A DNA stretch of 64,000 nucleotides from Sinanaerobacter sp. ZZT-01 (GTDB taxonomy: Bacteria > Bacillota > Clostridia > Peptostreptococcales > Anaerovoracaceae). The notes beneath the pieces were generated by a model. The model saw nothing but the letters and a program-made list of their open reading frames with translations. It made no database searches and was not told the origin of the DNA. The stretch spans positions 2,480,001 through 2,544,000 of the forward strand of contig NZ_CP141728.1 of NCBI RefSeq assembly GCF_035621135.1, in the 5' to 3' direction. Positions within the stretch are counted from its first letter, which is position 1. Every line of letters starts with the position of its first letter. Positions 1-64,000 of this stretch are shown in pieces. The position numbers and the translations under genes are program-made.

Positions 1-1
1 T

Positions 2-241
2 ATGTTTGAATGGGGGCACTGGACAAGAATTGATTTAAGAAAACCTAAGACCCTTCCCCCTTCAGATACACCATTACTGCTCTACATAGAGGGTGAAGGT
101 CAGGTTGTGGGTAAGATTGTGGACAAAAGATATTGGGAGAAAACTATCAAACCTTCCTATTATCTATATCATAACACTCATAAACCGATTAAGGGTCATA
201 AAGTTTGGTGGACTCACCTGCCTAAAGACCCAAAACAATAG
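2..241 (+). CDS. Small DUF551-like protein, possibly 5'-partial
   Basis: A 79-residue protein, possibly longer because the window begins one base before this ATG and no ribosome binding site can be seen. It is rich in Trp and aromatic residues and ends in WWTHLPKDPKQ. A Trp near the N-terminus, an LPP segment followed by a short beta-rich stretch, and a closing W-x-x-LP-x-P motif is the layout of DUF551 proteins, small phage- and island-borne proteins of unknown function. The assignment rests on that pattern only. It lies 16 nt before the serine recombinase and is probably island cargo. Confidence 0.4.
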   Translation: MFEWGHWTRIDLRKPKTLPPSDTPLLLYIEGEGQVVGKIVDKRYWEKTIKPSYYLYHNTHKPIKGHKVWWTHLPKDPKQ

Positions 242-257
242 AAAGGTTGTGATTTGA

Positions 258-908
258 ATGAGTTATTTTGCTTACCATAGAGTGTCCAGTAAGGGGCAAA
301 AGTTGGATAGGGGTTTGTCTGAGATAGATAGATTTTGTAAAGAACGTGGAATTATGTTAAAAAATCCAGTGTTCACAGATAAACAGAGTGGTAAGAACTT
401 TGATAGACCCCGTTATATCGTGCTTAAAGAGGATGTCCTCCAAGAGGGGGATTTTTTGATTATTAGTGAAGTGGATAGGCTGGGGAGGGATAAACAGCAG
501 ATTGTCAAAGAACTCAACGATTTCAAAGCAATGGGTGTTAGGGTTATGATTCTTGAATTACCTACTACCCTCATGGAGATTGACACTACAAACACACTCA
601 ATAAGCTAATTCTTGAAACCATTCAAAATATGGTGATTGAACTTTATGCTTGTTTGGCAGAAGCTGAGTTGGAGAAGAAAAATAAAAGGCAGCTTGAGGG
701 TATAGCAGAAATGAAGGCTCGTGGTGAGTGGGACAAGTATGGTAGACCGGTAGCTTGTGATTGGTCTACCTTTATTGAAACCTATAAAAGGGTACTCAAT
801 AAGGATTTAAAGGTTTGTGAAGCTATGAGGATATTGAAAATTTCAACTGCAACCTACTATAGATACAGGCAGAGATATGAAGTCGAGGTTTTAGGTAAAG
901 CAGTATGA
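258..908 (+). CDS. Serine recombinase, resolvase/invertase family
   Basis: 216 aa, the usual size for small resolvases and invertases. The N-terminus YHRVSSKGQ carries the catalytic serine in the Y-x-R-V-S context, and the DNA-cleavage Arg region follows as SEVDRLGRD near residue 75. The last 40 residues (VCEAMRILKISTATYYRYRQRY) look like the C-terminal helix-turn-helix that reads the recombination site. It could resolve or invert DNA within the island. It lacks the long C-terminal part of large serine integrases, so it is probably not the enzyme that inserted the island. AAAGG lies 11 nt before the ATG. Family confidence is high, role unknown. Confidence 0.9.
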   Translation: MSYFAYHRVSSKGQKLDRGLSEIDRFCKERGIMLKNPVFTDKQSGKNFDRPRYIVLKEDVLQEGDFLIISEVDRLGRDKQQIVKELNDFKAMGVRVMILELPTTLMEIDTTNTLNKLILETIQNMVIELYACLAEAELEKKNKRQLEGIAEMKARGEWDKYGRPVACDWSTFIETYKRVLNKDLKVCEAMRILKISTATYYRYRQRYEVEVLGKAV

Positions 909-927
909 AGAAAGATGGGTACTTGAG

Positions 928-1452
928 TTGAGTAAAGATAAACAGGTTTTATTTCAAGATAACGAGGGTTTTACAAGAAAGATATACACAGATGGTTCAA
1001 CCTTGTATCTGTCTGTTGAAGGAAAAGTAAAAGGTAAAAGTCATGTCAAGATGATTTTTCTATATGGTAAACCTACTCGTAAAAACATAACTGAATTGAA
1101 GAAAAGTCTTGGGTTGTTGGTAGCTAATCAAACTGGTGGGTTGTTGACTCTCTTAAAGTATTCTGCTGAAAAAGACCAACCCTATCAGAAAAGTCCTGAA
1201 AAAGACCATTTCATATCAGGGTTTTCGGGTGATTTTGAATCCGAACTGAAGGTTGAGGATGATAGAGTTCTCTATTCTATTGAGTTATGTTCTGTTGGGT
1301 TGAATGGTTCAGCTCATTTTGATTTAGGTTTAGCAACAAAAAGCCGTATAAGTACAGTTAGAAAGATTGTTGAGGTTTTTGAAAACGACTATTTCTGTGA
1401 ATTTACAAGAAGGGTAAAGAAAAAGATATTGGAAGGAGATATAGAGAGTTGA
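928..1452 (+). CDS. Hypothetical island protein
   Basis: 174 aa with an apparent TTG start 19 nt after the recombinase stop and no strong ribosome binding site. It looks soluble and beta-rich, with many Lys and Gly residues, no signal peptide, no membrane segment and no catalytic motif I recognise. The stop overlaps the start of the next ORF, so the two are probably translationally coupled. It is the first of four unrecognised genes (928-3176) that read as one transcription unit ending at the terminator near 3211. I do not recognise the family. Confidence 0.6.
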   Translation: MSKDKQVLFQDNEGFTRKIYTDGSTLYLSVEGKVKGKSHVKMIFLYGKPTRKNITELKKSLGLLVANQTGGLLTLLKYSAEKDQPYQKSPEKDHFISGFSGDFESELKVEDDRVLYSIELCSVGLNGSAHFDLGLATKSRISTVRKIVEVFENDYFCEFTRRVKKKILEGDIES

Positions 1453-1871
1453 AAAATATTTTAGAAATTTTCAATATAGCTGCTCAAGCATTTACTGACA
1501 TAGAGTTTGATAATTTAAGTTCAGAAAAATTGAAAAAATTAAGGAAGGAATCTGTCTCAAGACTCCTTCCTTTTATTTTTGAGTATAACAGACAAGGTTT
1601 TCTGTGGGGTTTGGTAAAAACCGTATTTGAAAAGAAAATTGATTTCATAATGACAGCAACTACAAAACAAGAAATGGATGAAATCATTAAGCCTTCCCTA
1701 CCTTTTTATAATTATGCTGCTTTTGTTCCAAAGGGTTCTTACCACGTAGAGGAAGAAGAACTTATTTTGTGGTCAATAGCATCATTACAAAGTGTTTTAA
1801 AACCAGAAGCAGTTAAGCGATTTCAATATTTGTTTCAGAAATTAACAAAGGAGGAGGGTGTATGTATTTAA
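1449..1871 (+). CDS. Hypothetical island protein
   Basis: 140 aa, TTG start overlapping the upstream stop, with AAGGAG about 11 nt before it. The sequence is mostly helical (for example LSSEKLKKLRKESVSRLLPFI), with no signal or membrane segment. The 3' end overlaps the next gene by 10 nt and also supplies that gene's strong ribosome binding site. Tight overlap on both sides argues that it is a real operon member. Function unknown. Confidence 0.55.
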   Translation: MKNILEIFNIAAQAFTDIEFDNLSSEKLKKLRKESVSRLLPFIFEYNRQGFLWGLVKTVFEKKIDFIMTATTKQEMDEIIKPSLPFYNYAAFVPKGSYHVEEEELILWSIASLQSVLKPEAVKRFQYLFQKLTKEEGVCI

Positions 1872-2593
1872 CAGAATATGAGCAAAGAGTTTACATATGG
1901 TTGCAGAGTTTGGGTATAACAGAAACCTTCCCTTATAAGGAAAGTGGGGTTTTGGGGGTTGTAGACAGTATAGAAGATGTTTATTTTAAAGCTGTTTTTT
2001 CTTATGATTGTTTTTCTCTTGAGATTGAAACAAATCAGCACTACTCAGCCAATGAAATCCGTAATATTAAAGCAATTCAAAGGTATCAGAAAAAGATGGG
2101 TGCTTATTACAAACCTTTTCAATCCAAGAGAACCACAATTACTGAGGAAGATGTGAGAGCATACACACATGAGAAGTTAAAAGGGTTATTTAATAAGGCT
2201 TATAGGGTAAATAGAGGTATCTACTATATTTCGGGGTTGAAAGGCTATACTTCCACAACCTTATATGAGAACCCTATTGTTGAACCTGGGGCTGGTCATG
2301 GTGTGTCCGTCGGTTGTGGTATGTATAGAAAATATAGAACCTATGGAAAAATAGCTGTTGTTGCTGTTGAAACCTTAAAATTATTTGATGGTACAGAACT
2401 TGTCTTTAATTACCCTTTTAGTATTAAAGGTAGAGAAACAAGCAGCAACAGTATTTATGAGGTTTACGACCTTGCTTACAAACACGGTGAAAACTTTGAA
2501 TTATTAGAAGATAGGCGATTTTACAGTAGTCAGCAGAAGAAAATTGTAAAAAAGCTGAAGAAGTTAGGGGTTGGTAAGTCTCATGAGCAATAA
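1862..2593 (+). CDS. Hypothetical island protein
   Basis: 243 aa, ATG start with AAGGAGGAGGG just upstream. The N-terminal third is mixed alpha/beta. The middle holds a Gly-rich stretch (VEPGAGHGVSVGCGMYRK, about residues 140-157) that could be a loop or active-site region, though it matches no motif I know. The C-terminus is Lys-rich and basic (KKIVKKLKKLGVGK). It overlaps the following gene by 11 nt. Family not recognised; a nucleic-acid role would fit the basic tail but is a guess. Confidence 0.6.
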   Translation: MYLTEYEQRVYIWLQSLGITETFPYKESGVLGVVDSIEDVYFKAVFSYDCFSLEIETNQHYSANEIRNIKAIQRYQKKMGAYYKPFQSKRTTITEEDVRAYTHEKLKGLFNKAYRVNRGIYYISGLKGYTSTTLYENPIVEPGAGHGVSVGCGMYRKYRTYGKIAVVAVETLKLFDGTELVFNYPFSIKGRETSSNSIYEVYDLAYKHGENFELLEDRRFYSSQQKKIVKKLKKLGVGKSHEQ

Positions 2594-3176
2594 GTATTAT
2601 TTTATAAAAGCAAGACACCCTCAAATGGGTTTAAATATAGGGTTTGATAACTATATCTGCACAAACGAGGATTTCAAACGGTTTTGTAATGATGTATTTG
2701 ATTTGGAACACGATAAAGAATATGACCCTGTTTTTTCAAGATTTGTAAGGCAGGTTGAAAGTGTAGTAAAAGTTGAGGAAACTGAATCTGAAGACAGAAC
2801 CATTGAGGGTATTCAGAAAATGGTTGAAACCTCAAAGGGTAATGTAAAAATAGGATACACAAGGGTTAGGGAAAATCGTATTTATGTTCAAGTTGGTGAG
2901 ATATATTTAAGAGGGTATAAGATTTTCACAGCGGATTTATGTTTGGTAAATGCTATGGATTTCATACCTTTGGATAAAAGCAAAGGCAATGGGAATGTTG
3001 AAATAATTGAGTGGAATAAGAGAAAGGCAACTAAAGGTATCAAATTTATACATAATAAGATAGAAAATATTTTGTATTTAGTTGACATGTTGTTTCAAAC
3101 TTATGAAGCTATGCGAGAGGATGTAGAGAACCCCACAGAGTTGAATTTAACCTTTTTCATAGAACCTTTAATATAG
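2583..3176 (+). CDS. Hypothetical island protein; a 3' relic of a homolog lies at 7199-7306
   Basis: 197 aa from the ATG at 2583; an in-frame GTG at 2571 is possible. No domain recognised. The C-terminal segment (MREDVENPTELNLTFFIEPL) is matched by a decayed reading frame at 7199-7306, just before the second defence operon. In both places a terminator and a paralogous Cro-type repressor follow. So this gene family marked the upstream border of a cassette unit that was duplicated. It closes the 928-3176 transcription unit. Confidence 0.6.
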   Translation: MSNKYYFIKARHPQMGLNIGFDNYICTNEDFKRFCNDVFDLEHDKEYDPVFSRFVRQVESVVKVEETESEDRTIEGIQKMVETSKGNVKIGYTRVRENRIYVQVGEIYLRGYKIFTADLCLVNAMDFIPLDKSKGNGNVEIIEWNKRKATKGIKFIHNKIENILYLVDMLFQTYEAMREDVENPTELNLTFFIEPLI

Positions 3177-3183
3177 AAAGGAA

Positions 3184-3211
3184 AGCACCCTTGAAGTTTA
3201 GGGTGTTTTTT
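3184..3211 (+). terminator. Rho-independent terminator
   Basis: CACCCT and AGGGTG form a 6-bp stem around an 8-nt loop, followed by six T residues, 8 nt after the stop of the 928-3176 unit. It separates that unit from the repressor promoter downstream. Confidence 0.8.
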
Positions 3212-3263
3212 CTTTGCTTGAATATATTTTAACTATACAAAGTTATATCTTAACTATAATTTA

Positions 3264-3310
3264 TTGATTTTTCGGGCGATTGATGTTATACTTGTTGCTA
3301 TTGACATCAA
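3264..3310 (+). promoter_or_regulatory. Promoter and operator of the first Cro-type repressor
   Basis: -35 TTGATT (3264-3269), 17-bp spacer, -10 TATACT (3287-3292), then 8 bp, then the near-palindrome TTGACATCAA (3301-3310) over the expected start of transcription. The second repressor at 7503 has exactly the same arrangement (7423-7469), with the palindrome in the opposite orientation. A repressor site overlapping +1 is the usual layout for negative autoregulation. Binding by these repressors is inferred. Confidence 0.75.
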
Positions 3311-3340
3311 TATATGAGTTGAACATGAGGAGGGATGTAC

Positions 3341-3547
3341 GTGATTTCATATAGACCCTTTAGGGTATTGATAGCAGAAAGAAATATTGAAATAACTCAA
3401 TTAGCAAAAGATTTGGGTATTTCACCAAATACTGCGGCTAAGTTAAATGCGAAAAAAGAGGAAAATGAGCCTGTTTCGCTGAAAATTATAGAAAAACTAT
3501 GTAATCACTTAGGGGTCCCTGTAGAGAAAATTATAGAGATAAAGTAG
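3341..3547 (+). CDS. Cro/CI-type helix-turn-helix repressor A
   Basis: 68 aa starting at GTG 3341. The ATG at 3335 abuts GAGGAGGG, while the GTG has proper spacing and aligns with the ATG of the paralog at 7503. Essentially the whole protein is one HTH_XRE/Cro domain: the region around ITQLAKDLGISPNTAAKLN is helix 2-turn-helix 3. By hand alignment it matches the second repressor at about 52 of 67 positions. It heads the operon running into the GmrSD-type restriction gene, and its promoter carries a palindrome shared with the other copy. It probably represses itself and the operon. Confidence 0.85.
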   Translation: MISYRPFRVLIAERNIEITQLAKDLGISPNTAAKLNAKKEENEPVSLKIIEKLCNHLGVPVEKIIEIK

Positions 3548-3565
3548 AGAGGTGGGTTTTTAATA

Positions 3566-3958
3566 GTGAGAACTGTAAAAGACGTAAAAGAGTTAAAAGA
3601 CAATATTGATACTCTCCATAAGTATATAAATGATAAAACAGAACCTACGTATGATTTTGCTATTAATCTTATCAAAAAGGGTACTTGTTTTGTTGTTGTT
3701 AAAACTGAAAAAGGTTATGAGTTTTACCCAAGCCGTTTTATTGGGTATTATGATAATGATATGGACAAGCACCTTAACAACACTGAGAAAGATGGAAAAG
3801 AAACAAACCCTGTTATATCAGAGATATTAGGTAATAAACCTGAACAAAACCCTTTGATAGATAAACAGTATCAAGAATATTGTAAGTCATTAGGATTTAC
3901 AGCAAGAGATAAAGGTTCCTTTGGAGTAGAGAGAAAGTATTGGGAGGTTATAGAATGA
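3566..3958 (+). CDS. Hypothetical protein of defence operon A
   Basis: 130 aa, GTG start with GAGGTGGG upstream, 18 nt after the repressor. The middle reads as a compact alpha/beta domain with FYPSRFIGYYDN, an H-L-N-N turn, and a D-G-x-x-T-N-P motif followed by IL. The C-terminus has a CKSLGF ... FGVERKYW segment. The pattern recalls accessory domains near HNH and methyl-directed restriction genes, but I cannot name the family. It overlaps the GmrSD-type gene by 4 nt, so the two are translationally coupled and it is likely a partner of that enzyme. Confidence 0.6.
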   Translation: MRTVKDVKELKDNIDTLHKYINDKTEPTYDFAINLIKKGTCFVVVKTEKGYEFYPSRFIGYYDNDMDKHLNNTEKDGKETNPVISEILGNKPEQNPLIDKQYQEYCKSLGFTARDKGSFGVERKYWEVIE

Positions 3959-5733
3959 CAGTCAATCCTAAGGCAGATTTATTTGTACCTGCAAGCCTTT
4001 CTCTGGCTGATGTGTATACAAGTGGGGACGTAATTTATCAAATTCCTGATTATCAAAGACCTTATTCTTGGGTAGATGAGCAGGTAGAGCAGTTATGGGA
4101 AGATTTATTAGAAGCCTATGAAAATAATAAAGAAGATGAGAACTTAGACAGTAACTACTTTTTAGGTTCTCTTATTGTGGTTCAAAAGGGTAAGATTGAG
4201 GATGTTGTAGATGGTCAGCAAAGATTGACTACTCTTATGATTCTTTTATGTGTTATAAGACAAACCTTTCCTAAATTGAATAAGACCGTAGATGTTAATG
4301 AGTTCCCGTCTGTGGTTAAAATAGGAAAAATAAAAAGTTGTATTGCTGACACGAATGATTTGACGAGGTTAAGATTACAACCAGATGTTTCCCAATCTTC
4401 AAATGTTCAGGAGTTAATATTTGATGATGAAATTGACTTTACAACATATGAAAAACCAAGCAAGAAGCAAGTAGAGACAGATGCAAAGTATAGATATATT
4501 AATACTGCTGTGATTTGTCGTAACCATTTAATAGAGTTAGGTGAAGAAAAATCAGGTGAGTTTGTAAATTATCTAATGAATAAGGTAAAGATGATTAAGA
4601 TTACTTGCTTTGACGAAAGTTTTGCTATTAAATTGTTTCAAGTACTTAATGACAGAGGTATGGACCTTTCGGCAGCAGATATTATAAAGAGTTATCTCCT
4701 TTCCACTGTTGGACCAGATAAGCATAAGCATGATACTTTTATGTATGACTGGAGATTATGTGAAGAATGGGTAAAAGAACTTGATGGTGACGATTTAACA
4801 GACCTTTTTACCTATTATGAATACTACTTGCTGGGTAGTAACCCTAAAAAATCATTGGTTGATGAATTAAAGGTTCTTTTCAAAGGGAAAGACTCAAATG
4901 TAGTATTAAGGGATTTTAAGGAGTTTGTTTCTTGTTATAGGCTTATCTACAATTCAACAGATAAGTTGATAAACAGTTTTTGGTATTTACCTTGGGGTTC
5001 TTATTGGGCAACTATGTTGATAGCAGCAGAACACATAAAATACCCTGAAAAAGAAGAATTACAGTTATCTTTAAGAAATTTCTTCTTCTTAAATTACATA
5101 GCAGGGGTTACGTTGAATAGTTTGAAACAAACCCTTTTCAATATCCTTATTGGTATTAAAAATAAGGATTCTGTTGATAGTTTAAAAGCTATAATGGAAG
5201 ATAAGTTAAATGCTATGAACACAAAACAACAGGTTCTAAGTAAGCTGAAGGGTGAAGTTTACTATGAAGGTTGGTTGAAAGCTGTTCTTGCTGTGATTGA
5301 ATATTATCAAACTGATGAAGATGAGGTTTCGTTTATCTCTCTTGATTATAAGTCTTTGAATGTTGAGCATGTGTACCCACAAACTCCTGCAGAAGGTAGT
5401 AAATGGTTGAAGATGTTCCCTGAGGGTGGTCAATATTTAAATACTTTAGGAAATCTCACTTTGTTGAGTGGTACAAAGAATAAGGCAGCACAGAACTTCC
5501 CTTTCAATGAGAAAATCTTCATCTATCAAGGGCTAGATAAGAATGGTAAAAAGACAATAACCAAGCAGGGTCAAGTAACTGTATACCAAATTTCTCAAAA
5601 GATTGTGAATGACTACGTGGCAAACACTTATAAAAAACAGTGGAATGAAGAAGCAGTGCAAGATAGATTTAACTGGTTATGTGAGCAAATTGGAGAGATA
5701 TTTGATTTAGACGTGGAGACTATATTGTACTGA
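3955..5733 (+). CDS. GmrSD-type DUF262/DUF1524 restriction enzyme
   Basis: 592 aa from the ATG at 3955, preceded by GGAGGTTATAGA. The N-terminal DUF262 (GmrS-like, ParB/sulfiredoxin-fold) domain shows IPDYQRPYSW (about residues 31-40) and VVDGQQRLTTL (about 86-96), the conserved nucleotide-binding and hydrolysis motifs. The C-terminal DUF1524 (GmrD-like HNH) domain shows NVEHVYPQTP and LGNLTLLSGTKNKAAQNFPF, giving the His-Asn nuclease centre. Such fused proteins are type IV, modification-dependent restriction enzymes; related proteins act in BREX and phosphorothioate systems. The substrate here cannot be read from sequence. It appears intact. Confidence 0.9.
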   Translation: MTVNPKADLFVPASLSLADVYTSGDVIYQIPDYQRPYSWVDEQVEQLWEDLLEAYENNKEDENLDSNYFLGSLIVVQKGKIEDVVDGQQRLTTLMILLCVIRQTFPKLNKTVDVNEFPSVVKIGKIKSCIADTNDLTRLRLQPDVSQSSNVQELIFDDEIDFTTYEKPSKKQVETDAKYRYINTAVICRNHLIELGEEKSGEFVNYLMNKVKMIKITCFDESFAIKLFQVLNDRGMDLSAADIIKSYLLSTVGPDKHKHDTFMYDWRLCEEWVKELDGDDLTDLFTYYEYYLLGSNPKKSLVDELKVLFKGKDSNVVLRDFKEFVSCYRLIYNSTDKLINSFWYLPWGSYWATMLIAAEHIKYPEKEELQLSLRNFFFLNYIAGVTLNSLKQTLFNILIGIKNKDSVDSLKAIMEDKLNAMNTKQQVLSKLKGEVYYEGWLKAVLAVIEYYQTDEDEVSFISLDYKSLNVEHVYPQTPAEGSKWLKMFPEGGQYLNTLGNLTLLSGTKNKAAQNFPFNEKIFIYQGLDKNGKKTITKQGQVTVYQISQKIVNDYVANTYKKQWNEEAVQDRFNWLCEQIGEIFDLDVETILY

Positions 5734-5761
5734 AATAGTTTTGATTGGGGTTGAGGGTACG

Positions 5762-6958
5762 GTGAAATTAAAGAAGTCAGTTATTTTACTAATGACTATT
5801 TTAATACTATCTTTTGTGTTTGTTGGTTGTTCTCAAGGTGTTTCAGAAACCTCAACACAAGGGGTTGGTGATAATTCGACAACGACTGAAAACCCTGATA
5901 TTGTTGATACAGTAGGTTTAGAGGATACATCCCCCACTATATCAAATACCTCGTCTGAAAGTCCTACAACCTCAATAAATGGGGTTATGAGGGTACATTT
6001 CATAGACGTAGGGCAAGGGGATGCAACTTTCGTTGAATTACCAAATAAAGAAACAATGCTTATAGATGGGGGTCCGTCTAAAGAAGTAGTTGCAGACTAT
6101 GTAAAGAATTTAGGGTATAACAGTATAACTTATGTGATAGCAACACATCCGGATTCAGACCATATTTCAGGTTTACCTACAGTTTTAGATGATTTTTCTG
6201 TTGAGAAATTCTATATGCCTGAAAAGGAACACACAACACAAATTTTTGAGAAAATGTTAGATTCTATTGCCTCCAATGGGTGTGAAGCAATCTATGCTCT
6301 CTCAGGTAAATCTATAATAGATACAACAGATTTAAAAATAAGTTTTGTGGGTCCTACAAAGCAGTATTCAGATAATAATGCTTCATCTGCTGTGGTAAAG
6401 CTTGTTTATAAGGGTAATTCCCTTCTGTTTACAGGAGATGCAGACTACACCGCAGAAAAAGATATGATAGCAGCAGGGTATAACCTAACTGCTGACGTTT
6501 TAAAAGTAGGTCATCATGGTAGTTCATCTTCTACTTCTGAAGTGTTTTTGAAAGCTGTAAACCCTAAAATTGCTGTTATATCTGTGGGTAAAGATAATAG
6601 TTATGGTCACCCTACTCAAGAAGTTTTGACTTTACTGAGTGAATATAAGATAGAGATATATAGGACAGATGAGGTTGGCACAGTAATATTTGAGTGTGAT
6701 GGGGTTAATTACACGATTGAGCAGTTAAAATCTACTATACAAGCAAATGCCCCTCCTACACCTACTGTTGTTGAAGAAAACAATGTAAAAACAGAAACTT
6801 CTACAACCGATAATACTGCTGTTGTTTATAGGACAAAAACAGGGACAAAGTATCACAATGCCGGTTGTCCTTATTTAAAGAGTAGTATAGAAACAACTGT
6901 ATCCGAAGCACAAAGTATAGGGTTAACACCTTGTTCAAGGTGTAATCCACCAAAATAA
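5762..6958 (+). CDS. ComEC-like metallo-beta-lactamase-fold lipoprotein
   Basis: About 398 aa from GTG 5762. The N-terminus is a lipoprotein signal: basic residues, a hydrophobic run, then lipobox VFVGC. After a Ser/Thr-rich linker comes the hydrolase domain: FIDVGQGDATFVELP, MLIDGG, ATHPDSDHISG (metal ligands), LLFTGDAD, VLKVGHHGSSSSTS. This is the pattern of the ComEC C-terminal nuclease-like domain. The last 45 residues (KYHNAGCPYLK ... LTPCSRCNPP) form the small Cys-containing module often attached to secreted Firmicutes nucleases. It is expected on the outer face of the membrane, perhaps cutting incoming DNA. It follows the GmrSD-type gene by 28 nt. Confidence 0.85.
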   Translation: MKLKKSVILLMTILILSFVFVGCSQGVSETSTQGVGDNSTTTENPDIVDTVGLEDTSPTISNTSSESPTTSINGVMRVHFIDVGQGDATFVELPNKETMLIDGGPSKEVVADYVKNLGYNSITYVIATHPDSDHISGLPTVLDDFSVEKFYMPEKEHTTQIFEKMLDSIASNGCEAIYALSGKSIIDTTDLKISFVGPTKQYSDNNASSAVVKLVYKGNSLLFTGDADYTAEKDMIAAGYNLTADVLKVGHHGSSSSTSEVFLKAVNPKIAVISVGKDNSYGHPTQEVLTLLSEYKIEIYRTDEVGTVIFECDGVNYTIEQLKSTIQANAPPTPTVVEENNVKTETSTTDNTAVVYRTKTGTKYHNAGCPYLKSSIETTVSEAQSIGLTPCSRCNPPK

Positions 6959-6972
6959 AGGAGATTATGGGT

Positions 6973-7173
6973 ATGAAGGTGATAATTGATAGGTTTGAGG
7001 GTGAATATGCTGTTGTTGAGTTAGAAGATGGTACAATAGTAAATATGCTTAAGACCCTTATACCTGAAAATGCAAAAGAGGGTAGTATAATAACTATCTC
7101 GTGTAATGAGAATGAAACAGAGAATAGACAAGAGAATATGAAAAAGAAAATGAATTCGATTTTTAAGAAATAA
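6973..7173 (+). CDS. DUF3006 family protein
   Basis: 66 aa from ATG 6973, with GGAG 10 nt upstream; ATG 6967 is an alternative only 4 nt from it. The sequence VIIDRFEGEYAVVELEDG is the DUF3006 signature, a small beta-barrel-like domain ending in a charged helix. In Firmicutes these genes regularly sit next to ComEC-like metallo-beta-lactamase genes, as here (8-14 nt spacing), so it is probably an accessory to the lipoprotein upstream. It closes defence operon A. Confidence 0.85.
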   Translation: MKVIIDRFEGEYAVVELEDGTIVNMLKTLIPENAKEGSIITISCNENETENRQENMKKKMNSIFKK

Positions 7174-7198
7174 GAAAATCATAATGCATATTAAATAA

Positions 7199-7306
7199 TG
7201 CTATGGGTTTTACTATATTTTGTTTAGCACTCTTGAATTAATGGATAAGGATGTTATGAATCCAATGGAACTATACTTAGCTAAGGTAATAGAACCTTTA
7301 CTATAA
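7199..7306 (+). pseudogene. 3' relic of a homolog of the 2583-3176 gene
   Basis: An open frame without a proper start runs from 7199 to a TAA at 7304-7306. Its last 29 codons (ending NPMELYLAKVIEPLL) match the C-terminus of the 197-aa protein at 2583-3176 (ending NPTELNLTFFIEPLI) at about 16 of 29 positions. A TAA at 7196-7198 closes the frame upstream. The relic is followed by a terminator and a repressor, in the same order as the intact copy. Confidence 0.7.
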
Positions 7307-7312
7307 ATCGAA

Positions 7313-7358
7313 AAGAAGGAAGGTTATTCTGTAAGGATACCTTCCTTCTTTGCTTTTT
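7313..7358 (+). terminator. Rho-independent terminator, 12-bp perfect stem
   Basis: AAGAAGGAAGGT pairs perfectly with ACCTTCCTTCTT across a 14-nt loop, followed by TGCTTTTT. It ends transcription from operon A before the promoter of operon B. Confidence 0.85.
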
Positions 7359-7422
7359 ATATGAGTCAATATTTATAAAATTATATTTGAACTACTATAT
7401 TCTATATCTAAGATATTATTAA

Positions 7423-7469
7423 TTGTATTTATTGGGGGAATGGTATATAATTATTGATATTGATGTCAA
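7423..7469 (+). promoter_or_regulatory. Promoter and operator of the second Cro-type repressor
   Basis: -35 TTGTAT (7423-7428), 17-bp spacer, -10 TATAAT (7446-7451), 8 bp, then palindrome TTGATGTCAA (7460-7469). The architecture equals that at 3264-3310. It should drive the repressor and the long type I restriction and defence operon behind it. Confidence 0.8.
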
Positions 7470-7502
7470 GATTGAATTGTAAGAAATAAAGGGGGTACTC
7501 GA

Positions 7503-7709
7503 ATGATTTCATATAGGCCATTTAGAGTTCTGGTAGCAGACAGAAACATAGAAGTAACACAGTTGGCAAGGAAATTGGGCATATCCCCCAATACTATGTC
7601 GAAGCTAAATGCAAAAAAAGATGAGAATGAGGCAGTTTCTTTAAAAACAATAGAAAAGCTTTGCAAACATCTTGAAGTAAGAGTTGAACAAATTTTAGAG
7701 ATTAAGTGA
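7503..7709 (+). CDS. Cro/CI-type helix-turn-helix repressor B
   Basis: 68 aa, ATG start with AAAGGGGGT upstream. A single HTH domain (VTQLARKLGISPNTMSKLN), closely related to the repressor at 3341. Ten nucleotides separate its stop from the hsdR start at 7720, so it is the first gene of the hsdRMS operon. Differences from its paralog include the recognition-helix region (NTMSK against NTAAK). That could change specificity, although both operators share the same palindrome. Confidence 0.85.
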   Translation: MISYRPFRVLVADRNIEVTQLARKLGISPNTMSKLNAKKDENEAVSLKTIEKLCKHLEVRVEQILEIK

Positions 7710-7719
7710 GGTGTTAATA

Positions 7720-10700
7720 ATGGGGATAAATAAAATAAAACACAATGAGGATTCGAGAGTTAAAATACCTGCATTACTACACTTTACACGTCTGGGATAT
7801 ACATATCAAAGAAAGACAAGTTCTGTCATAGACACAAGAAATAATATATTTGTAGACATATTTGCTGAAAGCATTCGCAAGATAAATGGAAAAGCTTACT
7901 CAGATATAGATATTCAAAGCTTTATTAAAGAAATAGCGAAATTAACTGATAATAATGTAGATAAAGGTGAAGCATTTTTCAATCGTTTAGTAAAAAGCAC
8001 AGGAGTTAAGTTCATAGATTTTGAGAAAATCTATAGAAATGACTTCAGGGTTGTCACCGAATTACCTTTCAGTGGGGAGAGGAATACATTTAGGCCTGAT
8101 ATAACAATTTTAATTAACGGTATTCCTGTCGGGTTTTTAGAGGTCAAGAAACCTAATAATCAAGAAGGAATCCAGAAAGAATTTAGAAGAATGAGGGAGC
8201 GATTTGGTTTTAATGATTGTACTCATTTTTTTAATCAATTACAGTTGTTAGGGTTTTCTAATAATCAGGATTATGATGACGAAGAAAGAGTTAGGAGAGT
8301 AGGTAGTTTTTATACCACACCCAATTGGAAAGACACAAAATATAACTTGTTCCGTGAGGAAGAAGAAATCTATGTAAAAGAATACATATCTGACGAAGAT
8401 TTAGCTGAAGTCCTTACAGATACTAATTCATTGAGCCTTTCTACTTTAGAAGAGTTTAAGACAAATCTAAGGGTAGAAACTCCTTGCAATAAGTTCATCA
8501 CGTCTGTTTTTTCTATACATAGACTCATGTTCTTTATAAAGTATGGGATAGTATATGTAAATTCTCCTGTTGATGGCTTAAATAAGCATATTTTAAGATA
8601 CCCCCAGTATTTTGCAATCCAAAAGACCGTTGAAAAGCTTGAAAAAGAGAATATGAAACGTGGAGTAGTATGGCATACTCAGGGCTCAGGCAAAACTGCC
8701 TTAGCATACTATTTAACAAATGTTTTAAGAAATCACTATCGTAAAAACAGAATCGTAACAAAATTCTATTTTGTAGTTGATAGATTGGATTTATTAATAC
8801 AAGCGACAGGAGAGTTTTCTAGTAGAGGCATGACAATAGCAAGCATTAATTCTAAACATGATTTTGCTAATAATATCAAGTCAAGTGCTGTAATTGGTGC
8901 AGATACCCAGCAAGGAACCTATAAAGAAACAATGAATGTTGTTAATATTCAAAAGTTCTCAGAGGATTCAAGTGTAGAGTTAAAAGGAGCAGGGAGAGTT
9001 CAAAGAATCTACTTCATTGACGAAGTACATAGGGGTTATAAGGTAAAAGGGCAGTTTCTAGCCAATCTTCTTGGTGCAGACCCTAATGGTATCTACATTG
9101 GTTTAACTGGTACTCCTATTTTGAAAGAAGACTTTAAAACTACTGATATATTTGAAGGGTATATTCACAAGTATTACTATAATAAGAGTATTGCAGATGG
9201 ATACACCTTGAAAATTAAGAAAGAAAATATTGCTACTGAGTTCAAAGAGGATATTCGTGGTATCTTACAAATTGGAGAGGACGAAAAGATAGCTTCAGCA
9301 AAGTGGAACTACATAACGGAAAGACCTGGATTTGTGCAAAAGTTTTGTGAGTATATTCAAAAAGACTTTAGTATGTTCAGAGAGAATGATAATGTAGACA
9401 AAAGTGTTGGATTTATGGTAGTTGCCTCTACAACTGGACAAGCCAAGTCAATACATGAGTGGTTTAATACCAATGGGGGTTTAAATACAGCATTAGTGTT
9501 ATCTGATGATGAGTACAGCAAAGATAATAAGGAAAAACAGGAAGGTTTTAGAGGAAAAAAGAATAAGGAAACAGGTAAGATTGAAAGTAAATATGATGGT
9601 GTTATTGTCTTTAATATGTTACTTACAGGTTTTGATGCTCCAAGACTGAAACGATTATATCTACTCAGAGAAATTAGAGAACATAATCTATTACAAACCT
9701 TAGCTCGGGTTAACAGACCATACAAAAACATGCAATATGGGTATGTTGTAGATTTTGTTGATATTACTGAGCAATACGAAGAAACAAATAGACGTTATCT
9801 TGAGGAGCTAAAAGGCGACTTGCAAGGTGAAGATGAAGATGTAGTTGCAGACATTGATGATTTTTTTGTAGACGTAGATAAAGCCAAGAAAACTATAAAA
9901 GATATCACAACAAAACATTTATTTATATATATGCCCAATATTGAAACGAATTTGGAGGACTTTAGCCGTCAAATAGAACCTTTGGAGTTAGACGAACTTC
10001 GAGAGATAAAAAAATATCTTACTCTATATAAAGAGTCCTATAATGAGCTAAGAATGAGTCATGAAAATGTATCTGATATTCCTATTGACCGCATTAATAA
10101 AGCCTTTTATGAAGTAAGTAATAGAATAAGTATAAAAGTATTGGAAGGTTATTTAGACTCTGATGACGAGGATGTTGACGATATAGATTTTACTCAGCTT
10201 ATTATTGAGTTCTTTAAGACAGGTGAAATTGACCTGGAATTTGATATGGGCAATGATATTCTTGAAAAAATAAATAAGGTTCAAAATGCAATGTCAAGCA
10301 ATGGAGATAAGAAAGACCCTGATTACTTAGAATTGTATAGACAATATAAGGATATTATTAGGTCTATCAAGGAAATGAGTAGAGTAACTGATGCTAACAG
10401 TTTTGTGGATGATTTAAGCAACTTAGAAAAGAAATTTTTAATTTTAAACAATACGAATAACAGCATTATTAAAGTGTATCGTGGTAATGATGCAGCTATG
10501 AAAATACACAAGAGAGTTTTAGGGGCCTTTGGTGAAAATATTTCTGCAGGTGAGTTACCACCTATTTTGATGAAAATTATTGATATTGCAAATAGTGAGG
10601 TGTGTCATTTGTCAAACCCATCAGAGGCGGTAATTAAGCGAACTTTAGCAAGACCAATAAGAGATGCTTTCAAAAAGAACGGGTATTCGTTGGCCCCTAC

Positions 10701-10758
10701 ACAGGTAGATAATATCGTGGTAATATTTATAGATAATATGTTCTCTAAGGAGGACTAG
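7720..10758 (+). CDS. hsdR: Type I restriction enzyme, R (HsdR) subunit
   Basis: 1012 aa from ATG 7720 (GAGGTG upstream). The N-terminal nuclease domain contains a PD-(D/E)XK centre seen as FRPDITILINGIPVGFLEVK around residues 120-145. The translocase follows: Walker A HTQGSGKTALAYYL (about 317), Walker B YFIDEVHRG (about 430), motif III GLTGTPI (about 463), and a helicase C domain with ARVNRPYKNMQYGYVVD. It cuts unmodified DNA after ATP-driven translocation in complex with HsdM and HsdS. Length and motifs are complete. Confidence 0.97.
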   Translation: MGINKIKHNEDSRVKIPALLHFTRLGYTYQRKTSSVIDTRNNIFVDIFAESIRKINGKAYSDIDIQSFIKEIAKLTDNNVDKGEAFFNRLVKSTGVKFIDFEKIYRNDFRVVTELPFSGERNTFRPDITILINGIPVGFLEVKKPNNQEGIQKEFRRMRERFGFNDCTHFFNQLQLLGFSNNQDYDDEERVRRVGSFYTTPNWKDTKYNLFREEEEIYVKEYISDEDLAEVLTDTNSLSLSTLEEFKTNLRVETPCNKFITSVFSIHRLMFFIKYGIVYVNSPVDGLNKHILRYPQYFAIQKTVEKLEKENMKRGVVWHTQGSGKTALAYYLTNVLRNHYRKNRIVTKFYFVVDRLDLLIQATGEFSSRGMTIASINSKHDFANNIKSSAVIGADTQQGTYKETMNVVNIQKFSEDSSVELKGAGRVQRIYFIDEVHRGYKVKGQFLANLLGADPNGIYIGLTGTPILKEDFKTTDIFEGYIHKYYYNKSIADGYTLKIKKENIATEFKEDIRGILQIGEDEKIASAKWNYITERPGFVQKFCEYIQKDFSMFRENDNVDKSVGFMVVASTTGQAKSIHEWFNTNGGLNTALVLSDDEYSKDNKEKQEGFRGKKNKETGKIESKYDGVIVFNMLLTGFDAPRLKRLYLLREIREHNLLQTLARVNRPYKNMQYGYVVDFVDITEQYEETNRRYLEELKGDLQGEDEDVVADIDDFFVDVDKAKKTIKDITTKHLFIYMPNIETNLEDFSRQIEPLELDELREIKKYLTLYKESYNELRMSHENVSDIPIDRINKAFYEVSNRISIKVLEGYLDSDDEDVDDIDFTQLIIEFFKTGEIDLEFDMGNDILEKINKVQNAMSSNGDKKDPDYLELYRQYKDIIRSIKEMSRVTDANSFVDDLSNLEKKFLILNNTNNSIIKVYRGNDAAMKIHKRVLGAFGENISAGELPPILMKIIDIANSEVCHLSNPSEAVIKRTLARPIRDAFKKNGYSLAPTQVDNIVVIFIDNMFSKED

Positions 10759-10776
10759 CAGGAGGATAATAAGTTT

Positions 10777-12360
10777 ATGGGTTTTCAAGAGCACGTGGCA
10801 CAGATGAAAACAATGATTGATAGATTAAAAACCCTAACATCTGATTTGGGGTTAGGAAATACAGGAGACGAGTATAAAATCATCTCAGAACTTTTTACTT
10901 ATAAGTTTCTAAATGATAAGTTGTTATATGAGTTTAATAAGAGAGAAGATAAAGAAGAAGAATTTGATGAATTTGTACATTATGTGGGAAGAAATACTGC
11001 TAAGATGAACAAAGAACATTTAATTAGTGAGTTATTTAATCAGCAGAGTGAAGATAATTTTCATGTAATTTTTGATTTAGCATTACAGGAAGTCAGCGAG
11101 TTAAACAAGGATATTTACTCCATTGAAACTACAACAGGTAGCAAGAAACCTTTGTTTGAGCCCTTGAGTGCTTATCTTCGTGATGAAGATAAGGAGTTAG
11201 AACTTGCTAAAAGAGCAATCAATATTCTGTTTGAGTTTGACTTCGGGAATATATATGAGGGTGGTTTTGATTACTTTTCTACGGTTTTTGAGCATTTGAT
11301 TTCAGATTATAATAAGGACTCAGGACAGTATGCGGAGTATTTCACGCCTCTATTTGCTGGACAAATTATGGCAGATATTGTGTTTGACGACACTCCGGTT
11401 ACTAACGTGTCTGTTTATGACCCTGCTGCTGGTTCTGGGACATTGCTTTTATCCTTAGCAAGTAAGATAGGTACAAATAACTGTACGATTTATAGCCAAG
11501 ATATATCTCAAAAGTCCACCTCCTTTTTGCGAATTAATTTGATACTCAATAAATTAGCACACTCGTTACATAATGTAAAAGAGGGTAACACCCTTCTGAT
11601 GCCTGCTCATAAGGAAGATGATAAATTACAAAAGTTTGATTTCATTGTAAGTAATCCACCTTTCAAAACAGATTTTTCTAGTATTATAGAGAGTCTAAAG
11701 GTGGACCCTTATAATAGGTTTTTTGCTGGTGTTCCTAATATTCCAAACAAAGACGTAGAAAAAATGGCTATATATCTATGTTTCTTGCAACATATTCTTG
11801 CTACCTTAGCAGACAAGGGTAAGGCAGCTGTTGTAGTTCCGACGGGATTCCTCACAGCTAAAACGGGTATTCCTAAGAAGATTAGAGAACACATTATTTC
11901 AGAAAAAATGCTTCGTGGAGTTATCTCAATGCCACCAAATATTTTTGCAAATACAGGCACAAACGTATCTATCCTGTTTTTAGATAAGAGCAAACCATAT
12001 GAGGACGCATTTCTTATGGATGCCTCACATTTAGGAGAAAAGATTAAAACAGATGGTAAGAATCAAAAGACGGTACTTTCAACAGATGATATTGCTTTAA
12101 TTATTAACACATTTAAAGGCAGAATATGTATTGAAGATTTAGGTATCGAAGTTTCCTATGAGGATATTGAGAAGGCAAAACATTCTTTCTTTGCAGGACA
12201 ATATTTTGAAGCAAAGATAGAATATATCGAACTATCACCTGAAGAGTTTAATAATAAGATTAAGGAAATGAAGCAGTTATTGTGTGCTCATTTCGACGAA
12301 TCTCAAAGATTAACAAATGAAATATTAACAAGTCTGGGGGGGTTGAAACTTGATATATAA
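10777..12360 (+). CDS. hsdM: Type I restriction-modification, M (HsdM) subunit
   Basis: 527 aa, ATG start with AGGAGG upstream, 18 nt after hsdR. The N-terminal HsdM helical domain is followed by the N6-adenine methyltransferase core: SAM motif DPAAGSGTLLLSLA (about residue 215) and catalytic SNPPF (about 295). It methylates the recognition sequence using S-adenosylmethionine and forms the M2S core of the enzyme. The 3' end overlaps hsdS by 11 nt, indicating translational coupling. Confidence 0.97.
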   Translation: MGFQEHVAQMKTMIDRLKTLTSDLGLGNTGDEYKIISELFTYKFLNDKLLYEFNKREDKEEEFDEFVHYVGRNTAKMNKEHLISELFNQQSEDNFHVIFDLALQEVSELNKDIYSIETTTGSKKPLFEPLSAYLRDEDKELELAKRAINILFEFDFGNIYEGGFDYFSTVFEHLISDYNKDSGQYAEYFTPLFAGQIMADIVFDDTPVTNVSVYDPAAGSGTLLLSLASKIGTNNCTIYSQDISQKSTSFLRINLILNKLAHSLHNVKEGNTLLMPAHKEDDKLQKFDFIVSNPPFKTDFSSIIESLKVDPYNRFFAGVPNIPNKDVEKMAIYLCFLQHILATLADKGKAAVVVPTGFLTAKTGIPKKIREHIISEKMLRGVISMPPNIFANTGTNVSILFLDKSKPYEDAFLMDASHLGEKIKTDGKNQKTVLSTDDIALIINTFKGRICIEDLGIEVSYEDIEKAKHSFFAGQYFEAKIEYIELSPEEFNNKIKEMKQLLCAHFDESQRLTNEILTSLGGLKLDI

Positions 12361-13597
12361 CGAAAGCAAATACAACACCCACTGGGAGACTAAGAAATTA
12401 AGTCAATTAGGTACATTTGATAGAGGTAAATCAAGGCATAGACCACGTGATGATAAGCGACTATTTGAAGATGGCAAGTATCCATTAATTCAGACAGGTG
12501 AAGTTAAAGCAGCTAATTTATATATAACCTCTCATAATGCCGAGTATAGTGAATTTGGGTTGACACAGAGCAAAATATGGCCTGATGGAACACTATGTAT
12601 AACAATTGCTGCTAATATAGCAGAAACAGCATTATTGGGTTATCCTATGTGTTTTCCTGATAGTGTTATAGGATTTAATGCCTTCCCACAAGAATCGTCT
12701 GAATTGTTTATGCATTATGTGTTTACATACATAAGAAAGGCAATTCAGAATTCAACCGGTGGTAGTATTCAGGATAATATCAATAAAGAGTACCTTGAGA
12801 GTTTAGATTTTAAGATTCCGCCTAAACCATATCAAGACAAAATAGTTCATATCTTATCGTCTATTGATAAGAAGATTGAGTTAAATAATAAAACAAATGA
12901 GGACCTCGAGGCATTGGCAAAAACTATTTTTGACTTTTGGTTTGTGCAATTTGAATTTCCTAATAAAGAGGGTAAACCATATAAATCCTCTGGTGGGAAA
13001 ATGGTATGGAATAAGGAACTAAATAGAGAAATTCCACAGGGCTGGGAGGCTGGCAAATTAAGTGATATTGCTGATATTATTATGGGGCAATCTCCCTTAG
13101 GCTCGTCCTATAATACAGTGCAGGAAGGCATGGTGTTCTACCAAGGACGTACCGATTTTGGGTATAGATTTCCTACCAGTAGAGTTTATACAACTCAACC
13201 TTCAAGGATAGCAGAAAAAGGAGATATTTTACTAAGTGTACGAGCCCCTGTTGGTGATTTGAATATAGCTAATGAAAATTGCTGTATTGGTAGAGGTTTG
13301 GCATCCCTTAGGAGCAAACAGAATGTAAATAGTTATTTATATTACTTAATGCAAAAGTTGTATTCTAATTTTGCTTCCTTTAATGATGCAGGTACAACTT
13401 TTGGTTCTGTAGACAAAGATTTTTTATATGAACTAAAGATTTTAAAACCATTAGCTAATGTGATTCAACAATTTGAAGAAGTAGCTAATAAGTATGACAA
13501 ATTGGTGTTGGAAAATGAAATTAACAGCAGAAGTTTATACAATTGGCGGGATTTGTTGCTCCCAATGTTAATGAATGGTCAAGTTACTTTTAATTAG
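12350..13597 (+). CDS. hsdS: Type I restriction-modification, specificity (HsdS) subunit
   Basis: 415 aa, apparent TTG start behind a G-rich binding site and overlapping hsdM. Two target-recognition domains are visible. The first runs from about residue 10 to 170 and is followed by a helical spacer (DKIVHILSSIDKKIELNNKT). The second starts at GWEAGKLSDIADIIMG and is followed by a second spacer ending in NWRDLLLPMLMNGQV. This is the normal full-length two-TRD arrangement, recognising a bipartite sequence that cannot be predicted by eye. No sign of a silent specificity cassette was seen nearby. Confidence 0.95.
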   Translation: MIYNESKYNTHWETKKLSQLGTFDRGKSRHRPRDDKRLFEDGKYPLIQTGEVKAANLYITSHNAEYSEFGLTQSKIWPDGTLCITIAANIAETALLGYPMCFPDSVIGFNAFPQESSELFMHYVFTYIRKAIQNSTGGSIQDNINKEYLESLDFKIPPKPYQDKIVHILSSIDKKIELNNKTNEDLEALAKTIFDFWFVQFEFPNKEGKPYKSSGGKMVWNKELNREIPQGWEAGKLSDIADIIMGQSPLGSSYNTVQEGMVFYQGRTDFGYRFPTSRVYTTQPSRIAEKGDILLSVRAPVGDLNIANENCCIGRGLASLRSKQNVNSYLYYLMQKLYSNFASFNDAGTTFGSVDKDFLYELKILKPLANVIQQFEEVANKYDKLVLENEINSRSLYNWRDLLLPMLMNGQVTFN

Positions 13598-13643
13598 TTG
13601 GTTATGGGGGTAATATCAAGGAGCGATGAAGGGGATGTTTTAA

Positions 13644-15203
13644 ATAAACAGAGATACTTATTATAAGATTTGCAGACTTATCGAGAAAAAATCTGAAGGA
13701 GACTATTGGGACTATAAGCAGGAGTGGCATAGTGATAATGGTAAATTGCTGCATGATATTCTCTGTTTTGCAAACACAGTTCATAACGAAGACTGCTATA
13801 TCATTATAGGGGTTACAGATAATGGTGAGATTATAGGACTCTCTGAGGATAGTCCTAATCGAAAAAATCAAGAAAATATCCTGACATTACTTCATAGTAC
13901 AGTCTTTGCAGGAGATTTGACTCCAAGTATTTCTTTGGAAACAATTAAAATAAATGATAAAGAGGTCGATGTTTTAACAATACATAATTCATTTGATGTT
14001 CCTTATTACTTGAAATTTGTGTCTAAGAGAAGTAATGGTCTTCAATTTGGATATATCTATTCTCGAAATGGTGACAGAAACACTCCAATCACTGAGAACA
14101 GCCCTATGGGTCAAATTGAATTGCTTTGGAAGAAAAGGCTTGGCCTTTTGAATCCCCCTTTGCAGCAAATTGTCAGCAGGCTAAAAAACAAGACTGAGTG
14201 GGAGAAAATTGAGGATACATATTACAATATCTATAATCCTGATTTCAAGTTAGTTGAGGAATGGGACGATGAAGATAGACGACACGACAATAGGCCCTTC
14301 TATTCTTATAATCAATGTAATGAGAGTACCAGTTTTACTACGTTGAAAATAATGTGCAGAGAAACAGTCTTAAAACAATTTGAAATAGTGACATTGGACA
14401 GTGGTAGGTATAGTACACCTGCCCCAGAATGGGGTTTTATACATGACCCCATTCATAAGACACAATCTTTATTTTCTTACAGGTACATGTTAAAAGGTAG
14501 CATAGATTTTGCCTTACAACAGTTTTTGTATGATGAAGAAAATCAGGAAGAATGGATGGCAAGATATAGATTTGATGAAGTAGTGCTTTATTTTGATAAT
14601 AAAACAGACCAAGAGAATTTCCATCAGACTATAGAGTGTAACCCTGAAATAGTTAACCAATATATAGAAGATGCGAAATTGAGGAGCTACCCTATCAGTT
14701 CAAATAACAAGTTAGAAATAAAGGACGTTACCAATAAACTCATTACGGGTTTTGCTTTTAATAGATTTCTATTTGATTATCGTAGAAGGCAGCAAGGAGT
14801 TGAGGTAAAAAGGATTAAGTCTGTTAAGGTCATTAGTAGCTCCGCGACGATTTTAGGCAGAGAAAATGTAGCTAAAGAACAGATAGATATAAATGAAAAT
14901 GGAGCAGTAAGGCATTCGCTATTCAACAATAGTGATAAAAAGCCAGAGCAAGTATTCAAGTATAAAGTTGATAAGTATTGGATGAGGGAGTTTTTGAATT
15001 TCCTTGAGCCTATTACAACAGAGTGGAAAACCGATTATACAGTAAAAGTTTGTAGTGAGTATAATTGGGAATTTATTATGAAATATTCAGATGGTACTAT
15101 CAAGAAGGTAAAGGGAACCTTTGCTCCCTCTCCAGAAGGAGAAGAGGTAGAAAGAAGAATACAGGTTTTAACTAAGTACGATATAAAGCCTATTATATTT
15201 TAA
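13644..15203 (+). CDS. AlbA_2/Schlafen-type DNA-binding protein, start unclear
   Basis: The readable frame begins right after a TAA at 13641-13643. Residues from there (YYKICRLIEKKSEGDYWDYK, then LLHDILCFANT and YIIIGVTDNGEIIGL) are the usual AlbA_2 (Schlafen AlbA-like) N-terminal domain. So the protein should start near 13635, where an ATG sits behind AAGGAG, but the third codon from that ATG is the TAA. Either a non-standard start (ATA at 13644 or an ATT soon after) is used, the gene carries a nonsense mutation, or translation starts at TTG 13746 and loses part of the domain. The rest (about 380 aa) has no domain I recognise. It lies 38 nt after hsdS. AlbA_2 proteins recur in defence islands. 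Confidence 0.75.
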   Translation: MNRDTYYKICRLIEKKSEGDYWDYKQEWHSDNGKLLHDILCFANTVHNEDCYIIIGVTDNGEIIGLSEDSPNRKNQENILTLLHSTVFAGDLTPSISLETIKINDKEVDVLTIHNSFDVPYYLKFVSKRSNGLQFGYIYSRNGDRNTPITENSPMGQIELLWKKRLGLLNPPLQQIVSRLKNKTEWEKIEDTYYNIYNPDFKLVEEWDDEDRRHDNRPFYSYNQCNESTSFTTLKIMCRETVLKQFEIVTLDSGRYSTPAPEWGFIHDPIHKTQSLFSYRYMLKGSIDFALQQFLYDEENQEEWMARYRFDEVVLYFDNKTDQENFHQTIECNPEIVNQYIEDAKLRSYPISSNNKLEIKDVTNKLITGFAFNRFLFDYRRRQQGVEVKRIKSVKVISSSATILGRENVAKEQIDINENGAVRHSLFNNSDKKPEQVFKYKVDKYWMREFLNFLEPITTEWKTDYTVKVCSEYNWEFIMKYSDGTIKKVKGTFAPSPEGEEVERRIQVLTKYDIKPIIF

Positions 15204-15222
15204 AATAGTCAGGAGGATTAAT

Positions 15223-16437
15223 ATGATTCAAAAGATTTGTTTTGTAGTCATGGGTTTTGGAAAGAAAATGGATTATGAGAATTCAAAAGAGGTAGACCTT
15301 GATACAATTTATAAAAAGGTTATTAAAGAATTATTTACAAAAGATTTGACCGACTATGAATTGATAAGAGCAGATGAAATAGCAGGGTCTTCAATAATTG
15401 ATGTTAGTATGTATACATTACTAATGAAAGCAGATTTGGTTATTGCTAATATAACGACACTAAATCCAAACGCAATATATGAGTTGGGAGTGAGGCATGC
15501 CCTAAAACCTTACTCTACCATTATTATGGCAGAAGAAAAATGCAAAATTCCTTTTGACTTAAATCATTCTCGATTTCTTGTATATAAAGAAATAGGAGAG
15601 AATTTAGATGATAAAGAAGCTCATGAGATAAGGGAGCAACTTAAGGAATTTGTTGTGGCCAGTGAAAAGAAAGAGCCTGATAGTCCGCTATATACATTTT
15701 TGCCGCACATTTCTCCACCTTCGCTTACTGACGAGGAATATACAAAGATAGTAGATGAGGCTAAAGGCAAAAGTGAAAATATTTCAAGTTTAGTAGAACA
15801 GGCTGAAAGCTTTAAAAAGCAAGACCAGTTTGACTCTGCGGTATCCATATGGGAGAGGCTCGTAGATTTACTCCCAAATAATGATTACGTAGTGCAACAG
15901 TTGGCTTTATGTACATATAAATCCAAAGCTCCTAACGAAACTCTTGCTTTGGATAAAGCACTTGATATTATTAAGATGTTAAACCCTAAAAATTCTCTTG
16001 ATATAGAGACATTAGGTATTACAGGAGCAATTTATAAACGATTATTCAGACTGAATAAGAATTTTGATTATTTAGATGAAGCTATTTATTATTATAACAA
16101 AGGCTACATTATTCAAAATGATTACTATAATGGTGAAAACTATGCCAATTGTTTATTGCTGAAAACAAAAAGAGACGGGTTGACAGATGAAGAAGTAATC
16201 TATCTAAAATTCGCGAACAAAAATGTGCGAAAAGAAATTATTAGAATCATTGAAAGTGATTTAAAAGCTGGAGAAATTAACTTTTGGATGTATGCAACTC
16301 TTTCGGTATGTTATTTTTGCTTAGGAGAAGATGAAAACCACAAGAAATATCAAGACGAATTCTATAAGAGTTGTAACGCCGAGTGGGAGAAACAAACATA
16401 TATAGATACAATAAACGAGCTTAAAGACTTAATTTAA
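15223..16437 (+). CDS. Deoxyribosyltransferase-like (DRHyd-type) protein with C-terminal TPR-like sensor region
   Basis: 404 aa, ATG start with AGGAGG, 19 nt after the AlbA_2 gene. Residues 1-130 are a Rossmann-like domain of the nucleoside 2-deoxyribosyltransferase/TIR-like kind: CFVVMGFGKKMD at the start, then ADLVIANITTLNPNAIYELG (70-89) with candidate catalytic Glu87, then GVRHAL. From about residue 180 the protein is all-helical with TPR-like repeats (AESFKKQDQFDSAVSIWERL, YLDEAIYYYNKGY), resembling the TRAF-binding/DUF4071 or TPR-S region of ASK-type kinases. Expected to act on a nucleotide such as NAD or a derivative, gated by the helical half. The partner is probably the TIR protein 21 nt downstream. 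Confidence 0.7.
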   Translation: MIQKICFVVMGFGKKMDYENSKEVDLDTIYKKVIKELFTKDLTDYELIRADEIAGSSIIDVSMYTLLMKADLVIANITTLNPNAIYELGVRHALKPYSTIIMAEEKCKIPFDLNHSRFLVYKEIGENLDDKEAHEIREQLKEFVVASEKKEPDSPLYTFLPHISPPSLTDEEYTKIVDEAKGKSENISSLVEQAESFKKQDQFDSAVSIWERLVDLLPNNDYVVQQLALCTYKSKAPNETLALDKALDIIKMLNPKNSLDIETLGITGAIYKRLFRLNKNFDYLDEAIYYYNKGYIIQNDYYNGENYANCLLLKTKRDGLTDEEVIYLKFANKNVRKEIIRIIESDLKAGEINFWMYATLSVCYFCLGEDENHKKYQDEFYKSCNAEWEKQTYIDTINELKDLI

Positions 16438-16458
16438 AAATAAGGGGAGGTTTTAGTT

Positions 16459-17046
16459 ATGGCGCATAAGTGTTTTATTTCTTTTAAAACAGAGGATTTT
16501 TCTTATAAGAAAGAGATACAAGATGATTTAGATGTTGATATGATTGATAAATCATTAAATGAGGCAATTGATTCAGATGACGAAGATTATATTATGAGAA
16601 AAATAAGAGAAGACTATCTTTCGGATTCGACTGTAACTATTCATTTAATTGGAAGTTATAGCGCTGAAAATAGTTGGTTGGAAGACCAAACCTATATAAA
16701 ACGAGAGCTGCAAGCCTCTCTTTACAATGGAAAAAACAACACTAAAAATGGTATTTTAGGTGTTGTTTTACCGTCTATGTATGAAAAAATATATAAGGGT
16801 GAATATTCATGTAGCACCTGTGGTGGAACTCATAATTATGTGAATATAAACAATGATACTGTCATTAAGGAATTTAGTTATAATTATTACATTCCTAAAA
16901 ACAGTGGATGTTGTTGGACTGAAGATGACAGATATTGTGTGTTGGTAAAATGGGATGATTTTAAAGATGACCCTAATACATATATTGACAAGGCATTTGA
17001 TAAAAGAAGTAGTCCTATTGCCTCAAAAACAAAGGTAAGACCTTGA
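16459..17046 (+). CDS. Thoeris ThsB-like TIR domain protein (DUF1863 type)
   Basis: 195 aa, ATG start with GGGGAGG upstream. The start HKCFISFKTEDF is the first strand and loop of a TIR-like fold. STVTIHLIGSYSAENSW (57-73) and YIKRELQASL (with Glu83) are the central strands and the helix carrying the usual catalytic Glu, followed by GILGVVLPSMYEK. This is the DUF1863/ThsB pattern, the sensor in Thoeris that makes a cyclic ADP-ribose-type signal from NAD. The C-terminal third adds Cys pairs (CSTCGGTH, GCCW) that could bind metal. No classical ThsA (SIR2-SLOG) gene lies nearby; the adjacent deoxyribosyltransferase-like protein may take that place. Confidence 0.75.
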   Translation: MAHKCFISFKTEDFSYKKEIQDDLDVDMIDKSLNEAIDSDDEDYIMRKIREDYLSDSTVTIHLIGSYSAENSWLEDQTYIKRELQASLYNGKNNTKNGILGVVLPSMYEKIYKGEYSCSTCGGTHNYVNINNDTVIKEFSYNYYIPKNSGCCWTEDDRYCVLVKWDDFKDDPNTYIDKAFDKRSSPIASKTKVRP

Positions 17047-17137
17047 TTTTCAATAGAAAGCAATGGTGGAAAGTAAAGTAGCAAGTGGGTTTCACCCTAA
17101 ATAACAAGTGTTTTCTTACACAGGTGGTGAGTACGAA

Positions 17138-17743
17138 ATGAATGAAGCTATAATTGGAGTAGTAGGAACTTTATTGGGAACAATATTAGGTTATCTATTA
17201 AATGAGTGGTCAAAGAGAGGTAAACTGAAAATAATATTTAATCATGTTGATTTCCAGTGTCAATCATATAACATTACCAATTGTACTGTAAAAGGTTACT
17301 TTATTTTGAATGTGTTCAATTCTTCTGCAGAAGTAAAGAACATAATTAATCCCAAAATAGAATTTAAAAAAGGCAAAGAGACATTAATGGAAATGCCTGT
17401 TAAGCTTAAATCAAATGAGCTGAGTGATTCAAAATTCAAAGAGTATTTAAGCTTTCAGCCTAAAATAGTTCAGTTTATTGAGCTGTCAGAAATTACAGCA
17501 ACCATACCTATTAAAAACCCACCAGATAAATTAATACGATTAGATGAATGGTTCAATAATTTCCATTTGAATTTTCAATATGTCAATGAAAAGGGCAAAG
17601 TAAAAAAAATATGTATTTTAAAAAATTGCTTAAAGGAAAGTGAATGCTTTAAAAATTCAGTTGATAGGCAAATATCAGAATGGAAAAACTCAGAATTTAT
17701 GAATTTAATGAGGCAAAAAGCAATGCAAGGCAAAGAAAAGTGA
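17138..17743 (+). CDS. Membrane-anchored hypothetical protein
   Basis: 201 aa from ATG 17138, with AGGTGGTGAG upstream. One N-terminal membrane segment (AIIGVVGTLLGTILGYLL, about residues 4-21) with a conserved-looking Gly pattern is followed by basic residues and a soluble, beta-rich domain that should face the cytoplasm. This single-TM layout is common among membrane effectors and anchors in defence islands, but I do not recognise the family. It follows the TIR gene by 91 nt, where only a weak GGGTTTCACCC hairpin is seen, so it may or may not share the transcript. Confidence 0.6.
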   Translation: MNEAIIGVVGTLLGTILGYLLNEWSKRGKLKIIFNHVDFQCQSYNITNCTVKGYFILNVFNSSAEVKNIINPKIEFKKGKETLMEMPVKLKSNELSDSKFKEYLSFQPKIVQFIELSEITATIPIKNPPDKLIRLDEWFNNFHLNFQYVNEKGKVKKICILKNCLKESECFKNSVDRQISEWKNSEFMNLMRQKAMQGKEK

Positions 17744-17804
17744 TAAGAAAATAAATATTATATTGTTTAATGTTTTTCTACAATACGGGCAGGTGAGATA
17801 CTAA

Positions 17805-18326
17805 TTGAGTAAAAAGATTGTATTTGAAAATAAGAAACAGGTTGATACCCTGAGAGAAAAAATAGTGAGCACAACAAATGCCAAGTTAAAAATGTTATGG
17901 CAGAGCGGTGAGGGTATAGATTTTCTAAGGAACGTTAAATTTGAGCCATGTGGGTATGACCCATTATTTGAGCATGACACAAACTTTATAGAGCAAACCA
18001 ATCAGACTTTTACTTATCTTGTCTGTCTTGTAGCCGTAGATATTCTTTTGTCAAAGTATCCATCACATAAGTTTACGGTGAGTTTTGGAACAGAATCCGG
18101 GTATGATGTGGTATCGGAGGATAGCAGTATTATCTGCGAATGTTTTGCAGTAACAGCACCGGACAGTAATGGTAAACTTGAAAAGGATACGAGGAAAGTA
18201 TTTGAGAATACCGATGCCGATAATAAGTATGTGATTTTTTACTCTTCAAATCCAAAGCCAATTCACATTGAGAACATCAGAAAAAAGTATAGTGATGTTG
18301 AAATTATAGCATTACAAAAGATATAA
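17805..18326 (+). CDS. Hypothetical island protein with possible nuclease-like core
   Basis: 173 aa, TTG start with AGGTGAG 8 nt upstream. The middle holds KFTVSFGTESGYDVVSEDSS followed by IICECFAVT. A G-x-E-x-G-Y-D turn and then an E-C-x-A strand is reminiscent of the D...E-x-K core of restriction-type nucleases, but the Lys is absent, so this is only a suggestion. The end (YVIFYSSNPKP ... YSDVEIIALQK) resembles the strand-helix-strand end of that fold. Last complete gene of the island before the comM junction. Confidence 0.5.
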   Translation: MSKKIVFENKKQVDTLREKIVSTTNAKLKMLWQSGEGIDFLRNVKFEPCGYDPLFEHDTNFIEQTNQTFTYLVCLVAVDILLSKYPSHKFTVSFGTESGYDVVSEDSSIICECFAVTAPDSNGKLEKDTRKVFENTDADNKYVIFYSSNPKPIHIENIRKKYSDVEIIALQKI

Positions 18327-18456
18327 ATAGGGGCGATTAATTGGAGTATGTTGCAATGGGTGAATAAAATCGAGAATGGAAGAGTTTCAAAGGTCTAAAA
18401 TGTTTGAGGACTTGTCAAAAGACTTTAACCTTTAAACTCATAGGATATTTTATTGC

Positions 18457-18485
18457 TTCAAATTTCTATATGTTTGTGCTATAGT
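18457..18485 (+). promoter_or_regulatory. Promoter at the island end, reading outward
   Basis: TTCAAA, 17-bp spacer, TATAGT, followed 50 nt later by AAGGGGGTG and a short reading frame at 18,542. In the integrated form it reads toward the comM remnant and dprA. In a circular form it would read across the joint into the left end of the island. Confidence 0.5.
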
Positions 18486-18541
18486 ATGGTTGGCGAAAAA
18501 ATTTTCTAATTTCAGATTTTTACTATAAGGGGGTGTCTATA

Positions 18542-18574
18542 ATGGCACTCTTCTTACGTATAAGCAAACACTAA
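18542..18574 (+). CDS. 10-codon leader or truncated recombinase start
   Basis: ATG with AAGGGGGTG 6 nt upstream encodes MALFLRISKH, then TAA. The pattern A-L-[FY]-L-R-[IV]-S-K is how many large serine recombinases begin. Either this is the cut-off 5' end of such a gene or a leader peptide. Too short to prove. Confidence 0.25.
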   Translation: MALFLRISKH

Positions 18575-18620
18575 AAACCGTATAAATACAAAGCAAAACA
18601 GAACCATGAGGTTGCTACCT

Positions 18621-19511
18621 AACATACTCATGATTGGACCGCCTGGAGTAGGTAAAACAATGCTTGCAAAGAGAATTCCGAGCATTTTACCTCCCCTGAA
18701 TAAGGAGGAACGGTTGGAAGTGATGAAAATTCATAGCGTAGCGGGTATTTTGCCAGAGGACTGCATTTTAAAGGAGAGGCCTTTTCGTGCACCGCACCAT
18801 ACGATAACACCGGCTGCTTTAATTGGAGGCGGAAAAAGACCGAAGCCAGGAGAAATATCCCTTGCACACCGGGGGGTTCTTTTTTTAGATGAGTTTCCTG
18901 AATTCCATAGAAATGTTTTGGACTTGCTTAGACAACCGTTGGAAGATGAAGAAGTGCGTATTTCAAGAGTTGATGGCAATTTTACATTTCCCTCACAATT
19001 TATGCTGATAGCTGCTATGAACCCATGTCCGTGTGGGTATTTTGGGAGTGAAACACATAAATGCCGTTGCACGCCACAACAAATTCAATCGTATTTGTCA
19101 CGAGTTTCGGGACCGCTTTTGGACCGTATGGACATGCAAATTGAATTGCTTCCTGTAAAAAAGGAAATTTATTTATCTGAAACGCCTGTATCAGAAAGCT
19201 CTGATAATATGAAAAAAGAAGTTTTAAGAGTACGAAAAATTCAGGCGGAGCGGTATCAAGATGAATCAATTTATTATAATTCTCAATTATCTTCCGATTT
19301 AATACGAAAATATTGCCATCTAAATTCAGATTCAAGAAAAATTTTGAATCGTGCATTAGCGAGATGGAATCTGAGTGGAAGAAGTTATTATAAAATAATT
19401 AAGGTGGCTCAAACAATTAGCGATTTTGATGAATCGCAGGAAATTGAAGGAATACATATCGCAGAGGCAATTCGTTATCATTGTATAGAAAAGTATTATG
19501 GTAAAGAATGA
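18621..19511 (+). pseudogene. comM: comM/YifB (Mg-chelatase-like AAA+ ATPase), 5' part lost to the island
   Basis: The remaining 297 residues cover the AAA+ core from Walker A (LMIGPPGVGKTMLAKRIP) through GVLFLDEFPEF (Walker B), MNPCPCGYFG (zinc-type Cys motif) and the C-terminal chelatase-like domain (LSGRSYYKIIKVAQTIADF-like end). Intact ComM is about 500 aa, so roughly 200 N-terminal residues, the Lon-protease-like domain, are missing. The break lies immediately before the P-loop. The in-frame ATG at 18,606 has no ribosome binding site. ComM is a helicase that aids integration of DNA during natural transformation, so its loss could lower competence. It abuts dprA, the normal neighbour. Confidence 0.85.
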
Positions 19512-19528
19512 AAATGAGGTGTTCAATA

Positions 19529-20581
19529 TTGGAACAATCTAATTTATTTATGGCTACAGTTTATGAAATATGGTTGGATCGCCTAAAAGGTATTCGACCT
19601 CTCGATAAGTTAAAATTAATAGAGAAATATAAAGACTGTACGTCTCTTTATGCATGTGCGGACAAAATTAAGCTTAATACAAATTTACAAGAGGCAGAGG
19701 CACAGATCGATTATATGAAGAAAAATAAAATCGGGTGTGTTTGTTATTCAGATAAAAATTACCCTCTTTTTCTTCGGGAGATGAATAATCCGCCGTGGAT
19801 GCTATATTATAAAGGTAAAGCGAGTCTGTGGCATACACCATGCATTGCGATTGTAGGAGCAAGAAATGCATCTCAGTATGGAAAAATCGTATCCTTTCAG
19901 CTAGCAGAAAGAATGGCAAAGTGTAATGTAACGGTTGTAAGTGGATTAGCATATGGCGTTGATTCAGCAGCGCATCAGGGAGCATTAAAAAATGGAGGAA
20001 ATACTATTGCAGTATTTGGATGTGGAGTTGATATCTGTTACCCTACATCTAACCGTGCTCTGATGAAAGAAATTGAAGAAAAAGGTTTGATTGTTTCTGA
20101 ATTTCTTCCGGGAACGCCGCCAAGACCGTATCGTTTTCCTATGCGCAACCGCATTATCAGCGGATTATCTCAGGCAGTCGTTGTGACAGAGGCTGGCTTG
20201 TCAAGCGGTTCTTTGATTACAGCAGATTTTGCAGCAGAACAGGGAAGGGAAATTTTTTCAGTGCCGGGAAATATTACACAAATTAATAGTATTGGAACAA
20301 ATAAATTAATTCAAGACGGGGCAATTCCTGTTGTCACAGTTATGGATATTGAAAAAAATTTAGGATTTACAGAAAAGCATGAAGAGAAAGTATGTGCTAA
20401 ATCCATTGGAATTGAAGAGAAACAGCTTTATGATATCATTTTGTTAGAAGGAGAGACCACGATTGATTTCTTATGTAAGAAATTAAAAAAAACACCATCA
20501 TATATCAATGGAATGGTGACTATTTTAGAGATAAAAGGTGTAATTGAAAGCAGTTTTGGAAAAATTTTTATTGCAAAGTAA
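19529..20581 (+). CDS. dprA: DNA processing protein DprA (Smf)
   Basis: About 350 aa. TTG 19529 is preferred because GAGGTG lies 7 nt upstream; an in-frame ATG at 19508 overlaps comM and has no binding site. The Rossmann-like DprA core shows IAIVGARNASQYG, VVSGLAYGVDSAAHQGAL, FGCGVDICYP, SEFLPGTPPRPYRFPMRNR and FSVPGNI. A short winged-helix end follows. DprA binds incoming single-stranded DNA and loads RecA. The gene sits between comM and topA as in Bacillus. Confidence 0.95.
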   Translation: MEQSNLFMATVYEIWLDRLKGIRPLDKLKLIEKYKDCTSLYACADKIKLNTNLQEAEAQIDYMKKNKIGCVCYSDKNYPLFLREMNNPPWMLYYKGKASLWHTPCIAIVGARNASQYGKIVSFQLAERMAKCNVTVVSGLAYGVDSAAHQGALKNGGNTIAVFGCGVDICYPTSNRALMKEIEEKGLIVSEFLPGTPPRPYRFPMRNRIISGLSQAVVVTEAGLSSGSLITADFAAEQGREIFSVPGNITQINSIGTNKLIQDGAIPVVTVMDIEKNLGFTEKHEEKVCAKSIGIEEKQLYDIILLEGETTIDFLCKKLKKTPSYINGMVTILEIKGVIESSFGKIFIAK

Positions 20582-20685
20582 TGAAATTCGAAATATAATC
20601 AGTTTTTGTAACGAACAATCATTTTATATTATTATAATGTAGGAAAAATATTCTGCATGAGGAAGACTAGATTGGGAGGAAACGA

Positions 20686-22752
20686 ATGAGCAAATCCTTA
20701 GTCATTGTAGAGTCACCGTCAAAGGCGAAGACGATCGGTAAATTTCTAGGAAGCAAATATAAGGTTATCGCATCTGTAGGGCATGTTCGAGATTTACCAA
20801 AAAGTAAATTGGGAATAAATATAGAAAATGGGTTTGAGCCGGAATATATTTCGATTCGGGGAAAAGGTGATGTCATTAAGGCATTAAAAAAGGAAGCTAA
20901 AGGAGTTGATAAAGTATATTTAGCAACTGACCCTGACCGCGAAGGTGAAGCAATTTCCTGGCATATTGCATATTTACTGGGTATTGATATTGAGAAACCA
21001 TGCCGAATTGTATTTAATGAAATTACAAAAGGTGCAATACGGAACGCAGTAAAAAATCCAAGGCCGATAGATAAGAGACTTGTAGATGCACAACAGGCCA
21101 GACGTGTACTTGATCGCCTGGTTGGTTACAAGATCAGCCCTCTATTGTGGCGTAAGGTGCGTAGAGGATTAAGTGCAGGTCGTGTTCAATCGGCAGCATT
21201 GAAGATAATTTGCGATCGGGAAAAATCAATATTAGATTTTATCCCGAAAGAATATTGGATTATCAGTGCATTGCTGGGAAAATCAAAAAAAAGCACGAGT
21301 AAAAAACAATTTGTTGCAAAATTAATTGAACAAGATGGAAAAAAGATTACAGTAGAAAATGAGCAGCAAGCAAAGCAGATTCTATCAGAAATTGATAAGA
21401 GTCAGTTTATAGTAGATAAAATAGAGCGTAAAGAACGTATGAAACGTCCTATGCCTCCTTTTACAACAAGTAGCTTGCAGCAGGAAGCATCTACGAAATT
21501 AGGGTTTTACACAAAAAAAACAATGCTGATAGCGCAACAGCTCTATGAAGGTGTGGAATTAAAGGGGCAGGGAACGGTTGGTCTGGTTACTTACATCAGA
21601 ACTGATTCTGTGCGTATTTCAAATGAAGCACAAGAGGCAGTCACTGCATTTATTACTGAAACGTATTCTAAGGAATACTTGGGCAATCATGTTTATTCAA
21701 ATAAAAAGAAAGATGTTCAAGATGCGCACGAAGCCATTCGTCCAAGCAATGTAGAGTTAACACCGGACAGTATTAAAGATTCTTTATCAAAGGATCAATA
21801 TAACCTTTATAAATTAATTTGGTCTCGCTTTGTAGCCAGCCGTATGAAGGCATCTGTATATGATGGAATCGCTGTAGAGATAAAGAATCATTCTTATACC
21901 TTTAAAGCAAATGGATCAAAGTTAAAATTTGATGGGTATTTAAAGATTTATAACAATAGAAATGAGGAAGATGAAGATAAGATGCTGCCGGATATGCAGG
22001 AAGGAGAGGTTTTAAACCTTGTTGATTTGTTGAGTGACCAGAACTTCACACAGCCTCCTTCTCGTTTTACAGAAGCCGGACTGGTAAAAGATTTAGAAGA
22101 AAAAGACATAGGGCGTCCAAGTACGTATGCTCCGATTATTGCGACATTGATAGAAAGAAAGTATGTCAATCGTGAAAAGAAGGTACTCAAGCCAACAGAA
22201 TTGGGGTTTGTAGTTACTGATTTGATGAAAACATATTTTAAAGAAATTGTAGATGCTGGTTTTACAGCAGGCATGGAGGATCAGCTGGATGACATTGAAG
22301 TGAAAGATATACATTGGAAATCCGTTGTTGAAGGCTTTTATACAACTTTGGCAGAGGAACTTGAAGTTGCAGATGCTGCGATTGAAAAAGTTCAGATGGA
22401 AGATGAGCTAACGGATGAAGTTTGTGAACTTTGTGGAAAGCCAATGGCGATTAAACATGGACGCTTTGGAGAATTTTTAGCTTGCAGCGGGTATCCGGAG
22501 TGTAAAAACACGAAGCCGCGTGTGAAAAAAATTGATGTTGCTTGTCCAAAGTGTGGCAAGGACATCGTAGCAAGAAAAAGTAAGAATGGAAAACTGTTTT
22601 ATGGGTGCAGTGGTTATCCAGAATGTAATCAATTATTTTGGAACAAGCCGATTAACCAAAAATGTCCAAAATGTGGTGCTCTTATGACAGAGAAGAAAAC
22701 AAAAACAACGAAACTTATGTGTTCGAATCCAGAATGCGGGTATAAAGAATAA
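20686..22752 (+). CDS. topA: DNA topoisomerase I
   Basis: 688 aa, ATG with GGGAGG upstream. Toprim domain (VIVESPSKAKTI at the start, ATDPDREGEAISWH near 83), catalytic Tyr in GLVTYIRTDSVRIS (about residue 303), and three C-terminal C4-type zinc ribbons (CELCGKPM ... CSGYPEC, CPKCGKDI ... CSGYPEC, CPKCGALM ... CSNPEC). It relaxes negative supercoils ahead of the replication and transcription machinery. Next gene is 15 nt away. Complete and typical. Confidence 0.98.
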   Translation: MSKSLVIVESPSKAKTIGKFLGSKYKVIASVGHVRDLPKSKLGINIENGFEPEYISIRGKGDVIKALKKEAKGVDKVYLATDPDREGEAISWHIAYLLGIDIEKPCRIVFNEITKGAIRNAVKNPRPIDKRLVDAQQARRVLDRLVGYKISPLLWRKVRRGLSAGRVQSAALKIICDREKSILDFIPKEYWIISALLGKSKKSTSKKQFVAKLIEQDGKKITVENEQQAKQILSEIDKSQFIVDKIERKERMKRPMPPFTTSSLQQEASTKLGFYTKKTMLIAQQLYEGVELKGQGTVGLVTYIRTDSVRISNEAQEAVTAFITETYSKEYLGNHVYSNKKKDVQDAHEAIRPSNVELTPDSIKDSLSKDQYNLYKLIWSRFVASRMKASVYDGIAVEIKNHSYTFKANGSKLKFDGYLKIYNNRNEEDEDKMLPDMQEGEVLNLVDLLSDQNFTQPPSRFTEAGLVKDLEEKDIGRPSTYAPIIATLIERKYVNREKKVLKPTELGFVVTDLMKTYFKEIVDAGFTAGMEDQLDDIEVKDIHWKSVVEGFYTTLAEELEVADAAIEKVQMEDELTDEVCELCGKPMAIKHGRFGEFLACSGYPECKNTKPRVKKIDVACPKCGKDIVARKSKNGKLFYGCSGYPECNQLFWNKPINQKCPKCGALMTEKKTKTTKLMCSNPECGYKE

Positions 22753-22767
22753 AAGAGGAGGTCAATT

Positions 22768-23307
22768 ATGGGAGAATTTCATGCAACAACCATTGTAGCC
22801 GTACGAAGAAACGGGAAAGATATTTGTATTGGTGGCGATGGTCAGGTCACTATGGGCCAAACTGCGATTATGAAGAATAATGCTAAAAAAGTACGTAAGA
22901 TTTATAAAAATACAGTAGTAACCGGATTTGCCGGTTCGGTATCAGATGCGTTTACCTTGACAGAAAAATTTGAAAAAAAATTAGAGGAACATTCCGGAAA
23001 CTTAAAAAGAGCTGCTGTTGCTCTTGCACAGATGTGGAGATCCGATCGTGCAATGAGAAATTTAGAGGCACTCATGCTTGCTGCAGATGAAGAGAGTTTG
23101 CTTTTGATTTCTGGAAACGGAGAAGTAATTGAACCAGATGAAAACTTTGTGGCAATTGGTTCAGGCGGAAATTTTGCATACGCTGCGGCGAATGCTTTAT
23201 ATAATCATACTGACATGACAGCAGAAGAAGTTGTGAGGGAATCCTTACGCATTGCTTCTTCTATTTGTGTTTATACAAATGATCACATTTCCATAGAAAA
23301 GTTATAA
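22768..23307 (+). CDS. hslV: ATP-dependent protease peptidase subunit HslV (ClpQ)
   Basis: 179 aa, ATG with GAGGAGG upstream. The Ntn-hydrolase core begins at TTIVAVRRNGKDICIGGDGQ. In E. coli the catalytic Thr follows the initiator Met directly; here five residues (GEFHA) lie between. A similar extension is known in Bacillus ClpQ (CodW). Neither Ser nor Thr is at position 2 in this protein, so removal of a short propeptide is implied. Forms the proteolytic double ring capped by HslU, whose gene follows after 19 nt. Confidence 0.96.
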   Translation: MGEFHATTIVAVRRNGKDICIGGDGQVTMGQTAIMKNNAKKVRKIYKNTVVTGFAGSVSDAFTLTEKFEKKLEEHSGNLKRAAVALAQMWRSDRAMRNLEALMLAADEESLLLISGNGEVIEPDENFVAIGSGGNFAYAAANALYNHTDMTAEEVVRESLRIASSICVYTNDHISIEKL

Positions 23308-23326
23308 GGTAAAGGAGAGAGTGAAT

Positions 23327-24760
23327 ATGAGTCAATTATACAGCATGACCCCAAAACAGATTGTACAAGAATTGGATAAATATATTATTGGTCAGGATGA
23401 GGCAAAGAAATCAGTTGCCTTAGCTTTGCGTAACCGTTATCGCAGAAGCTTGCTTCCTGATGAAATGCGTGAGGAGATTACGCCGAAAAATATTTTGATG
23501 ATGGGTCCTACAGGTGTAGGTAAGACGGAAATCGCGAGGAGACTATCTAAACTGATGGATGCTCCTTTTGTAAAGGTAGAAGCAACAAAGTTCACAGAAG
23601 TAGGATATGTTGGGCGTGATGTCGATTCTATGGTGAGAGACTTAATGGAAGCATCCATTCGAATCACGAAGCAGAAGCGTCTTCAAGAAAAATATTCGAT
23701 TGCAGATGAAATGGCAGAGGAAAAAATCATTGAAGCCATTATACCAGGCAAGAAAAAATCCCCTTCTGCATCTGGAGGGGTTCGTGGCCCGTTTGATTTT
23801 ATTATGGGAGGATTTCAGCAGCCCCAGAGCAGCCAAAACACTCTTCCGCTTCAAGACAGTAAAGAACAAGAAGTGAGCGATGTAGAACTTGCAAGAGAAC
23901 AAGTGCGTCAGCAGCTCAAGCAGGGACTTTTGGAAGAACAATTCATTGAAATCGAAGTTGCAGAATCTCAAAAAGGTATGAATCAGCTGGATTTGGGTAA
24001 TGAAGGTGCTAGTATTACTATAGGGAATATCTTTGGAGATATGATGCCTAAAAAGAAGAAAAAGAAAAATGTTCGCGTGAAAGATGCGAGAAAAATTTTG
24101 AGAGAACAAGAAGCACAAAATTTAATTGACATGGATCAAGTAACGTCAGAAGCTTTAGAAAATGCGGAGCAAAACGGGATTATTTTTATTGATGAAATTG
24201 ATAAGATTGCCTCTAGTTCCGGATATAAGTCAGGAGCAGACGTTTCAAGAGAAGGAGTCCAGAGAGATATCCTTCCAATTGTTGAAGGCAGTGTCGTTAA
24301 TACAAAGTACGGTCCATTGAAAACAGATCATATCTTGTTTATCGGTGCAGGTGCATTTCACATTGCAAAACCGACCGATTTAATTCCGGAACTGCAAGGG
24401 AGGTTCCCAATTCGTGTAGAATTGGAAAACTTGACCAAAGAAGCCTTCGTGCAAATATTGACAGTGCCGGAGAATGCACTCTTAAAACAGCATAAAATGC
24501 TTTTGGAGACAGAAGGTATAAAAGTAAGCTTTAAGGAGGATGCGGTAGAGGAAATTGCAACCATCGCATACTTAACAAATGAGCAGACGGAAAATATCGG
24601 TGCAAGAAGACTTCACACAATAATGGAAAAATTGTTGGAAGATATATCCTTTAATATTCCAGATATGGAAGAGGAAGAAGTGATTATTGATGCCGCATAT
24701 GTAAAGGAGAAATTTGCCGATAAAATTCATGAAGATGATATTGATCGCTATATTTTATAA
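23327..24760 (+). CDS. hslU: HslU (ClpY) AAA+ unfoldase
   Basis: 477 aa from ATG 23327, which has AAGGAG 9 nt upstream; a GTG at 23321 is too close. Contains PKQIVQELDKYIIGQDEAKK, Walker A MMGPTGVGKTEIARRL, an I-domain insertion with a run of Lys (PKKKKKKNVRVKDARK), Walker B GIIFIDEIDKIA, sensor motifs and the conserved C-terminal DDIDRYIL that docks into HslV. It unfolds substrates and feeds them to HslV. Confidence 0.97.
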   Translation: MSQLYSMTPKQIVQELDKYIIGQDEAKKSVALALRNRYRRSLLPDEMREEITPKNILMMGPTGVGKTEIARRLSKLMDAPFVKVEATKFTEVGYVGRDVDSMVRDLMEASIRITKQKRLQEKYSIADEMAEEKIIEAIIPGKKKSPSASGGVRGPFDFIMGGFQQPQSSQNTLPLQDSKEQEVSDVELAREQVRQQLKQGLLEEQFIEIEVAESQKGMNQLDLGNEGASITIGNIFGDMMPKKKKKKNVRVKDARKILREQEAQNLIDMDQVTSEALENAEQNGIIFIDEIDKIASSSGYKSGADVSREGVQRDILPIVEGSVVNTKYGPLKTDHILFIGAGAFHIAKPTDLIPELQGRFPIRVELENLTKEAFVQILTVPENALLKQHKMLLETEGIKVSFKEDAVEEIATIAYLTNEQTENIGARRLHTIMEKLLEDISFNIPDMEEEEVIIDAAYVKEKFADKIHEDDIDRYIL

Positions 24761-24819
24761 AATATAGTTAAATTTCATGGATATAAAGATAGAATTTTTC
24801 GAATAATATAAAATAACAT

Positions 24820-24848
24820 TTTACTTTATAAAAATTTCCCGTTATAAT
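24820..24848 (+). promoter_or_regulatory. codY promoter
   Basis: TTTACT, 17-bp spacer, TATAAT, ending 79 nt before the codY start. A sequence at 24,793-24,807 (AATTTTTCGAATAAT) matches the CodY box AATTTTCWGAAAATT at about 11 of 15 positions just upstream, so CodY may regulate itself. GATAAG repeats lie in the leader. Confidence 0.65.
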
Positions 24849-24927
24849 GTTTTCAATCCTATAATTTTAATAAGGATAAAGATAAGGATAAGACCCAAGA
24901 AAAAATGAACTAGAATGGAGGATGAAT

Positions 24928-25707
24928 ATGGGAAGAACTTTATTGGAAAAAATAAGAAAATTGAATTGGATGCTGCAAGAAAGTGTAGAAGGTGCCTTTT
25001 CATTTAATGAGCTGTGTGAAATACTAAGCGACCTTTTGGATGGAAATGTATATGTAGCCAGCCGAAAAGGAAAGGTGATTGGTGTACATTATAAAGATCA
25101 TGTTGACAGTGCTATGATTATGGACGCTGCTACAGGGAGTGAAACATTTCCAAACGAATATAATGATGCACTGCTTTCCATCAATGAGACACGATGTAAT
25201 TTAAAAGATGAAAAGGTTTTGGAAATTTTTAAGTATGATTATGATACAGCAGAAAAGCTGCACACAATCATTCCTATCTTTGGAGGAAAGAAAAGACAGG
25301 GTACTCTCATTGTAGCAAGATATGAACCGGAATTTACCGATGAAGATATTATTCTGGGTGAGTATGGAGCAACAGTTGTTGGCTTGGAAATCCAAAGAAG
25401 AAAAGCAATTGAAGCAGAGGAAGAAGAGCGAAAGAGAAGTGTGGTTCGCATGGCGATAGGAACTTTATCTTATTCCGAAGCAGAAGCAGTTCGCCAGATT
25501 TTTAAAGAATTGCAAGGCAATGAAGGATTACTGGTGGCAAGTAAAATTGCGGATCGCTCTGGCATTACACGTTCTGTTATCGTGAATGCTTTGCGCAAAT
25601 TAGAGAGTGCTGGTGTGATAGAATCCAGATCATTGGGAATGAAGGGAACACATATTAAGATTATCAATAGTAAATTTAAAGAAGAGCTCGCTGTTTTGGA
25701 CAATTAA
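24928..25707 (+). CDS. codY: Global transcriptional repressor CodY
   Basis: 259 aa from ATG 24928, spaced 6-7 nt from TGGAGG; ATG 24922 directly follows that site. The N-terminal GAF domain (residues 1 to about 155) binds branched-chain amino acids. The linker and C-terminal winged helix (ASKIADRSGITRSVIVNALRKL, then SLGMKGTHIKI) bind DNA. CodY senses GTP and isoleucine and represses nutrient-scavenging genes in rich conditions. Position after hslVU is the Bacillus arrangement. Confidence 0.98.
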   Translation: MGRTLLEKIRKLNWMLQESVEGAFSFNELCEILSDLLDGNVYVASRKGKVIGVHYKDHVDSAMIMDAATGSETFPNEYNDALLSINETRCNLKDEKVLEIFKYDYDTAEKLHTIIPIFGGKKRQGTLIVARYEPEFTDEDIILGEYGATVVGLEIQRRKAIEAEEEERKRSVVRMAIGTLSYSEAEAVRQIFKELQGNEGLLVASKIADRSGITRSVIVNALRKLESAGVIESRSLGMKGTHIKIINSKFKEELAVLDN

Positions 25708-25728
25708 AATAGAAAATGAGTGACAGAA

Positions 25729-25772
25729 AACCCTCAATCTGCATATTCTGATATGTGATTGGGGGTTTTTTT
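25729..25772 (+). terminator. codY terminator, ending at the yunB start codon
   Basis: AACCCTCAATC pairs with GATTGGGGGTT (one mismatch) across a 17-nt loop and is followed by seven T residues. The next base pair begins the ATG of yunB, so the right arm also contains the only candidate ribosome binding site (GGGGG) for that gene. Confidence 0.8.
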
Positions 25773-26444
25773 ATGAGCAGTCATAAAAGGAAAAAACAAA
25801 ATGGGCGTGGAAATACAAAAGGGTTTCTATGTTTGATTTTATGCTTCCTTTTTCTAATCTACAGCCTTTTTTTCTTAATCAAAGTAGTAAAACCTTCGAT
25901 TACATCTGTATCTGAAATGAGAGTAAAAGCAATCGTAACCCAGACAATCAATGAAGCGATTCGTGAAAAATTTATTGAAGATATTAATGCAGGAAATTTA
26001 ATTGAGACAGAACTTGATAAAGAAGGTAAGATCGCATTGGTGCAAGCAGATACAGTAGCTATGAACCGATTAGCTGCAGATATGACTGTCCGTATTCAGG
26101 AAAAACTAATGGATTTAAAAGATACAAAAGTAAAACTGCCGCTTGGAAGTTTAATGGGAAGCCAAATTCTTTCACAGGTGGGGCCAAAATTGAATTTAAG
26201 AATTCTCCCTATGGCTACGACTGAAGTAAGCTTTAAAACGGAATTTGAGAGCACAGGAATTAATCAAACGCGTCATCGAGTGTATTTAGAAGTAAATAGC
26301 AGTGCAAAAGTTCTGGTTCCGTTTTCCAGTAATAAAATGCAATTGAAAAATACGGTTTTAGTTGCAGAAACCATCATCGTAGGAGATGTACCGCAAAGTT
26401 ACATATTTGTGCCGGAAAAGGGAATATTAGATGTCGTGAAATAG
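25773..26444 (+). CDS. yunB: Sporulation protein YunB family
   Basis: 223 aa from ATG 25773. Basic N-terminus, one membrane segment (FLCLILCFLFLIYSLFFLI), then an extracytoplasmic domain with MRVKAIVTQTINEAIREK, KLPLGSLMGSQILSQVGPKL and a TEFESTGINQTRHRVYLEV repeat-like strand region: the YunB pattern. In B. subtilis YunB is needed for proper spore formation and is made in the mother cell. The start codon directly follows a terminator, so expression probably needs a downstream start or read-through. Its presence suggests a spore-forming lineage. Confidence 0.85.
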   Translation: MSSHKRKKQNGRGNTKGFLCLILCFLFLIYSLFFLIKVVKPSITSVSEMRVKAIVTQTINEAIREKFIEDINAGNLIETELDKEGKIALVQADTVAMNRLAADMTVRIQEKLMDLKDTKVKLPLGSLMGSQILSQVGPKLNLRILPMATTEVSFKTEFESTGINQTRHRVYLEVNSSAKVLVPFSSNKMQLKNTVLVAETIIVGDVPQSYIFVPEKGILDVVK

Positions 26445-26501
26445 TTTTATTTTCATTTCAAGCCTTCTATGGTATACTACATTTGTAATTTGGGAGGGTA
26501 T

Positions 26502-27791
26502 ATGATTCGATTTAATGATAAAAATGAAATTATTCAGGAAGAAGCATATCGGGGCATCCTTGTGGGTGTTCAATTAAACAAAGATATTTCTTACTATATG
26601 AAAGAACTTTGGGGTCTTTCTGAGGCTGCTGGCATTGAAGTGATTGGAGAGATGGTTCAGAATTTAGAAAAACCAAATACGGTAAGCTATATTGGAAAAG
26701 GGAAAGTAGATGAGCTGCTTGAAATGTGTGAGAATATGCAGGCAGACGTTGTTGTCTTTAATGATGAACTTTCAGGAATTCAATTTCGAAATTTAGAAGA
26801 GCAGTTAGGGGTACGTGTAATTGACCGTACGGTTTTAATTTTGGATATCTTTGCGTCCAGAGCAACTTCCAGAGAAGGAAAGCTGCAAGTGGAACTTGCA
26901 CAACTTCAATATCGGCTTCCCCGTTTAACCGGGTTTGGTAAATCCTTATCAAGGTTGGGAGGCGGAATTGGAACGAGAGGGCCCGGTGAAAAAAAGCTGG
27001 AGACAGACCGACGACATATCAACAAACGTATGGATGATATTAAACGTGAAATTCAAGAAGTAAAGAATACGAGAAATACGCAGCGTGCGAAACGGGAACG
27101 GACGGAAATACCAGTTGTTGCCTTAGTAGGCTATACCAATTCCGGAAAATCTGCATTGATGAATCGTTTGCTTTCACAGAGTAAAAAAGAGGACAAGACT
27201 GTTTTTGAAAAAAATATGCTCTTTGCAACTTTGGATACTTCACAACGCAGTATACAGCTGGAATCCAATCAACAATTTATTTTGGTTGATACAGTAGGAT
27301 TTGTAAGCAAACTTCCTCATACATTGGTAAATGCATTTAAAGCTACATTGGAGGAAGTAAATTATGCGGACTTATTGCTGCATATAGTAGATAGCAGTTA
27401 TGAAGACAATGATTTTCATGTAGATGTTACCAACCACGTTTTAAAAGAAATTGGAGCGGGGAATAAAGAAAAACTTCTTGTTTATAATAAGATTGATTTG
27501 GTTGAAAATCGTTTGCAGCTGCCTCTCGTCGGTGAACAAGCAGTTTATATTTCTGCAAAGACCGGAGAGGGAATGGACGAGCTGATTCAACAGATTAAAG
27601 GCCGTATCTTTTCGGATCGACGTCTTGTCAAACTTCAAATTCCATATGACAGAGGGGATCTTTCCTCTTATTTATGTGAAAAGGTTAAGCCGCAAAAAAT
27701 GGAATATAAGGAAGATGGAACTTACTTTGAAGCAGAATTATCTTTAGAAGATCAGAACCGTTTTCGTGATTATCAGATAGAGGCGGAGTAA
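26502..27791 (+). CDS. hflX: Ribosome-associated GTPase HflX
   Basis: About 429 aa from ATG 26502 with GGGAGGG upstream. N-terminal HflX domain (VGEMVQNLEKP-like region, VVFNDELSGIQFRNLEE, DRTVLILDIFASRATSREGK, GGGIGTRGPGEKKLETDRR), then a GTPase domain: G1 GYTNSGKSALMNRL, G3 DTVGFVSKLPH, G4 NKIDL. HflX binds the 50S subunit and splits stalled ribosomes. The next gene follows within 6 nt. Confidence 0.96.
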   Translation: MIRFNDKNEIIQEEAYRGILVGVQLNKDISYYMKELWGLSEAAGIEVIGEMVQNLEKPNTVSYIGKGKVDELLEMCENMQADVVVFNDELSGIQFRNLEEQLGVRVIDRTVLILDIFASRATSREGKLQVELAQLQYRLPRLTGFGKSLSRLGGGIGTRGPGEKKLETDRRHINKRMDDIKREIQEVKNTRNTQRAKRERTEIPVVALVGYTNSGKSALMNRLLSQSKKEDKTVFEKNMLFATLDTSQRSIQLESNQQFILVDTVGFVSKLPHTLVNAFKATLEEVNYADLLLHIVDSSYEDNDFHVDVTNHVLKEIGAGNKEKLLVYNKIDLVENRLQLPLVGEQAVYISAKTGEGMDELIQQIKGRIFSDRRLVKLQIPYDRGDLSSYLCEKVKPQKMEYKEDGTYFEAELSLEDQNRFRDYQIEAE

Positions 27792-27796
27792 GTGAG

Positions 27797-28426
27797 ATGA
27801 TTCGGTATAAAACAGTAATGAAAGAAGCAATTATAGAGCAAGTAATTGAAAAATCAAGATTCATAGCACACGTTAAACCAGTAGAATCAAAAGCAGAAGC
27901 AGAGGATTATTTTTCGCAGGTTCGAGCAAAACATCGAAATGCAACCCACAACGTGCCGGCTTTTGTCATCGGTGAAAAATTAGAGTTGCAATGGGCCAGC
28001 GATGATGGAGAGCCGCAGGGTACATCGGGAGCGCCTATGGTACAGATGCTTGTAAAAGAAGGTATAAGCAATGTAGCTGTCATTGTAACCCGATATTTTG
28101 GAGGAGTAAAGCTTGGGACTGGAGGGTTGGTACGTGCCTATACAAGCAGTGCAAAACTTGGCTTAGAAGCAGCGATTTTATGTGACGTAAAGGAGCAGAT
28201 GCTTCTACGTGTCAAAATTGCTTATACGCATTATGACAGATTGCAAAATTTATCAGTCGCAGAAGGTTTCTTTTTAAAAGATGCGGATTATACAGATGCG
28301 GTTACGGTCAGTTTGACAACGGATCCTTTGCATGCAGAGGAAATAAAAAAACAATTGTCGAATTTAACAGGAGGAACCGCTGAAATATTGGAAGAAGCGT
28401 TGCAATTAGTCAAAGTTCATTCGTGA
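27797..28426 (+). CDS. YigZ/IMPACT family protein (UPF0029)
   Basis: 209 aa, ATG start 5 nt after hflX. Motifs FIAHVKPV, ATHNVPAFVIG, ASDDGEPQGTSGAPM and VTRYFGGVKLGTGGLVRAY are the YigZ/IMPACT signature (two alpha/beta subdomains, the second ferredoxin-like). Family members are linked to translation regulation (yeast Yih1/IMPACT) but the bacterial role is not settled. Confidence 0.93.
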   Translation: MIRYKTVMKEAIIEQVIEKSRFIAHVKPVESKAEAEDYFSQVRAKHRNATHNVPAFVIGEKLELQWASDDGEPQGTSGAPMVQMLVKEGISNVAVIVTRYFGGVKLGTGGLVRAYTSSAKLGLEAAILCDVKEQMLLRVKIAYTHYDRLQNLSVAEGFFLKDADYTDAVTVSLTTDPLHAEEIKKQLSNLTGGTAEILEEALQLVKVHS

Positions 28427-28505
28427 AAAAACACCAGCTATAGTGTTGAAAACAGGTAAAAGGACTAAATGTGCGTAAAAAATACTAAAAAATAGAAATT
28501 ATACG

Positions 28506-28534
28506 TTGACAAGGATGTGAGCTTATGCTAAGAT
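28506..28534 (+). promoter_or_regulatory. Promoter of the tRNA cluster
   Basis: TTGACA, 17-bp spacer, TAAGAT, placing transcription start about 25 nt before the tRNA-Asn gene. Confidence 0.75.
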
Positions 28535-28565
28535 AAATATCGGCTCACAAAGAAGCAGTAAATTT

Positions 28566-28640
28566 TCCAAGGTAGCTCAATGGTGGAGCACTCGGCTGTT
28601 AACCGATAGGCTGTGGGTTCGAGCCCCACCCTTGGAGCCA
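28566..28640 (+). tRNA. tRNA-Asn(GTT)
   Basis: Acceptor TCCAAGG/CCTTGGA pairs fully. Anticodon loop CTGTTAA gives GTT. T-arm GTTCGAG and encoded CCA present. Confidence 0.96.
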
Positions 28641-28698
28641 GTTTTAAAAGAAACGATTTTCACTGAAAAATGACTTTTAAAAAAAAGAAAAAAAGTAC

Positions 28699-28727
28699 TT
28701 GACTTCGATGAACAAGCTGTGTATAAT
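28699..28727 (+). promoter_or_regulatory. Second promoter inside the tRNA cluster
   Basis: TTGACT, 17-bp spacer, TATAAT, between tRNA-Asn and tRNA-Val. It is closer to consensus than the first promoter, so the remaining 15 tRNAs may be made largely from here. Confidence 0.8.
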
Positions 28728-28766
28728 AAGTAAATGTGTCAGATAGTTAAAAATGAGAATTGCCGG

Positions 28767-28842
28767 GGGCGCTTAGCTCAGCTGGGAGAGCATCTGCCTT
28801 ACAAGCAGAGGGTCATAGGTTCGAGCCCTATAGCGCCCACCA
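28767..28842 (+). tRNA. tRNA-Val(TAC)
   Basis: Acceptor GGGCGCT/AGCGCCC. Anticodon stem TCTGC/GCAGA with loop CTTACAA. CCA encoded. Confidence 0.96.
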
Positions 28843-28846
28843 CATT

Positions 28847-28923
28847 GGCCTGGTAGTTCAGTTGGTTAGAATGCCAGCCTGTCACGCTGGAGGTCGTCGG
28901 TTCGAGCCCGATCCAGGTCGCCA
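28847..28923 (+). tRNA. tRNA-Asp(GTC)
   Basis: Acceptor GGCCTGG/CCAGGTC with one G-T pair. Loop CTGTCAC gives GTC. CCA encoded. Confidence 0.96.
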
Positions 28924-28940
28924 TTTTTAACTCTACATAT

Positions 28941-29015
28941 GCTGGCGTGGCTCAACGGTAGAGCAGCTGATTTGTAATCAGCAGGTTGGGAGTTCGATTC
29001 TCTTCGCCAGCTCCA
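28941..29015 (+). tRNA. tRNA-Thr(TGT)
   Basis: Acceptor GCTGGCG/CGCCAGC. Stem GCTGA/TCAGC with loop TTTGTAA. CCA encoded. Confidence 0.96.
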
Positions 29016-29035
29016 TTAAAAACATAATATATTTT

Positions 29036-29120
29036 GGAGGGATTCCCGAGAGGCCAAAGGGGGCGGACTGTAAATCCGTTAGCTGAGCTTTCGATGGTTC
29101 GAATCCATCTCCCTCCACCA
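29036..29120 (+). tRNA. tRNA-Tyr(GTA)
   Basis: Class II tRNA with a long variable arm (GCTGAGCTTTCG region). Acceptor GGAGGGA/TCCCTCC. Loop CTGTAAA gives GTA. CCA encoded. Confidence 0.96.
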
Positions 29121-29125
29121 AGTAT

Positions 29126-29200
29126 GCGGAAGTGGCTCAGGGGTAGAGCATCGCCTTGCCAAGGCGAGGGTCGCGAGTTCGAATCTCGTCTTCCGCTCCA
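29126..29200 (+). tRNA. tRNA-Gly(GCC)
   Basis: Acceptor GCGGAAG/CTTCCGC. Stem TCGCC/GGCGA with loop TTGCCAA. CCA encoded. Confidence 0.96.
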
Positions 29201-29205
29201 AGTAT

Positions 29206-29279
29206 GCGGATGTAGTTCAATGGTAGAACTTCAGCCTTCCAAGCTGATAGTGTGAGTTCGATTCTCATCATCCGCTCCA
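29206..29279 (+). tRNA. tRNA-Gly(TCC)
   Basis: Begins with the same GCGGA acceptor start as the preceding tRNA-Gly. Stem TCAGC/GCTGA with loop CTTCCAA gives TCC. CCA encoded. Confidence 0.96.
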
Positions 29280-29285
29280 AATTCG

Positions 29286-29302
29286 CGTAAGAAATTCTTA
29301 CG
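29286..29302 (+). repeat. Perfect palindrome between two tRNA genes
   Basis: CGTAAGAA-A-TTCTTACG, 8-bp arms, filling the gap between tRNA-Gly(TCC) and tRNA-Arg. Could be a processing hairpin or a protein site. Confidence 0.6.
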
Positions 29303-29303
29303 T

Positions 29304-29380
29304 GGGCTCATAGCTCAGTTGGATAGAGCAACGGCCTTCTAAGCCGTGTGTCTGGGGTTCGAATCCCTATGGGCTCACCA
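29304..29380 (+). tRNA. tRNA-Arg(TCT)
   Basis: Acceptor GGGCTCA/TGGGCTC with one G-T pair. Stem ACGGC/GCCGT with loop CTTCTAA. CCA encoded. Confidence 0.96.
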
Positions 29381-29395
29381 ATTTTTTCTAGAGAA

Positions 29396-29471
29396 TGGGG
29401 TATAGCCAAGCCGGTAAGGCAACGGACTTTGACTCCGTCATTCGTAGGTTCGAGTCCTGCTACCCCAGCCA
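29396..29471 (+). tRNA. tRNA-Gln(TTG)
   Basis: Acceptor TGGGGTA/TACCCCA. Stem ACGGA/TCCGT with loop CTTTGAC gives TTG. CCA encoded. Confidence 0.96.
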
Positions 29472-29474
29472 TAT

Positions 29475-29550
29475 GACCCATTAGCTCAGTTGGCAGAGCA
29501 CTTGACTTTTAATCAAGGTGTCCCGCGTTCGAATCGCGGATGGGTCACCA
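29475..29550 (+). tRNA. tRNA-Lys(TTT)
   Basis: Acceptor GACCCAT/ATGGGTC. Stem CTTGA/TCAAG with loop CTTTTAA. CCA encoded. Confidence 0.96.
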
Positions 29551-29578
29551 ATTTAAAAAAAGGACGCAGAACTCAAAT

Positions 29579-29670
<92 letters not shown>

Positions 29671-29693
29671 AACTCTGATTTCTAATGAATGAT

Positions 29694-29785
29694 GGAGAAG
29701 TACTCAAGTAGGCTGAAGAGGACGGTTTGCTAAACCGTTAGACCGGGCAACTGGTGCATGGGTTCGAATCCCATCTTCTCCGCCA
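29694..29785 (+). tRNA. tRNA-Ser(GCT)
   Basis: Class II tRNA. Acceptor GGAGAAG/CTTCTCC. Stem ACGGT/ACCGT with loop TTGCTAA. CCA encoded. Confidence 0.96.
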
Positions 29786-29809
29786 CATTTTATGTGTGTG
29801 TAGGATTAT

Positions 29810-29885
29810 AGGGGCATAGCTCAGTTGGTAGAGCAGTGGTCTCCAAAACCACGTGCCGTGGGTTCAAGTCCTACTGCCCCTGCCA
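29810..29885 (+). tRNA. tRNA-Trp(CCA)
   Basis: Acceptor AGGGGCA/TGCCCCT. Stem GTGGT/ACCAC with loop CTCCAAA gives anticodon CCA. 3' CCA encoded. Confidence 0.96.
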
Positions 29886-29905
29886 AATAATTTGATATTA
29901 CATAT

Positions 29906-29982
29906 CGGGGTGTAGCGCAGCTTGGTAGCGCAACTGGTTTGGGACCAGTGGGCCGCGGGTTCAAATCCTGCCACCCCGACCA
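29906..29982 (+). tRNA. tRNA-Pro(TGG)
   Basis: Acceptor CGGGGTG/CACCCCG. Stem ACTGG/CCAGT with loop TTTGGGA. CCA encoded. Confidence 0.96.
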
Positions 29983-29994
29983 TCAAAAATGTAA

Positions 29995-30071
29995 GGGCCA
30001 TTAGCTCAGTTGGTCAGAGCATCCGGCTCATAACCGGCAGGTCCGGGGTTCAAGTCCCTGATGGCCCACCA
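29995..30071 (+). tRNA. tRNA-Met(CAT), probably elongator
   Basis: Acceptor GGGCCAT/ATGGCCC fully paired, which argues against the initiator. Loop CTCATAA gives CAT. A lysidine-modified tRNA-Ile2 also reads CAT and cannot be wholly excluded. Confidence 0.9.
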
Positions 30072-30089
30072 TTTAGTTTTGCAGCATAT

Positions 30090-30165
30090 GCCCAGATAGC
30101 TCAGTAGGTAGAGCAGGGGACTGAAAATCCCCGTGTCCTTGGTTCGATTCCGAGTCTGGGCACCA
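30090..30165 (+). tRNA. tRNA-Phe(GAA)
   Basis: Acceptor GCCCAGA/TCTGGGC. Stem GGGGA/TCCCC with loop CTGAAAA. CCA encoded. Last tRNA of the cluster. Confidence 0.96.
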
Positions 30166-30180
30166 TTAATCTTTTAAAAG

Positions 30181-30221
30181 TAGTCACTTGCCGACATTGC
30201 GTCCGAGGGGCTATTTTTTTT
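30181..30221 (+). terminator. Terminator of the tRNA cluster
   Basis: TAGTCACTTG pairs with CGAGGGGCTA (two wobbles and one mismatch) and is followed by eight T residues. Only 20 nt remain before the thymidine kinase start, so that gene seems to rely on read-through. Confidence 0.65.
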
Positions 30222-30241
30222 CTTAGAAAAGAGGAATACAG

Positions 30242-30826
30242 ATGGCACAGCTTTATTATCGCTATAGTACGATGAATGCAGGAAAATCTATCGAGTTGAT
30301 TAAGGTTGCGTACAATTACGAAGAACGAGGCAAACGTGTTCTTGTTTTGACTTCCGGTGTAGATGATCGCTACGAGGTTGGAACAGTAGCTTCTCGTATT
30401 GGGATTACACGGGATGCTGTTATCGTGAATGATGACACTAATATTTTAAAATTATTTATGGAAGCCGACGGACAGAACAAAATTGACTGTGTTTTAATTG
30501 ATGAATGTCAGTTTTTAAAAAAGCATCATGTGCAGGAGCTGGTTGAAATTGTAGATAGCTTTGATACACCGGTACTGGCATATGGTTTGAAAAATGACTT
30601 TAAGAATGAACTTTTTGAAGGTTCCTATTATATGCTTGTTTATGCCGATAAAATTGAAGAGATCAAGACCATTTGCTGGTGCGGCAGAAAAGCAACGATG
30701 GTGGCACGAATTGTCGATGGGAAATTTGTAAAGACAGGGGACCAAATTGTAATAGGAGGCAATGACATGTACGTCTCTCTATGCAGGAAGCATTATAATG
30801 ACGGTCGTTTAAATGAAGATAAATAG
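30242..30826 (+). CDS. tdk: Thymidine kinase, type II
   Basis: 194 aa, ATG with AAGAGG upstream. P-loop near the N-terminus in the form [17 protein letters not shown], Walker [12 protein letters not shown], the lasso-forming TDGQ-like region ([15 protein letters not shown]), and a structural zinc site from ICWCGRKA and CRKHY. Phosphorylates thymidine to dTMP for salvage. Typical length; no promoter visible of its own after the tRNA terminator. Confidence 0.95.
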
Positions 30827-30828
30827 AT

Positions 30829-30864
30829 AAAAAAATGCTTTTTATATCAAAAAAGCATTTTTTT
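30829..30864. terminator. Bidirectional terminator after tdk
   Basis: AAAAAATGCTTTTT and AAAAAAGCATTTTTT form a hairpin with A and T runs on both sides, serving the converging tdk and radical SAM genes. Confidence 0.8.
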
Positions 30865-30945
30865 ATGTTTGAAGTCTCAGTATTTTTTTTCTAAGTGTTT
30901 GGATGATATATTTTAAGCAGATTTTGAATAAAATAAAAGGAAGGT

Positions 30946-31857
30946 CTATTTTGTGTAATATTTTCCTTGAAAGGAATTTCTTCGTTTGAATTCTTTTTGA
31001 ACACCGTTTAAAATAGAACGTTTATCTATACTCCAAAGAGGTGCGAGCAACTCGTTTTGGGGAGCGTCTCCTGTGATACGATGGACGGTAATATCCTGAG
31101 GGAGCTTCTCTAAAGCATCTACAACGAAATGGATATATTCCTCTTTTTCAAAGGTTTTAAATTCGTTTGGATATAGTGTTGCAAGTTCTGTATTTTTTAT
31201 AACATGTAGAAGATGAAGTTTTACCCCAAATGGGTGCAGCTTGGCGATATAGTCTACGGATGCAAGCATGTCTTTTTTTGTTTCCCAAGGCAATCCGAAG
31301 ATCAAATGTACAATTGCTTTGATCTGTCTCTTTTTTAACTGATTCATTGCCTCATTAAAATCAGAAAGCGAGTATGCACAATTCAGGCGTTCCCTTGTGG
31401 CATCGTGAATTGTCTGCAAACCTAGTTCAATCCAAAGATAAGTTTTTCGATTAAATTCTTCTAATAGGTCCAAAACTTCTTCAGATAGACAGTCGGGTCT
31501 TGTTGCAATTGAGAGCCCGATTACATTGGGATAAGAAAGTGCTTCTTCATAGAAGGTTCGGAGCTGTTCTACAGGAGCATAAGTATTGGTATGACTTTGA
31601 AAATAAGCAATATACTTTCCTGTCGGCCATTTTGAAGACAATAGCTGAATTTGATCGGGAATTGTACTTGCATAGTGGCCGGAACCGTCGTCCGAGCAAA
31701 AAATACAGCCTCCAACGCTTTTTGATCCGTCTCTGTTCGGGCAGGTAAAACCGGCATCTAAGCTTAATTTCATAATTCGGCAGCCAAATTCTTTTTTTAA
31801 ATGGGTTGCTATTGTATTAAAATGATTACTCCCAAAAATATTTTTCAAATAAAACAC
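30946..31857 (-). CDS. ytqA: Radical SAM protein, YtqA/YhcC (TIGR01212) family
   Basis: 303 aa. The cluster-binding Cys residues lie in FTCPNRDGSKSVGGCIFC near residue 40, in the long-spaced arrangement typical of this family rather than the usual CxxxCxxC. Further motifs: YFQSHTNTYAP, GLSIATRPDCL, WIELGLQTIHDATRERLNC, HLIFGLPWETKKDM. From memory, recent work ties B. subtilis YtqA to tRNA wobble-uridine modification; I treat that as likely, not shown here. Convergent with tdk and divergent from queH. Confidence 0.9.
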   Translation of the reverse strand: MFYLKNIFGSNHFNTIATHLKKEFGCRIMKLSLDAGFTCPNRDGSKSVGGCIFCSDDGSGHYASTIPDQIQLLSSKWPTGKYIAYFQSHTNTYAPVEQLRTFYEEALSYPNVIGLSIATRPDCLSEEVLDLLEEFNRKTYLWIELGLQTIHDATRERLNCAYSLSDFNEAMNQLKKRQIKAIVHLIFGLPWETKKDMLASVDYIAKLHPFGVKLHLLHVIKNTELATLYPNEFKTFEKEEYIHFVVDALEKLPQDITVHRITGDAPQNELLAPLWSIDKRSILNGVQKEFKRRNSFQGKYYTK

Positions 31858-32008
31858 CTCAGTTCAAAGGACTGTGCAGATTTTTACTACAAAATTTGCG
31901 CCTAGTATGACTTCATGATATAATAACTTGTTACAATAGTGCTATTTATTAGTGTATCCCAATTCTCTTTAATTTGAAAGAGTGAGAGGAAAAAAAGAGA
32001 GAATTCAC

Positions 32009-32572
32009 ATGAAAAAAGAAAAATTATTGCTACACAGCTGCTGTGGTCCTTGCAGTACTGCTGTGATAGAACAATTAATGGAAGAATATGACGTTACGTT
32101 ATTCTTTTATAACCCCAATATAACGGATGCTGAGGAATATGAAAAACGAAAAGAAGCACAATTGCATTTTTTGCATCAGTATAATGAACAGCAAGACAAA
32201 GAAGGGCAGGTGCACTTTTTGGAAGGCTCTTATGAACCAGATGTTTTTTATCAGATGGTAAAAGGATTTGAGAGAGAGCCGGAGGGAGGAGAACGCTGTA
32301 CGCAGTGTTTTCGCCTCAGATTGGAAAAGAGTGCGAATATGGCAAAAATATTGGGGATAAACCAATTTACAACAACACTCTCTGTAAGCCCGCATAAAAA
32401 TTATGCATTAATTTGTAGTCTCGCAGAAGAGCTGGAGGAGAAGTGCGGGTGCAGATTTTTGGCAAGGGATTTTAAGAAAAAAGCAGGATTTCAGAAGTCG
32501 GTTAAACTTTCAAAGGAATATGGATTGTACCGGCAGAATTACTGCGGCTGTGAATTTTCTAAATGGGAATAG
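32009..32572 (+). CDS. queH: Epoxyqueuosine reductase QueH
   Basis: 187 aa from ATG 32009, with GAGAG upstream. Conserved Cys pairs: LLHSCCGPCS at the start, GGERCTQCFRLRLE near 90, and YRQNYCGCEFS at the end; TTLSVSPHKN lies between. This is the QueH (DUF208) family, the non-homologous replacement of QueG that performs the last step of queuosine synthesis in tRNA. Length normal. No other queuosine genes are in the window. Confidence 0.94.
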   Translation: MKKEKLLLHSCCGPCSTAVIEQLMEEYDVTLFFYNPNITDAEEYEKRKEAQLHFLHQYNEQQDKEGQVHFLEGSYEPDVFYQMVKGFEREPEGGERCTQCFRLRLEKSANMAKILGINQFTTTLSVSPHKNYALICSLAEELEEKCGCRFLARDFKKKAGFQKSVKLSKEYGLYRQNYCGCEFSKWE

Positions 32573-32631
32573 CGCTGTTTAATCAGGAGAAGCTATAAAA
32601 ATGAATAAGAACTAAGAGAAGGAGTATAAAG

Positions 32632-33645
32632 ATGAGTGGAGAATTGATCATACCAAAGCAGTACAAACCAATCATTGGATTGATGGAGAGTCAGATTGCA
32701 ATAAAGAAAATCAAAGATTTTTTTCAGCAGGAATTAGCCTGCGGCTTGAATCTGCAGCGTGTAACCGCACCGCTTTTTGTTGCTCCGGAGAGTGGTTTAA
32801 ACGATAATTTAAATGGAGTTGAACGTACCGTATCCTTCACTTTAAAGGATATGGACGAAAAAAATGTTGAGATTGTACAATCTTTGGCGAAATGGAAGCG
32901 CATGGCATTAGGAAAATATGGTGTCGAACCAGGAAAAGGTCTATATACCGATATGAATGCTATTCGTCGAGATGAGGAATTTGATAACCTACATTCCGTC
33001 TATGTAGATCAATGGGACTGGGAAAAAGTAATCCGAAAGGAAGACCGTACCGAAGAGTACCTAAAAAAGACAGTGACGACGCTTTACAATGCAATAAAAA
33101 ATCTCGGTGATTATGTAAATCGCGAGTATCCTATGATTCGCACACAGCTTCCAAATGAGATTTTCTTTATTACAACGCAGGAATTGGAAGATCGTTATCC
33201 AGATAAGACACCGAAAGAGAGAGAAAATGCAATTGCCGAGGAAAAGCGTGCAGTTTTTATTATGAAAATCGGCGGGGCCTTAAGATCAGGGCAGAGACAT
33301 GACGGAAGGGCACCGGATTATGATGACTGGGAGTTGAACGGAGATATTATCCTTTGGAACGATATTTTAGGTGTTGCATTTGAAATTTCTTCTATGGGTA
33401 TACGTGTTGATGAAATGGCAATGGAGAAGCAGCTGGAATTAGCAAATGCTACAGACAGAAAAACATTAGAATTCCATAAAGCAATTCTAAATAAAGAATT
33501 ACCGTATACTATTGGCGGAGGAATCGGACAGTCACGTCTGTGCATGTATTTTCTAAGAAGAGCGCACATTGGAGAGGTGCAAGTATCCGTATGGCCTGAG
33601 GAAATGATTGAGGCATGTAAAAACAATCACATTTTCTTGCTGTAG
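32632..33645 (+). CDS. asnA: Aspartate--ammonia ligase (AsnA)
   Basis: 337 aa, ATG with AAGGAG upstream. Class II aminoacyl-tRNA synthetase-like catalytic fold: ERTVSFTLKDMDEKNVEIVQSLAKWKR, GLYTDMNAIRRDE, YVDQWDWEKVI, and the final GGGIGQSRLCMYFLRRAHIGEVQVSVWP. It makes asparagine from aspartate and ammonia with ATP. Typical length (about 330-340 aa), intact. Confidence 0.97.
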   Translation: MSGELIIPKQYKPIIGLMESQIAIKKIKDFFQQELACGLNLQRVTAPLFVAPESGLNDNLNGVERTVSFTLKDMDEKNVEIVQSLAKWKRMALGKYGVEPGKGLYTDMNAIRRDEEFDNLHSVYVDQWDWEKVIRKEDRTEEYLKKTVTTLYNAIKNLGDYVNREYPMIRTQLPNEIFFITTQELEDRYPDKTPKERENAIAEEKRAVFIMKIGGALRSGQRHDGRAPDYDDWELNGDIILWNDILGVAFEISSMGIRVDEMAMEKQLELANATDRKTLEFHKAILNKELPYTIGGGIGQSRLCMYFLRRAHIGEVQVSVWPEEMIEACKNNHIFLL

Positions 33646-33665
33646 GAGAGGAAGAAAGAATTTTC

Positions 33666-35678
33666 ATGAAATATGTAAATGTAGCCATAGACAATAATAC
33701 AGATCACACGGATGTCTTATATACGTATGGAACCGAATTAGAAGAGATTCAAATAGGTGATAAGGTAAAGGTCCCTTTTGCAAGAGGAAACCGTGTGAAA
33801 GATGGCTATGTATTTGAAATAATGGATGACCTATCCGAAAAAATAAAGGGATTAAAAATGGTGGTTTCAAGAGATGAAGAAATTTCTCTAAGTAAGGAAG
33901 CGATCAGTACCTGCATTTGGATGAGGAAGCGGTACTTATGCCGTTATATTGATGCGGTTAAATGCTTTACTCCAGCAGGAAGTTCTTCCAAAAGAGGGAA
34001 AAAGAGAAATCCTTTTTCGGATTATAAAAGAGAACCAAATGAAGCAAAACAGCTGACTTTTGAGCAAAAGAAAGCGATGGACAGAATACAGGTGTCAATG
34101 AATCAGGATCAGCATGAGGTATTCTTGATACACGGTGTTACCAGCAGCGGAAAGACGGAGCTTTACATGCAGGCCATCGAAGCTTGTTTAAAAAGTGGGA
34201 AAACGGCTATTATGTTAGTACCGGAAATATCGCTTACGATACAAACCATTGAACGGTTTATAAATCGATTTGGAAATGAACAGGTAGCAGTATTACATAG
34301 CAAATTATCTTTAGGGGAACGCTATGATGAATGGATGCGTGTGAAAAACGGAGATGTGAAGATTGTGATTGGTGCGAGATCCGGTATTTTTGCTCCGCTA
34401 GATCACATTGGAATCATCATTTTGGATGAAGAACATGAGAGCACTTATAAATCAGATATGTCGCCCAAATATGATACCTTTGAAGTGGCAGTAAAGCGGG
34501 CAATGTTAAACCAAAGTGTTGTTTTACTTGGGAGTGCGACACCGTCCATACAGTCTTTTTATCGTGCACAGGAAGAAAAGATACAATTAATACGTTTGAC
34601 GGAGCGGTATAATAAGATGCCACTGCCCCATGTTGAGATTGTAGATATGAGAGAAGAACTGAAAAATGGGAATAAGAGTATCTTTAGCATCACGCTTTAT
34701 CAAGAAATCAGGAAATGCTTAGAACAAAAAAAACAGGTTATTTTATTTTTAAATCGACGTGGCTATTCTACCTTTATCTCCTGCCGCAACTGTGGTTTTG
34801 TATTGGAATGTCCGGACTGTGGCATTTCTATGACCTACCATAAAGAAAGTGATGAAGCCTGTTGTCATTTTTGCGGTACAAAAAGTCCGGTGCCAACGAT
34901 TTGTCCGAGCTGTTCGAGCAGCTATATTAAATATTTTGGCATGGGTACAGAAAAAGTGGAAGAGAAGGCAGGGGAAATATTTGAAGGAGCTAATATTGCC
35001 CGTTTGGATTTAGATACAGTCAAGAAAAAAGGCAGCATCGAGCGTGTATTAAAGAGCTTTCATAAAGGAAAAATTGATATTTTAATTGGAACACAGCTAG
35101 TTGCAAAAGGTTTGGATTTTGCAAATGTCGGCCTTGTAGGAATTATTTCCGCAGACGTGTCACTGAATATACCGGATTATCGGTCTTCGGAGCGAACCTT
35201 TCAGTTAATTACGCAGGCAGCGGGAAGAACAGGCAGAGGAGATTTCCCGGGAAAAGTAATCATTCAATCTTATACCCCGCAGCATTATGCGATTGAAGCC
35301 GCTTCACATCATGATTATGAAGGATTCTATCAGCAAGAATTGATTTTGAGAAAGCAAATTGGATATCCTCCCTTTTGTGATTTTTTTCAGTTGCTGATCT
35401 CTTCTGAAAATGATCAAGAAGCGAAGAAAATGGCGGAATCGATTGGGACTTATTTAAAAGAAAAAGATAGGATGGAAGCGATTTCTATTTTCGGACCTCA
35501 ACCGGCACCGATTCATCGAATGAGTGATCGGTATCGGTATCAAATATTGATAAAAGCAGGATTAGGAACCCGAAAACAATATGCGAGAGAAATTGCAGAA
35601 TTAAAGCAAACTTTTTTTGTAAAGAAAAAAACAAAATGTTTGTTATCCGTAGACATTAATCCATATAGTTTTTTATAG
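33666..35678 (+). CDS. priA: Primosomal helicase PriA
   Basis: 670 aa, shorter than the 730-800 aa of many PriA proteins because the N-terminal DNA-binding part is compact (LYTYGTELEEIQIGDKVKVPF at the start). Walker A LIHGVTSSGKTELYMQ, Walker B IIILDEEHEST, GSATPSIQSF, and a zinc region of eight Cys (CRNCGFVLECPDCG ... CHFCG ... CPSCSSSYI). C-terminal helicase motif TQAAGRTGRGDFPG. Restarts stalled replication forks. First gene of the priA-def-fmt-yugP-rsmB run. Confidence 0.97.
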   Translation: MKYVNVAIDNNTDHTDVLYTYGTELEEIQIGDKVKVPFARGNRVKDGYVFEIMDDLSEKIKGLKMVVSRDEEISLSKEAISTCIWMRKRYLCRYIDAVKCFTPAGSSSKRGKKRNPFSDYKREPNEAKQLTFEQKKAMDRIQVSMNQDQHEVFLIHGVTSSGKTELYMQAIEACLKSGKTAIMLVPEISLTIQTIERFINRFGNEQVAVLHSKLSLGERYDEWMRVKNGDVKIVIGARSGIFAPLDHIGIIILDEEHESTYKSDMSPKYDTFEVAVKRAMLNQSVVLLGSATPSIQSFYRAQEEKIQLIRLTERYNKMPLPHVEIVDMREELKNGNKSIFSITLYQEIRKCLEQKKQVILFLNRRGYSTFISCRNCGFVLECPDCGISMTYHKESDEACCHFCGTKSPVPTICPSCSSSYIKYFGMGTEKVEEKAGEIFEGANIARLDLDTVKKKGSIERVLKSFHKGKIDILIGTQLVAKGLDFANVGLVGIISADVSLNIPDYRSSERTFQLITQAAGRTGRGDFPGKVIIQSYTPQHYAIEAASHHDYEGFYQQELILRKQIGYPPFCDFFQLLISSENDQEAKKMAESIGTYLKEKDRMEAISIFGPQPAPIHRMSDRYRYQILIKAGLGTRKQYAREIAELKQTFFVKKKTKCLLSVDINPYSFL

Positions 35679-35706
35679 ACAAGTAAGAAAAAAGGAGAAT
35701 CAGAAA

Positions 35707-36177
35707 ATGGCTTTAAGAAATGTAGTCTGTCGAGGCGATGAAATTCTGGGGAAAAAGGCGAGAGAAGTAAAAGAAATCAATGAGCGTATTTTAGAGACGC
35801 TGGATGATATGCTTGAAACCATGCGTGAAAGCAATGGTATTGGCATTGCCGCACCGCAGGTAGGCATTTTAAAGCAGATGTTTATTGTAGAAGTTGACGG
35901 AACTTTTATCGAATTGATTAATCCGCAGATTTTAGAGATGGATGGAAAACAGATCGATGAGGAAGGTTGTTTGAGTGTGCCTGGCGTAATCGGGAAGGTC
36001 GAACGTCCGAAACACGTAAAAATTACCGGTTTAAACCGTGAAGGAAAAACCGTGGTTTATGATGAAACCGATTTGGTTGCAAGGGCACTTTGTCATGAAT
36101 ACGATCATTTACAGGGGATTTTATTTGTAGATAAGGCTTTTGATGTTCGAGAGATAGAATTGGATGTGGAAGAGTAA
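35707..36177 (+). CDS. def: Peptide deformylase
   Basis: 156 aa, ATG with AAGGAG upstream. The three metal-site motifs are present: GIGIAAPQVG, EEGCLSVPG and CHEYDHLQG. It removes the formyl group from nascent proteins. The end overlaps the region just before fmt, its usual partner in formyl-Met metabolism. Confidence 0.97.
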   Translation: MALRNVVCRGDEILGKKAREVKEINERILETLDDMLETMRESNGIGIAAPQVGILKQMFIVEVDGTFIELINPQILEMDGKQIDEEGCLSVPGVIGKVERPKHVKITGLNREGKTVVYDETDLVARALCHEYDHLQGILFVDKAFDVREIELDVEE

Positions 36178-36178
36178 C

Positions 36179-37108
36179 ATGAAGATCATATATATGGGAA
36201 CTCCAGATTTTGCAGTGCCGGCGTTAAAAGCACTATGTGAACATGGATATCATGTACCACTTGTTGTCACACAGCCAGATAAAGCAAAAGATCGAGGAAA
36301 AAAAATACACATAACACCAGTAAAAGAAGAAGCACAAAAAAGAGAAATCACTGTGCTACAGCCGGATAAGGTGAAGAAAAATGATGATTTTTTAAATCGT
36401 ATGAAAGAAGAGAATCCAGACTTGATTGTAGTAGCAGCATATGGCAAAATCTTACCAAAGGCGATTTTAGAAATTCCGAGATTCGGGTGCATCAACATTC
36501 ATGCTTCTCTTCTTCCAAAATATCGTGGAGCAGCTCCGATTCATCGTGCGATTATAGATGGCGAAGAGAAAACCGGTGTTACTTTGATGTATATGGCCGA
36601 AGGAATGGATACCGGAGATATGATTGCAAAAACGGAAACTGATATTTTAAAGAAAAATGTAGCACAGCTGCATGAAGAGCTGGCACAGTTAGGTGCAGAT
36701 CTTTTAATTCAGGAACTTCCTGCCATTTTTAAAGGGAAAAATCAAAGAATAAAACAGGATGAAAAGCAAGCTACCTATGCACCGATGGTCTTTAAGTCAG
36801 AAGGTTTTTTAGATTTTAAAAAGGAACCCATTGTTTTGGAACGATTGATACGTGGCTTTAATTCATGGCCGGGTGCACATACGATTTATAAAGGAAATTC
36901 AGTAAAGATATGGGAAGCTGAGGCTCTTGAGCAGTCTTCGGTGCTTCCTCACGGGACAATTATAAACGTGGATAAAAATGGAATGGATGTCGCTGCCGGC
37001 GGAAAAACACTTCGTATTACGAAGCTTCAATTTCCCGGGAAACGGGCAATGAAAATTGAAGATTATATTAAGGGGAATAAAATTGAAGTTCATCAGATAT
37101 TAGGGTAG
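36179..37108 (+). CDS. fmt: Methionyl-tRNA formyltransferase
   Basis: 309 aa from ATG 36179 (MKIIYMGTPDFAVPAL); it starts one base after the def stop. Catalytic loop region VVAAYGKILPKAILE and INIHASLLPKYRGAAPIHRAI, with Asn-His-Asp residues placed as usual. C-terminal OB-fold ends with ITKLQFPGKRAMKIEDYIKG. Formylates initiator Met-tRNA using 10-formyl-THF. Confidence 0.97.
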   Translation: MKIIYMGTPDFAVPALKALCEHGYHVPLVVTQPDKAKDRGKKIHITPVKEEAQKREITVLQPDKVKKNDDFLNRMKEENPDLIVVAAYGKILPKAILEIPRFGCINIHASLLPKYRGAAPIHRAIIDGEEKTGVTLMYMAEGMDTGDMIAKTETDILKKNVAQLHEELAQLGADLLIQELPAIFKGKNQRIKQDEKQATYAPMVFKSEGFLDFKKEPIVLERLIRGFNSWPGAHTIYKGNSVKIWEAEALEQSSVLPHGTIINVDKNGMDVAAGGKTLRITKLQFPGKRAMKIEDYIKGNKIEVHQILG

Positions 37109-37166
37109 AATATGTGTTACAAAAAAGATTGACAAAAAGAGAAGATAGGAGAAATGAGGGATAAAG

Positions 37167-37856
37167 ATGTATTGGTTAGATAGTTCAATCATTTATTTGA
37201 TTCCAGCAATGTTATTTGCGATGTATGCGCAGGCTAAAGTGAGTTCTGCTTATTCACAATATGCAAAGGTTCGAAACAGAAAGGGGATTACCGGGGCACA
37301 GGCTGCTCGGATTCTATTAGATCAGAATGGGCTGTCAGATGTTCAAATCGAAATGGTTCAAGGCCGACTATCCGACCATTATGATCCAAGAAAGAGAGTT
37401 ATGCGGCTTTCACCTGCGGTTTATAATGAAGCATCCATTGCTTCAGTCAGCATCGCTGCCCACGAAACGGGACATGCAATTCAACATGGACATGGTTATG
37501 TACCTCTGAGTATACGAAATACAATTGCGCCAGCTGTTTCACTTGTATCGAATTTAGCATGGCCGCTTTTGTTGATTGGCCTTTTTATGGGAAATTCACC
37601 GCAGGGGAGCTTGCTATTTAATTTAGGAATTATATTTTTCTGCGGAGCAGTCGTGTTTCAGGCGATTACATTGCCGGTTGAATTCAATGCGAGCCATCGT
37701 GCCATTGTGCAGATGCAGGAAAAAAATATTGTTTATCCGGAGGAAACCGGAGGGGCAAAGAAAGTGCTTTCTGCGGCGGCTTTGACGTATGTTGCGGCAT
37801 TGGCGGTTTCTGTTGCCAATTTGCTTCGAATCCTTGCCATTAGGGGGCGCGACTAG
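37167..37856 (+). CDS. yugP: YugP-type zinc metallopeptidase
   Basis: 229 aa. Zinc motif HETGHAIQHG (HExxH) near residue 97, an N-terminal membrane segment, and two to three further hydrophobic segments (VSLVSNLAWPLLLIGLFMG, LGIIFFCGAVVFQAITLPVEFNAS). This is the PF04298 membrane-peptidase family. Its substrate is unknown. The rsmB start follows one base after the stop, so translation is likely coupled. Confidence 0.93.
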   Translation: MYWLDSSIIYLIPAMLFAMYAQAKVSSAYSQYAKVRNRKGITGAQAARILLDQNGLSDVQIEMVQGRLSDHYDPRKRVMRLSPAVYNEASIASVSIAAHETGHAIQHGHGYVPLSIRNTIAPAVSLVSNLAWPLLLIGLFMGNSPQGSLLFNLGIIFFCGAVVFQAITLPVEFNASHRAIVQMQEKNIVYPEETGGAKKVLSAAALTYVAALAVSVANLLRILAIRGRD

Positions 37857-37857
37857 A

Positions 37858-39138
37858 GTGGATGATAATCGAAAAACCGCCTTTTTGGCTTTGCTTGAGG
37901 TAGAGGAAAAAAGTGCCTATTCTAATTTAGTACTGAACCGTTACATTAAGCAATTTAAACCGGATTCTCCTTCATTGGTACGGGAGATCGTGTATGGTGT
38001 AATTGAAAATAAATATTATTTGGATTATATTCTTTCTCATTTTATAACAAAAATGGGAAAAGTTAAAAAAAGCGACTTACTTCTTCTTCGCATGGGTGTG
38101 TATCAGCTTTGTTTCATGAATGCAATACCTCCATATGCAGCAGTCAATGAATCTGTTTTATTGGCAAAAAAGTATTGTAGAGGAAGAGATGGCTTTATCA
38201 ATGCAGTTCTTCGAAGATATCAGCGTGAAAAAGATAAAATTTCGTTAGAAAACCTACAGGGGAATTCTGTAGGGTATTTGTCTGTAAAATATTCTTATGA
38301 ACCATGGATGATTGAGCAATGGATAAAAGAGTATGGATTTGAATTTACAGAAGCTTTGCTTGTAGCAGGCAATCAGACTCCGCCGCTTACTCTTCGTGTT
38401 AATTCTTTAAAAAATACGGTAGAGGAAGCTCTCAATTCGATACAGAGTGCGGGTTTTAAAGCTTCTAAGGGAATGCAAAGCTCACAGGCAGTTTATGTAA
38501 AAGGAAGCGGAATCTTAGAATCTCCATTGTATCAAAAAGGACTTTTTTCCGTTCAGGACGAAAGTTCCATGCGTGCAGTGGAAACCTTAGATCCAAAACC
38601 AGGACAGATTGTGGTGGATGTATGTGCAGCTCCAGGCGGAAAAACTTCATATATAGCAGAAAAAATGGAAAACCAGGGACATATTTTTGCTTGTGATGTT
38701 TATTTAAAAAAGCTTGAATTAATTCAAAAAGAAGCAGAGCGTTTGGGAGTCTCTATTGTGGAGACACAACTGTGGGATGCGACAAAACAAAATCTGCAAT
38801 TGTATGATGTGGCGGATCGTGTACTGGTGGATGCCCCTTGTTCTGGGTTGGGAGTGGTGCGTCGAAAGCCGGAAATTAAGTATAAAAAATTAGATTCTGA
38901 ATTGAAATTACTACCGGAAAAGCAACTTCAAATTTTATCAAATGCCTCCAATTATTTAAAAGCAGGGGGTGTATTAGTATATAGTACCTGTACAATATCC
39001 GTCGATGAAAATCAAAAGGTAAGTAAGACTTTTCTTTTAGAACATCCAAATTATGAGTTAGTAAAAGAAGAGCAGCTTTTTCCGCATAAATCGGGAACAG
39101 ACGGATTTTATATTTGTAAGATGTGTCGTCGTTTCTAA
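37858..39138 (+). CDS. rsmB: 16S rRNA m5C967 methyltransferase RsmB
   Basis: About 427 aa from GTG 37858, behind AGGGGG. N-terminal NusB-like domain (LALLEVEEKSAYSNLVLNRY to VLRRYQREKDK), then the Rossmann methyltransferase: VDVCAAPGGKTSYIAEKM, DAPCSGLGVVRRKPEI and YSTCTISVDENQ with the two catalytic Cys. In many Firmicutes rlmN follows here; in this genome prpC follows directly. Confidence 0.95.
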   Translation: MDDNRKTAFLALLEVEEKSAYSNLVLNRYIKQFKPDSPSLVREIVYGVIENKYYLDYILSHFITKMGKVKKSDLLLLRMGVYQLCFMNAIPPYAAVNESVLLAKKYCRGRDGFINAVLRRYQREKDKISLENLQGNSVGYLSVKYSYEPWMIEQWIKEYGFEFTEALLVAGNQTPPLTLRVNSLKNTVEEALNSIQSAGFKASKGMQSSQAVYVKGSGILESPLYQKGLFSVQDESSMRAVETLDPKPGQIVVDVCAAPGGKTSYIAEKMENQGHIFACDVYLKKLELIQKEAERLGVSIVETQLWDATKQNLQLYDVADRVLVDAPCSGLGVVRRKPEIKYKKLDSELKLLPEKQLQILSNASNYLKAGGVLVYSTCTISVDENQKVSKTFLLEHPNYELVKEEQLFPHKSGTDGFYICKMCRRF

Positions 39139-39183
39139 TCGAGTTACATACATTCAAAAGGGTAGAAGGTAGAGGATCAATTT

Positions 39184-39912
39184 ATGCTGAGAGTTGGATT
39201 TAAAACGGATCGAGGTCGGCAAAGGAGCAACAATGAAGATGCCTTTTTCATAATGCCTGCGCAAAGAGTTTATATCGTTGCCGACGGGGTTGGAGGGCAT
39301 AATTCAGGGGAAATTGCAAGCCGCTTTGTCGTGCAGCAGATTGCGGAATATGTAGCAAAAAATCACATTCCTGCAACAAATGGAGAAGAAGAGTTAAAGC
39401 AATATTTGCTGAAATGCCTGCGTCAGGTAAATCGGCAGCTTTATGAAATGGCTAAGGAAAGTCAAAAAAACGTCGGGATGGCAACTACTTTGGCCTTGGT
39501 ATATATGAATGATATGAAAGCCTATATTGTAAATGTGGGTGATAGCAGGGTTTACCTGATTCGAGATAAATTAATTCGTCAGATAACCGAGGATCATACG
39601 TATGTGAATCAATTGTTAAAAAGTGGTGCGATCACAAAAGAAGAAGCAGACTGCCATCCAAAGCGTAATATGATTACACGTGCGATTGGTGCGGAATATG
39701 ATCTCTCACCTGATTTTTATCAGTTTAAGGTTTATGAAGGCGATTTGATTCTAATGTGTACGGATGGTCTTTACGGAGAGCTGTCTGAAGAAAAAATCAA
39801 TGCGATGGCACAAGGAAAAAGGTCGATGCATCGCTTAGCGAATGATTATGTAAAAGAGGCGAATGAACGGGGGGGGAAAGATAACATAACCGTCGTTTGC
39901 ATTATGATATAA
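39184..39912 (+). CDS. prpC: PP2C-type protein phosphatase (PrpC/Stp)
   Basis: 242 aa, ATG start. Metal-site motifs: RSNNEDAFFIMP, YIVADGVGGHNSG, NVGDSRVYLIRD, MCTDGLYGEL and GGKDNITVVCI. It removes phosphates placed by the PASTA kinase encoded 45 nt downstream. Confidence 0.97.
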   Translation: MLRVGFKTDRGRQRSNNEDAFFIMPAQRVYIVADGVGGHNSGEIASRFVVQQIAEYVAKNHIPATNGEEELKQYLLKCLRQVNRQLYEMAKESQKNVGMATTLALVYMNDMKAYIVNVGDSRVYLIRDKLIRQITEDHTYVNQLLKSGAITKEEADCHPKRNMITRAIGAEYDLSPDFYQFKVYEGDLILMCTDGLYGELSEEKINAMAQGKRSMHRLANDYVKEANERGGKDNITVVCIMI

Positions 39913-39957
39913 TTGTGATAGAAAGAAAATTACTATTGAAAGATGGAGGGGCGGTAC

Positions 39958-41928
39958 ATGAGTAGCAGAATACTTGCCGGGAGATATGAATTGATAGAAA
40001 AAATCGGTGAAGGCGGAATGGCCGTTGTCTATAAGGCAAGATGCCGGTTATTAAATCGTTTTGTAGCCATTAAAATTTTAAAACCCGAATTTACGAAAGA
40101 TGTAAAATTTATTGAGAGCTTCCGCAGAGAGTCACAAGCAGCAGCAAGTTTAGTTCATCCAAATATCGTTAATGTTTACGATGTAGGTAAAGAGGGAAAT
40201 ATTCATTATATTGTTATGGAACTGATTGAAGGCAGAGTATTAAGCGATTTGATTAAAACTGAGGGTCCGATAGAAATTAGAAAAGCAGTATCAATTACAA
40301 AACAGATTGCATCAGCTCTTAGCTTGGCGCATAAAAGTAACTTGATACATAGGGATGTAAAACCGCATAATATTCTAATCAATCAGGACGGTGTTGCTAA
40401 AATCACCGATTTTGGAATTGCTAAGGCTGTAAGCAGCGGTACGATTGTTGGAAAGCAGACGGAGACGATCATGGGGTCGGTTCACTATTTTTCTCCCGAG
40501 CAGGCAAGAGGTGGTTACATTGACGAAAAGTCAGACATCTATTCTTTAGGCATTGTTCTTTATGAAATGGTTACAGGGAAAGTACCGTTTGACGGAGAAA
40601 ATCCGGTCGCAGTTGCGGTGATGCATATTAATGATGAAATGGTTCCTCCGTCAGAACTGGTTTCGGATATTCCGGCAGATTTGGAAGAAATTATTTTAAA
40701 GGCTACGAATAAGTATCAGGTAAATCGGTATAAGTCGGCAGAAGATATGCTGACCGCTTTAAATTTAATTAACTATAATTCAATTGGAAAGTCGGCAGCA
40801 CATTCAAAGGGAAAGGCTAAAGAATCAACGATTGTAATGCCTCCTATAAAAAATGCGGGCTTATTAAAGGAAAATCAATTGAATAATGATGCAATGGGAG
40901 AAAAGGATGAAGAGAAAATGGCGAAAGAAAAAGGAAAGAAAAAAAAGTTTAAATTAAATAAAGTAAAGTTTGCAGCAATCGTGATTGCATTGTTTTGCGC
41001 GATTCCCATCAGTGGATTTCTAGTGAATGGGATACGGTCGATGCTGGAGCCAGATGAGGTGGTTGTTCCGGATTTAAAGGGCTATACATTTGAAGAAGCA
41101 GAAAAAAAATTGGAAGAATTAAAGCTGGTTTTGGAAAAAGGAAATGAAGTCTATAGTTCTGATTATGATGAAGGTTGTATCGTTTCTCAGAGCCCAGAAG
41201 AAGATATGAAGATAAAAGAAGGAGCGAAAGTGCAGGTAAATATCAGCAAGGGGATGCAGTCCGGTACCGTTCCGAATTTAGTTGGAAAAACACTTTCTGA
41301 AGCAGAATTTGTTTTAGAAACGTATGGCTATGAAAAGGGATCAGTAAAAGAAGATTACAGTGATTATGCGAAAGGTGTTGTGTTTGAGCAATCTCCGGAG
41401 TCGGGTTCAGAAGCGGATTCGGGTACAAAGGTTAGTTTTAAAGTCAGCTTAGGCAGCAAAACTGAGGAAGTAGAGATGCCTAACTTAAAGGGTCTGGATT
41501 TTGATCGTGCAAAAGACCAGTTAACAAAATATAAGTTATCATTAGGAAATCCTTCTTATGACTCAAGTTCTTCCTTTGCAAAAAATCAAGTTATTTCCCA
41601 GAGTATAGACGCTGGAAAAATGGTAGAAGAGGGGACTTCTGTTGATCTAGTCATCAGCTCAGGAGAAGAAGAAGCCAGCGGCAAGCAGGGAACGGTAGAC
41701 TTAACGATTTCGTACAGCAATGCAAAAAATGAGCTTTTATGGTTAACGGTTATTGTATCTGACGAAAATGGAGTGAGTACACCGATCAGCAGAGAACAGC
41801 GAAATAGAAGTGACGGTTCCAGCATTGTTTCTGTTTCCGGTGAAGGAAAGGGAACGATTACTGTTATGTTTGACAACGAGGTTGAACAGAGGCTTAACGT
41901 AGACTTTGCAACTGGAGATCTGAGCTGA
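39958..41928 (+). CDS. prkC: PASTA-domain Ser/Thr protein kinase (PrkC/Stk)
   Basis: 656 aa from ATG 39958, 11 nt after GGAGGGG. Cytoplasmic kinase domain: GEGGMAVVYKA, VAIKILK, LIHRDVKPHNILI, ITDFGIAK, then an activation loop with SVHYFSPEQARGG. A basic juxtamembrane stretch and one membrane segment (FAAIVIALFCAIPISGFLV) lead to three extracellular PASTA repeats starting VVPDLKGYTFEEAEKKL, VPNLVGKTLSEAEFVLE and MPNLKGLDFDRAKDQL. A further C-terminal domain of about 80 aa follows. It senses muropeptides or lipid II and controls wall metabolism and, in spores, germination. Confidence 0.97.
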   Translation: MSSRILAGRYELIEKIGEGGMAVVYKARCRLLNRFVAIKILKPEFTKDVKFIESFRRESQAAASLVHPNIVNVYDVGKEGNIHYIVMELIEGRVLSDLIKTEGPIEIRKAVSITKQIASALSLAHKSNLIHRDVKPHNILINQDGVAKITDFGIAKAVSSGTIVGKQTETIMGSVHYFSPEQARGGYIDEKSDIYSLGIVLYEMVTGKVPFDGENPVAVAVMHINDEMVPPSELVSDIPADLEEIILKATNKYQVNRYKSAEDMLTALNLINYNSIGKSAAHSKGKAKESTIVMPPIKNAGLLKENQLNNDAMGEKDEEKMAKEKGKKKKFKLNKVKFAAIVIALFCAIPISGFLVNGIRSMLEPDEVVVPDLKGYTFEEAEKKLEELKLVLEKGNEVYSSDYDEGCIVSQSPEEDMKIKEGAKVQVNISKGMQSGTVPNLVGKTLSEAEFVLETYGYEKGSVKEDYSDYAKGVVFEQSPESGSEADSGTKVSFKVSLGSKTEEVEMPNLKGLDFDRAKDQLTKYKLSLGNPSYDSSSSFAKNQVISQSIDAGKMVEEGTSVDLVISSGEEEASGKQGTVDLTISYSNAKNELLWLTVIVSDENGVSTPISREQRNRSDGSSIVSVSGEGKGTITVMFDNEVEQRLNVDFATGDLS

Positions 41929-42794
41929 TGGAGGGTATCATTGTAAAGGGAATCGCAGGTTTTTACTATGTAAGATGTGAAACGAGTTTATACGAATGCA
42001 AAGCACGTGGAATTTTTCGAAAAGATAGAATGGTTCCGCATGTTGGAGATCATGTATCTATAGAAGTTTTGGAAAAAGACAAGGGAATCATTACTGAAAT
42101 CTGTCCAAGAAAAAATAAATTTGTTCGTCCGCCGATTGCAAATGTAGACTGCTTTATCATTGTTTGTGCGGCAGCAAAACCGAAGCCGAATTTAATGATT
42201 ATAGATCAATTTTTAGTTATGGCAGAAGAAAAGCGTACAGATGTATTATTGTGCATTAACAAAGCGGATTTGGTTACCGATGAAGAGCTTTTTACTTTGT
42301 GTGAGATTTATAAGGATATTTATCCCGTATGCTGTGTCAGTGGTAAAAACGGAGTTGGGATTACAGATTTAAAAAGTAAAATGAATGGAAAAACGTGTGC
42401 GCTGGCGGGACCTTCCGGAGTGGGAAAATCGACTTTGCTGAACTGTTTAAGACAGGATTATACGATGGAAACAGGTGCAATCAGTGATAAGACTCATCGT
42501 GGAAAACATACAACACGCCATGCAGAGCTTTTTGAGATGGAATTTGGAGGCAGTGTTTTTGATACACCTGGCTTTACTTCATTTGATGTTTTGGATTCGG
42601 ATGAAGAAGAGTTGGCGTTTTTGTTTCCAGAAATGATTCCCTATCAGGGGATGTGCAAATATGATAATTGCCGCCATTTAAAGGAACCGAATTGTGCAGT
42701 AACTCAAGCGGTGGCAGAAGGAAGAATTAAAGAATCAAGATATCAGTCGTATATGGCTATGATGAAAGCCATACAAGAAAAAAGGAGATTTTAA
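41928..42794 (+). CDS. rsgA: Ribosome small-subunit-dependent GTPase RsgA (CpgA)
   Basis: 288 aa; the ATG overlaps the prkC stop. OB-fold, then a circularly permuted GTPase: G4 NKADLV precedes G1 GPSGVGKSTLLNCL and G3 DTPGFTSFD. C-terminal zinc site from CKYDNCRHLKEPNC. Assists late 30S maturation. Confidence 0.97.
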   Translation: MEGIIVKGIAGFYYVRCETSLYECKARGIFRKDRMVPHVGDHVSIEVLEKDKGIITEICPRKNKFVRPPIANVDCFIIVCAAAKPKPNLMIIDQFLVMAEEKRTDVLLCINKADLVTDEELFTLCEIYKDIYPVCCVSGKNGVGITDLKSKMNGKTCALAGPSGVGKSTLLNCLRQDYTMETGAISDKTHRGKHTTRHAELFEMEFGGSVFDTPGFTSFDVLDSDEEELAFLFPEMIPYQGMCKYDNCRHLKEPNCAVTQAVAEGRIKESRYQSYMAMMKAIQEKRRF

Positions 42795-43448
42795 ATGAAC
42801 CGATTAGCACCATCCATTCTTTCAGCAGATTTTTCAAAATTAGGAGAAGAAGTAGCAGAAATTGAAAAAGCAGGAGCACATGTTATTCATGTAGACGTTA
42901 TGGACGGGCATTTTGTACCGAATATTTCTTATGGCGCGACTGTTATGAAAAGTTTGATTGGAAAGACAAAAATGCCGTTTGATGTACATTTGATGATTGA
43001 AAATCCTGAAAAATACATCGAGGACTTTGTGACTGAGAATACAGAGATTATTACAGTGCATGCAGAAGCCTGCGTTCACTTACACCGTACGATCCAGTTG
43101 ATTCATTCTTTTGGGGTCAAGGCGGGTGTTGCCTTAAATCCAGCGACACTGCCTGACGTTCTGGATTATGTCTTAGAAGAAATCGATCTGGCACTGGTAA
43201 TGTCAGTCAATCCGGGTTTTGGAGGTCAGAAATTTATCCCTTCGGCACTGCACAAAGTAAAAGCACTTCAAAACCAAAAAGAGCTCCGCAACCAAGAGCT
43301 TATTATTGAGATTGACGGAGGTATTACTTTAGATAATATTAAAATGGTGACGGATGCGGGTGCCGAACTTGTAGTGGCTGGTTCCTCCGTTTTTGGAGTT
43401 GAAGACAGACTGTGCAGAGTGCAGCAATTTTTAAATATAATGAAATAA
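42795..43448 (+). CDS. rpe: Ribulose-phosphate 3-epimerase
   Basis: 217 aa; starts at the base after the rsgA stop. TIM-barrel motifs: APSILSADFSKLGEEV, HVDVMDGHFVPNISYG, DVHLMIENPEKYI, MSVNPGFGGQKFI and IEIDGGI. Interconverts ribulose-5-P and xylulose-5-P in the pentose phosphate pathway. Last gene of the housekeeping run. Confidence 0.97.
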   Translation: MNRLAPSILSADFSKLGEEVAEIEKAGAHVIHVDVMDGHFVPNISYGATVMKSLIGKTKMPFDVHLMIENPEKYIEDFVTENTEIITVHAEACVHLHRTIQLIHSFGVKAGVALNPATLPDVLDYVLEEIDLALVMSVNPGFGGQKFIPSALHKVKALQNQKELRNQELIIEIDGGITLDNIKMVTDAGAELVVAGSSVFGVEDRLCRVQQFLNIMK

Positions 43449-43494
43449 ATATAAAGAAATAAATATAAAATTGTTTATTCTACCAGCGTTTTTG

Positions 43495-43524
43495 AAGCTG
43501 GTAAGAACTTGTTCAGCTTTTTTG
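43495..43524 (+). terminator. Probable rpe terminator
   Basis: AAGCT...AGCTT with an inner GAAC-TT-GTTC helix and a bulge, followed by a T run. A separate ACCAGC/GCTGGT stem overlaps it just upstream and could be an alternative fold. Confidence 0.5.
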
Positions 43525-43613
43525 TAATTTATACTATTATTTTAGTAAAGAGTAAGTTATTTTAAAGGAATCAATAATTTCTGTACAAAAGAGTATGTTA
43601 AATAGAGTGTAAA

Positions 43614-43895
43614 TTAATTATGATTATTGTTTTTTGCCAATATGACTGTGGCTTTTTTTAATATCTCATTTTCCATTTCAAGCTCAATAATTCTTTTTTT
43701 TAAAATATGATGCTCTTCTTTAGTTACAGTTTTATTATCAAAGGTAGGCGTAAGATTTTGAATCCAATTATAGATTGCTACTGTTGATATCCCATATTCT
43801 CTGCTTAATTCCTTAACTGAAGTACCAGTATGATGCAGATCAACAATTTGCTGTTTGAATTCATTGGAATATCGTCTACCATTTTTTTTTGGCAT
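43614..43895 (-). CDS. IS3-family transposase OrfA, orphan
   Basis: 93 aa from ATG 43895 (AAAGGAG about 10 nt upstream). RRYSNEFKQQIVDLHHTGTSVKELSREYGISTVAIYNWI is a homeodomain-like HTH_Tnp_1. The end (LKKRIIELEMENEILKKATVILAK) is the leucine-zipper coil of IS3 OrfA. The OrfB integrase that should follow is absent: rpe and its terminator lie immediately beyond. So this is a remnant or a domesticated DNA-binding protein. Confidence 0.8.
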   Translation of the reverse strand: MPKKNGRRYSNEFKQQIVDLHHTGTSVKELSREYGISTVAIYNWIQNLTPTFDNKTVTKEEHHILKKRIIELEMENEILKKATVILAKNNNHN

Positions 43896-43931
43896 TGTTA
43901 ACATCTCCTTTATATAAAGATTGTGTTGTTT

Positions 43932-44498
43932 CTAACCTTCATTAAATATATCTTCAATAAATTTCTCGAAATTTTCCCTTTGAGAATGTTTATTACCTTG
44001 ATATATATTTTTTGATGTTAATATACTATTTATGTTTTTGGCATTTAATGAATCCATTTTATAAAATTTATCTTTTTCATATAGATTTCTTAGAGTTTTA
44101 CCGATTCCTAAAAGAGTCCCATAATGTTTACCACTTGAAAATCCTCTAATTTTAGAAGTATTTCGAGATTGTTTAGAAAAAAATAAAGATTTAGCAAGCC
44201 AACCTTCTTGTGATTCTCCGTTTCTAGTAGAATAAGTTAAAACGAAATTCAGATATTCGCTAAATTCTGTAAATCTTCCAGTGCAAGTCTTAATTCCAAC
44301 TATAGGATACCATAATCCTTTAATTTTTCCACTATTTGTTCCTGATGATCTATAAAAAGCTAATGTTACTCGTTCAGTTCCATAGGTATATTCAATCTTT
44401 ACATCTATGAGGCCAATCATTCTAAAAGGTTCAGTAGTATATAAGTTTACTTTGAAGCTGCTTGGATATATTTTAAATATTTTAATAGGAGTTGTCAT
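43932..44498 (-). CDS. Hypothetical protein downstream of the kinase
   Basis: 188 aa. N-terminal beta-rich part (IKIFKIYPSSFKVNLYTTEP), a central segment RSSGTNSGKIKGLWYPIVGI, and a Lys/Asn-rich helical end. No signal peptide or membrane segment. It starts 75 nt after the kinase stop on the same strand and may belong to that operon. The many exposed Ser, Thr and Tyr would suit a phosphorylated protein, but that is a guess. Not recognised. Confidence 0.55.
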   Translation of the reverse strand: MTTPIKIFKIYPSSFKVNLYTTEPFRMIGLIDVKIEYTYGTERVTLAFYRSSGTNSGKIKGLWYPIVGIKTCTGRFTEFSEYLNFVLTYSTRNGESQEGWLAKSLFFSKQSRNTSKIRGFSSGKHYGTLLGIGKTLRNLYEKDKFYKMDSLNAKNINSILTSKNIYQGNKHSQRENFEKFIEDIFNEG

Positions 44499-44572
44499 AA
44501 TATAAGCCTTTCTTATTTAATCTAATTTACTGACTCATGAGAAGTTTAATAATAACTTCTCATGAGTTGTTT

Positions 44573-45301
44573 TTAAGCCCTATTCATATTTTTAATATTC
44601 TCAAGTTGGGTTTTTATCTCTTCTATATTTGAGTATTTACCTTTAATACCCATAAGTTTTTTTAAAAATATTTTTTCTTCTGTAGTTAAATCTAGTTCTT
44701 CATACCACGGTCTTTCTACCGAATTGGTTTCTTTATAAGATGAATAATATAGGTGGATTAAAAAATCTCCTAGAAACCAATAATCCATCTCTTTTACATA
44801 TCTTTTATTATCTATAATTCTAGCTAAGCCAAAATCAATTAGGGCTAATTCCTTATTCTCTTTTATTATGACATTAGGCAGCCTAATATCACGGTGTACT
44901 ATATTATTATCTTGCAATATCTCTACCAATTCTAAAAGTTGACTGCAAATGGTATAAATTTCAGATTTGCTAAATTCATACATATCTTCAGCTAATAAAT
45001 CTTCAAATACTTTTCCTTGTATATATTCTAAAATATAACCTTCGCTGTATTCATCTTTGAATTCTGATATAAATTTGGGAAACTTAGGATTATCTAATTC
45101 TTGTAATATCTGTTTCTCGTAAAATAATTTTTTTCTTGTTTCTTCAAGCATCTCTTTTTTTAATTGTTTTATGATACATTTTTCATCTTTGTCATTAATA
45201 GCTAAATATACGATTCCATATCGCCCTTCACCTATTGTTTTAAGAATAGAATATCCATTTACTGTTTCGTTAATTTTGTAATATCTATTCAGATTATTCA
45301 T
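44573..45301 (-). CDS. Eukaryotic-type protein kinase, soluble
   Basis: 242 aa, a kinase domain with nothing attached. Gly loop IGEGRYGIVYLA, ATP-site Lys in KCIIKQLKKE, catalytic loop NIVHRDIRLPNVII (HRDIRxxN rather than HRDLKxxN, with Asp and Asn kept), and metal loop LIDFGLARI. No membrane segment. All catalytic residues are present, so it should be active. It begins only 7 nt after the stop of the Tyr/Ser/Arg-rich protein, without a clear binding site, so it is probably translated by coupling. Small kinases of this sort occur in spore formers (for example YrzF), but no specific homolog is claimed. Confidence 0.85.
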   Translation of the reverse strand: MNNLNRYYKINETVNGYSILKTIGEGRYGIVYLAINDKDEKCIIKQLKKEMLEETRKKLFYEKQILQELDNPKFPKFISEFKDEYSEGYILEYIQGKVFEDLLAEDMYEFSKSEIYTICSQLLELVEILQDNNIVHRDIRLPNVIIKENKELALIDFGLARIIDNKRYVKEMDYWFLGDFLIHLYYSSYKETNSVERPWYEELDLTTEEKIFLKKLMGIKGKYSNIEEIKTQLENIKNMNRA

Positions 45302-45308
45302 ATTGTTG

Positions 45309-45494
45309 CTATCTGCAGTATGACTGACTGTATGGTCTACAGTATGACTGACTATATGATCTATAATATGGTTGATTATACGGTCTTGATTGACTATATG
45401 ATCTACTGTATGAATCGTTTGAGCGACTACTCGATCTATAATTCACCTTATAATAGTTATGACCGTTACATGAATTATTTCTATAAAAATTCAT
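45309..45494 (-). CDS. Tyr/Ser/Arg-rich repeat protein, candidate kinase substrate
   Basis: 61 aa from ATG 45494 (GAGG 8 nt upstream; a GTG at 45503 overlaps that site). After an Asn/Tyr-rich start it becomes a low-complexity run of Ser, Tyr, Arg and Gln and ends with two copies of PYSQSYCR. The DNA shows a matching degenerate 24-nt tandem repeat. No lysine after the first third, and Cys recurs in the repeat. The composition resembles spore coat or adhesive proteins. The position directly before a protein kinase parallels coat kinase-substrate pairs such as CotH with CotB and CotG. Confidence 0.65.
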   Translation of the reverse strand: MNFYRNNSCNGHNYYKVNYRSSSRSNDSYSRSYSQSRPYNQPYYRSYSQSYCRPYSQSYCR

Positions 45495-45640
45495 GTAATT
45501 CACCTCTTTCTTTTAATCGTAAAGTTATATTTTTAATTAAGTTGTATTAAACTTAATTTATATTATGAGTTAAGGTAATATTATGTTACACAGAGTGTTT
45601 TAATTTTGATAACATAGAAATGCAAAATCTCATGCTTTGA

Positions 45641-45808
45641 TGCAGCGTTTGTCAAGCATCAAACTGTAGGTGTGCTTATCGCTTAGAATGCAAAGAAAAC
45701 AATCCCATCAAATCTGAATATGAATTAATGAAGGAGGATTATAAACTGCGAAAAGAACTTAGAACCATTAAATCGCATGATGATGATCTGGAGAACAGAT
45801 TAATATAA
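45641..45808 (+). pseudogene. Cys-rich gene remnant
   Basis: An open frame after a TGA at 45638-45640, with no start codon, encodes about 55 residues. It begins CSVCQASNCRCAYRLEC and ends in a charged helix (YKLRKELRTIKSHDDDL). The Cys spacing recalls the zinc-binding C-termini of some transposases. It probably is the tail of a lost gene; the identity is open. The rest of 45,495-45,840 shows nothing else. Confidence 0.35.
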
Positions 45809-45843
45809 CCGTTGAAAAGATAAGAATGACTCACATACATATT

Positions 45844-45882
45844 AAAAGGCACTTCTGTAGACAGAAGTGCCTTTTCTGTTTT
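45844..45882 (+). terminator. Strong terminator before the Tad-like operon
   Basis: A perfect 15-bp stem, AAAAGGCACTTCTGT with its exact complement, a 2-nt loop and a following CTGTTTTT tail. The A run on the left makes it work for the minus strand too. Confidence 0.85.
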
Positions 45883-45958
45883 TGTTCTTCATGACTCGAT
45901 TAATTTATAATTAAAATTCTACAAAATTACTTATTTTTAATTAAATGTAAAAATTTGG

Positions 45959-45986
45959 TTGACATTTTTATGGATATTGCTATAAT
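45959..45986 (+). promoter_or_regulatory. Promoter of the Tad-like operon
   Basis: Consensus TTGACA and TATAAT separated by 16 bp. It lies within the region upstream of the first gene, whose true start is about 44 nt further on. Confidence 0.85.
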
Positions 45987-46029
45987 TAATTACATAAATT
46001 GGAATTTCATAATAGAAAGGTTGATTAGG

Positions 46030-46677
46030 TTGAGAGCATTTAGAATGTGGATCGGGGTCATACTTGTAGCAGTTTCTCTTTTAGGACTGTTTTTTTGGGA
46101 AACAAAAGGCAGAGAGTGTTTTCTTATGGATGAAGTATATGTCGCAGTGGAACGAATACCAATGGGAAAAGTGGTATCCGTTGATCAGTTTAAACTCATT
46201 CACGTTCTCCGTGAAAACAAAGTGCCGGGTGCTTTTTCTAAGGGGGAAAAAAATAACTTGCAGGGAAAAATAACAGCACAAATTATCGAAAAAAATCAAC
46301 AAGTAACTACAAAAGCTTTTAGTCAGGGGTTTGTACCGATTGAAGAAGGAAAATCTATATTCTTCATTAAGCCGGAGTGGATTGATGCAAGAAGCAGTTC
46401 TTTACGCAGAGGAGATATTGTAGATTTTTATTTAGCTGAAAATGGAATCTTTGTTGGAAGGTATCCAGTTGCATTTGTAAAAGATGAAAAAGAAAAAGAA
46501 GTAAAAAATGAAGAGAGTATTTCGCAAGATTATCTTTTAGAAAGGACAGATGCAACTTCTCAAATCAGTCATATTGAAATTATTGCAGAGCTTGCTGAAT
46601 ATGAAGAACTTCGAAATAAAGCAGAAACATCTGAAAAAGGATTCCTGATTGTTCAAGCAATGGGAGGAGAGGAATAA
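46030..46677 (+). CDS. CpaB-like SAF-domain pilus assembly protein
   Basis: 215 aa from TTG 46030, which has AAAGG 9 nt upstream; ATG 46045 is an alternative. One N-terminal membrane segment (MWIGVILVAVSLLGLFFW) then a SAF domain: VYVAVERIPMGKVVSVDQF, IEKNQQVTTKAFS. This is the CpaB/RcpC layout, the periplasmic/outside component of Tad (Flp) pilus systems. First gene of an operon of nine. Family likely, sequence divergent. Confidence 0.7.
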   Translation: MRAFRMWIGVILVAVSLLGLFFWETKGRECFLMDEVYVAVERIPMGKVVSVDQFKLIHVLRENKVPGAFSKGEKNNLQGKITAQIIEKNQQVTTKAFSQGFVPIEEGKSIFFIKPEWIDARSSSLRRGDIVDFYLAENGIFVGRYPVAFVKDEKEKEVKNEESISQDYLLERTDATSQISHIEIIAELAEYEELRNKAETSEKGFLIVQAMGGEE

Positions 46678-46678
46678 A

Positions 46679-47464
46679 GTGAAAAATTTAATTGCTTTTC
46701 ATGGATCGGACCACAAGGCTGGGACTACGATGATCTCGCAATCAGTAGCCGAATTGATTGCGAAAAACCGCAAAGAGATTAAAGTGCTCTGGATTGTATT
46801 GGGACTTGGGGATGGAAGAGAGTATAAAAATGCAGTCTCTCGATCTTTAGAGGATTTTCGTTTACAGATTTACAGCCATATCTTAAGCAGTGAAGAAGTA
46901 ACGGCTGCAGCTAAGCTGTCGAAAAATCTTTTTATGCTGGGAGGCATTAAGAATTTTTCGGAACAGCGACTTTATTTCCCAGAGCATGCAAAATATTTCT
47001 TAGAGTGTATAATGGATGAGTTTGATCTTATAATTGCAGACTGCGGAAATGATATAGACAATGGGCTGGCAATTGGAGCTTTAGAAAATGCAGCTTTATT
47101 GTATATGATGATACCGCAAAAAGAATCCGGATTGCATCAATATGAAATAAAATCAGATTTTTATAGCCGCTTAAAATTAAATCAGACCAGTATGATACTC
47201 AGTCATTTTTATGACGAAGACCCGATCACGCTGCATTACACGGCAAAACGCCTTGGAATCCCTTATGAAGATATTTTTAAAGTGCAGGAGTCGGGAGTTG
47301 GAAGACAGGCAGAACGTGATAAAAAAAACTTGCTTTTTTATGATGATACGAATTACAAGAAAGACATTTTTAGAATCGCAGATTCTATACTTAGACATTG
47401 CGAATTAGGGTGCCTGGATATGGAGACAGGAAAGAGGAAAAAAAGATGGATCAATTTTATTTAG
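46679..47464 (+). CDS. CpaE-like MinD/ParA-fold ATPase with altered P-loop
   Basis: 261 aa from GTG 46679, behind GGGAGGAGAGG. MinD-type fold: N-terminal LIAFHGSDHKAGTTMISQSVAE where the P-loop should be, then FDLIIADCGNDIDNG (Walker B-like) and LLYMMIPQKES. The usual KGGxGKT is replaced by SDHKAGTT, so both the signature and P-loop Lys are displaced. It may not hydrolyse ATP. In Tad systems CpaE/TadZ marks the assembly site. Confidence 0.7.
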   Translation: MKNLIAFHGSDHKAGTTMISQSVAELIAKNRKEIKVLWIVLGLGDGREYKNAVSRSLEDFRLQIYSHILSSEEVTAAAKLSKNLFMLGGIKNFSEQRLYFPEHAKYFLECIMDEFDLIIADCGNDIDNGLAIGALENAALLYMMIPQKESGLHQYEIKSDFYSRLKLNQTSMILSHFYDEDPITLHYTAKRLGIPYEDIFKVQESGVGRQAERDKKNLLFYDDTNYKKDIFRIADSILRHCELGCLDMETGKRKKRWINFI

Positions 47465-48810
47465 ATCAATATCTTGAAAAGGAAAAAAAGAGTATTGTAA
47501 AATGTGAGGAAAATTTTCTGCCTCTTTGTGAGCGTGTAAAAGAATTGTTTTTTTATGAACTGGAAAAACAAAAGGATAATCTCTATTCTTATATGGATAT
47601 ACAAAAAAAGGCGATTATCGGATATGAAAATGAAGTTACTTATTTTAAGGAAAAAATCAGAACGTTTGTTAAAGCTGAGAATGCAGAAAATGTGAGAGCT
47701 CCAAGCTGGTATGAGAACCTGACTGACGGCATTTATCATGAAAATTGGGGACTGGCTGGGATTGCCCAATGGTATTCTGAAGCATTTTGTCAGAGCAGTT
47801 CAGCAAAGATAATCGGAGAGCGGATTTATTATCTGGAAGATGGACATATGGTTCAAAAACCACAAACGATTAGCAAAAATCGACGGGAGCAAATGATACG
47901 TGCCTTTTTATTATTGACGCCAGATGAGCGTATGGATAAGGAATATCATGAAATTTATTTATTGGACGGGACAAGGGTTACCATATTTGGAAAGAATATG
48001 ACAAAACAAGAACAAGATGTAATTATTTTTCGGCGTTACATCATTCCTCAATATACCTTTGAAGAACAGGCGAAGAGAGGAACAATCCCTTTTCAGGCAA
48101 TTCCTCTGTTTCAATCCATGGTGAGGTTAGGGTATAATGTTGTTTTCACAGGGGCTGTACGTACTGCGAAAACAACGTTTTTGTCTACGTGGCAAAGCTA
48201 TGAGGATTCAAAGTTAGAAGGTGTTATGGTAGAAACGGACCCTGAAATTCCCCTTCATCAACTAATGCCGCAAGCTCCAATTGTCCAATTATTAGCTGAT
48301 GATGATCGTTTATCAAGAATTACAAAAAATTTATTGCGAAGTGATGCCGATTATTTTATTTTTGCAGAGGCAAGGGACGGAAATGCGTTAGACACAGCTT
48401 TGCGGATTGCGGCCAAAGGAACGAAACGAATGAAGCTCACGTTTCATACCAGAGACCCTATGGAGTTCCCAATGGATGTGGCAATTGAAATAATAAAGGA
48501 AAGAGGAGGAGAATTGAACTCGACAATGCTCAAGGTGGCTCAAAGTTTTGATTTTATTTTTCATTTTGTTCAGCTGAAGGATAAGAACAAAAAAAGATTA
48601 AAAGGGATTTATGAATTAAATTTAGAAGAAGAAAATCATCAAATTCGAATGAAGCCAATTTGTCTATATGACTATCAGAGAGATGGATGGCATTTTTTTT
48701 CAGACGTTGGAAAGAAAGTGGAAGCACACGGTTTGGAAGAAGATGTAAAGCAATACAATCAATTTAAAGAGCAGCTGGAATGCTTAAGTCAGGGAGGGAC
48801 ATTGAAATGA
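47446..48810 (+). CDS. CpaF/TadA-like secretion ATPase with altered Walker A
   Basis: 454 aa from ATG 47446 (AGAGG 8 nt upstream), overlapping the previous gene. GspE/VirB11-type ATPase: an N-terminal helical region, then YNVVFTGAVRTAKTTFLSTW, ADYFIFAEARDGNALDTALRIAAKG and KLTFHTRDP. Walker A reads GAVRTAKTT, where Gly before the Lys has become Ala; Lys and Thr remain. The Walker B region keeps FAEARDG. Would power pilus assembly or secretion. Confidence 0.8.
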   Translation: MDQFYLDQYLEKEKKSIVKCEENFLPLCERVKELFFYELEKQKDNLYSYMDIQKKAIIGYENEVTYFKEKIRTFVKAENAENVRAPSWYENLTDGIYHENWGLAGIAQWYSEAFCQSSSAKIIGERIYYLEDGHMVQKPQTISKNRREQMIRAFLLLTPDERMDKEYHEIYLLDGTRVTIFGKNMTKQEQDVIIFRRYIIPQYTFEEQAKRGTIPFQAIPLFQSMVRLGYNVVFTGAVRTAKTTFLSTWQSYEDSKLEGVMVETDPEIPLHQLMPQAPIVQLLADDDRLSRITKNLLRSDADYFIFAEARDGNALDTALRIAAKGTKRMKLTFHTRDPMEFPMDVAIEIIKERGGELNSTMLKVAQSFDFIFHFVQLKDKNKKRLKGIYELNLEEENHQIRMKPICLYDYQRDGWHFFSDVGKKVEAHGLEEDVKQYNQFKEQLECLSQGGTLK

Positions 48811-49754
48811 ATAAAAGTATTTTCGTTTCTATCGGTATCGTTTCATTGCTCTATGCTTTTTTAATAGGAGGTTACCTTATACTCCTATATCCGGCTATTC
48901 AAAGATTAAAAGGAATTTTTATTGTAAAGAAACGGCTTAGGATGAGTGAACAGAAGCAAAACAAATCTGCTGTTTATAAGCATTTGGATCAACTTTTAGT
49001 TACTACGAGACTTAAAGCTTTTAATCCATACAGCTTTCTTATTTTTAGTATACTGCTTTCTATAGTACTTCTTTACTTGGGAATACAAAATTTTTCTGGA
49101 ATGGTAGTCTTGCTACTGAGTATCTTTGGAGGTGTACTGCCATATGGATTACTTCGAATCCGCTTGGAGGGTATGCGACATAAGGGGAGTTTTGAAGGGG
49201 AGAAGGTGATCTCAGAATTTTTACGCCAATATCGTATTTGCAACTATAATGTTCATGAAACACTCGAACAGATAATTGGACATTTGGAGCATTCCAAAAT
49301 TAGTCAAAGATTATTTTTTCAAATTTTAATTCGGTTAAGAAATACGGGGAATCCCGAATTAATTCGGGAAGCTTGTGATCTTTATTACTTTGGCATACAT
49401 ACAAATTGGAGTCGCATGCTTGCAACAAATTTACGAATGGCATCTGAAAAAGGGGTAAATATTTCTTTGGCGGTAGAAGATATTTTAATTCAGCTAAGGG
49501 ATGCAAGAAGTGCTTCCGAAGAACGCCGGCGTATGAATAGCGAAGCAACGAGAATGACCGTTTTTATGGTACCGATACTTTATGTATCAACCATATTTTT
49601 ATCTTGCAGATATATGGATTTACCATTTTCAAATTTCTGTGTAAATCAGTTTAATACGTCTCAAGGGTTATTGTTTTTTCTATTTATTTGGTTTTCATTT
49701 TTATTTAACTTATTAGTTTTGGATTTTTTCAATCATCATAGATTTGATTGTTAG
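48807..49754 (+). CDS. TadB-like inner membrane protein
   Basis: 315 aa from ATG 48807. Two N-terminal membrane regions (IVSLLYAFLIGGYLILLYPA, FLIFSILLSIVLLYLGI), a cytoplasmic helical domain with SEFLRQYRICNYNVHETLEQII and RDARSASEERRRMNSEATRM, and two C-terminal segments. This is the TadB/GspF layout, a platform for the ATPase. Overlaps the ATPase stop. Confidence 0.7.
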   Translation: MNKSIFVSIGIVSLLYAFLIGGYLILLYPAIQRLKGIFIVKKRLRMSEQKQNKSAVYKHLDQLLVTTRLKAFNPYSFLIFSILLSIVLLYLGIQNFSGMVVLLLSIFGGVLPYGLLRIRLEGMRHKGSFEGEKVISEFLRQYRICNYNVHETLEQIIGHLEHSKISQRLFFQILIRLRNTGNPELIREACDLYYFGIHTNWSRMLATNLRMASEKGVNISLAVEDILIQLRDARSASEERRRMNSEATRMTVFMVPILYVSTIFLSCRYMDLPFSNFCVNQFNTSQGLLFFLFIWFSFLFNLLVLDFFNHHRFDC

Positions 49755-49765
49755 AGGGAGGAAGA

Positions 49766-50449
49766 ATGAATCTGAGCACTTGGATTCCTATAACTTTTTT
49801 AATCTCTTTTTACTGCGGCATTCTATTGATTCGCAAAGGAAGATTTCAAAGGTTTCCTAATATGGGAAAAGCTAATTTATTAAAGGATATATCGTTGAAA
49901 ATATATAAAAAAATAATGCGCTTAAATGGAGGATGTATAGTCTTGAGTACTTTTACACGGCTTAGGAAGGAAGCGAAAAAAGAAAAGTACGAAAGTGAAA
50001 TATATGAAGGAATCTCTTATTTACGTAATTTGATTGTAATAGAACGCGGGAAAAAAATGAGCACGCCTTGGATTTTAGAAGAACTGGCGGATTTGCAGGG
50101 AGCTATGCAGTCCCATTATCTTAAATTGCTTCATTATGTAAGAATTAATGATAAAGAAGAAGGGATGCGCATTTTTTCAGAGAGTATGGACACTACAATT
50201 GGAGCAGATTACGGCAGGCTTCTATTACAGTGGGAAGAAATGGAACCGCATCATTGGTGGGAAACGTTAAAGAGCTATCAAACTAGTATAAAAGAAATCA
50301 AACGGACGAAACAGAGGAAAAAGGATGAGTTATTGAGTGATCTTATCTACCTCCCTGTCGTAATCAACGTTATGTTGGTATTAATTAACTTTATCTATGT
50401 AGCTTATTTTATTGAGCAGCAAAAGTTATTATTGTGGGTGTTTCAATGA
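49766..50449 (+). CDS. TadC-like inner membrane protein
   Basis: 227 aa from ATG 49766, behind AGGGAGG. One N-terminal segment (WIPITFLISFYCGILLI) and one at the C-terminus (LIYLPVVINVMLVLINFIYVAYFI), with a helical domain between. Shorter than typical TadC (about 300 aa), but paired with the TadB-like gene as usual. Confidence 0.6.
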   Translation: MNLSTWIPITFLISFYCGILLIRKGRFQRFPNMGKANLLKDISLKIYKKIMRLNGGCIVLSTFTRLRKEAKKEKYESEIYEGISYLRNLIVIERGKKMSTPWILEELADLQGAMQSHYLKLLHYVRINDKEEGMRIFSESMDTTIGADYGRLLLQWEEMEPHHWWETLKSYQTSIKEIKRTKQRKKDELLSDLIYLPVVINVMLVLINFIYVAYFIEQQKLLLWVFQ

Positions 50450-50466
50450 AAGGATGGAGTAAAAAA

Positions 50467-50610
50467 ATGAAGCAAGTAATTGTAATGGTAGCTATGATTG
50501 TATTGGGGATTGCATTAGCAGTGATGGTTTTAGCATTTAAACAACCAGCAGAGACGATCACAGAGCATGCGGTAACGAGCATCACCAAAACATTGGGTTC
50601 AACAACATAA
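50467..50610 (+). CDS. 47-aa membrane peptide, twin 1 (possible pilin)
   Basis: ATG 50467 with GGATGGAG 8 nt upstream. Begins MKQVIVMVAMIVLGIALAV, a single hydrophobic helix, then a short polar tail with Thr and Ser. Closely related to the next peptide. Size and helix fit a Flp-type pilin, but no prepilin cleavage motif is obvious. Confidence 0.7.
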   Translation: MKQVIVMVAMIVLGIALAVMVLAFKQPAETITEHAVTSITKTLGSTT

Positions 50611-50623
50611 ATGGAGGAAGAAA

Positions 50624-50770
50624 ATGAAGCAGATAATTGTAATGGTAGCGACGATTTTGCTTGGCATCGCTATTTTTTATATGATTATGGGGCCGCAAGA
50701 CAACAGTGTTTATTCTACGGTGCAAGGTGTTTGGAAACAAGAAATAGACGTTCGAACGAAATCTCCGTAA
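50624..50770 (+). CDS. 48-aa membrane peptide, twin 2 (possible pilin)
   Basis: ATG 50624 with GGAGGAAG upstream, 13 nt after the first twin. Begins MKQIIVMVATILLGIAIFY, clearly paralogous over the first 18 residues. The polar tail differs (QDNSVYSTVQGVWKQEIDV). Tandem duplicates suggest a major and a minor subunit. Confidence 0.7.
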   Translation: MKQIIVMVATILLGIAIFYMIMGPQDNSVYSTVQGVWKQEIDVRTKSP

Positions 50771-50853
50771 GAATTTTTTTGTAAATTGAATCAACGCAAA
50801 AAAGAAAGGAGGAAATGGGTGCATTGTATGCTCAATTCACCTCGTAGGACTGT

Positions 50854-51294
50854 ATGAAAAATTTAATTGTTCTTGCCGCGGTGCTGCCATTTTTACTGCT
50901 ATTCATGATGCAGTTTACATTGGATCAAAGGAATTCTGAAAATATTGGACGCCTTCAGAGTTATGTATACACAGCAAAAGAAGAGGCAAAGCAAGCGGGT
51001 TGTTTCAACGATGAGATCGAAGCGCAGATGCGTAAAAAAATCGCTCGGGATTTTCAAATTAATGATGAAGAGATACATGTAAAGGTAACAAAAGAAGTGC
51101 AGTATCGTGTCAATCGGTTTGAAGAAGATCAGAATGTTCCTTCAAGAGGCATGATTTATTATCGGATTGCGGTACCGATTGAAAAAGTAATAGCAGGAAA
51201 TAAATTTTTTGGTATAGAAGATAAGGAAAATGAGGGAAAATATATAATTGAAAGCTATACAGCAAGTGAAAGGCTGCCCTCAGTAACGGAATAA
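50854..51294 (+). CDS. TadE-like membrane-anchored protein
   Basis: 146 aa. An N-terminal membrane helix (LIVLAAVLPFLLLFMMQFTLD), then an extracellular domain with helix and beta strands. Contains one Cys. The layout is that of TadE/TadF pseudopilins; sequence similarity is not obvious by eye. The next gene starts 3 nt later. Confidence 0.55.
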   Translation: MKNLIVLAAVLPFLLLFMMQFTLDQRNSENIGRLQSYVYTAKEEAKQAGCFNDEIEAQMRKKIARDFQINDEEIHVKVTKEVQYRVNRFEEDQNVPSRGMIYYRIAVPIEKVIAGNKFFGIEDKENEGKYIIESYTASERLPSVTE

Positions 51295-51296
51295 TT

Positions 51297-51701
51297 ATGA
51301 AAGTATTTTTGGTATTTATAGGTATACTTCTTATTAATTTAAGTTTTCTTGTTTATAATGGTGATATGGCACAGTTTGAAAAAATGCAACTATTTTTAAA
51401 GGCGACAGCAGAGGATTGTGCAGCAGGAGCAGCGCTTTATTACGATGAGGAAAAGTATAGCAAAGGGGAATGGTGTATCAGGGAAGATGAAGCAGATAAA
51501 TATATAGTTACACAAGTAAAATATGCAGAAGAAAAGTTGAATAAGTCATATAGCGGCAGGATAGAATATCAAGTATCGTATGATGAAAAAGAGGTTCAGG
51601 TGAAGCTGTGCTATCAGTCGGGAAAAGATTTATTTCGGCTTCCTTTTTTATCTGTAAGCGAAGTATCTCGAACCGCAAAGTATGAATGGAAGGATTGGTA
51701 A
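51297..51701 (+). CDS. TadF-like membrane-anchored protein
   Basis: 134 aa. N-terminal membrane helix (VFLVFIGILLINLSFLVY), then KATAEDCAAGAALYYD, which resembles the TadE/F region after the membrane helix, and a beta-rich end. Last gene of the operon; no prepilin peptidase or secretin is in the window. Confidence 0.55.
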   Translation: MKVFLVFIGILLINLSFLVYNGDMAQFEKMQLFLKATAEDCAAGAALYYDEEKYSKGEWCIREDEADKYIVTQVKYAEEKLNKSYSGRIEYQVSYDEKEVQVKLCYQSGKDLFRLPFLSVSEVSRTAKYEWKDW

Positions 51702-51746
51702 AAATATAATAGGAATAAAATTAAAGGAATAAAAAGCAACCTTGTA

Positions 51747-51775
51747 TTGACCAACAAAGAGATGCAGTATATAAT
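51747..51775 (+). promoter_or_regulatory. thrS leader promoter
   Basis: TTGACC, 17-bp spacer, TATAAT, about 7 nt before the T-box transcript begins. Confidence 0.8.
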
Positions 51776-51781
51776 AGTTAA

Positions 51782-52036
51782 GATATAATTAAATATAAAA
51801 ATGCGAGGAAAAGAAACATAGTGCAAAGATACAGGTTCCAGAGAATGGGTGTCGCATCCTTTTATTTAAAGGTGTGGCTGTAAGCATCCAAATTTGTATG
51901 TAGCTATGACCGGCTTGGAGCAGCTCCTGATGAAGGATGCCGGCAGTTTGAGTACTGTCGTTATATTGAATGAAGTACAAACTTGGGTGGAACCGCAGAA
52001 TTGCCCCGGGTATTGCGTTGCAATACCCGGTTTTTT
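51782..52036 (+). promoter_or_regulatory. T-box riboswitch controlling thrS
   Basis: The leader contains the AGAGA motif of stem I, GGTGTGGCTGTAAGC as distal stem I, and the T-box GGGTGGAACCGC (51,985-51,996). The terminator CCGGGTATTGC-GTT-GCAATACCCGG plus T run (52,006-52,036) competes with the antiterminator. ACC at 51,909-51,911 (in TATGACCGG) is the best candidate specifier, a Thr codon. Uncharged tRNA-Thr would stabilise the antiterminator and switch thrS on. Confidence 0.9.
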
Positions 52037-52141
52037 ATTTTAAGAAATATATTTTATTCTCATAGAAAGATTCCCTTAGTTAAAGAAATGGGAGGGATTA
52101 GAAAAGGATAAAATGATTAAATTCTAATAAGGAGGAAGAAT

Positions 52142-54049
52142 ATGATAAAAATAACATTAAAAGATGGAAGCATTCGTGAAGTTAAATCGGGTGCTACGAT
52201 TAAGGAAGTAGCAAAATCAATCTCTCAGGGACTTGCAAAGGAAGTAGTCTGTGGTAAGGTGAATGGAGAGATCAAAGGTCTGGAATATTCTATAAATGAA
52301 GATTGTGAGCTAGAATTGTTAAAATTTGAAGATGAAGAGGGGAAGCACACTTTCTGGCATACCAGCTCTCATATACTAGCTAATGCGATTACGAGATTAT
52401 TCCCAGAAGCAAAATTTGGAATTGGCCCATCCATTGATAATGGATTTTACTATGATATTGATTTAGAGCATCGTTTTACAGATGAAGATTTAATCGCATT
52501 AGAGAAAGAGATGAAAAAAATTGTTGAAGCCAATCAGCCACTCACTCGTTTTGAGCTTTCTCGAAAAGAGGCTGTGGAATATATGGAAAAAAGGCAGGAG
52601 CCTTATAAGGTTGAGTTGATTCATGATTTACCCGAAGATGCAGTTATTTCCTTTTATGAGCAGGGGGATTTTACGGATCTTTGCGCCGGACCGCATCTGT
52701 CTTCAACTGGTCTTGTAAAAGCAGTAAAACTTACAAGTGTAGCCGGTGCATATTGGCGTGGTAATGAAAAAAATAAAATGCTACAACGTATTTACGGAAT
52801 TACATTTCCGAAACAAAAAATGCTAGATGAATATATTGAACGCCTGGAGGAAGCGAAGAAAAGGGATCATAGAAAAATCGGGAAAGAGATGGATCTATTT
52901 GCTCTTTATGAAGAAGGACCGGGATTTCCATTCTTTTTGCCAAAGGGCATGATCATTCGAAATGAGTTAGAAGCTTTTTGGAGAAAGGCGCACGAGGAAC
53001 GCGGATATCAAGAAATTAAAACACCATTGATTTTAAATGAAGCGCTATGGCATACCTCAGGACATTGGGATCACTATCAAAACAACATGTACTTTACGAA
53101 GATTGATGACGCGGACTTCGCGATTAAACCAATGAACTGTCCCGGTTCCATGCTTGTCTATAAAAGAAAAATGTACAGCTACCGTGATTTTCCAATTCGT
53201 ATGGGAGAGCTTGGTCAGGTGCACAGGCATGAACTTTCCGGTGCGTTACATGGTTTAATGCGTGTGCGTACTTTTACGCAGGATGATGCTCATATTTTCA
53301 TGCTTCCGGAACAAATCAAAGATGAAATTGTGGGTGTAATTGATTTTATCGACAGCGTATATCGAATATTTGGCTTTAAATATCATGTTGAACTTTCTAC
53401 AAGGCCGGAGGATTCCATGGGAACTGAGGAAGAATGGGAGTTAGCGACCAATGCATTGAGAGAAGCAATAGAAGAAAAAGGAATGGATTATGTAGTGAAT
53501 GAAGGGGATGGAGCGTTTTATGGACCGAAGTTAGACTTTCACTTGGAAGATTGTATTGGAAGGACATGGCAATGCGGAACGATTCAGCTTGATTTCCAGA
53601 TGCCTCAGCGTTTTGATTTAACCTACGTTGGAGCAGATGGCGAAAAGCATCGGCCAGTCATGATTCATCGAGTGATCTTCGGAAGCATTGAACGATTTAT
53701 AGGCATTTTGACAGAACATTTTGCTGGAAAATTCCCATTATGGCTGGCACCGACGCAGGTCAAGATCTTAACTGTAACAGAAAAATTTGCAGATTATGCT
53801 TTGGAATTGCAGAAAAAATTCAGGGATGCCGGATTGAGAGCGGAAGCGGATATTCGAAATGAAAAGATCGGTTATAAAATTCGTGAGGCAAGAAATGCAA
53901 GAGATTCTTATATCGCAGTCATTGGAGAGAAGGAAGTCAATAGCGGTATTTTATCGATTCGTTCAAATAAAGAGGGAGAATTGGAACCAATGCCAATCGA
54001 TGCGTTCATAGCTAAGCTTCAAAAAGAGATCGAGACAAAAGCGGTATAA
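52142..54049 (+). CDS. thrS: Threonine--tRNA ligase
   Basis: 635 aa, ATG with AAGGAGG upstream. N-terminal TGS domain, editing domain with HTSSHILANAI and DLCAGPHL, catalytic core with KPMNCPGSMLVYK, RMGELGQVHRHELSGALHG and RTFTQDDAHIF, and a C-terminal anticodon-binding domain (LAPTQVKILTV to SIRSNKEGE). Normal length and complete. Controlled by the T-box upstream. Confidence 0.98.
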   Translation: MIKITLKDGSIREVKSGATIKEVAKSISQGLAKEVVCGKVNGEIKGLEYSINEDCELELLKFEDEEGKHTFWHTSSHILANAITRLFPEAKFGIGPSIDNGFYYDIDLEHRFTDEDLIALEKEMKKIVEANQPLTRFELSRKEAVEYMEKRQEPYKVELIHDLPEDAVISFYEQGDFTDLCAGPHLSSTGLVKAVKLTSVAGAYWRGNEKNKMLQRIYGITFPKQKMLDEYIERLEEAKKRDHRKIGKEMDLFALYEEGPGFPFFLPKGMIIRNELEAFWRKAHEERGYQEIKTPLILNEALWHTSGHWDHYQNNMYFTKIDDADFAIKPMNCPGSMLVYKRKMYSYRDFPIRMGELGQVHRHELSGALHGLMRVRTFTQDDAHIFMLPEQIKDEIVGVIDFIDSVYRIFGFKYHVELSTRPEDSMGTEEEWELATNALREAIEEKGMDYVVNEGDGAFYGPKLDFHLEDCIGRTWQCGTIQLDFQMPQRFDLTYVGADGEKHRPVMIHRVIFGSIERFIGILTEHFAGKFPLWLAPTQVKILTVTEKFADYALELQKKFRDAGLRAEADIRNEKIGYKIREARNARDSYIAVIGEKEVNSGILSIRSNKEGELEPMPIDAFIAKLQKEIETKAV

Positions 54050-54150
54050 AAAGGCACTGAAACATGGAATTTTGTATCACGTTCGGCTTGGATATGAGAG
54101 AGCGAATATATGAAATCGGCACAGAAATGAAAAAGAGATAAAAAATTTAT

Positions 54151-54205
54151 AAAAAATGCACATAAAATAGAGTAGAAGCATACTATTATTTTGTGTGCAT
54201 TTTTT
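54151..54205. terminator. Bidirectional terminator after thrS
   Basis: Arms AAAAAATGCACATAAAATA and TATTTTGTGTGCATTTTTT pair with one wobble around a 17-nt loop, with A and T runs at the ends. Confidence 0.85.
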
Positions 54206-54212
54206 GAAAATA

Positions 54213-54530
54213 CTATTTCAGTCTTTCAAGTGCAGTGTTCATTTTATCGTCTCGGTCTTTTTCTTTTGAATGGTAGGCAGAAATAAATTCTTCTACAATT
54301 GCAGTTCCTTCAGGCAGAAGTTCAATTTGAAAGGTACGCATAAGCATTCTGGGTTGGTAGTCTAATAATTTTTTACTTTTCATGGTACGCAAGTGATAGG
54401 TCATATCCTGATAAGTACAGTTATCTATCTGCGCCGGAAAAATGCTTTGATATCTTTTTTTATTGTTTTTAGTTAGCTCATAAATGGTTTTTAAAATGTC
54501 AAAACGAATGTGAATATCAGATTTTATCAT
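54213..54530 (-). CDS. Small winged-helix-like protein
   Basis: 105 aa from ATG 54530 with GAGGTG upstream. Helical start (IRFDILKTIYELTKNNKKRY), a middle helix (CTYQDMTYHLRTMKSKKLLDY) that could be a recognition helix, then two strands and a helix: the order of a winged-helix DNA-binding domain. Family not recognised. Confidence 0.55.
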   Translation of the reverse strand: MIKSDIHIRFDILKTIYELTKNNKKRYQSIFPAQIDNCTYQDMTYHLRTMKSKKLLDYQPRMLMRTFQIELLPEGTAIVEEFISAYHSKEKDRDDKMNTALERLK

Positions 54531-54630
54531 AGATTGCACCTCATTCTTTTTAATGTATTACATTTTACCATTTTTGTATTGAGATTCAAAGAATTAATGA
54601 TACAATAAAAGCGAGAAAGTGAGGCAAATT

Positions 54631-54921
54631 ATGTTTAAGAATAAAAAGAAAAAGGAATGGCGTGATGGCGTATATCTAACGACAGCAAAAAATTCCTTGG
54701 AAGCGGATATTTTAGAATCTAAGCTTAGGGGGGAAGGAATTCCTACAGGAAAAAAATATAAAGGGGCTTCTAATGCATTAGAAATAATTATGGGAAACAG
54801 TATTTCTTTTCCAATCGATTTATATGTACCAAAAGAATGTTTGGAAGATGCAAAAAATATTATCATTCCAATCATGTTAACGGATGAAGAATTTGAAAAA
54901 GAATGGAATGAAGATAAATAG
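54631..54921 (+). CDS. DUF2007-like small protein
   Basis: 96 aa from ATG 54631 (GAGG 7 nt upstream). VYLTTAKNSLEADILESKLRGEGIPTGKKYKG and a late LYVPKECLEDAKNII give the beta-alpha-beta...beta-alpha pattern of DUF2007/putative signal-transducing proteins. Function unknown. Confidence 0.65.
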   Translation: MFKNKKKKEWRDGVYLTTAKNSLEADILESKLRGEGIPTGKKYKGASNALEIIMGNSISFPIDLYVPKECLEDAKNIIIPIMLTDEEFEKEWNEDK

Positions 54922-54986
54922 GTAAATGGATAAATGATAACTATATTAAAAATGTTATAATATTGCGATCAATTATGAAATATATA

Positions 54987-55015
54987 TTGACAGCTTATGC
55001 TTAAGGTGATATCAT
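54987..55015 (+). promoter_or_regulatory. Promoter of a short transcript
   Basis: TTGACA, 17-bp spacer, TATCAT. A hairpin with a following T run lies about 60 nt after the expected start. Confidence 0.7.
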
Positions 55016-55073
55016 AAGCTAAATAGAAGAAACATATTATTATACAGGTAAAAACCAATAACGAATTATATAA

Positions 55074-55109
55074 AAAATGCTATGGCAGTTGCTGTGGTAT
55101 TTTCTTTTT
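55074..55109 (+). terminator. Hairpin with T run, possible attenuator
   Basis: AAAATGCTATGG pairs with CTGTGGTATTTT, including several G-T pairs, around a 6-nt loop; CTTTTT follows. It lies between the promoter at 54,987 and the short ORFs. Confidence 0.5.
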
Positions 55110-55198
55110 GAAATAAAGGATAGAATTTTGGAAGAATAAAGAAAAACTTAGGTATTTCTTTATAAATAAATGACAACAGAAATGGAGGTTTGATAAAC

Positions 55199-55282
55199 AT
55201 GTACTGGTTTTTAAATCAAGCTGTTTATGTTTCCCCGATGGCGATTGAAGAAGGTAATCCCGAAGGGGAAGGTTTTAATTAG
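55199..55282 (+). CDS. 27-aa ORF with strong ribosome binding site
   Basis: ATG 55199 with ATGGAGG 10 nt upstream. Aromatic, hydrophobic start (MYWFLNQAVYVSPM) and an acidic Gly/Glu-rich tail (EEGNPEGEG). Could be a signal peptide, leader peptide or toxin. Unknown. Confidence 0.45.
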   Translation: MYWFLNQAVYVSPMAIEEGNPEGEGFN

Positions 55283-55284
55283 TT

Positions 55285-55338
55285 ATGCTGAATAAATGGA
55301 AAAGTAATGTGAAAAATGTGAATGATGAAAATAAATAA
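55285..55338 (+). CDS. 17-aa ORF, doubtful
   Basis: ATG 2 nt after the previous stop, encoding a Lys/Asn-rich peptide. No own binding site; could be coupled. Weak. Confidence 0.2.
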   Translation: MLNKWKSNVKNVNDENK

Positions 55339-55353
55339 TTCGGAGGTAATTAA

Positions 55354-55500
55354 ATGGAAAATGTAATAAAAAAGGTAATTGGATTTTATGATGATGTTTG
55401 CGAAGAAAAAAGGGAATTACTATTAAATAAATGGATGAGACCTGCTGAATCGTATACAGTAAACTCGATTTTAGAATCTTTAAAGCAATCCCAAAAATAA
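55354..55500 (+). CDS. 48-aa ORF with strong ribosome binding site
   Basis: ATG 55354 with GGAGG 8 nt upstream. Mostly helical and charged (VIKKVIGFYDDVCEEKREL), with one Cys; no membrane segment. Same direction as the 27-aa ORF and ends before the terminator near 55,588. Unknown. Confidence 0.5.
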   Translation: MENVIKKVIGFYDDVCEEKRELLLNKWMRPAESYTVNSILESLKQSQK

Positions 55501-55587
55501 TGTGAGCTGAGTAAGTTTCGATGAAAGCGAGCAAACAGCCTATTTTAAAATAAACTTTTTTTAAAATAAGCTTAAAGAGAAAAATAT

Positions 55588-55647
55588 AAACTGACCTTTC
55601 TGCCGTTAGATTTAAAAAAATCTAATGAATAGAAGGTCAGTTTTTTT
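55588..55647. terminator. Bidirectional terminator
   Basis: Outer arms AAACTGACCTT and AAGGTCAGTTT and inner arms TTAGATTT and AAATCTAA form a long hairpin with T runs. Serves the short ORFs and the converging ABC permease gene. Confidence 0.85.
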
Positions 55648-55701
55648 ATCGAATGTTACTTTTCCTACCAGAAACAGGAGAAACATTTTTATTGTATCGA
55701 G

Positions 55702-56346
55702 TTAAAAATCTTTTTTATTTATTATTCCTATAGAAATAGAAATAGAAATTGCAAGGATGCTTAAGAGAATCACAAGGGATAGAATTGCCAGAATGACAGG
55801 CGAAGTTTGTGAAAGAAATCGTAAATTGCCTTGCATTTCAACTGCTAATTTTGGAAAGACTGCAATCGCTATGCTGGGAAGCAGGAAGATAATTATCAGT
55901 ATAATTCGGCTTTTTTCAACACCAAATTTAAAGATAAAGGGGAATAAAACAGAAAAGGCTAGTGAAGCCGTACAGAATATGGAATAACAGATTAGCAGGT
56001 GCGTTGCTGCGGACAGTGGTAGTGTATTTGGAAGAAGATAGCTAATGCCATAAAAGATGGTATTTAATGCGATTGCGCAAAGCACTAAAAGGAAGCCACT
56101 TACATATTTACTTACAGCCAGCTGCGCACGTGTGAGAGGCAGTGTCAGAGCATAATTATCCCAGTTAGAGTTTTTGTCAAAAGAAAAGATGTTAATTGGC
56201 AAAACCAAACATAGAATACCTAAAAAAGGTGCAAAGAATTCTGCGGAAATAAACATACCGATGATTCCGTATAAAATGGCGACACCTAATATAAATCTTC
56301 CTTGTTTTTTGAGATTGTAAAAATCTTTTAATATGAGAGCTTTCAT
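55702..56346 (-). CDS. ABC-2 type transporter permease
   Basis: 214 aa with about six membrane segments (for example FILGVAILYGIIGMFISAEFF, FLGILCLVLPINIFSF, SRIILIIIFLLPSIAIAVF). FSFDKNSNWDNYALTLPLTR is the cytoplasmic loop typical of this two-gene exporter family. The start overlaps the stop of the ATPase gene. Substrate unknown. Confidence 0.85.
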   Translation of the reverse strand: MKALILKDFYNLKKQGRFILGVAILYGIIGMFISAEFFAPFLGILCLVLPINIFSFDKNSNWDNYALTLPLTRAQLAVSKYVSGFLLVLCAIALNTIFYGISYLLPNTLPLSAATHLLICYSIFCTASLAFSVLFPFIFKFGVEKSRIILIIIFLLPSIAIAVFPKLAVEMQGNLRFLSQTSPVILAILSLVILLSILAISISISIGIINKKDF

Positions 56347-57218
56347 TATTTGTTTACCTCCTGCTTAAGTATTTGAAACATCATGATCGTTTCCAGATTC
56401 ACAGAATCCAAGATTAAGTTCGGATATTTAAGATTGATGTAAGAGCGGTCATTGATTAGCGCCTCGCATCCGAATGTATTTTTTCGATAACTGATATAAT
56501 CTTGAGGATCAATCTTTTTAAATTCTTCATGAGAGCATTTTATTAATGCAAAATTTTCTAAAATAGTATCTTTGGAATCTTGTAAAATAATTTCTCCTTC
56601 GTGAATAAAGCAAATGTAGTCTGCTATTTTTTCTAAGTCACTTGTAATGTGAGAAGAGAATAAAATAGAGTGTTCTTCATCTTGAATGAACTCTAAAAAC
56701 AAATCTAATAGTTCGTTCCTTACAATAGGATCCAAACCATTTGTAGGTTCATCTAGGATTAGAAGTTTTGGATGATGAGAGAGTGCAGCTGCGATGGAAA
56801 GTTTCATGCGCATTCCTTTGGAAAATTCCTTAATGCTTTGTTTTCCGGGAAGCTTAAATTTACTAAGAAAATCTAAATAAAGTGTTTGATCCCAGTTTGC
56901 ATATAGACAAGCCATTACTTTTGAAATTTGCAGAGGAGTCACGGAATCGTAAAAGAACCCTTCGTCTAAAACAACTCCCAATTGCTGTTTGATTTCACGT
57001 TCGTTTTTTTCATAATCCAAACCCAATATTTCTATTGTACCGCTTTCTTTCTTTAATTCATTTAATATAAGTTTAATGGTGGTTGTCTTTCCGGCACCAT
57101 TTTCTCCAATAAAACCAACAATTGTACCCGTTGGAAGCGTTAAATTCACATTTTTTAACTGAAAAGTAGGATAGTGTTTTGTCAGCTCTTTGATTTCAAG
57201 AGCATTCTTTGCTTTCAT
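56346..57218 (-). CDS. ABC transporter ATP-binding protein
   Basis: 290 aa. Walker A FIGENGAGKTTTIKLIL, signature EFSKGMRMKLSIAAAL, Walker B LLILDEPTNGLDPIVRNEL, H-loop SSHITSDL. Pairs with the permease overlapping its end and with the GntR regulator 21 nt upstream; this trio matches the YtrA-YtrB type of exporter. Confidence 0.95.
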   Translation of the reverse strand: MKAKNALEIKELTKHYPTFQLKNVNLTLPTGTIVGFIGENGAGKTTTIKLILNELKKESGTIEILGLDYEKNEREIKQQLGVVLDEGFFYDSVTPLQISKVMACLYANWDQTLYLDFLSKFKLPGKQSIKEFSKGMRMKLSIAAALSHHPKLLILDEPTNGLDPIVRNELLDLFLEFIQDEEHSILFSSHITSDLEKIADYICFIHEGEIILQDSKDTILENFALIKCSHEEFKKIDPQDYISYRKNTFGCEALINDRSYINLKYPNLILDSVNLETIMMFQILKQEVNK

Positions 57219-57239
57219 AAATTTTTCCTCCTGTTACTT

Positions 57240-57611
57240 TTATTTACTATAGAGAGTACTGAGCATTTCACTCAATTCTTTTAGAGATATCCCGCTTTCT
57301 TTGGCGGCATGTATTGCTTGCAAAAGAAGCTCTTCGCTTCTGCGCCGATGCTCGTCACGGATCGTCTCTTTGTTTTTTGCAGCAACAAAGCTGCCTTTCC
57401 CCGTAACTGTCTCAATCAGACCGACCCGTTCTAATTCTTCGTATGCTCGTTTTGTCGTTATGACACTAATTCGAAGCTCTTTTGCTAAAAAACGCATGGA
57501 AGGAAGCGGATCGCCGTCTTTTAAGGTACCGTTTAATATAAGACCTTTTATTTGAGAAATGATTTGTTCGTATAGGGGTTTGCCATTGGTATTACTCAGA
57601 ATAATATTCAT
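57240..57611 (-). CDS. GntR-family regulator, YtrA subfamily
   Basis: 123 aa from ATG 57611. N-terminal winged helix: KPLYEQIISQIKGLILNGTLKDGDPLPSMRFLAKELRISVITTKRAYEELERVGLIETVTGKGSFV. The short C-terminal dimerisation helix pair and small size are YtrA-like. The start upstream of the palindrome is excluded because it would lie inside the operator. Likely represses its own operon until a cell-wall-active compound is met. Confidence 0.9.
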   Translation of the reverse strand: MNIILSNTNGKPLYEQIISQIKGLILNGTLKDGDPLPSMRFLAKELRISVITTKRAYEELERVGLIETVTGKGSFVAAKNKETIRDEHRRRSEELLLQAIHAAKESGISLKELSEMLSTLYSK

Positions 57612-57635
57612 AGATTTGTACCTCAATACGCTAAA

Positions 57636-57685
57636 GTGTATATATTGTATATACACAATTTAACGCATCTTAAAAGAAATGTCAA
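57636..57685 (-). promoter_or_regulatory. Promoter and operator of the YtrA-like operon
   Basis: On the minus strand: TTGACA (57,685-57,680), 17 bp, TAAATT (57,662-57,657), then a perfect palindrome GTGTATATA-TTG-TATATACAC (57,636-57,656) over the start of transcription. Probably the GntR binding site. Confidence 0.75.
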
Positions 57686-57694
57686 TAGAAATTT

Positions 57695-58912
57695 TTAGAT
57701 TTGTTGTGCTGCCACGTAAGCGGAAGAAAATGCAAATTGTAAATTATACCCTCCGGTATCACCGTCTACATCCAATATTTCGCCGGCGAAATAGAGATGC
57801 GGAAAACGTTTGCTTTCCATTGTTTTCAAATGCACTTCAGAAAGAGATATACCCCCGGAAGTTGCCATTGATTTATTAAATTCTTCTAAGCGGCTGATTC
57901 GATAAGTATCATTTGTCAAAAGATCAGCAAGGCGTTTGATATCTGAGCCAGCGGTTTGAGAAAACTTCTGATTTGCAGATAGACTGAGACGTTTACAAAT
58001 GACTTCTAAAAATCTCTTTGGAAGAGGAAGGAGCTCTTGAAGAACTGACAGAAGCTGCTTCTGATTTCCATCATGCTTTTCCCGTAAGAGCCCGAAAAGC
58101 TCTTCTTTTGATAAAGAGGGAACGTATTGAATTTGCAAATAGGAGCCGGAGACTGCAAAGCGTGAGCTGTTTAAAATAACCGGCCCGGATAAATTTTTAT
58201 GTGTGAACAAAAGTGAGTCGCTTCGCTCTGCGATTTTCTTTCCCTCTTTTGACCGAATCTGCAGTTTTACGGTATCAAAAGAAGTACCGGACAATTCAGC
58301 GTAGGGGTATCCTTCGACATAGATGGGAGCGAGTGCAGGGCGCAGTGGATTTATACAGATTCCTAGCTTTGTTAAGACAGAGAAGAAGCTGCCGTCAGAA
58401 CCAGTTGTCGGATAGGAACAACCCCCGGTAGCTACGATTATTTTTTTTGAACGATATGTTTGATCCTTGCAGATTACGGAATAACGATTACTTTTCTCAT
58501 CTTGTTCCAATGCGATCACATTAGAAGATGTGATAAGAGAAAGACCATTCTCTTTGCAAAGAGAGGTTAAGCAGTCTAATACTTTTTGTGCTTTCATAGA
58601 TTTTGGAAATATTTTCCCGTCTTCTCTTGCAATCGTGGGAAGACCTCTTTGATTAAAAAATGAAATCAGTGCATCGTTATTAAATTGGTACAGAACCGAG
58701 CGAATTGATTTTCCCTGGTTTCCATAGTGGGATAAAAAGTCTTTGATACTGCCGCAGTGGGTTAGATTGCATTGTCCACTACCTGACATGAGCAACTTCT
58801 TTCCTGGTGAGGCAGACTTTTCGATGATCAGGCCGTTTATTTTTTGAGGAAGGGAGGCACCTGCAAATAAACCAGCTGCACCTCCTCCGATAATAATTAA
58901 ATCATAAATCAT
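57695..58912 (-). CDS. FAD-dependent oxidoreductase, BaiN/HI0933 family
   Basis: 405 aa from ATG 58912 (GGAG 7 nt upstream; ATG 58924 is an alternative). FAD-binding IIIGGGAAGLFAGASLP at the start, KKLLMSGSGQCNLTH, IVATGGCSYPTTGSDG, and the end LYFAGEILDVDGDTGGYNLQ. This family includes BaiN, which works on bile-acid intermediates in Clostridium scindens, but many members are uncharacterised; the role here is open. Confidence 0.9.
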   Translation of the reverse strand: MIYDLIIIGGGAAGLFAGASLPQKINGLIIEKSASPGKKLLMSGSGQCNLTHCGSIKDFLSHYGNQGKSIRSVLYQFNNDALISFFNQRGLPTIAREDGKIFPKSMKAQKVLDCLTSLCKENGLSLITSSNVIALEQDEKSNRYSVICKDQTYRSKKIIVATGGCSYPTTGSDGSFFSVLTKLGICINPLRPALAPIYVEGYPYAELSGTSFDTVKLQIRSKEGKKIAERSDSLLFTHKNLSGPVILNSSRFAVSGSYLQIQYVPSLSKEELFGLLREKHDGNQKQLLSVLQELLPLPKRFLEVICKRLSLSANQKFSQTAGSDIKRLADLLTNDTYRISRLEEFNKSMATSGGISLSEVHLKTMESKRFPHLYFAGEILDVDGDTGGYNLQFAFSSAYVAAQQI

Positions 58913-58990
58913 GGGAATCTCCATTCTGTTGTTTTTAATAGAATCGTATTTCTATACTTTATCTGATAGATTTTCTTTATCATAGCAAAT

Positions 58991-59024
58991 AAAAAGGGAC
59001 TTCACAACTGAATGCAAAGCCCTT
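58991..59024 (-). terminator. Terminator of the minus-strand permease operon
   Basis: On the minus strand AAGGGCTTTGCA and GTGAAGTCCCTT form an imperfect stem followed by TTTTT. Confidence 0.55.
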
Positions 59025-59045
59025 ATATATAAAACCCCTTTTTGC

Positions 59046-61145
59046 CTAGTGAAAATAATCGGAAATATAATCCGGTGCAATTGTGGTATCCAGATAGCAC
59101 TCAGTGGATACGGCGCCGCCATTTTTTGCTTCATAGACAATTTGAAAGCTATAGTACTGTTTGCCAGTTATTTGCATGTTGCTACTCAGTTCGTAGAGTT
59201 CTCGTATTTTATTCAAATCTTCAATTACAATCAAATTTTCTTGCTGCTGGGGAACTTCTAATTTTGGTGTGTAGTAAGCATCAAGATAAGGATCATATTT
59301 AGTTATTTTGTATGTTTTTTTATATTCCTCGTCATTGAGGTAAATGCCAATGGCGTATAAAGGGGCTTTTCTCATATAATCCGTATAAACAGTATAGTTG
59401 TTCTCATTCAGCCAGGCGATGGTATTGCTGTAATTGGGGCGGATGGCATATTCCATTAATCTAGTGGCATCTGTTGTATTCGGTGCGGGACCATTTAACT
59501 TAAGGTTTCGATCGGTATACTTAAGTTCAATGCGGCACAGAGGCAGATTAAATGTTTGTAGTTGTTCATACGTTAAATTTTTAATGTCTTTATTAATGGC
59601 AGATACCAATCCCTTTAAATCCGTGTTGGTGATGCTGGGATCAATCGCGGAAGTGATACTGCTGGTAAGTGTTGCTTGCTGTAAATCTTCTTTTGGTATT
59701 TTCATCAGAGGTAAATCTGAACGAAATTCACTGGATTCATAAAGAGCTTTTAAATTTTCGTTTTTCTCAATCAGCCATTGGGGGACTTCATAATATCGAT
59801 TTAAAACTCGTCCGGATTTTGTCTTGTATGTCAATAAGATAGGGGAAAATAAATTTACAGAATCTGTTTTGCCCTCTAGTATTTTATCCTTGTTATCAAT
59901 GATTTGACGGTGAAAGCGCAGAATGCTTTGTATGTTTTCCGGATTACTGTATTTTGTGATTAGCTCATCGTAACCTCTGTAATCGTTGTAATTATACGAA
60001 AAGCCAGATAAAGCATAGTCCATAGAAACTGTCTGCATATTGTTTTCTGCTGGGAGTCGTTTTTCATAGGAAATGACATCAAATTCTAAAGAAATAAAGA
60101 AAATGGCAGCGATTACAAGGTAAATACTAAAGCTTTTTAAGGAAGTAAAATTAAAAATTCGAACATTTTTTTTTACGATGATTCTACCGATTAAGAATCC
60201 TATAAGCGCACCGCAAAAATAGCCAACATAAGTATCATAGCTGCCCAAAGAATTAAAGTATGTTCCCATTATACTCATTGATAAAAATGTGATTAAGTAA
60301 CAGATAATCGGTTCGCAAAAGGGATAAACCAGCATATCAGATACTTTTTCAAGGTTTCTTTTTTCATATAAAAATGCCGAAAGAACAAAAAATATGAGGA
60401 TTGCGGCGATATAGAAACCATATTGGAGGGGGGTGAAATTTTCTGTTGAATACATGGCAGCAAGGAGTGGAGAGAGATTGTAAGCAAACGCTTCGCCGCT
60501 TTTTGTATAAAAACCGAAAAGATATTTTTCAAAATATACAATTAATATGGAGTAGAGTACAGGAAGAAGAAAGTTGAAAGCAATGGCTGAGCAAAAATGC
60601 ATCAGCGTATTCCCAGTAATAATTCCGGAAAAAACCGAAATGGTATACAAAAATATTACGATCAAAAGCGATTGTAGTATCCAAGCAAGAATGATAGTTC
60701 TTGAAAAGATATTTTCTGCAGCGGTTAAAGTGTCTTCTTGCATAACTGGTTTACTGATGGCAAGAAGAATCAAACCATTCGCAATAATCGGGCTAGCAAT
60801 TAAGACAATGCCGGATAAAAAGTGGCTGATATAAAGCGTGATTCTCTGAAAGGGCATTGCGTGTATTACAGCAACAGAACTCACGTTTTGAAGGTAGCGA
60901 AAAAGCACTACAGCGGTAGTGACTGGGAGCGTCAAATGGGTCAGCAAAAAAAGAGGATTTATATTGTGTAAAATATTAACGATATAGTAAGAGATACTCG
61001 TTAAATCTTGGTAGCCTAAAAGAATTGGGAAGACACCGGAAAAAAAATAAATTAAAAATCCGATTATGGAAATTGGCCAGTATCGTCGGAAGTCTTCTTG
61101 TATTAATGGTCTAGATATGTTAGAACAAAATGCTTTGTATGTCAT
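59046..61145 (-). CDS. Large ABC transporter permease with C-terminal soluble domain
   Basis: 699 aa. The first 350 residues hold about ten membrane segments (SIIGFLIYFFSGVFPILLG, YISHFLSGIVLIASPIIAN, FYIAAILIFFVLSAFLY). After a last segment (IYLVIAAIFFISLEFDVI) comes a soluble domain of about 330 residues, rich in Tyr, Asn and Asp, that should face outside. The start overlaps the ATPase gene by 26 nt. Substrate unknown; the outside domain suggests peptide or wall-precursor contact. Confidence 0.8.
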   Translation of the reverse strand: MTYKAFCSNISRPLIQEDFRRYWPISIIGFLIYFFSGVFPILLGYQDLTSISYYIVNILHNINPLFLLTHLTLPVTTAVVLFRYLQNVSSVAVIHAMPFQRITLYISHFLSGIVLIASPIIANGLILLAISKPVMQEDTLTAAENIFSRTIILAWILQSLLIVIFLYTISVFSGIITGNTLMHFCSAIAFNFLLPVLYSILIVYFEKYLFGFYTKSGEAFAYNLSPLLAAMYSTENFTPLQYGFYIAAILIFFVLSAFLYEKRNLEKVSDMLVYPFCEPIICYLITFLSMSIMGTYFNSLGSYDTYVGYFCGALIGFLIGRIIVKKNVRIFNFTSLKSFSIYLVIAAIFFISLEFDVISYEKRLPAENNMQTVSMDYALSGFSYNYNDYRGYDELITKYSNPENIQSILRFHRQIIDNKDKILEGKTDSVNLFSPILLTYKTKSGRVLNRYYEVPQWLIEKNENLKALYESSEFRSDLPLMKIPKEDLQQATLTSSITSAIDPSITNTDLKGLVSAINKDIKNLTYEQLQTFNLPLCRIELKYTDRNLKLNGPAPNTTDATRLMEYAIRPNYSNTIAWLNENNYTVYTDYMRKAPLYAIGIYLNDEEYKKTYKITKYDPYLDAYYTPKLEVPQQQENLIVIEDLNKIRELYELSSNMQITGKQYYSFQIVYEAKNGGAVSTECYLDTTIAPDYISDYFH

Positions 61146-62016
61146 GATCTTTACCTCCTAATTCATAAATAAAGATTTCTTCTAACGATAGTGGAAGAAG
61201 GTCAAGCAAAATTGGATTGTGTTCATTTATAATATTTTCCACAACATCCCTGCGGTTTTGTATGATTAATAAATCGACACTGCCGCGGTTCTCCTTGTAT
61301 AGAACATTGAGACCTTGATAAGGGTTTTCCGGTTTCACTTTAAAGGCAACTTGGATTTTATGAATATCGGTTTTCAACTCATCCAAATCACGCTCTAATT
61401 TCATTTTGCCTTTACTTAGAATTCCGATACTATCGCATATCCCTTCCATCTCACGAAGATTATGAGAAGAAACCAAAACTGTCATTTTGCGTTCGCTGAC
61501 ATCTTCTACAATGTGTTTCCAAACCAATTTTCGTACAATTGGATCAAGCCCGTCGATCGGTTCATCCAATATGAGGTAATTTGGCATTGCAGACATTGTC
61601 AAAACAAAAGCCGCTTGTTTTTGCATGCCTTTTGAAAATTTGCTCAATCTTTTTTTATCATTTAGTTTGAATTGAGAAAGCATTTGCTCATAACGTTTTT
61701 GACTCCAATTTGGATAAACAGAAGCATAAAATTTAGCGGAATCTTTTAAATTGTAAGAGGAAAAAAAATAGAGATCATCTGGAATGTACCCGATGCGTTC
61801 TCTTAATTTCATATTATTTTCAATGGATTCACCATTTATAGCGATGCTTCCGTTATCTGGTTTAAAAATACCGACTAAGAGTTTTATGAGTGTGGTTTTT
61901 CCTGAACCGTTTTCACCGATCAGCCCGTAAATCGAACCGGTTTTTACATGAAGATTTAAGTCAGTTAATGCAGGAACACCGTCAAAAGATTTATCAAGTT
62001 GAGTGATTTTAATCAT
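61120..62016 (-). CDS. ABC transporter ATP-binding protein
   Basis: 298 aa from ATG 62016. Walker A LIGENGSGKTTLIKLLV, signature KFSKGMQKQAAFVL, Walker B YLILDEPIDGLDPIVRKL, H-loop SSHNLREM. The start overlaps the GntR gene by 8 nt, and the end overlaps the permease, so the three are one unit. Confidence 0.95.
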   Translation of the reverse strand: MIKITQLDKSFDGVPALTDLNLHVKTGSIYGLIGENGSGKTTLIKLLVGIFKPDNGSIAINGESIENNMKLRERIGYIPDDLYFFSSYNLKDSAKFYASVYPNWSQKRYEQMLSQFKLNDKKRLSKFSKGMQKQAAFVLTMSAMPNYLILDEPIDGLDPIVRKLVWKHIVEDVSERKMTVLVSSHNLREMEGICDSIGILSKGKMKLERDLDELKTDIHKIQVAFKVKPENPYQGLNVLYKENRGSVDLLIIQNRRDVVENIINEHNPILLDLLPLSLEEIFIYELGGKDHDIQSILF

Positions 62017-62395
62017 GATAAAATACTCCTTTTTCAATGAATTGTTTTATAAGGCCAGTAATCTCATCTGGTTGAAGCCCTAGATACTGTAATTCCATAA
62101 TGTCATTTTGAATGCGATGTTTTAGTTCTTCTAATTTCCATTTATCTGTGTTCCTGTCTTTCTTTTCAGCAACAAAGCAGCCGGAACCGCCTATTGTGTA
62201 AACGTATCCGTCTTTTTCTAATTCCCGGTATGACTTTAGAATTGTATTTGGATTTACTGTTAAAGTCTTGGATAATTCACGCACAGATGGAAGCTTTTCG
62301 TTGGGTGTCAGCACTTCTGTGAGAATTAATTCCTTTATTTTATCGACTATTTGTTCATAGATTGATTTTCTGGATTTCAAGTCCAATTGAAACAT
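62009..62395 (-). CDS. GntR-family regulator, YtrA subfamily
   Basis: 128 aa. SRKSIYEQIVDKIKELILTEVLTPNEKLPSVRELSKTLTVNPNTILKSYRELEKDGYVYTIGGSGCFV is the winged helix with the YtrA spacing. Short helical end. Related to but distinct from the regulator at 57,240. A perfect palindrome sits 27 nt upstream. Confidence 0.9.
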   Translation of the reverse strand: MFQLDLKSRKSIYEQIVDKIKELILTEVLTPNEKLPSVRELSKTLTVNPNTILKSYRELEKDGYVYTIGGSGCFVAEKKDRNTDKWKLEELKHRIQNDIMELQYLGLQPDEITGLIKQFIEKGVFYHD

Positions 62396-62421
62396 AATAT
62401 CCCCTCTTTTCGTACTTCTAA

Positions 62422-62444
62422 CTGTACTATATGAAATAGTACAG
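62422..62444. promoter_or_regulatory. Palindromic operator before the second GntR gene
   Basis: CTGTACTAT-ATGAA-ATAGTACAG, 9-bp perfect arms. By position the likely binding site of the regulator at 62,009-62,395. I could not place a clear -35/-10 pair around it. Confidence 0.7.
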
Positions 62445-62699
62445 AGTCAATCATTTATTACATATTTAAATACCGGATTGAATAAAATTGGTAATTATCC
62501 TATTAATCTGTAAATAGTATGCTAAATATACCATATTTTGAAAATTCAATTTAGTTTGAAAATAATTCGAATGCGTGATAAAATGATTGCCAAAGAAATA
62601 ACAAAGGTAAAAAATTCAAAAAAATCACAGTAGAAGGAGTATTAAAGTAAGAAAAGAAACAGAGAATTCATTTTAATTAGTTAGGGAGGTTTGAACAGA
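62445..62699. other. Intergenic region between divergent genes
   Basis: 255 nt, AT-rich. It should carry the promoters of the GntR-ABC unit (minus) and the flavoprotein (plus). I see only weak candidates and no hairpin or coding signal. Confidence 0.5.
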
Positions 62700-64000
62700 A
62701 TGAGCAGATTGGATATCAAAACTCGAGATCGTGCCCAAACAGTAGTGGAAGGCCTATACAAAGATCTAGAGCGAAGAATCATAGCAAGTCCACCGGGGTT
62801 ATGTCCCGTTGATATGGCTTCTTCGTTTTTAAAACTTTGCCACGCACAGACCTGTGGCAAATGTGTGCCGTGTCGAGTAGGTCTGGGCCAATTGGAGCAT
62901 TTACTGGATGATGTTTTGGATTTGAGCGAAGATACGGATTTGGAAATCATTTCATTGATTGAACGGACAGCTAAAACAATACGGGATTCGGCTGATTGTG
63001 CCATAGGAACTGAGGCTGCTAATATGGTGCTTCGGGGGTTGTACGGATTTCGTGAAGACTATATGGAGCATGTAACAAATAACAGATGTGTTTCTACGAT
63101 TCAGAATTTAAAACAACCGGTTCCTTGCGTCGCACTATGTCCGGCAGAAGTAGATATCCCAGGATATATTTCATTGGTTTTAGAGGATCGATGTGAGGAT
63201 GCGATACGCCTGATTCGAAAAGATAACCCGTTTCCAACCGTTTGTGCCTTGATTTGTGAACACCCGTGCGAAGCGAGATGCCGTCGTAATTTAATCGATG
63301 CCCCAATCAATATTCGAGGAATGAAACGGTATGCGGTTGACCATTGTGGGAAAGTTGAAGTTCCAAAGCGAATGGAAGATACAGAAAAAAAAGTAGCAAT
63401 CATCGGCGGCGGACCGAGCGGATTAAGTGCAGCTTATTTTCTATCGCTAATGGGTCACCAAGTAACTGTGTTCGAAAAAAGAACTCATTTGGGTGGTATG
63501 CTTCGTTATGGGATACCAAGTTATCGTTTACCTCGAGAAAGATTACAAGAGGATATTGATGCAATTTTATCCACTGGGGTAGAAATAAAGATCGATTCTG
63601 ATATTGGAAGCGAAGACTCTATTCAAAAATTAAGAGATGAATATGATGCTGTTTACATTTCAATCGGAGCACATACACACAAAACAATCGGCATTGAAGG
63701 TGAATATTCAAGGGGTGTCATTTCAGCTGTTGAAATCTTACGAAGCATGGGCGATGATACCATGCCTGATTTTAAAGACAAGCAGGTTGTCGTAATCGGC
63801 GGTGGAAATGTCGCCATGGATGTGGCGAGAACAGCAAAGCGTCTTGGAGCGAAAAAAGTTAGCATTGTGTATCGTAGAAGAAGACAGGATATGACTGCGC
63901 TTTCTGAGGAAATAGAAGGTGCGATTGCAGAGGGCTGTGAACTGCTGGATCTAAAAGCACCATCTCGAATTGAGTCCACTAAAGAAGGGGATGTAGAAAG
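62700..64000 (+). CDS. NuoF-like/GltD-like iron-sulfur flavoprotein, 3'-partial
   Basis: 433 codons, open at the window end; ATG 62700 with GGGAGG 10 nt upstream. Domain order: a NuoF C-terminal-type Fe-S domain (CHAQTCGKCVPCRVGLGQL, later DCAIGTEAANMVLR), a Fer4_20 domain (VALCPAEVDIPGYI ... CALICEHPCEARCRR), an FAD domain (VAIIGGGPSGLSAAYFLS, LGGMLRYGIPSYRLPRERL) and an NADPH domain (VVVIGGGNVAMDVARTAKRL, YRRRRQDM). Such proteins pass electrons between NAD(P)H and ferredoxin-type partners, often with hydrogenases or formate dehydrogenases in clostridia. The rest lies to the right. Confidence 0.85.
   Translation, partial: MSRLDIKTRDRAQTVVEGLYKDLERRIIASPPGLCPVDMASSFLKLCHAQTCGKCVPCRVGLGQLEHLLDDVLDLSEDTDLEIISLIERTAKTIRDSADCAIGTEAANMVLRGLYGFREDYMEHVTNNRCVSTIQNLKQPVPCVALCPAEVDIPGYISLVLEDRCEDAIRLIRKDNPFPTVCALICEHPCEARCRRNLIDAPINIRGMKRYAVDHCGKVEVPKRMEDTEKKVAIIGGGPSGLSAAYFLSLMGHQVTVFEKRTHLGGMLRYGIPSYRLPRERLQEDIDAILSTGVEIKIDSDIGSEDSIQKLRDEYDAVYISIGAHTHKTIGIEGEYSRGVISAVEILRSMGDDTMPDFKDKQVVVIGGGNVAMDVARTAKRLGAKKVSIVYRRRRQDMTALSEEIEGAIAEGCELLDLKAPSRIESTKEGDVE

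What the first reader, a model, noticed from the sequence alone, without database searches (positions are those of the whole stretch)
3264..7709. Two paralogous repressors with identical promoter-operator geometry head two separate defence operons
Repressors at 3341 and 7503 agree at about 52 of 67 positions. Both promoters have a 17-bp spacer and, exactly 8 bp after the -10, a TTGAYRTCAA palindrome. One heads a GmrSD-type operon, the other hsdRMS plus the TIR cluster. Shared operators would allow both repressors to control both operons, giving a common switch for the island's defences.
Basis: seen in the sequence. Interest (0 to 1): 0.8.

Follow-up and report, generated by a model that had tools for sequence, protein, structure and literature searches.

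The report
Twin repressors heading two defence operons
Two related small DNA-binding proteins each sit at the head of a different anti-phage operon in one mobile element and share the same short DNA site at their promoters, so the two operons are probably held down by one common, self-limiting brake.

Summary
Two 68-residue HTH_26 (Cro/C1-type) proteins agree at 52 of 68 positions. Each follows a -35/17 bp/-10 promoter with TTGAYRTCAA 8 bp after the -10. The two sites are one 10-mer read from opposite strands.

New evidence:
(1) Two other close relatives were found, in Oscillibacter ruminantium and a Clostridia MAG. Both keep the site 8 and 7 bp after a -10. ATTGATGTCAA (either strand) is common to all four upstream regions, although five of six pairs are only 54-58% identical elsewhere.
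(2) Of 34 exact sites in the genome 31 lie inside ORFs of 40 aa or more; only the two window sites have a -10 of the form TATAMT 7-8 bp before.
(3) None of 12 distant HTH relatives checked has the site.
(4) A stable hairpin, probably a terminator, precedes all four headers.
(5) Cargo differs: GmrSD; hsdRMS with Schlafen/TPR-S/TIR; a UvrD-type helicase; a distantly related hsdM-hsdS-hsdR.

Best reading: an autorepressor with a shared operator, as a portable header for exchangeable defence operons. Repression and cross-control are inferred, untested. The kind is known (RptR, BrxR, C proteins); my paper searches found no precedent for the twin, shared-operator arrangement.

The parts
3180..3211 (+). 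hairpin with T-run upstream of header 1, probable terminator of the preceding gene
   Evidence: 56-nt stretch folds at -16.9 kcal/mol, z -3.1
3264..3292 (+). promoter of header 1: TTGATT, 17 bp, TATACT
   Evidence: 9 of 12 consensus positions
3301..3310 (.). operator 1, TTGACATCAA, 8 bp after the -10
   Evidence: 11-mer shared by four headers
3280..3289 (.). imperfect second copy TTGATGTTAT (2 mismatches) overlapping the -10; the best extra match at header 2 has 3 mismatches (7454); may be chance
3341..3547 (+). rep1, 68-aa HTH_26 protein
   Evidence: HTH_26 E 1.1e-12
3566..3958 (+). 130-aa ORF, no Pfam or PADLOC family
3940..5733 (+). GmrSD-type (type IV) restriction enzyme, N and C domains fused
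5741..6958 (+). metallo-beta-lactamase-fold protein with a lipoprotein-like N terminus (signal read by eye)
6967..7173 (+). DUF3006 protein
7215..7360 (+). 3' remnant of an ORF like 2571-3176, plus a strong hairpin (7312-7351) before header 2
   Evidence: 7215-7709 matches L011 5710-6207 at 83.5%; 66-nt stretch folds at -24.8 kcal/mol, z -6.2
7423..7451 (+). promoter of header 2: TTGTAT, 17 bp, TATAAT
   Evidence: 9 of 12 consensus positions
7460..7469 (.). operator 2, TTGATGTCAA, 8 bp after the -10
7503..7709 (+). rep2, 68-aa HTH_26 protein
   Evidence: HTH_26 E 1.4e-16
7711..10758 (+). hsdR, type I restriction subunit
10777..12360 (+). hsdM
   Evidence: MTase_I E 4.5e-194
12350..13597 (+). 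hsdS
13746..15203 (+). Schlafen/AlbA_2 protein (PDC-S50); the same gene follows the header's helicase gene in Oscillibacter
   Evidence: 92.5% DNA identity
15223..16437 (+). TPR-S protein; residues 23-133 match a TIR effector profile (E 6e-9)
16459..17046 (+). ThsB-like TIR protein

Best explanation
rep1 and rep2 are small one-domain autorepressors of the Cro/C1 (HTH_26) family. A dimer binds TTGAYRTCAA, which occupies bases 9-18 after the -10 (about +3 to +12 by the usual numbering, recalled), and blocks RNA polymerase. Each gene is first in its own operon, so each limits itself and the defence genes behind it. The operators are the same 10-mer and the recognition helices are nearly the same, so each protein most likely binds both promoters and the two operons share one repressor pool. 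Shown: sequences, geometry, conservation in four of four close relatives, different cargo behind each header, hairpins before each header. Inferred: dimer binding, repression, cross-control, and relief on entry into a repressor-free cell or by an unknown phage signal.
For: Four of four close relatives have the site 7-8 bp after a -10. An 11-mer is common to all four 118-column upstream regions; column shuffles of the same alignment give this in 5 of 20000, 4-column block shuffles in 25 of 20000; leaving out Oscillibacter, 28 and 44 of 20000. Outside the site rep1 and rep2 upstream regions are 58% identical, and the MAG is 54-56% identical to the other three. Synonymous changes rep1-rep2 are saturated while the proteins are held (pS 0.80, pN 0.12), so identity by recent copying is unlikely. 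This genome: 34 exact sites, 31 inside ORFs of 40 aa or more; TATAMT 7-8 bp before the site only at the two window promoters. In the two relatives' genomes 16 of the 33 exact sites were classified: 16 of 16 lie in ORFs of 138 aa or more, none with the promoter geometry. Distant HTH relatives: 0 of 12 checked have the site. The stretch SPNTxxKLNAKK, expected to be the recognition helix and the residues after it, differs between rep1 and rep2 at two positions (32, 33).
Against: No binding or transcription data. Only four family members were found, two of them (rep2, Oscillibacter) close. The count of invariant columns at the site alone is not significant (9 of 11; 1303 of 20000 shuffles reach it); significance comes from reading the site on either strand. 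Half-sites are only 6 bp apart centre to centre, tight for a classical Cro/C1 dimer (recalled), so the true operator may be longer. Residues 32 and 33 differ between the paralogues, and residue 30 differs in the MAG. Exact sites exceed the reversed control in all three genomes (34 vs 17; 14 vs 0; 19 vs 2), unexplained. Weaker promoter matches (8 of 12) with the right gap also stand at two other exact sites, L004 and L046, both inside ORFs. The AlphaFold model is poor (pLDDT 61).
Confidence: 0.7

Rival explanations
1. Two insulated circuits: each paralogue has drifted to prefer its own promoter by bases flanking the 10-mer, so the operons are controlled separately.
For: Residues 32-33 are A,A in rep1 and M,S in rep2; flanks differ; rep1 has an extra imperfect site over its -10.
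Against: The core 10-mer is the same in both, and is kept in a relative with 74% identity; insulation would be expected to change the core (inference).
Confidence: 0.2
2. The shared site is only inherited duplicate DNA, or a promoter detail with no operator role.
For: Header homology spans promoter and gene together (3223-3554 vs 7382-7713, 70%).
Against: Saturated synonymous divergence, 58% identity elsewhere upstream, site retained in the MAG, central dinucleotide flipped between copies so that the same site is read from the other strand.
Confidence: 0.08
3. The site is read by a host regulator, not by these proteins.
For: Exact sites are more frequent than the reversed control in all three genomes (34 vs 17, 14 vs 0, 19 vs 2).
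Against: 31 of 34 in this genome, and all 16 of the 33 that were classified in the relatives' genomes, are in ORFs; the TATAMT arrangement is found in this genome only at the two headers.
Confidence: 0.07
4. C-protein-like controller: the protein activates at low level and represses at high level, timing restriction after methylation in a new host.
For: Small HTH protein first in a restriction-modification operon on a mobile element; imperfect second site at header 1.
Against: The conserved site lies after the -10, not upstream; no second site is conserved; three of four -10 boxes are TATAAT and the fourth TATACT, so no activator need be assumed.
Confidence: 0.08

Closest known systems
RptR, repressor of a type I RM defence island in enteropathogenic E. 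coli (PMC12255303; abstract, section list and passages seen)
   Same: Small single-domain protein encoded first in a type I RM operon, represses its own promoter through a short palindrome at the -10; also found upstream of other gene modules.
   Different: 79 aa protein whose authors first found no PDB homologue; three TAGCTA repeats in EPEC; described in Gammaproteobacteria; the passages I saw describe a single rptR gene in that island. RptR sequence not compared here.
BrxR/CapW WYL-domain regulators (PMC9122601: passages seen; PMC9122588 and PMC9122589: search listing only)
   Same: Autorepressor of a defence island, in pEFER one with a GmrSD-family enzyme (BrxU) and two BrxR boxes; mosaic cargo.
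   Different: WYL domain and 11-bp inverted repeats with a 5-bp spacer; the passages describe one brxR gene, not two paralogues; no WYL match here.
CapK/CapS (PMC13373217; passages seen)
   Same: Regulatory genes placed before diverse immune operons; palindromes at the promoters.
   Different: STAS-wHTH repressor with a kinase that responds to DNA damage; Pfam found no kinase in the ORFs searched next to rep1 or rep2.
Controller (C) proteins of type II RM systems (recalled, and as described in a passage of PMC12255303)
   Same: Small HTH protein heading restriction genes.
   Different: C proteins promote expression at low level and repress at high level, from upstream boxes (recalled); here one conserved site after the -10.

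Membership tests
HTH_26 / Cro-C1-type small regulators | Profile match above curated cut-off | tested here: met
   48.4 and 60.9 bits, cut-off 22
BrxR/CapW | WYL domain | tested here: not met
   only HTH_26/HTH_3 matched; 68 aa
RptR | TAGCTA repeats at the promoter | tested here: not met
   no TAGCTA in 3223-3340 or 7382-7502; of the three variant forms that paper allows, none at rep1, TATCTA and TATATA once each at rep2 in AT-rich DNA
RptR | RptR protein sequence and fold | not tested
   RptR sequence not fetched
C proteins | Upstream C-boxes and activation | tested here: inconclusive
   the only conserved site lies after the -10; activation cannot be tested
Defence-operon autorepressor (functional class) | First gene of a defence operon with a conserved site at its own promoter | tested here: met
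Defence-operon autorepressor (functional class) | Binding and repression | not testable with these tools
   needs bench work

The most novel reading that the evidence does not exclude
Terminator + promoter/operator + repressor is a portable, insulated header. Any defence cassette that lands behind it joins a shared regulon, because all headers keep one operator sequence. Defence modules are swapped behind the header (hsdRMS, UvrD-type helicase, GmrSD, another hsdMSR), and several headers in one mobile element give a single titratable brake that is released together when the element enters a repressor-free cell.
Probability: 0.35. Interest if true: 0.7.

Novelty: new variant of a known kind. 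Interest (0 to 1): 0.48.

Why it matters
How defence islands coordinate several systems is little known (so says the RptR abstract of regulation in general). A header that wires different, exchangeable defence operons to one operator would explain how newly gained modules come under control at once, and makes a clean prediction: removing one repressor should barely change either operon, removing both should raise both.

Tried and rejected
RNA hairpin at the palindrome: rejected by reasoning, the 10-mer leaves a 2-base loop. FNR-type box: rejected by spacing (recalled motif). More family members: viral contigs, plasmids (12 records, best 44% identity) and phages (16 records, at most 37%) by protein, and family/order/class/phylum genome sets (349, 393, 391, 398 genomes, overlapping and each including the window's own) gave no close copy beyond the window's two. 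The genome-contig scan gave two; it works by short peptide patterns made from two sequences and can miss relatives. Genome-wide regulon: none found beyond the two promoters. The third site outside an ORF of 40 aa or more (L024) has a best promoter score of 7 of 12; the six ORFs of 60 aa or more around it were looked at but not family-searched. Controls: L018's match lies in a 323-aa open frame and L008 is a weak relative (E 0.08), so these two of the 12 are poor controls; the other 11 plasmid and all 16 phage hits were not checked. One search masked the operator one column off; the identities quoted come from the corrected count (changes of at most 2 points). Of 33 exact sites in the relatives' genomes 16 were classified; of the other 17, two are the header sites and one lies in the MAG's hsdR region, the rest were not looked at. 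Structure model too poor to use; no fold search made. PDB sequence search gave 3 weak hits, not pursued. Paper searches that found no precedent for twin repressors with a shared operator heading two defence operons: (open-licence library; listings, with passages read from three papers).
Full report
OBSERVATION. The two proteins (window 3341-3547, GTG start, and 7503-7709) are 68 residues long and identical at 52. Both match HTH_26 well above the curated cut-off. In the 3.37-Mb genome only these two score as close copies; the next match has 36% identity. Both promoters have a 17-bp spacer and, 8 bp after the -10, TTGACATCAA (3301) or TTGATGTCAA (7460). These are one 10-mer in opposite orientation. 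The count of two exact sites in 64 kb is itself unremarkable (15 of 100 shuffles reach it); their place is what matters.

IS THE SITE AN OPERATOR? I looked for relatives. A pattern-based scan of one genome for each of 84,980 species gave two: Oscillibacter ruminantium GH1 (L011, 87% identity) and a Clostridia MAG (L012, 74%). Scans of 349 family, 393 order, 391 class and 398 phylum genomes (sets overlap, each includes the window's genome) gave, beyond the window's two, no match in the family set at E 1e-8 and in the others only distant matches, at best 51 bits against 148.5 and 153.9. Both close relatives have TTGATGTCAA, 8 and 7 bp after a TATAAT. All four upstream regions share an 11-mer, ATTGATGTCAA on either strand. 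In column shuffles of the alignment a shared 11-mer arises in 5 of 20000, in 4-column block shuffles in 25 of 20000; without Oscillibacter the figures are 28 and 44. By contrast the plain count of invariant columns at the site (9 of 11) is reached in 1303 of 20000 shuffles, so the signal depends on allowing the site to be read from either strand, as a symmetric dimer would. Outside the site, five of six pairs of upstream regions are 54-58% identical; rep2 with Oscillibacter is at 81%. The rep1 and rep2 genes are saturated at synonymous positions (pS 0.80) but keep their protein (pN 0.12).

CONTROLS. The genome has 34 exact sites (17 for the reversed pattern). Of the 34, 31 lie within an ORF of at least 40 aa; the three that do not are the two in the window and L024, whose best promoter score is 7 of 12. 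Two sites inside ORFs, L004 and L046, have promoter scores of 8 of 12 at gaps of 7 and 8. The stricter pattern TATAMT-N7/8-TTGAYRTCAA occurs 15 times in 349 family genomes, in 14 genomes; the only genome with two is this one, and both are the headers. The genomes of the two relatives hold 14 and 19 exact sites (reversed control 0 and 2); 16 of these 33 were classified and all 16 lie in ORFs of 138 aa or more without the promoter arrangement. The excess over the reversed control in all three genomes is unexplained. Of 12 distant HTH relatives (L007, L008, L013-L016, L017, L018-L022) none has the exact site in roughly 250-300 bp upstream; L008 and L018 are poor controls, and 11 plasmid and 16 phage relatives were not checked.

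WHAT THE HEADERS CONTROL. rep1 is followed, with gaps under 20 bp or overlaps, by a 130-aa ORF, a fused GmrSD enzyme, a metallo-beta-lactamase-fold protein and DUF3006. rep2 is followed by hsdR, hsdM, hsdS, then a Schlafen/AlbA_2 protein, a TPR-S protein and a ThsB-like TIR protein. In Oscillibacter the header is followed by a UvrD-type helicase (best PADLOC matches RTasHel and GajB) and then by the same Schlafen gene at 92.5% DNA identity. In the MAG it is followed by hsdM, hsdS, a DUF4145/PD-T7-4-like gene, a further ORF and an hsdR-like stretch that runs towards the end of the locus; its hsdM and hsdR are only 25-33% identical to the window's. So one header type stands before four different contents. 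Between window and Oscillibacter the Schlafen, GmrSD and DUF3006 pieces match at 92-95% of DNA positions, the header region at 83%, and the first cargo genes after the header not at all: a mosaic. The roughly 200-aa ORF that ends before header 1 (2571-3176) has a relative (43% identity) ending before the Oscillibacter header, and only its 3' end survives before header 2.

INSULATION. A stable hairpin stands before each of the four headers (stretches of 56-71 nt fold at -16.9, -24.8, -23.2 and -35.3 kcal/mol; z -3.1, -6.2, -5.5, -6.1). The two window hairpins and the Oscillibacter one are followed by, or include, T-rich DNA. The simplest role is termination of upstream transcription, so that each header sets expression of its operon (inference).

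MECHANISM. The site covers bases 9-18 after the -10, so the natural reading is steric repression by a dimer, with autoregulation. The expected recognition-helix stretch is the same in the two proteins but for residues 32 and 33 (the MAG also differs at residue 30), and the core sites are the same, so I expect each protein to act at both promoters. Pfam shows no sensor domain; relief may come by dilution when the element enters a new cell, by proteolysis, or by a phage product. None of this is shown here. Which residues face DNA is inferred from the family; the AlphaFold model is weak (pLDDT 61).

SETTING. The genome's comM gene appears split: an ORF with its N-terminal domain ends near genome position 2404.9 kb, and an ORF with its C-terminal domains begins at window 18606, genome 2498.6 kb. 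Just inside the left break lies a 696-aa large serine recombinase. The defence genes are thus the right-hand end of an element of about 94 kb.

COMPARISON. RptR (PMC12255303), BrxR/CapW (PMC9122601) and CapK/CapS (PMC13373217) establish that repressors encoded at the head of, or within, defence loci autoregulate through palindromes or inverted repeats (abstract and passages seen, not whole texts). The present proteins are not BrxR (no WYL domain) and their promoters hold no TAGCTA. What I did not find in the open-licence library is a case of two paralogous repressors with one operator heading two defence operons of one element. I therefore class it as a new variant of a known kind.

Noticed in passing
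window 18606 and genome 2404.3-2404.9 kb (L204, L207): comM appears split by an element of about 94 kb with a large serine recombinase (L207:1363-3453, minus strand) just inside the left break; the element also carries ParA, a DNA methylase and many ORFs with signal-peptide-like starts (by eye).
   Followed up: partly
window 13641-13746; L011 9000-9105: The Schlafen/AlbA_2 reading frame extends upstream of the first ATG/GTG/TTG to a conserved in-frame stop (ATG or GTG, TTT, TAA, ATA) in both genomes; its N-terminal part would need a non-standard start such as ATA, or read-through.
   Followed up: no
L011:2149-3409: In Oscillibacter the GmrSD gene lacks its N-terminal part and the neighbouring metallo-beta-lactamase-fold gene keeps only its C-terminal part, with no header copy in front: a decayed copy of the rep1 operon.
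   Followed up: partly
window 5741-7173: A secreted-looking metallo-beta-lactamase-fold protein and DUF3006 sit in the GmrSD operon, and remains of the same pair follow GmrSD in Oscillibacter; their role is unclear.
   Followed up: no
window 18495-18626; L011:3552-3683: The right end of the element, reaching about 20 bases into the comM-side ORF as called, recurs at 89% identity inside the Oscillibacter locus, as if a second element end were buried there.
   Followed up: no
window 2571-3176 and 17805-18326; L011:4610-5801: Two ORFs with no Pfam match, far apart in the window, have neighbouring relatives directly before the Oscillibacter header.
   Followed up: no
G000, L011 and L012 genomes: TTGAYRTCAA is more frequent than its reversed form in all three genomes (34 vs 17, 14 vs 0, 19 vs 2), although nearly all classified copies lie in ORFs.
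   Followed up: partly
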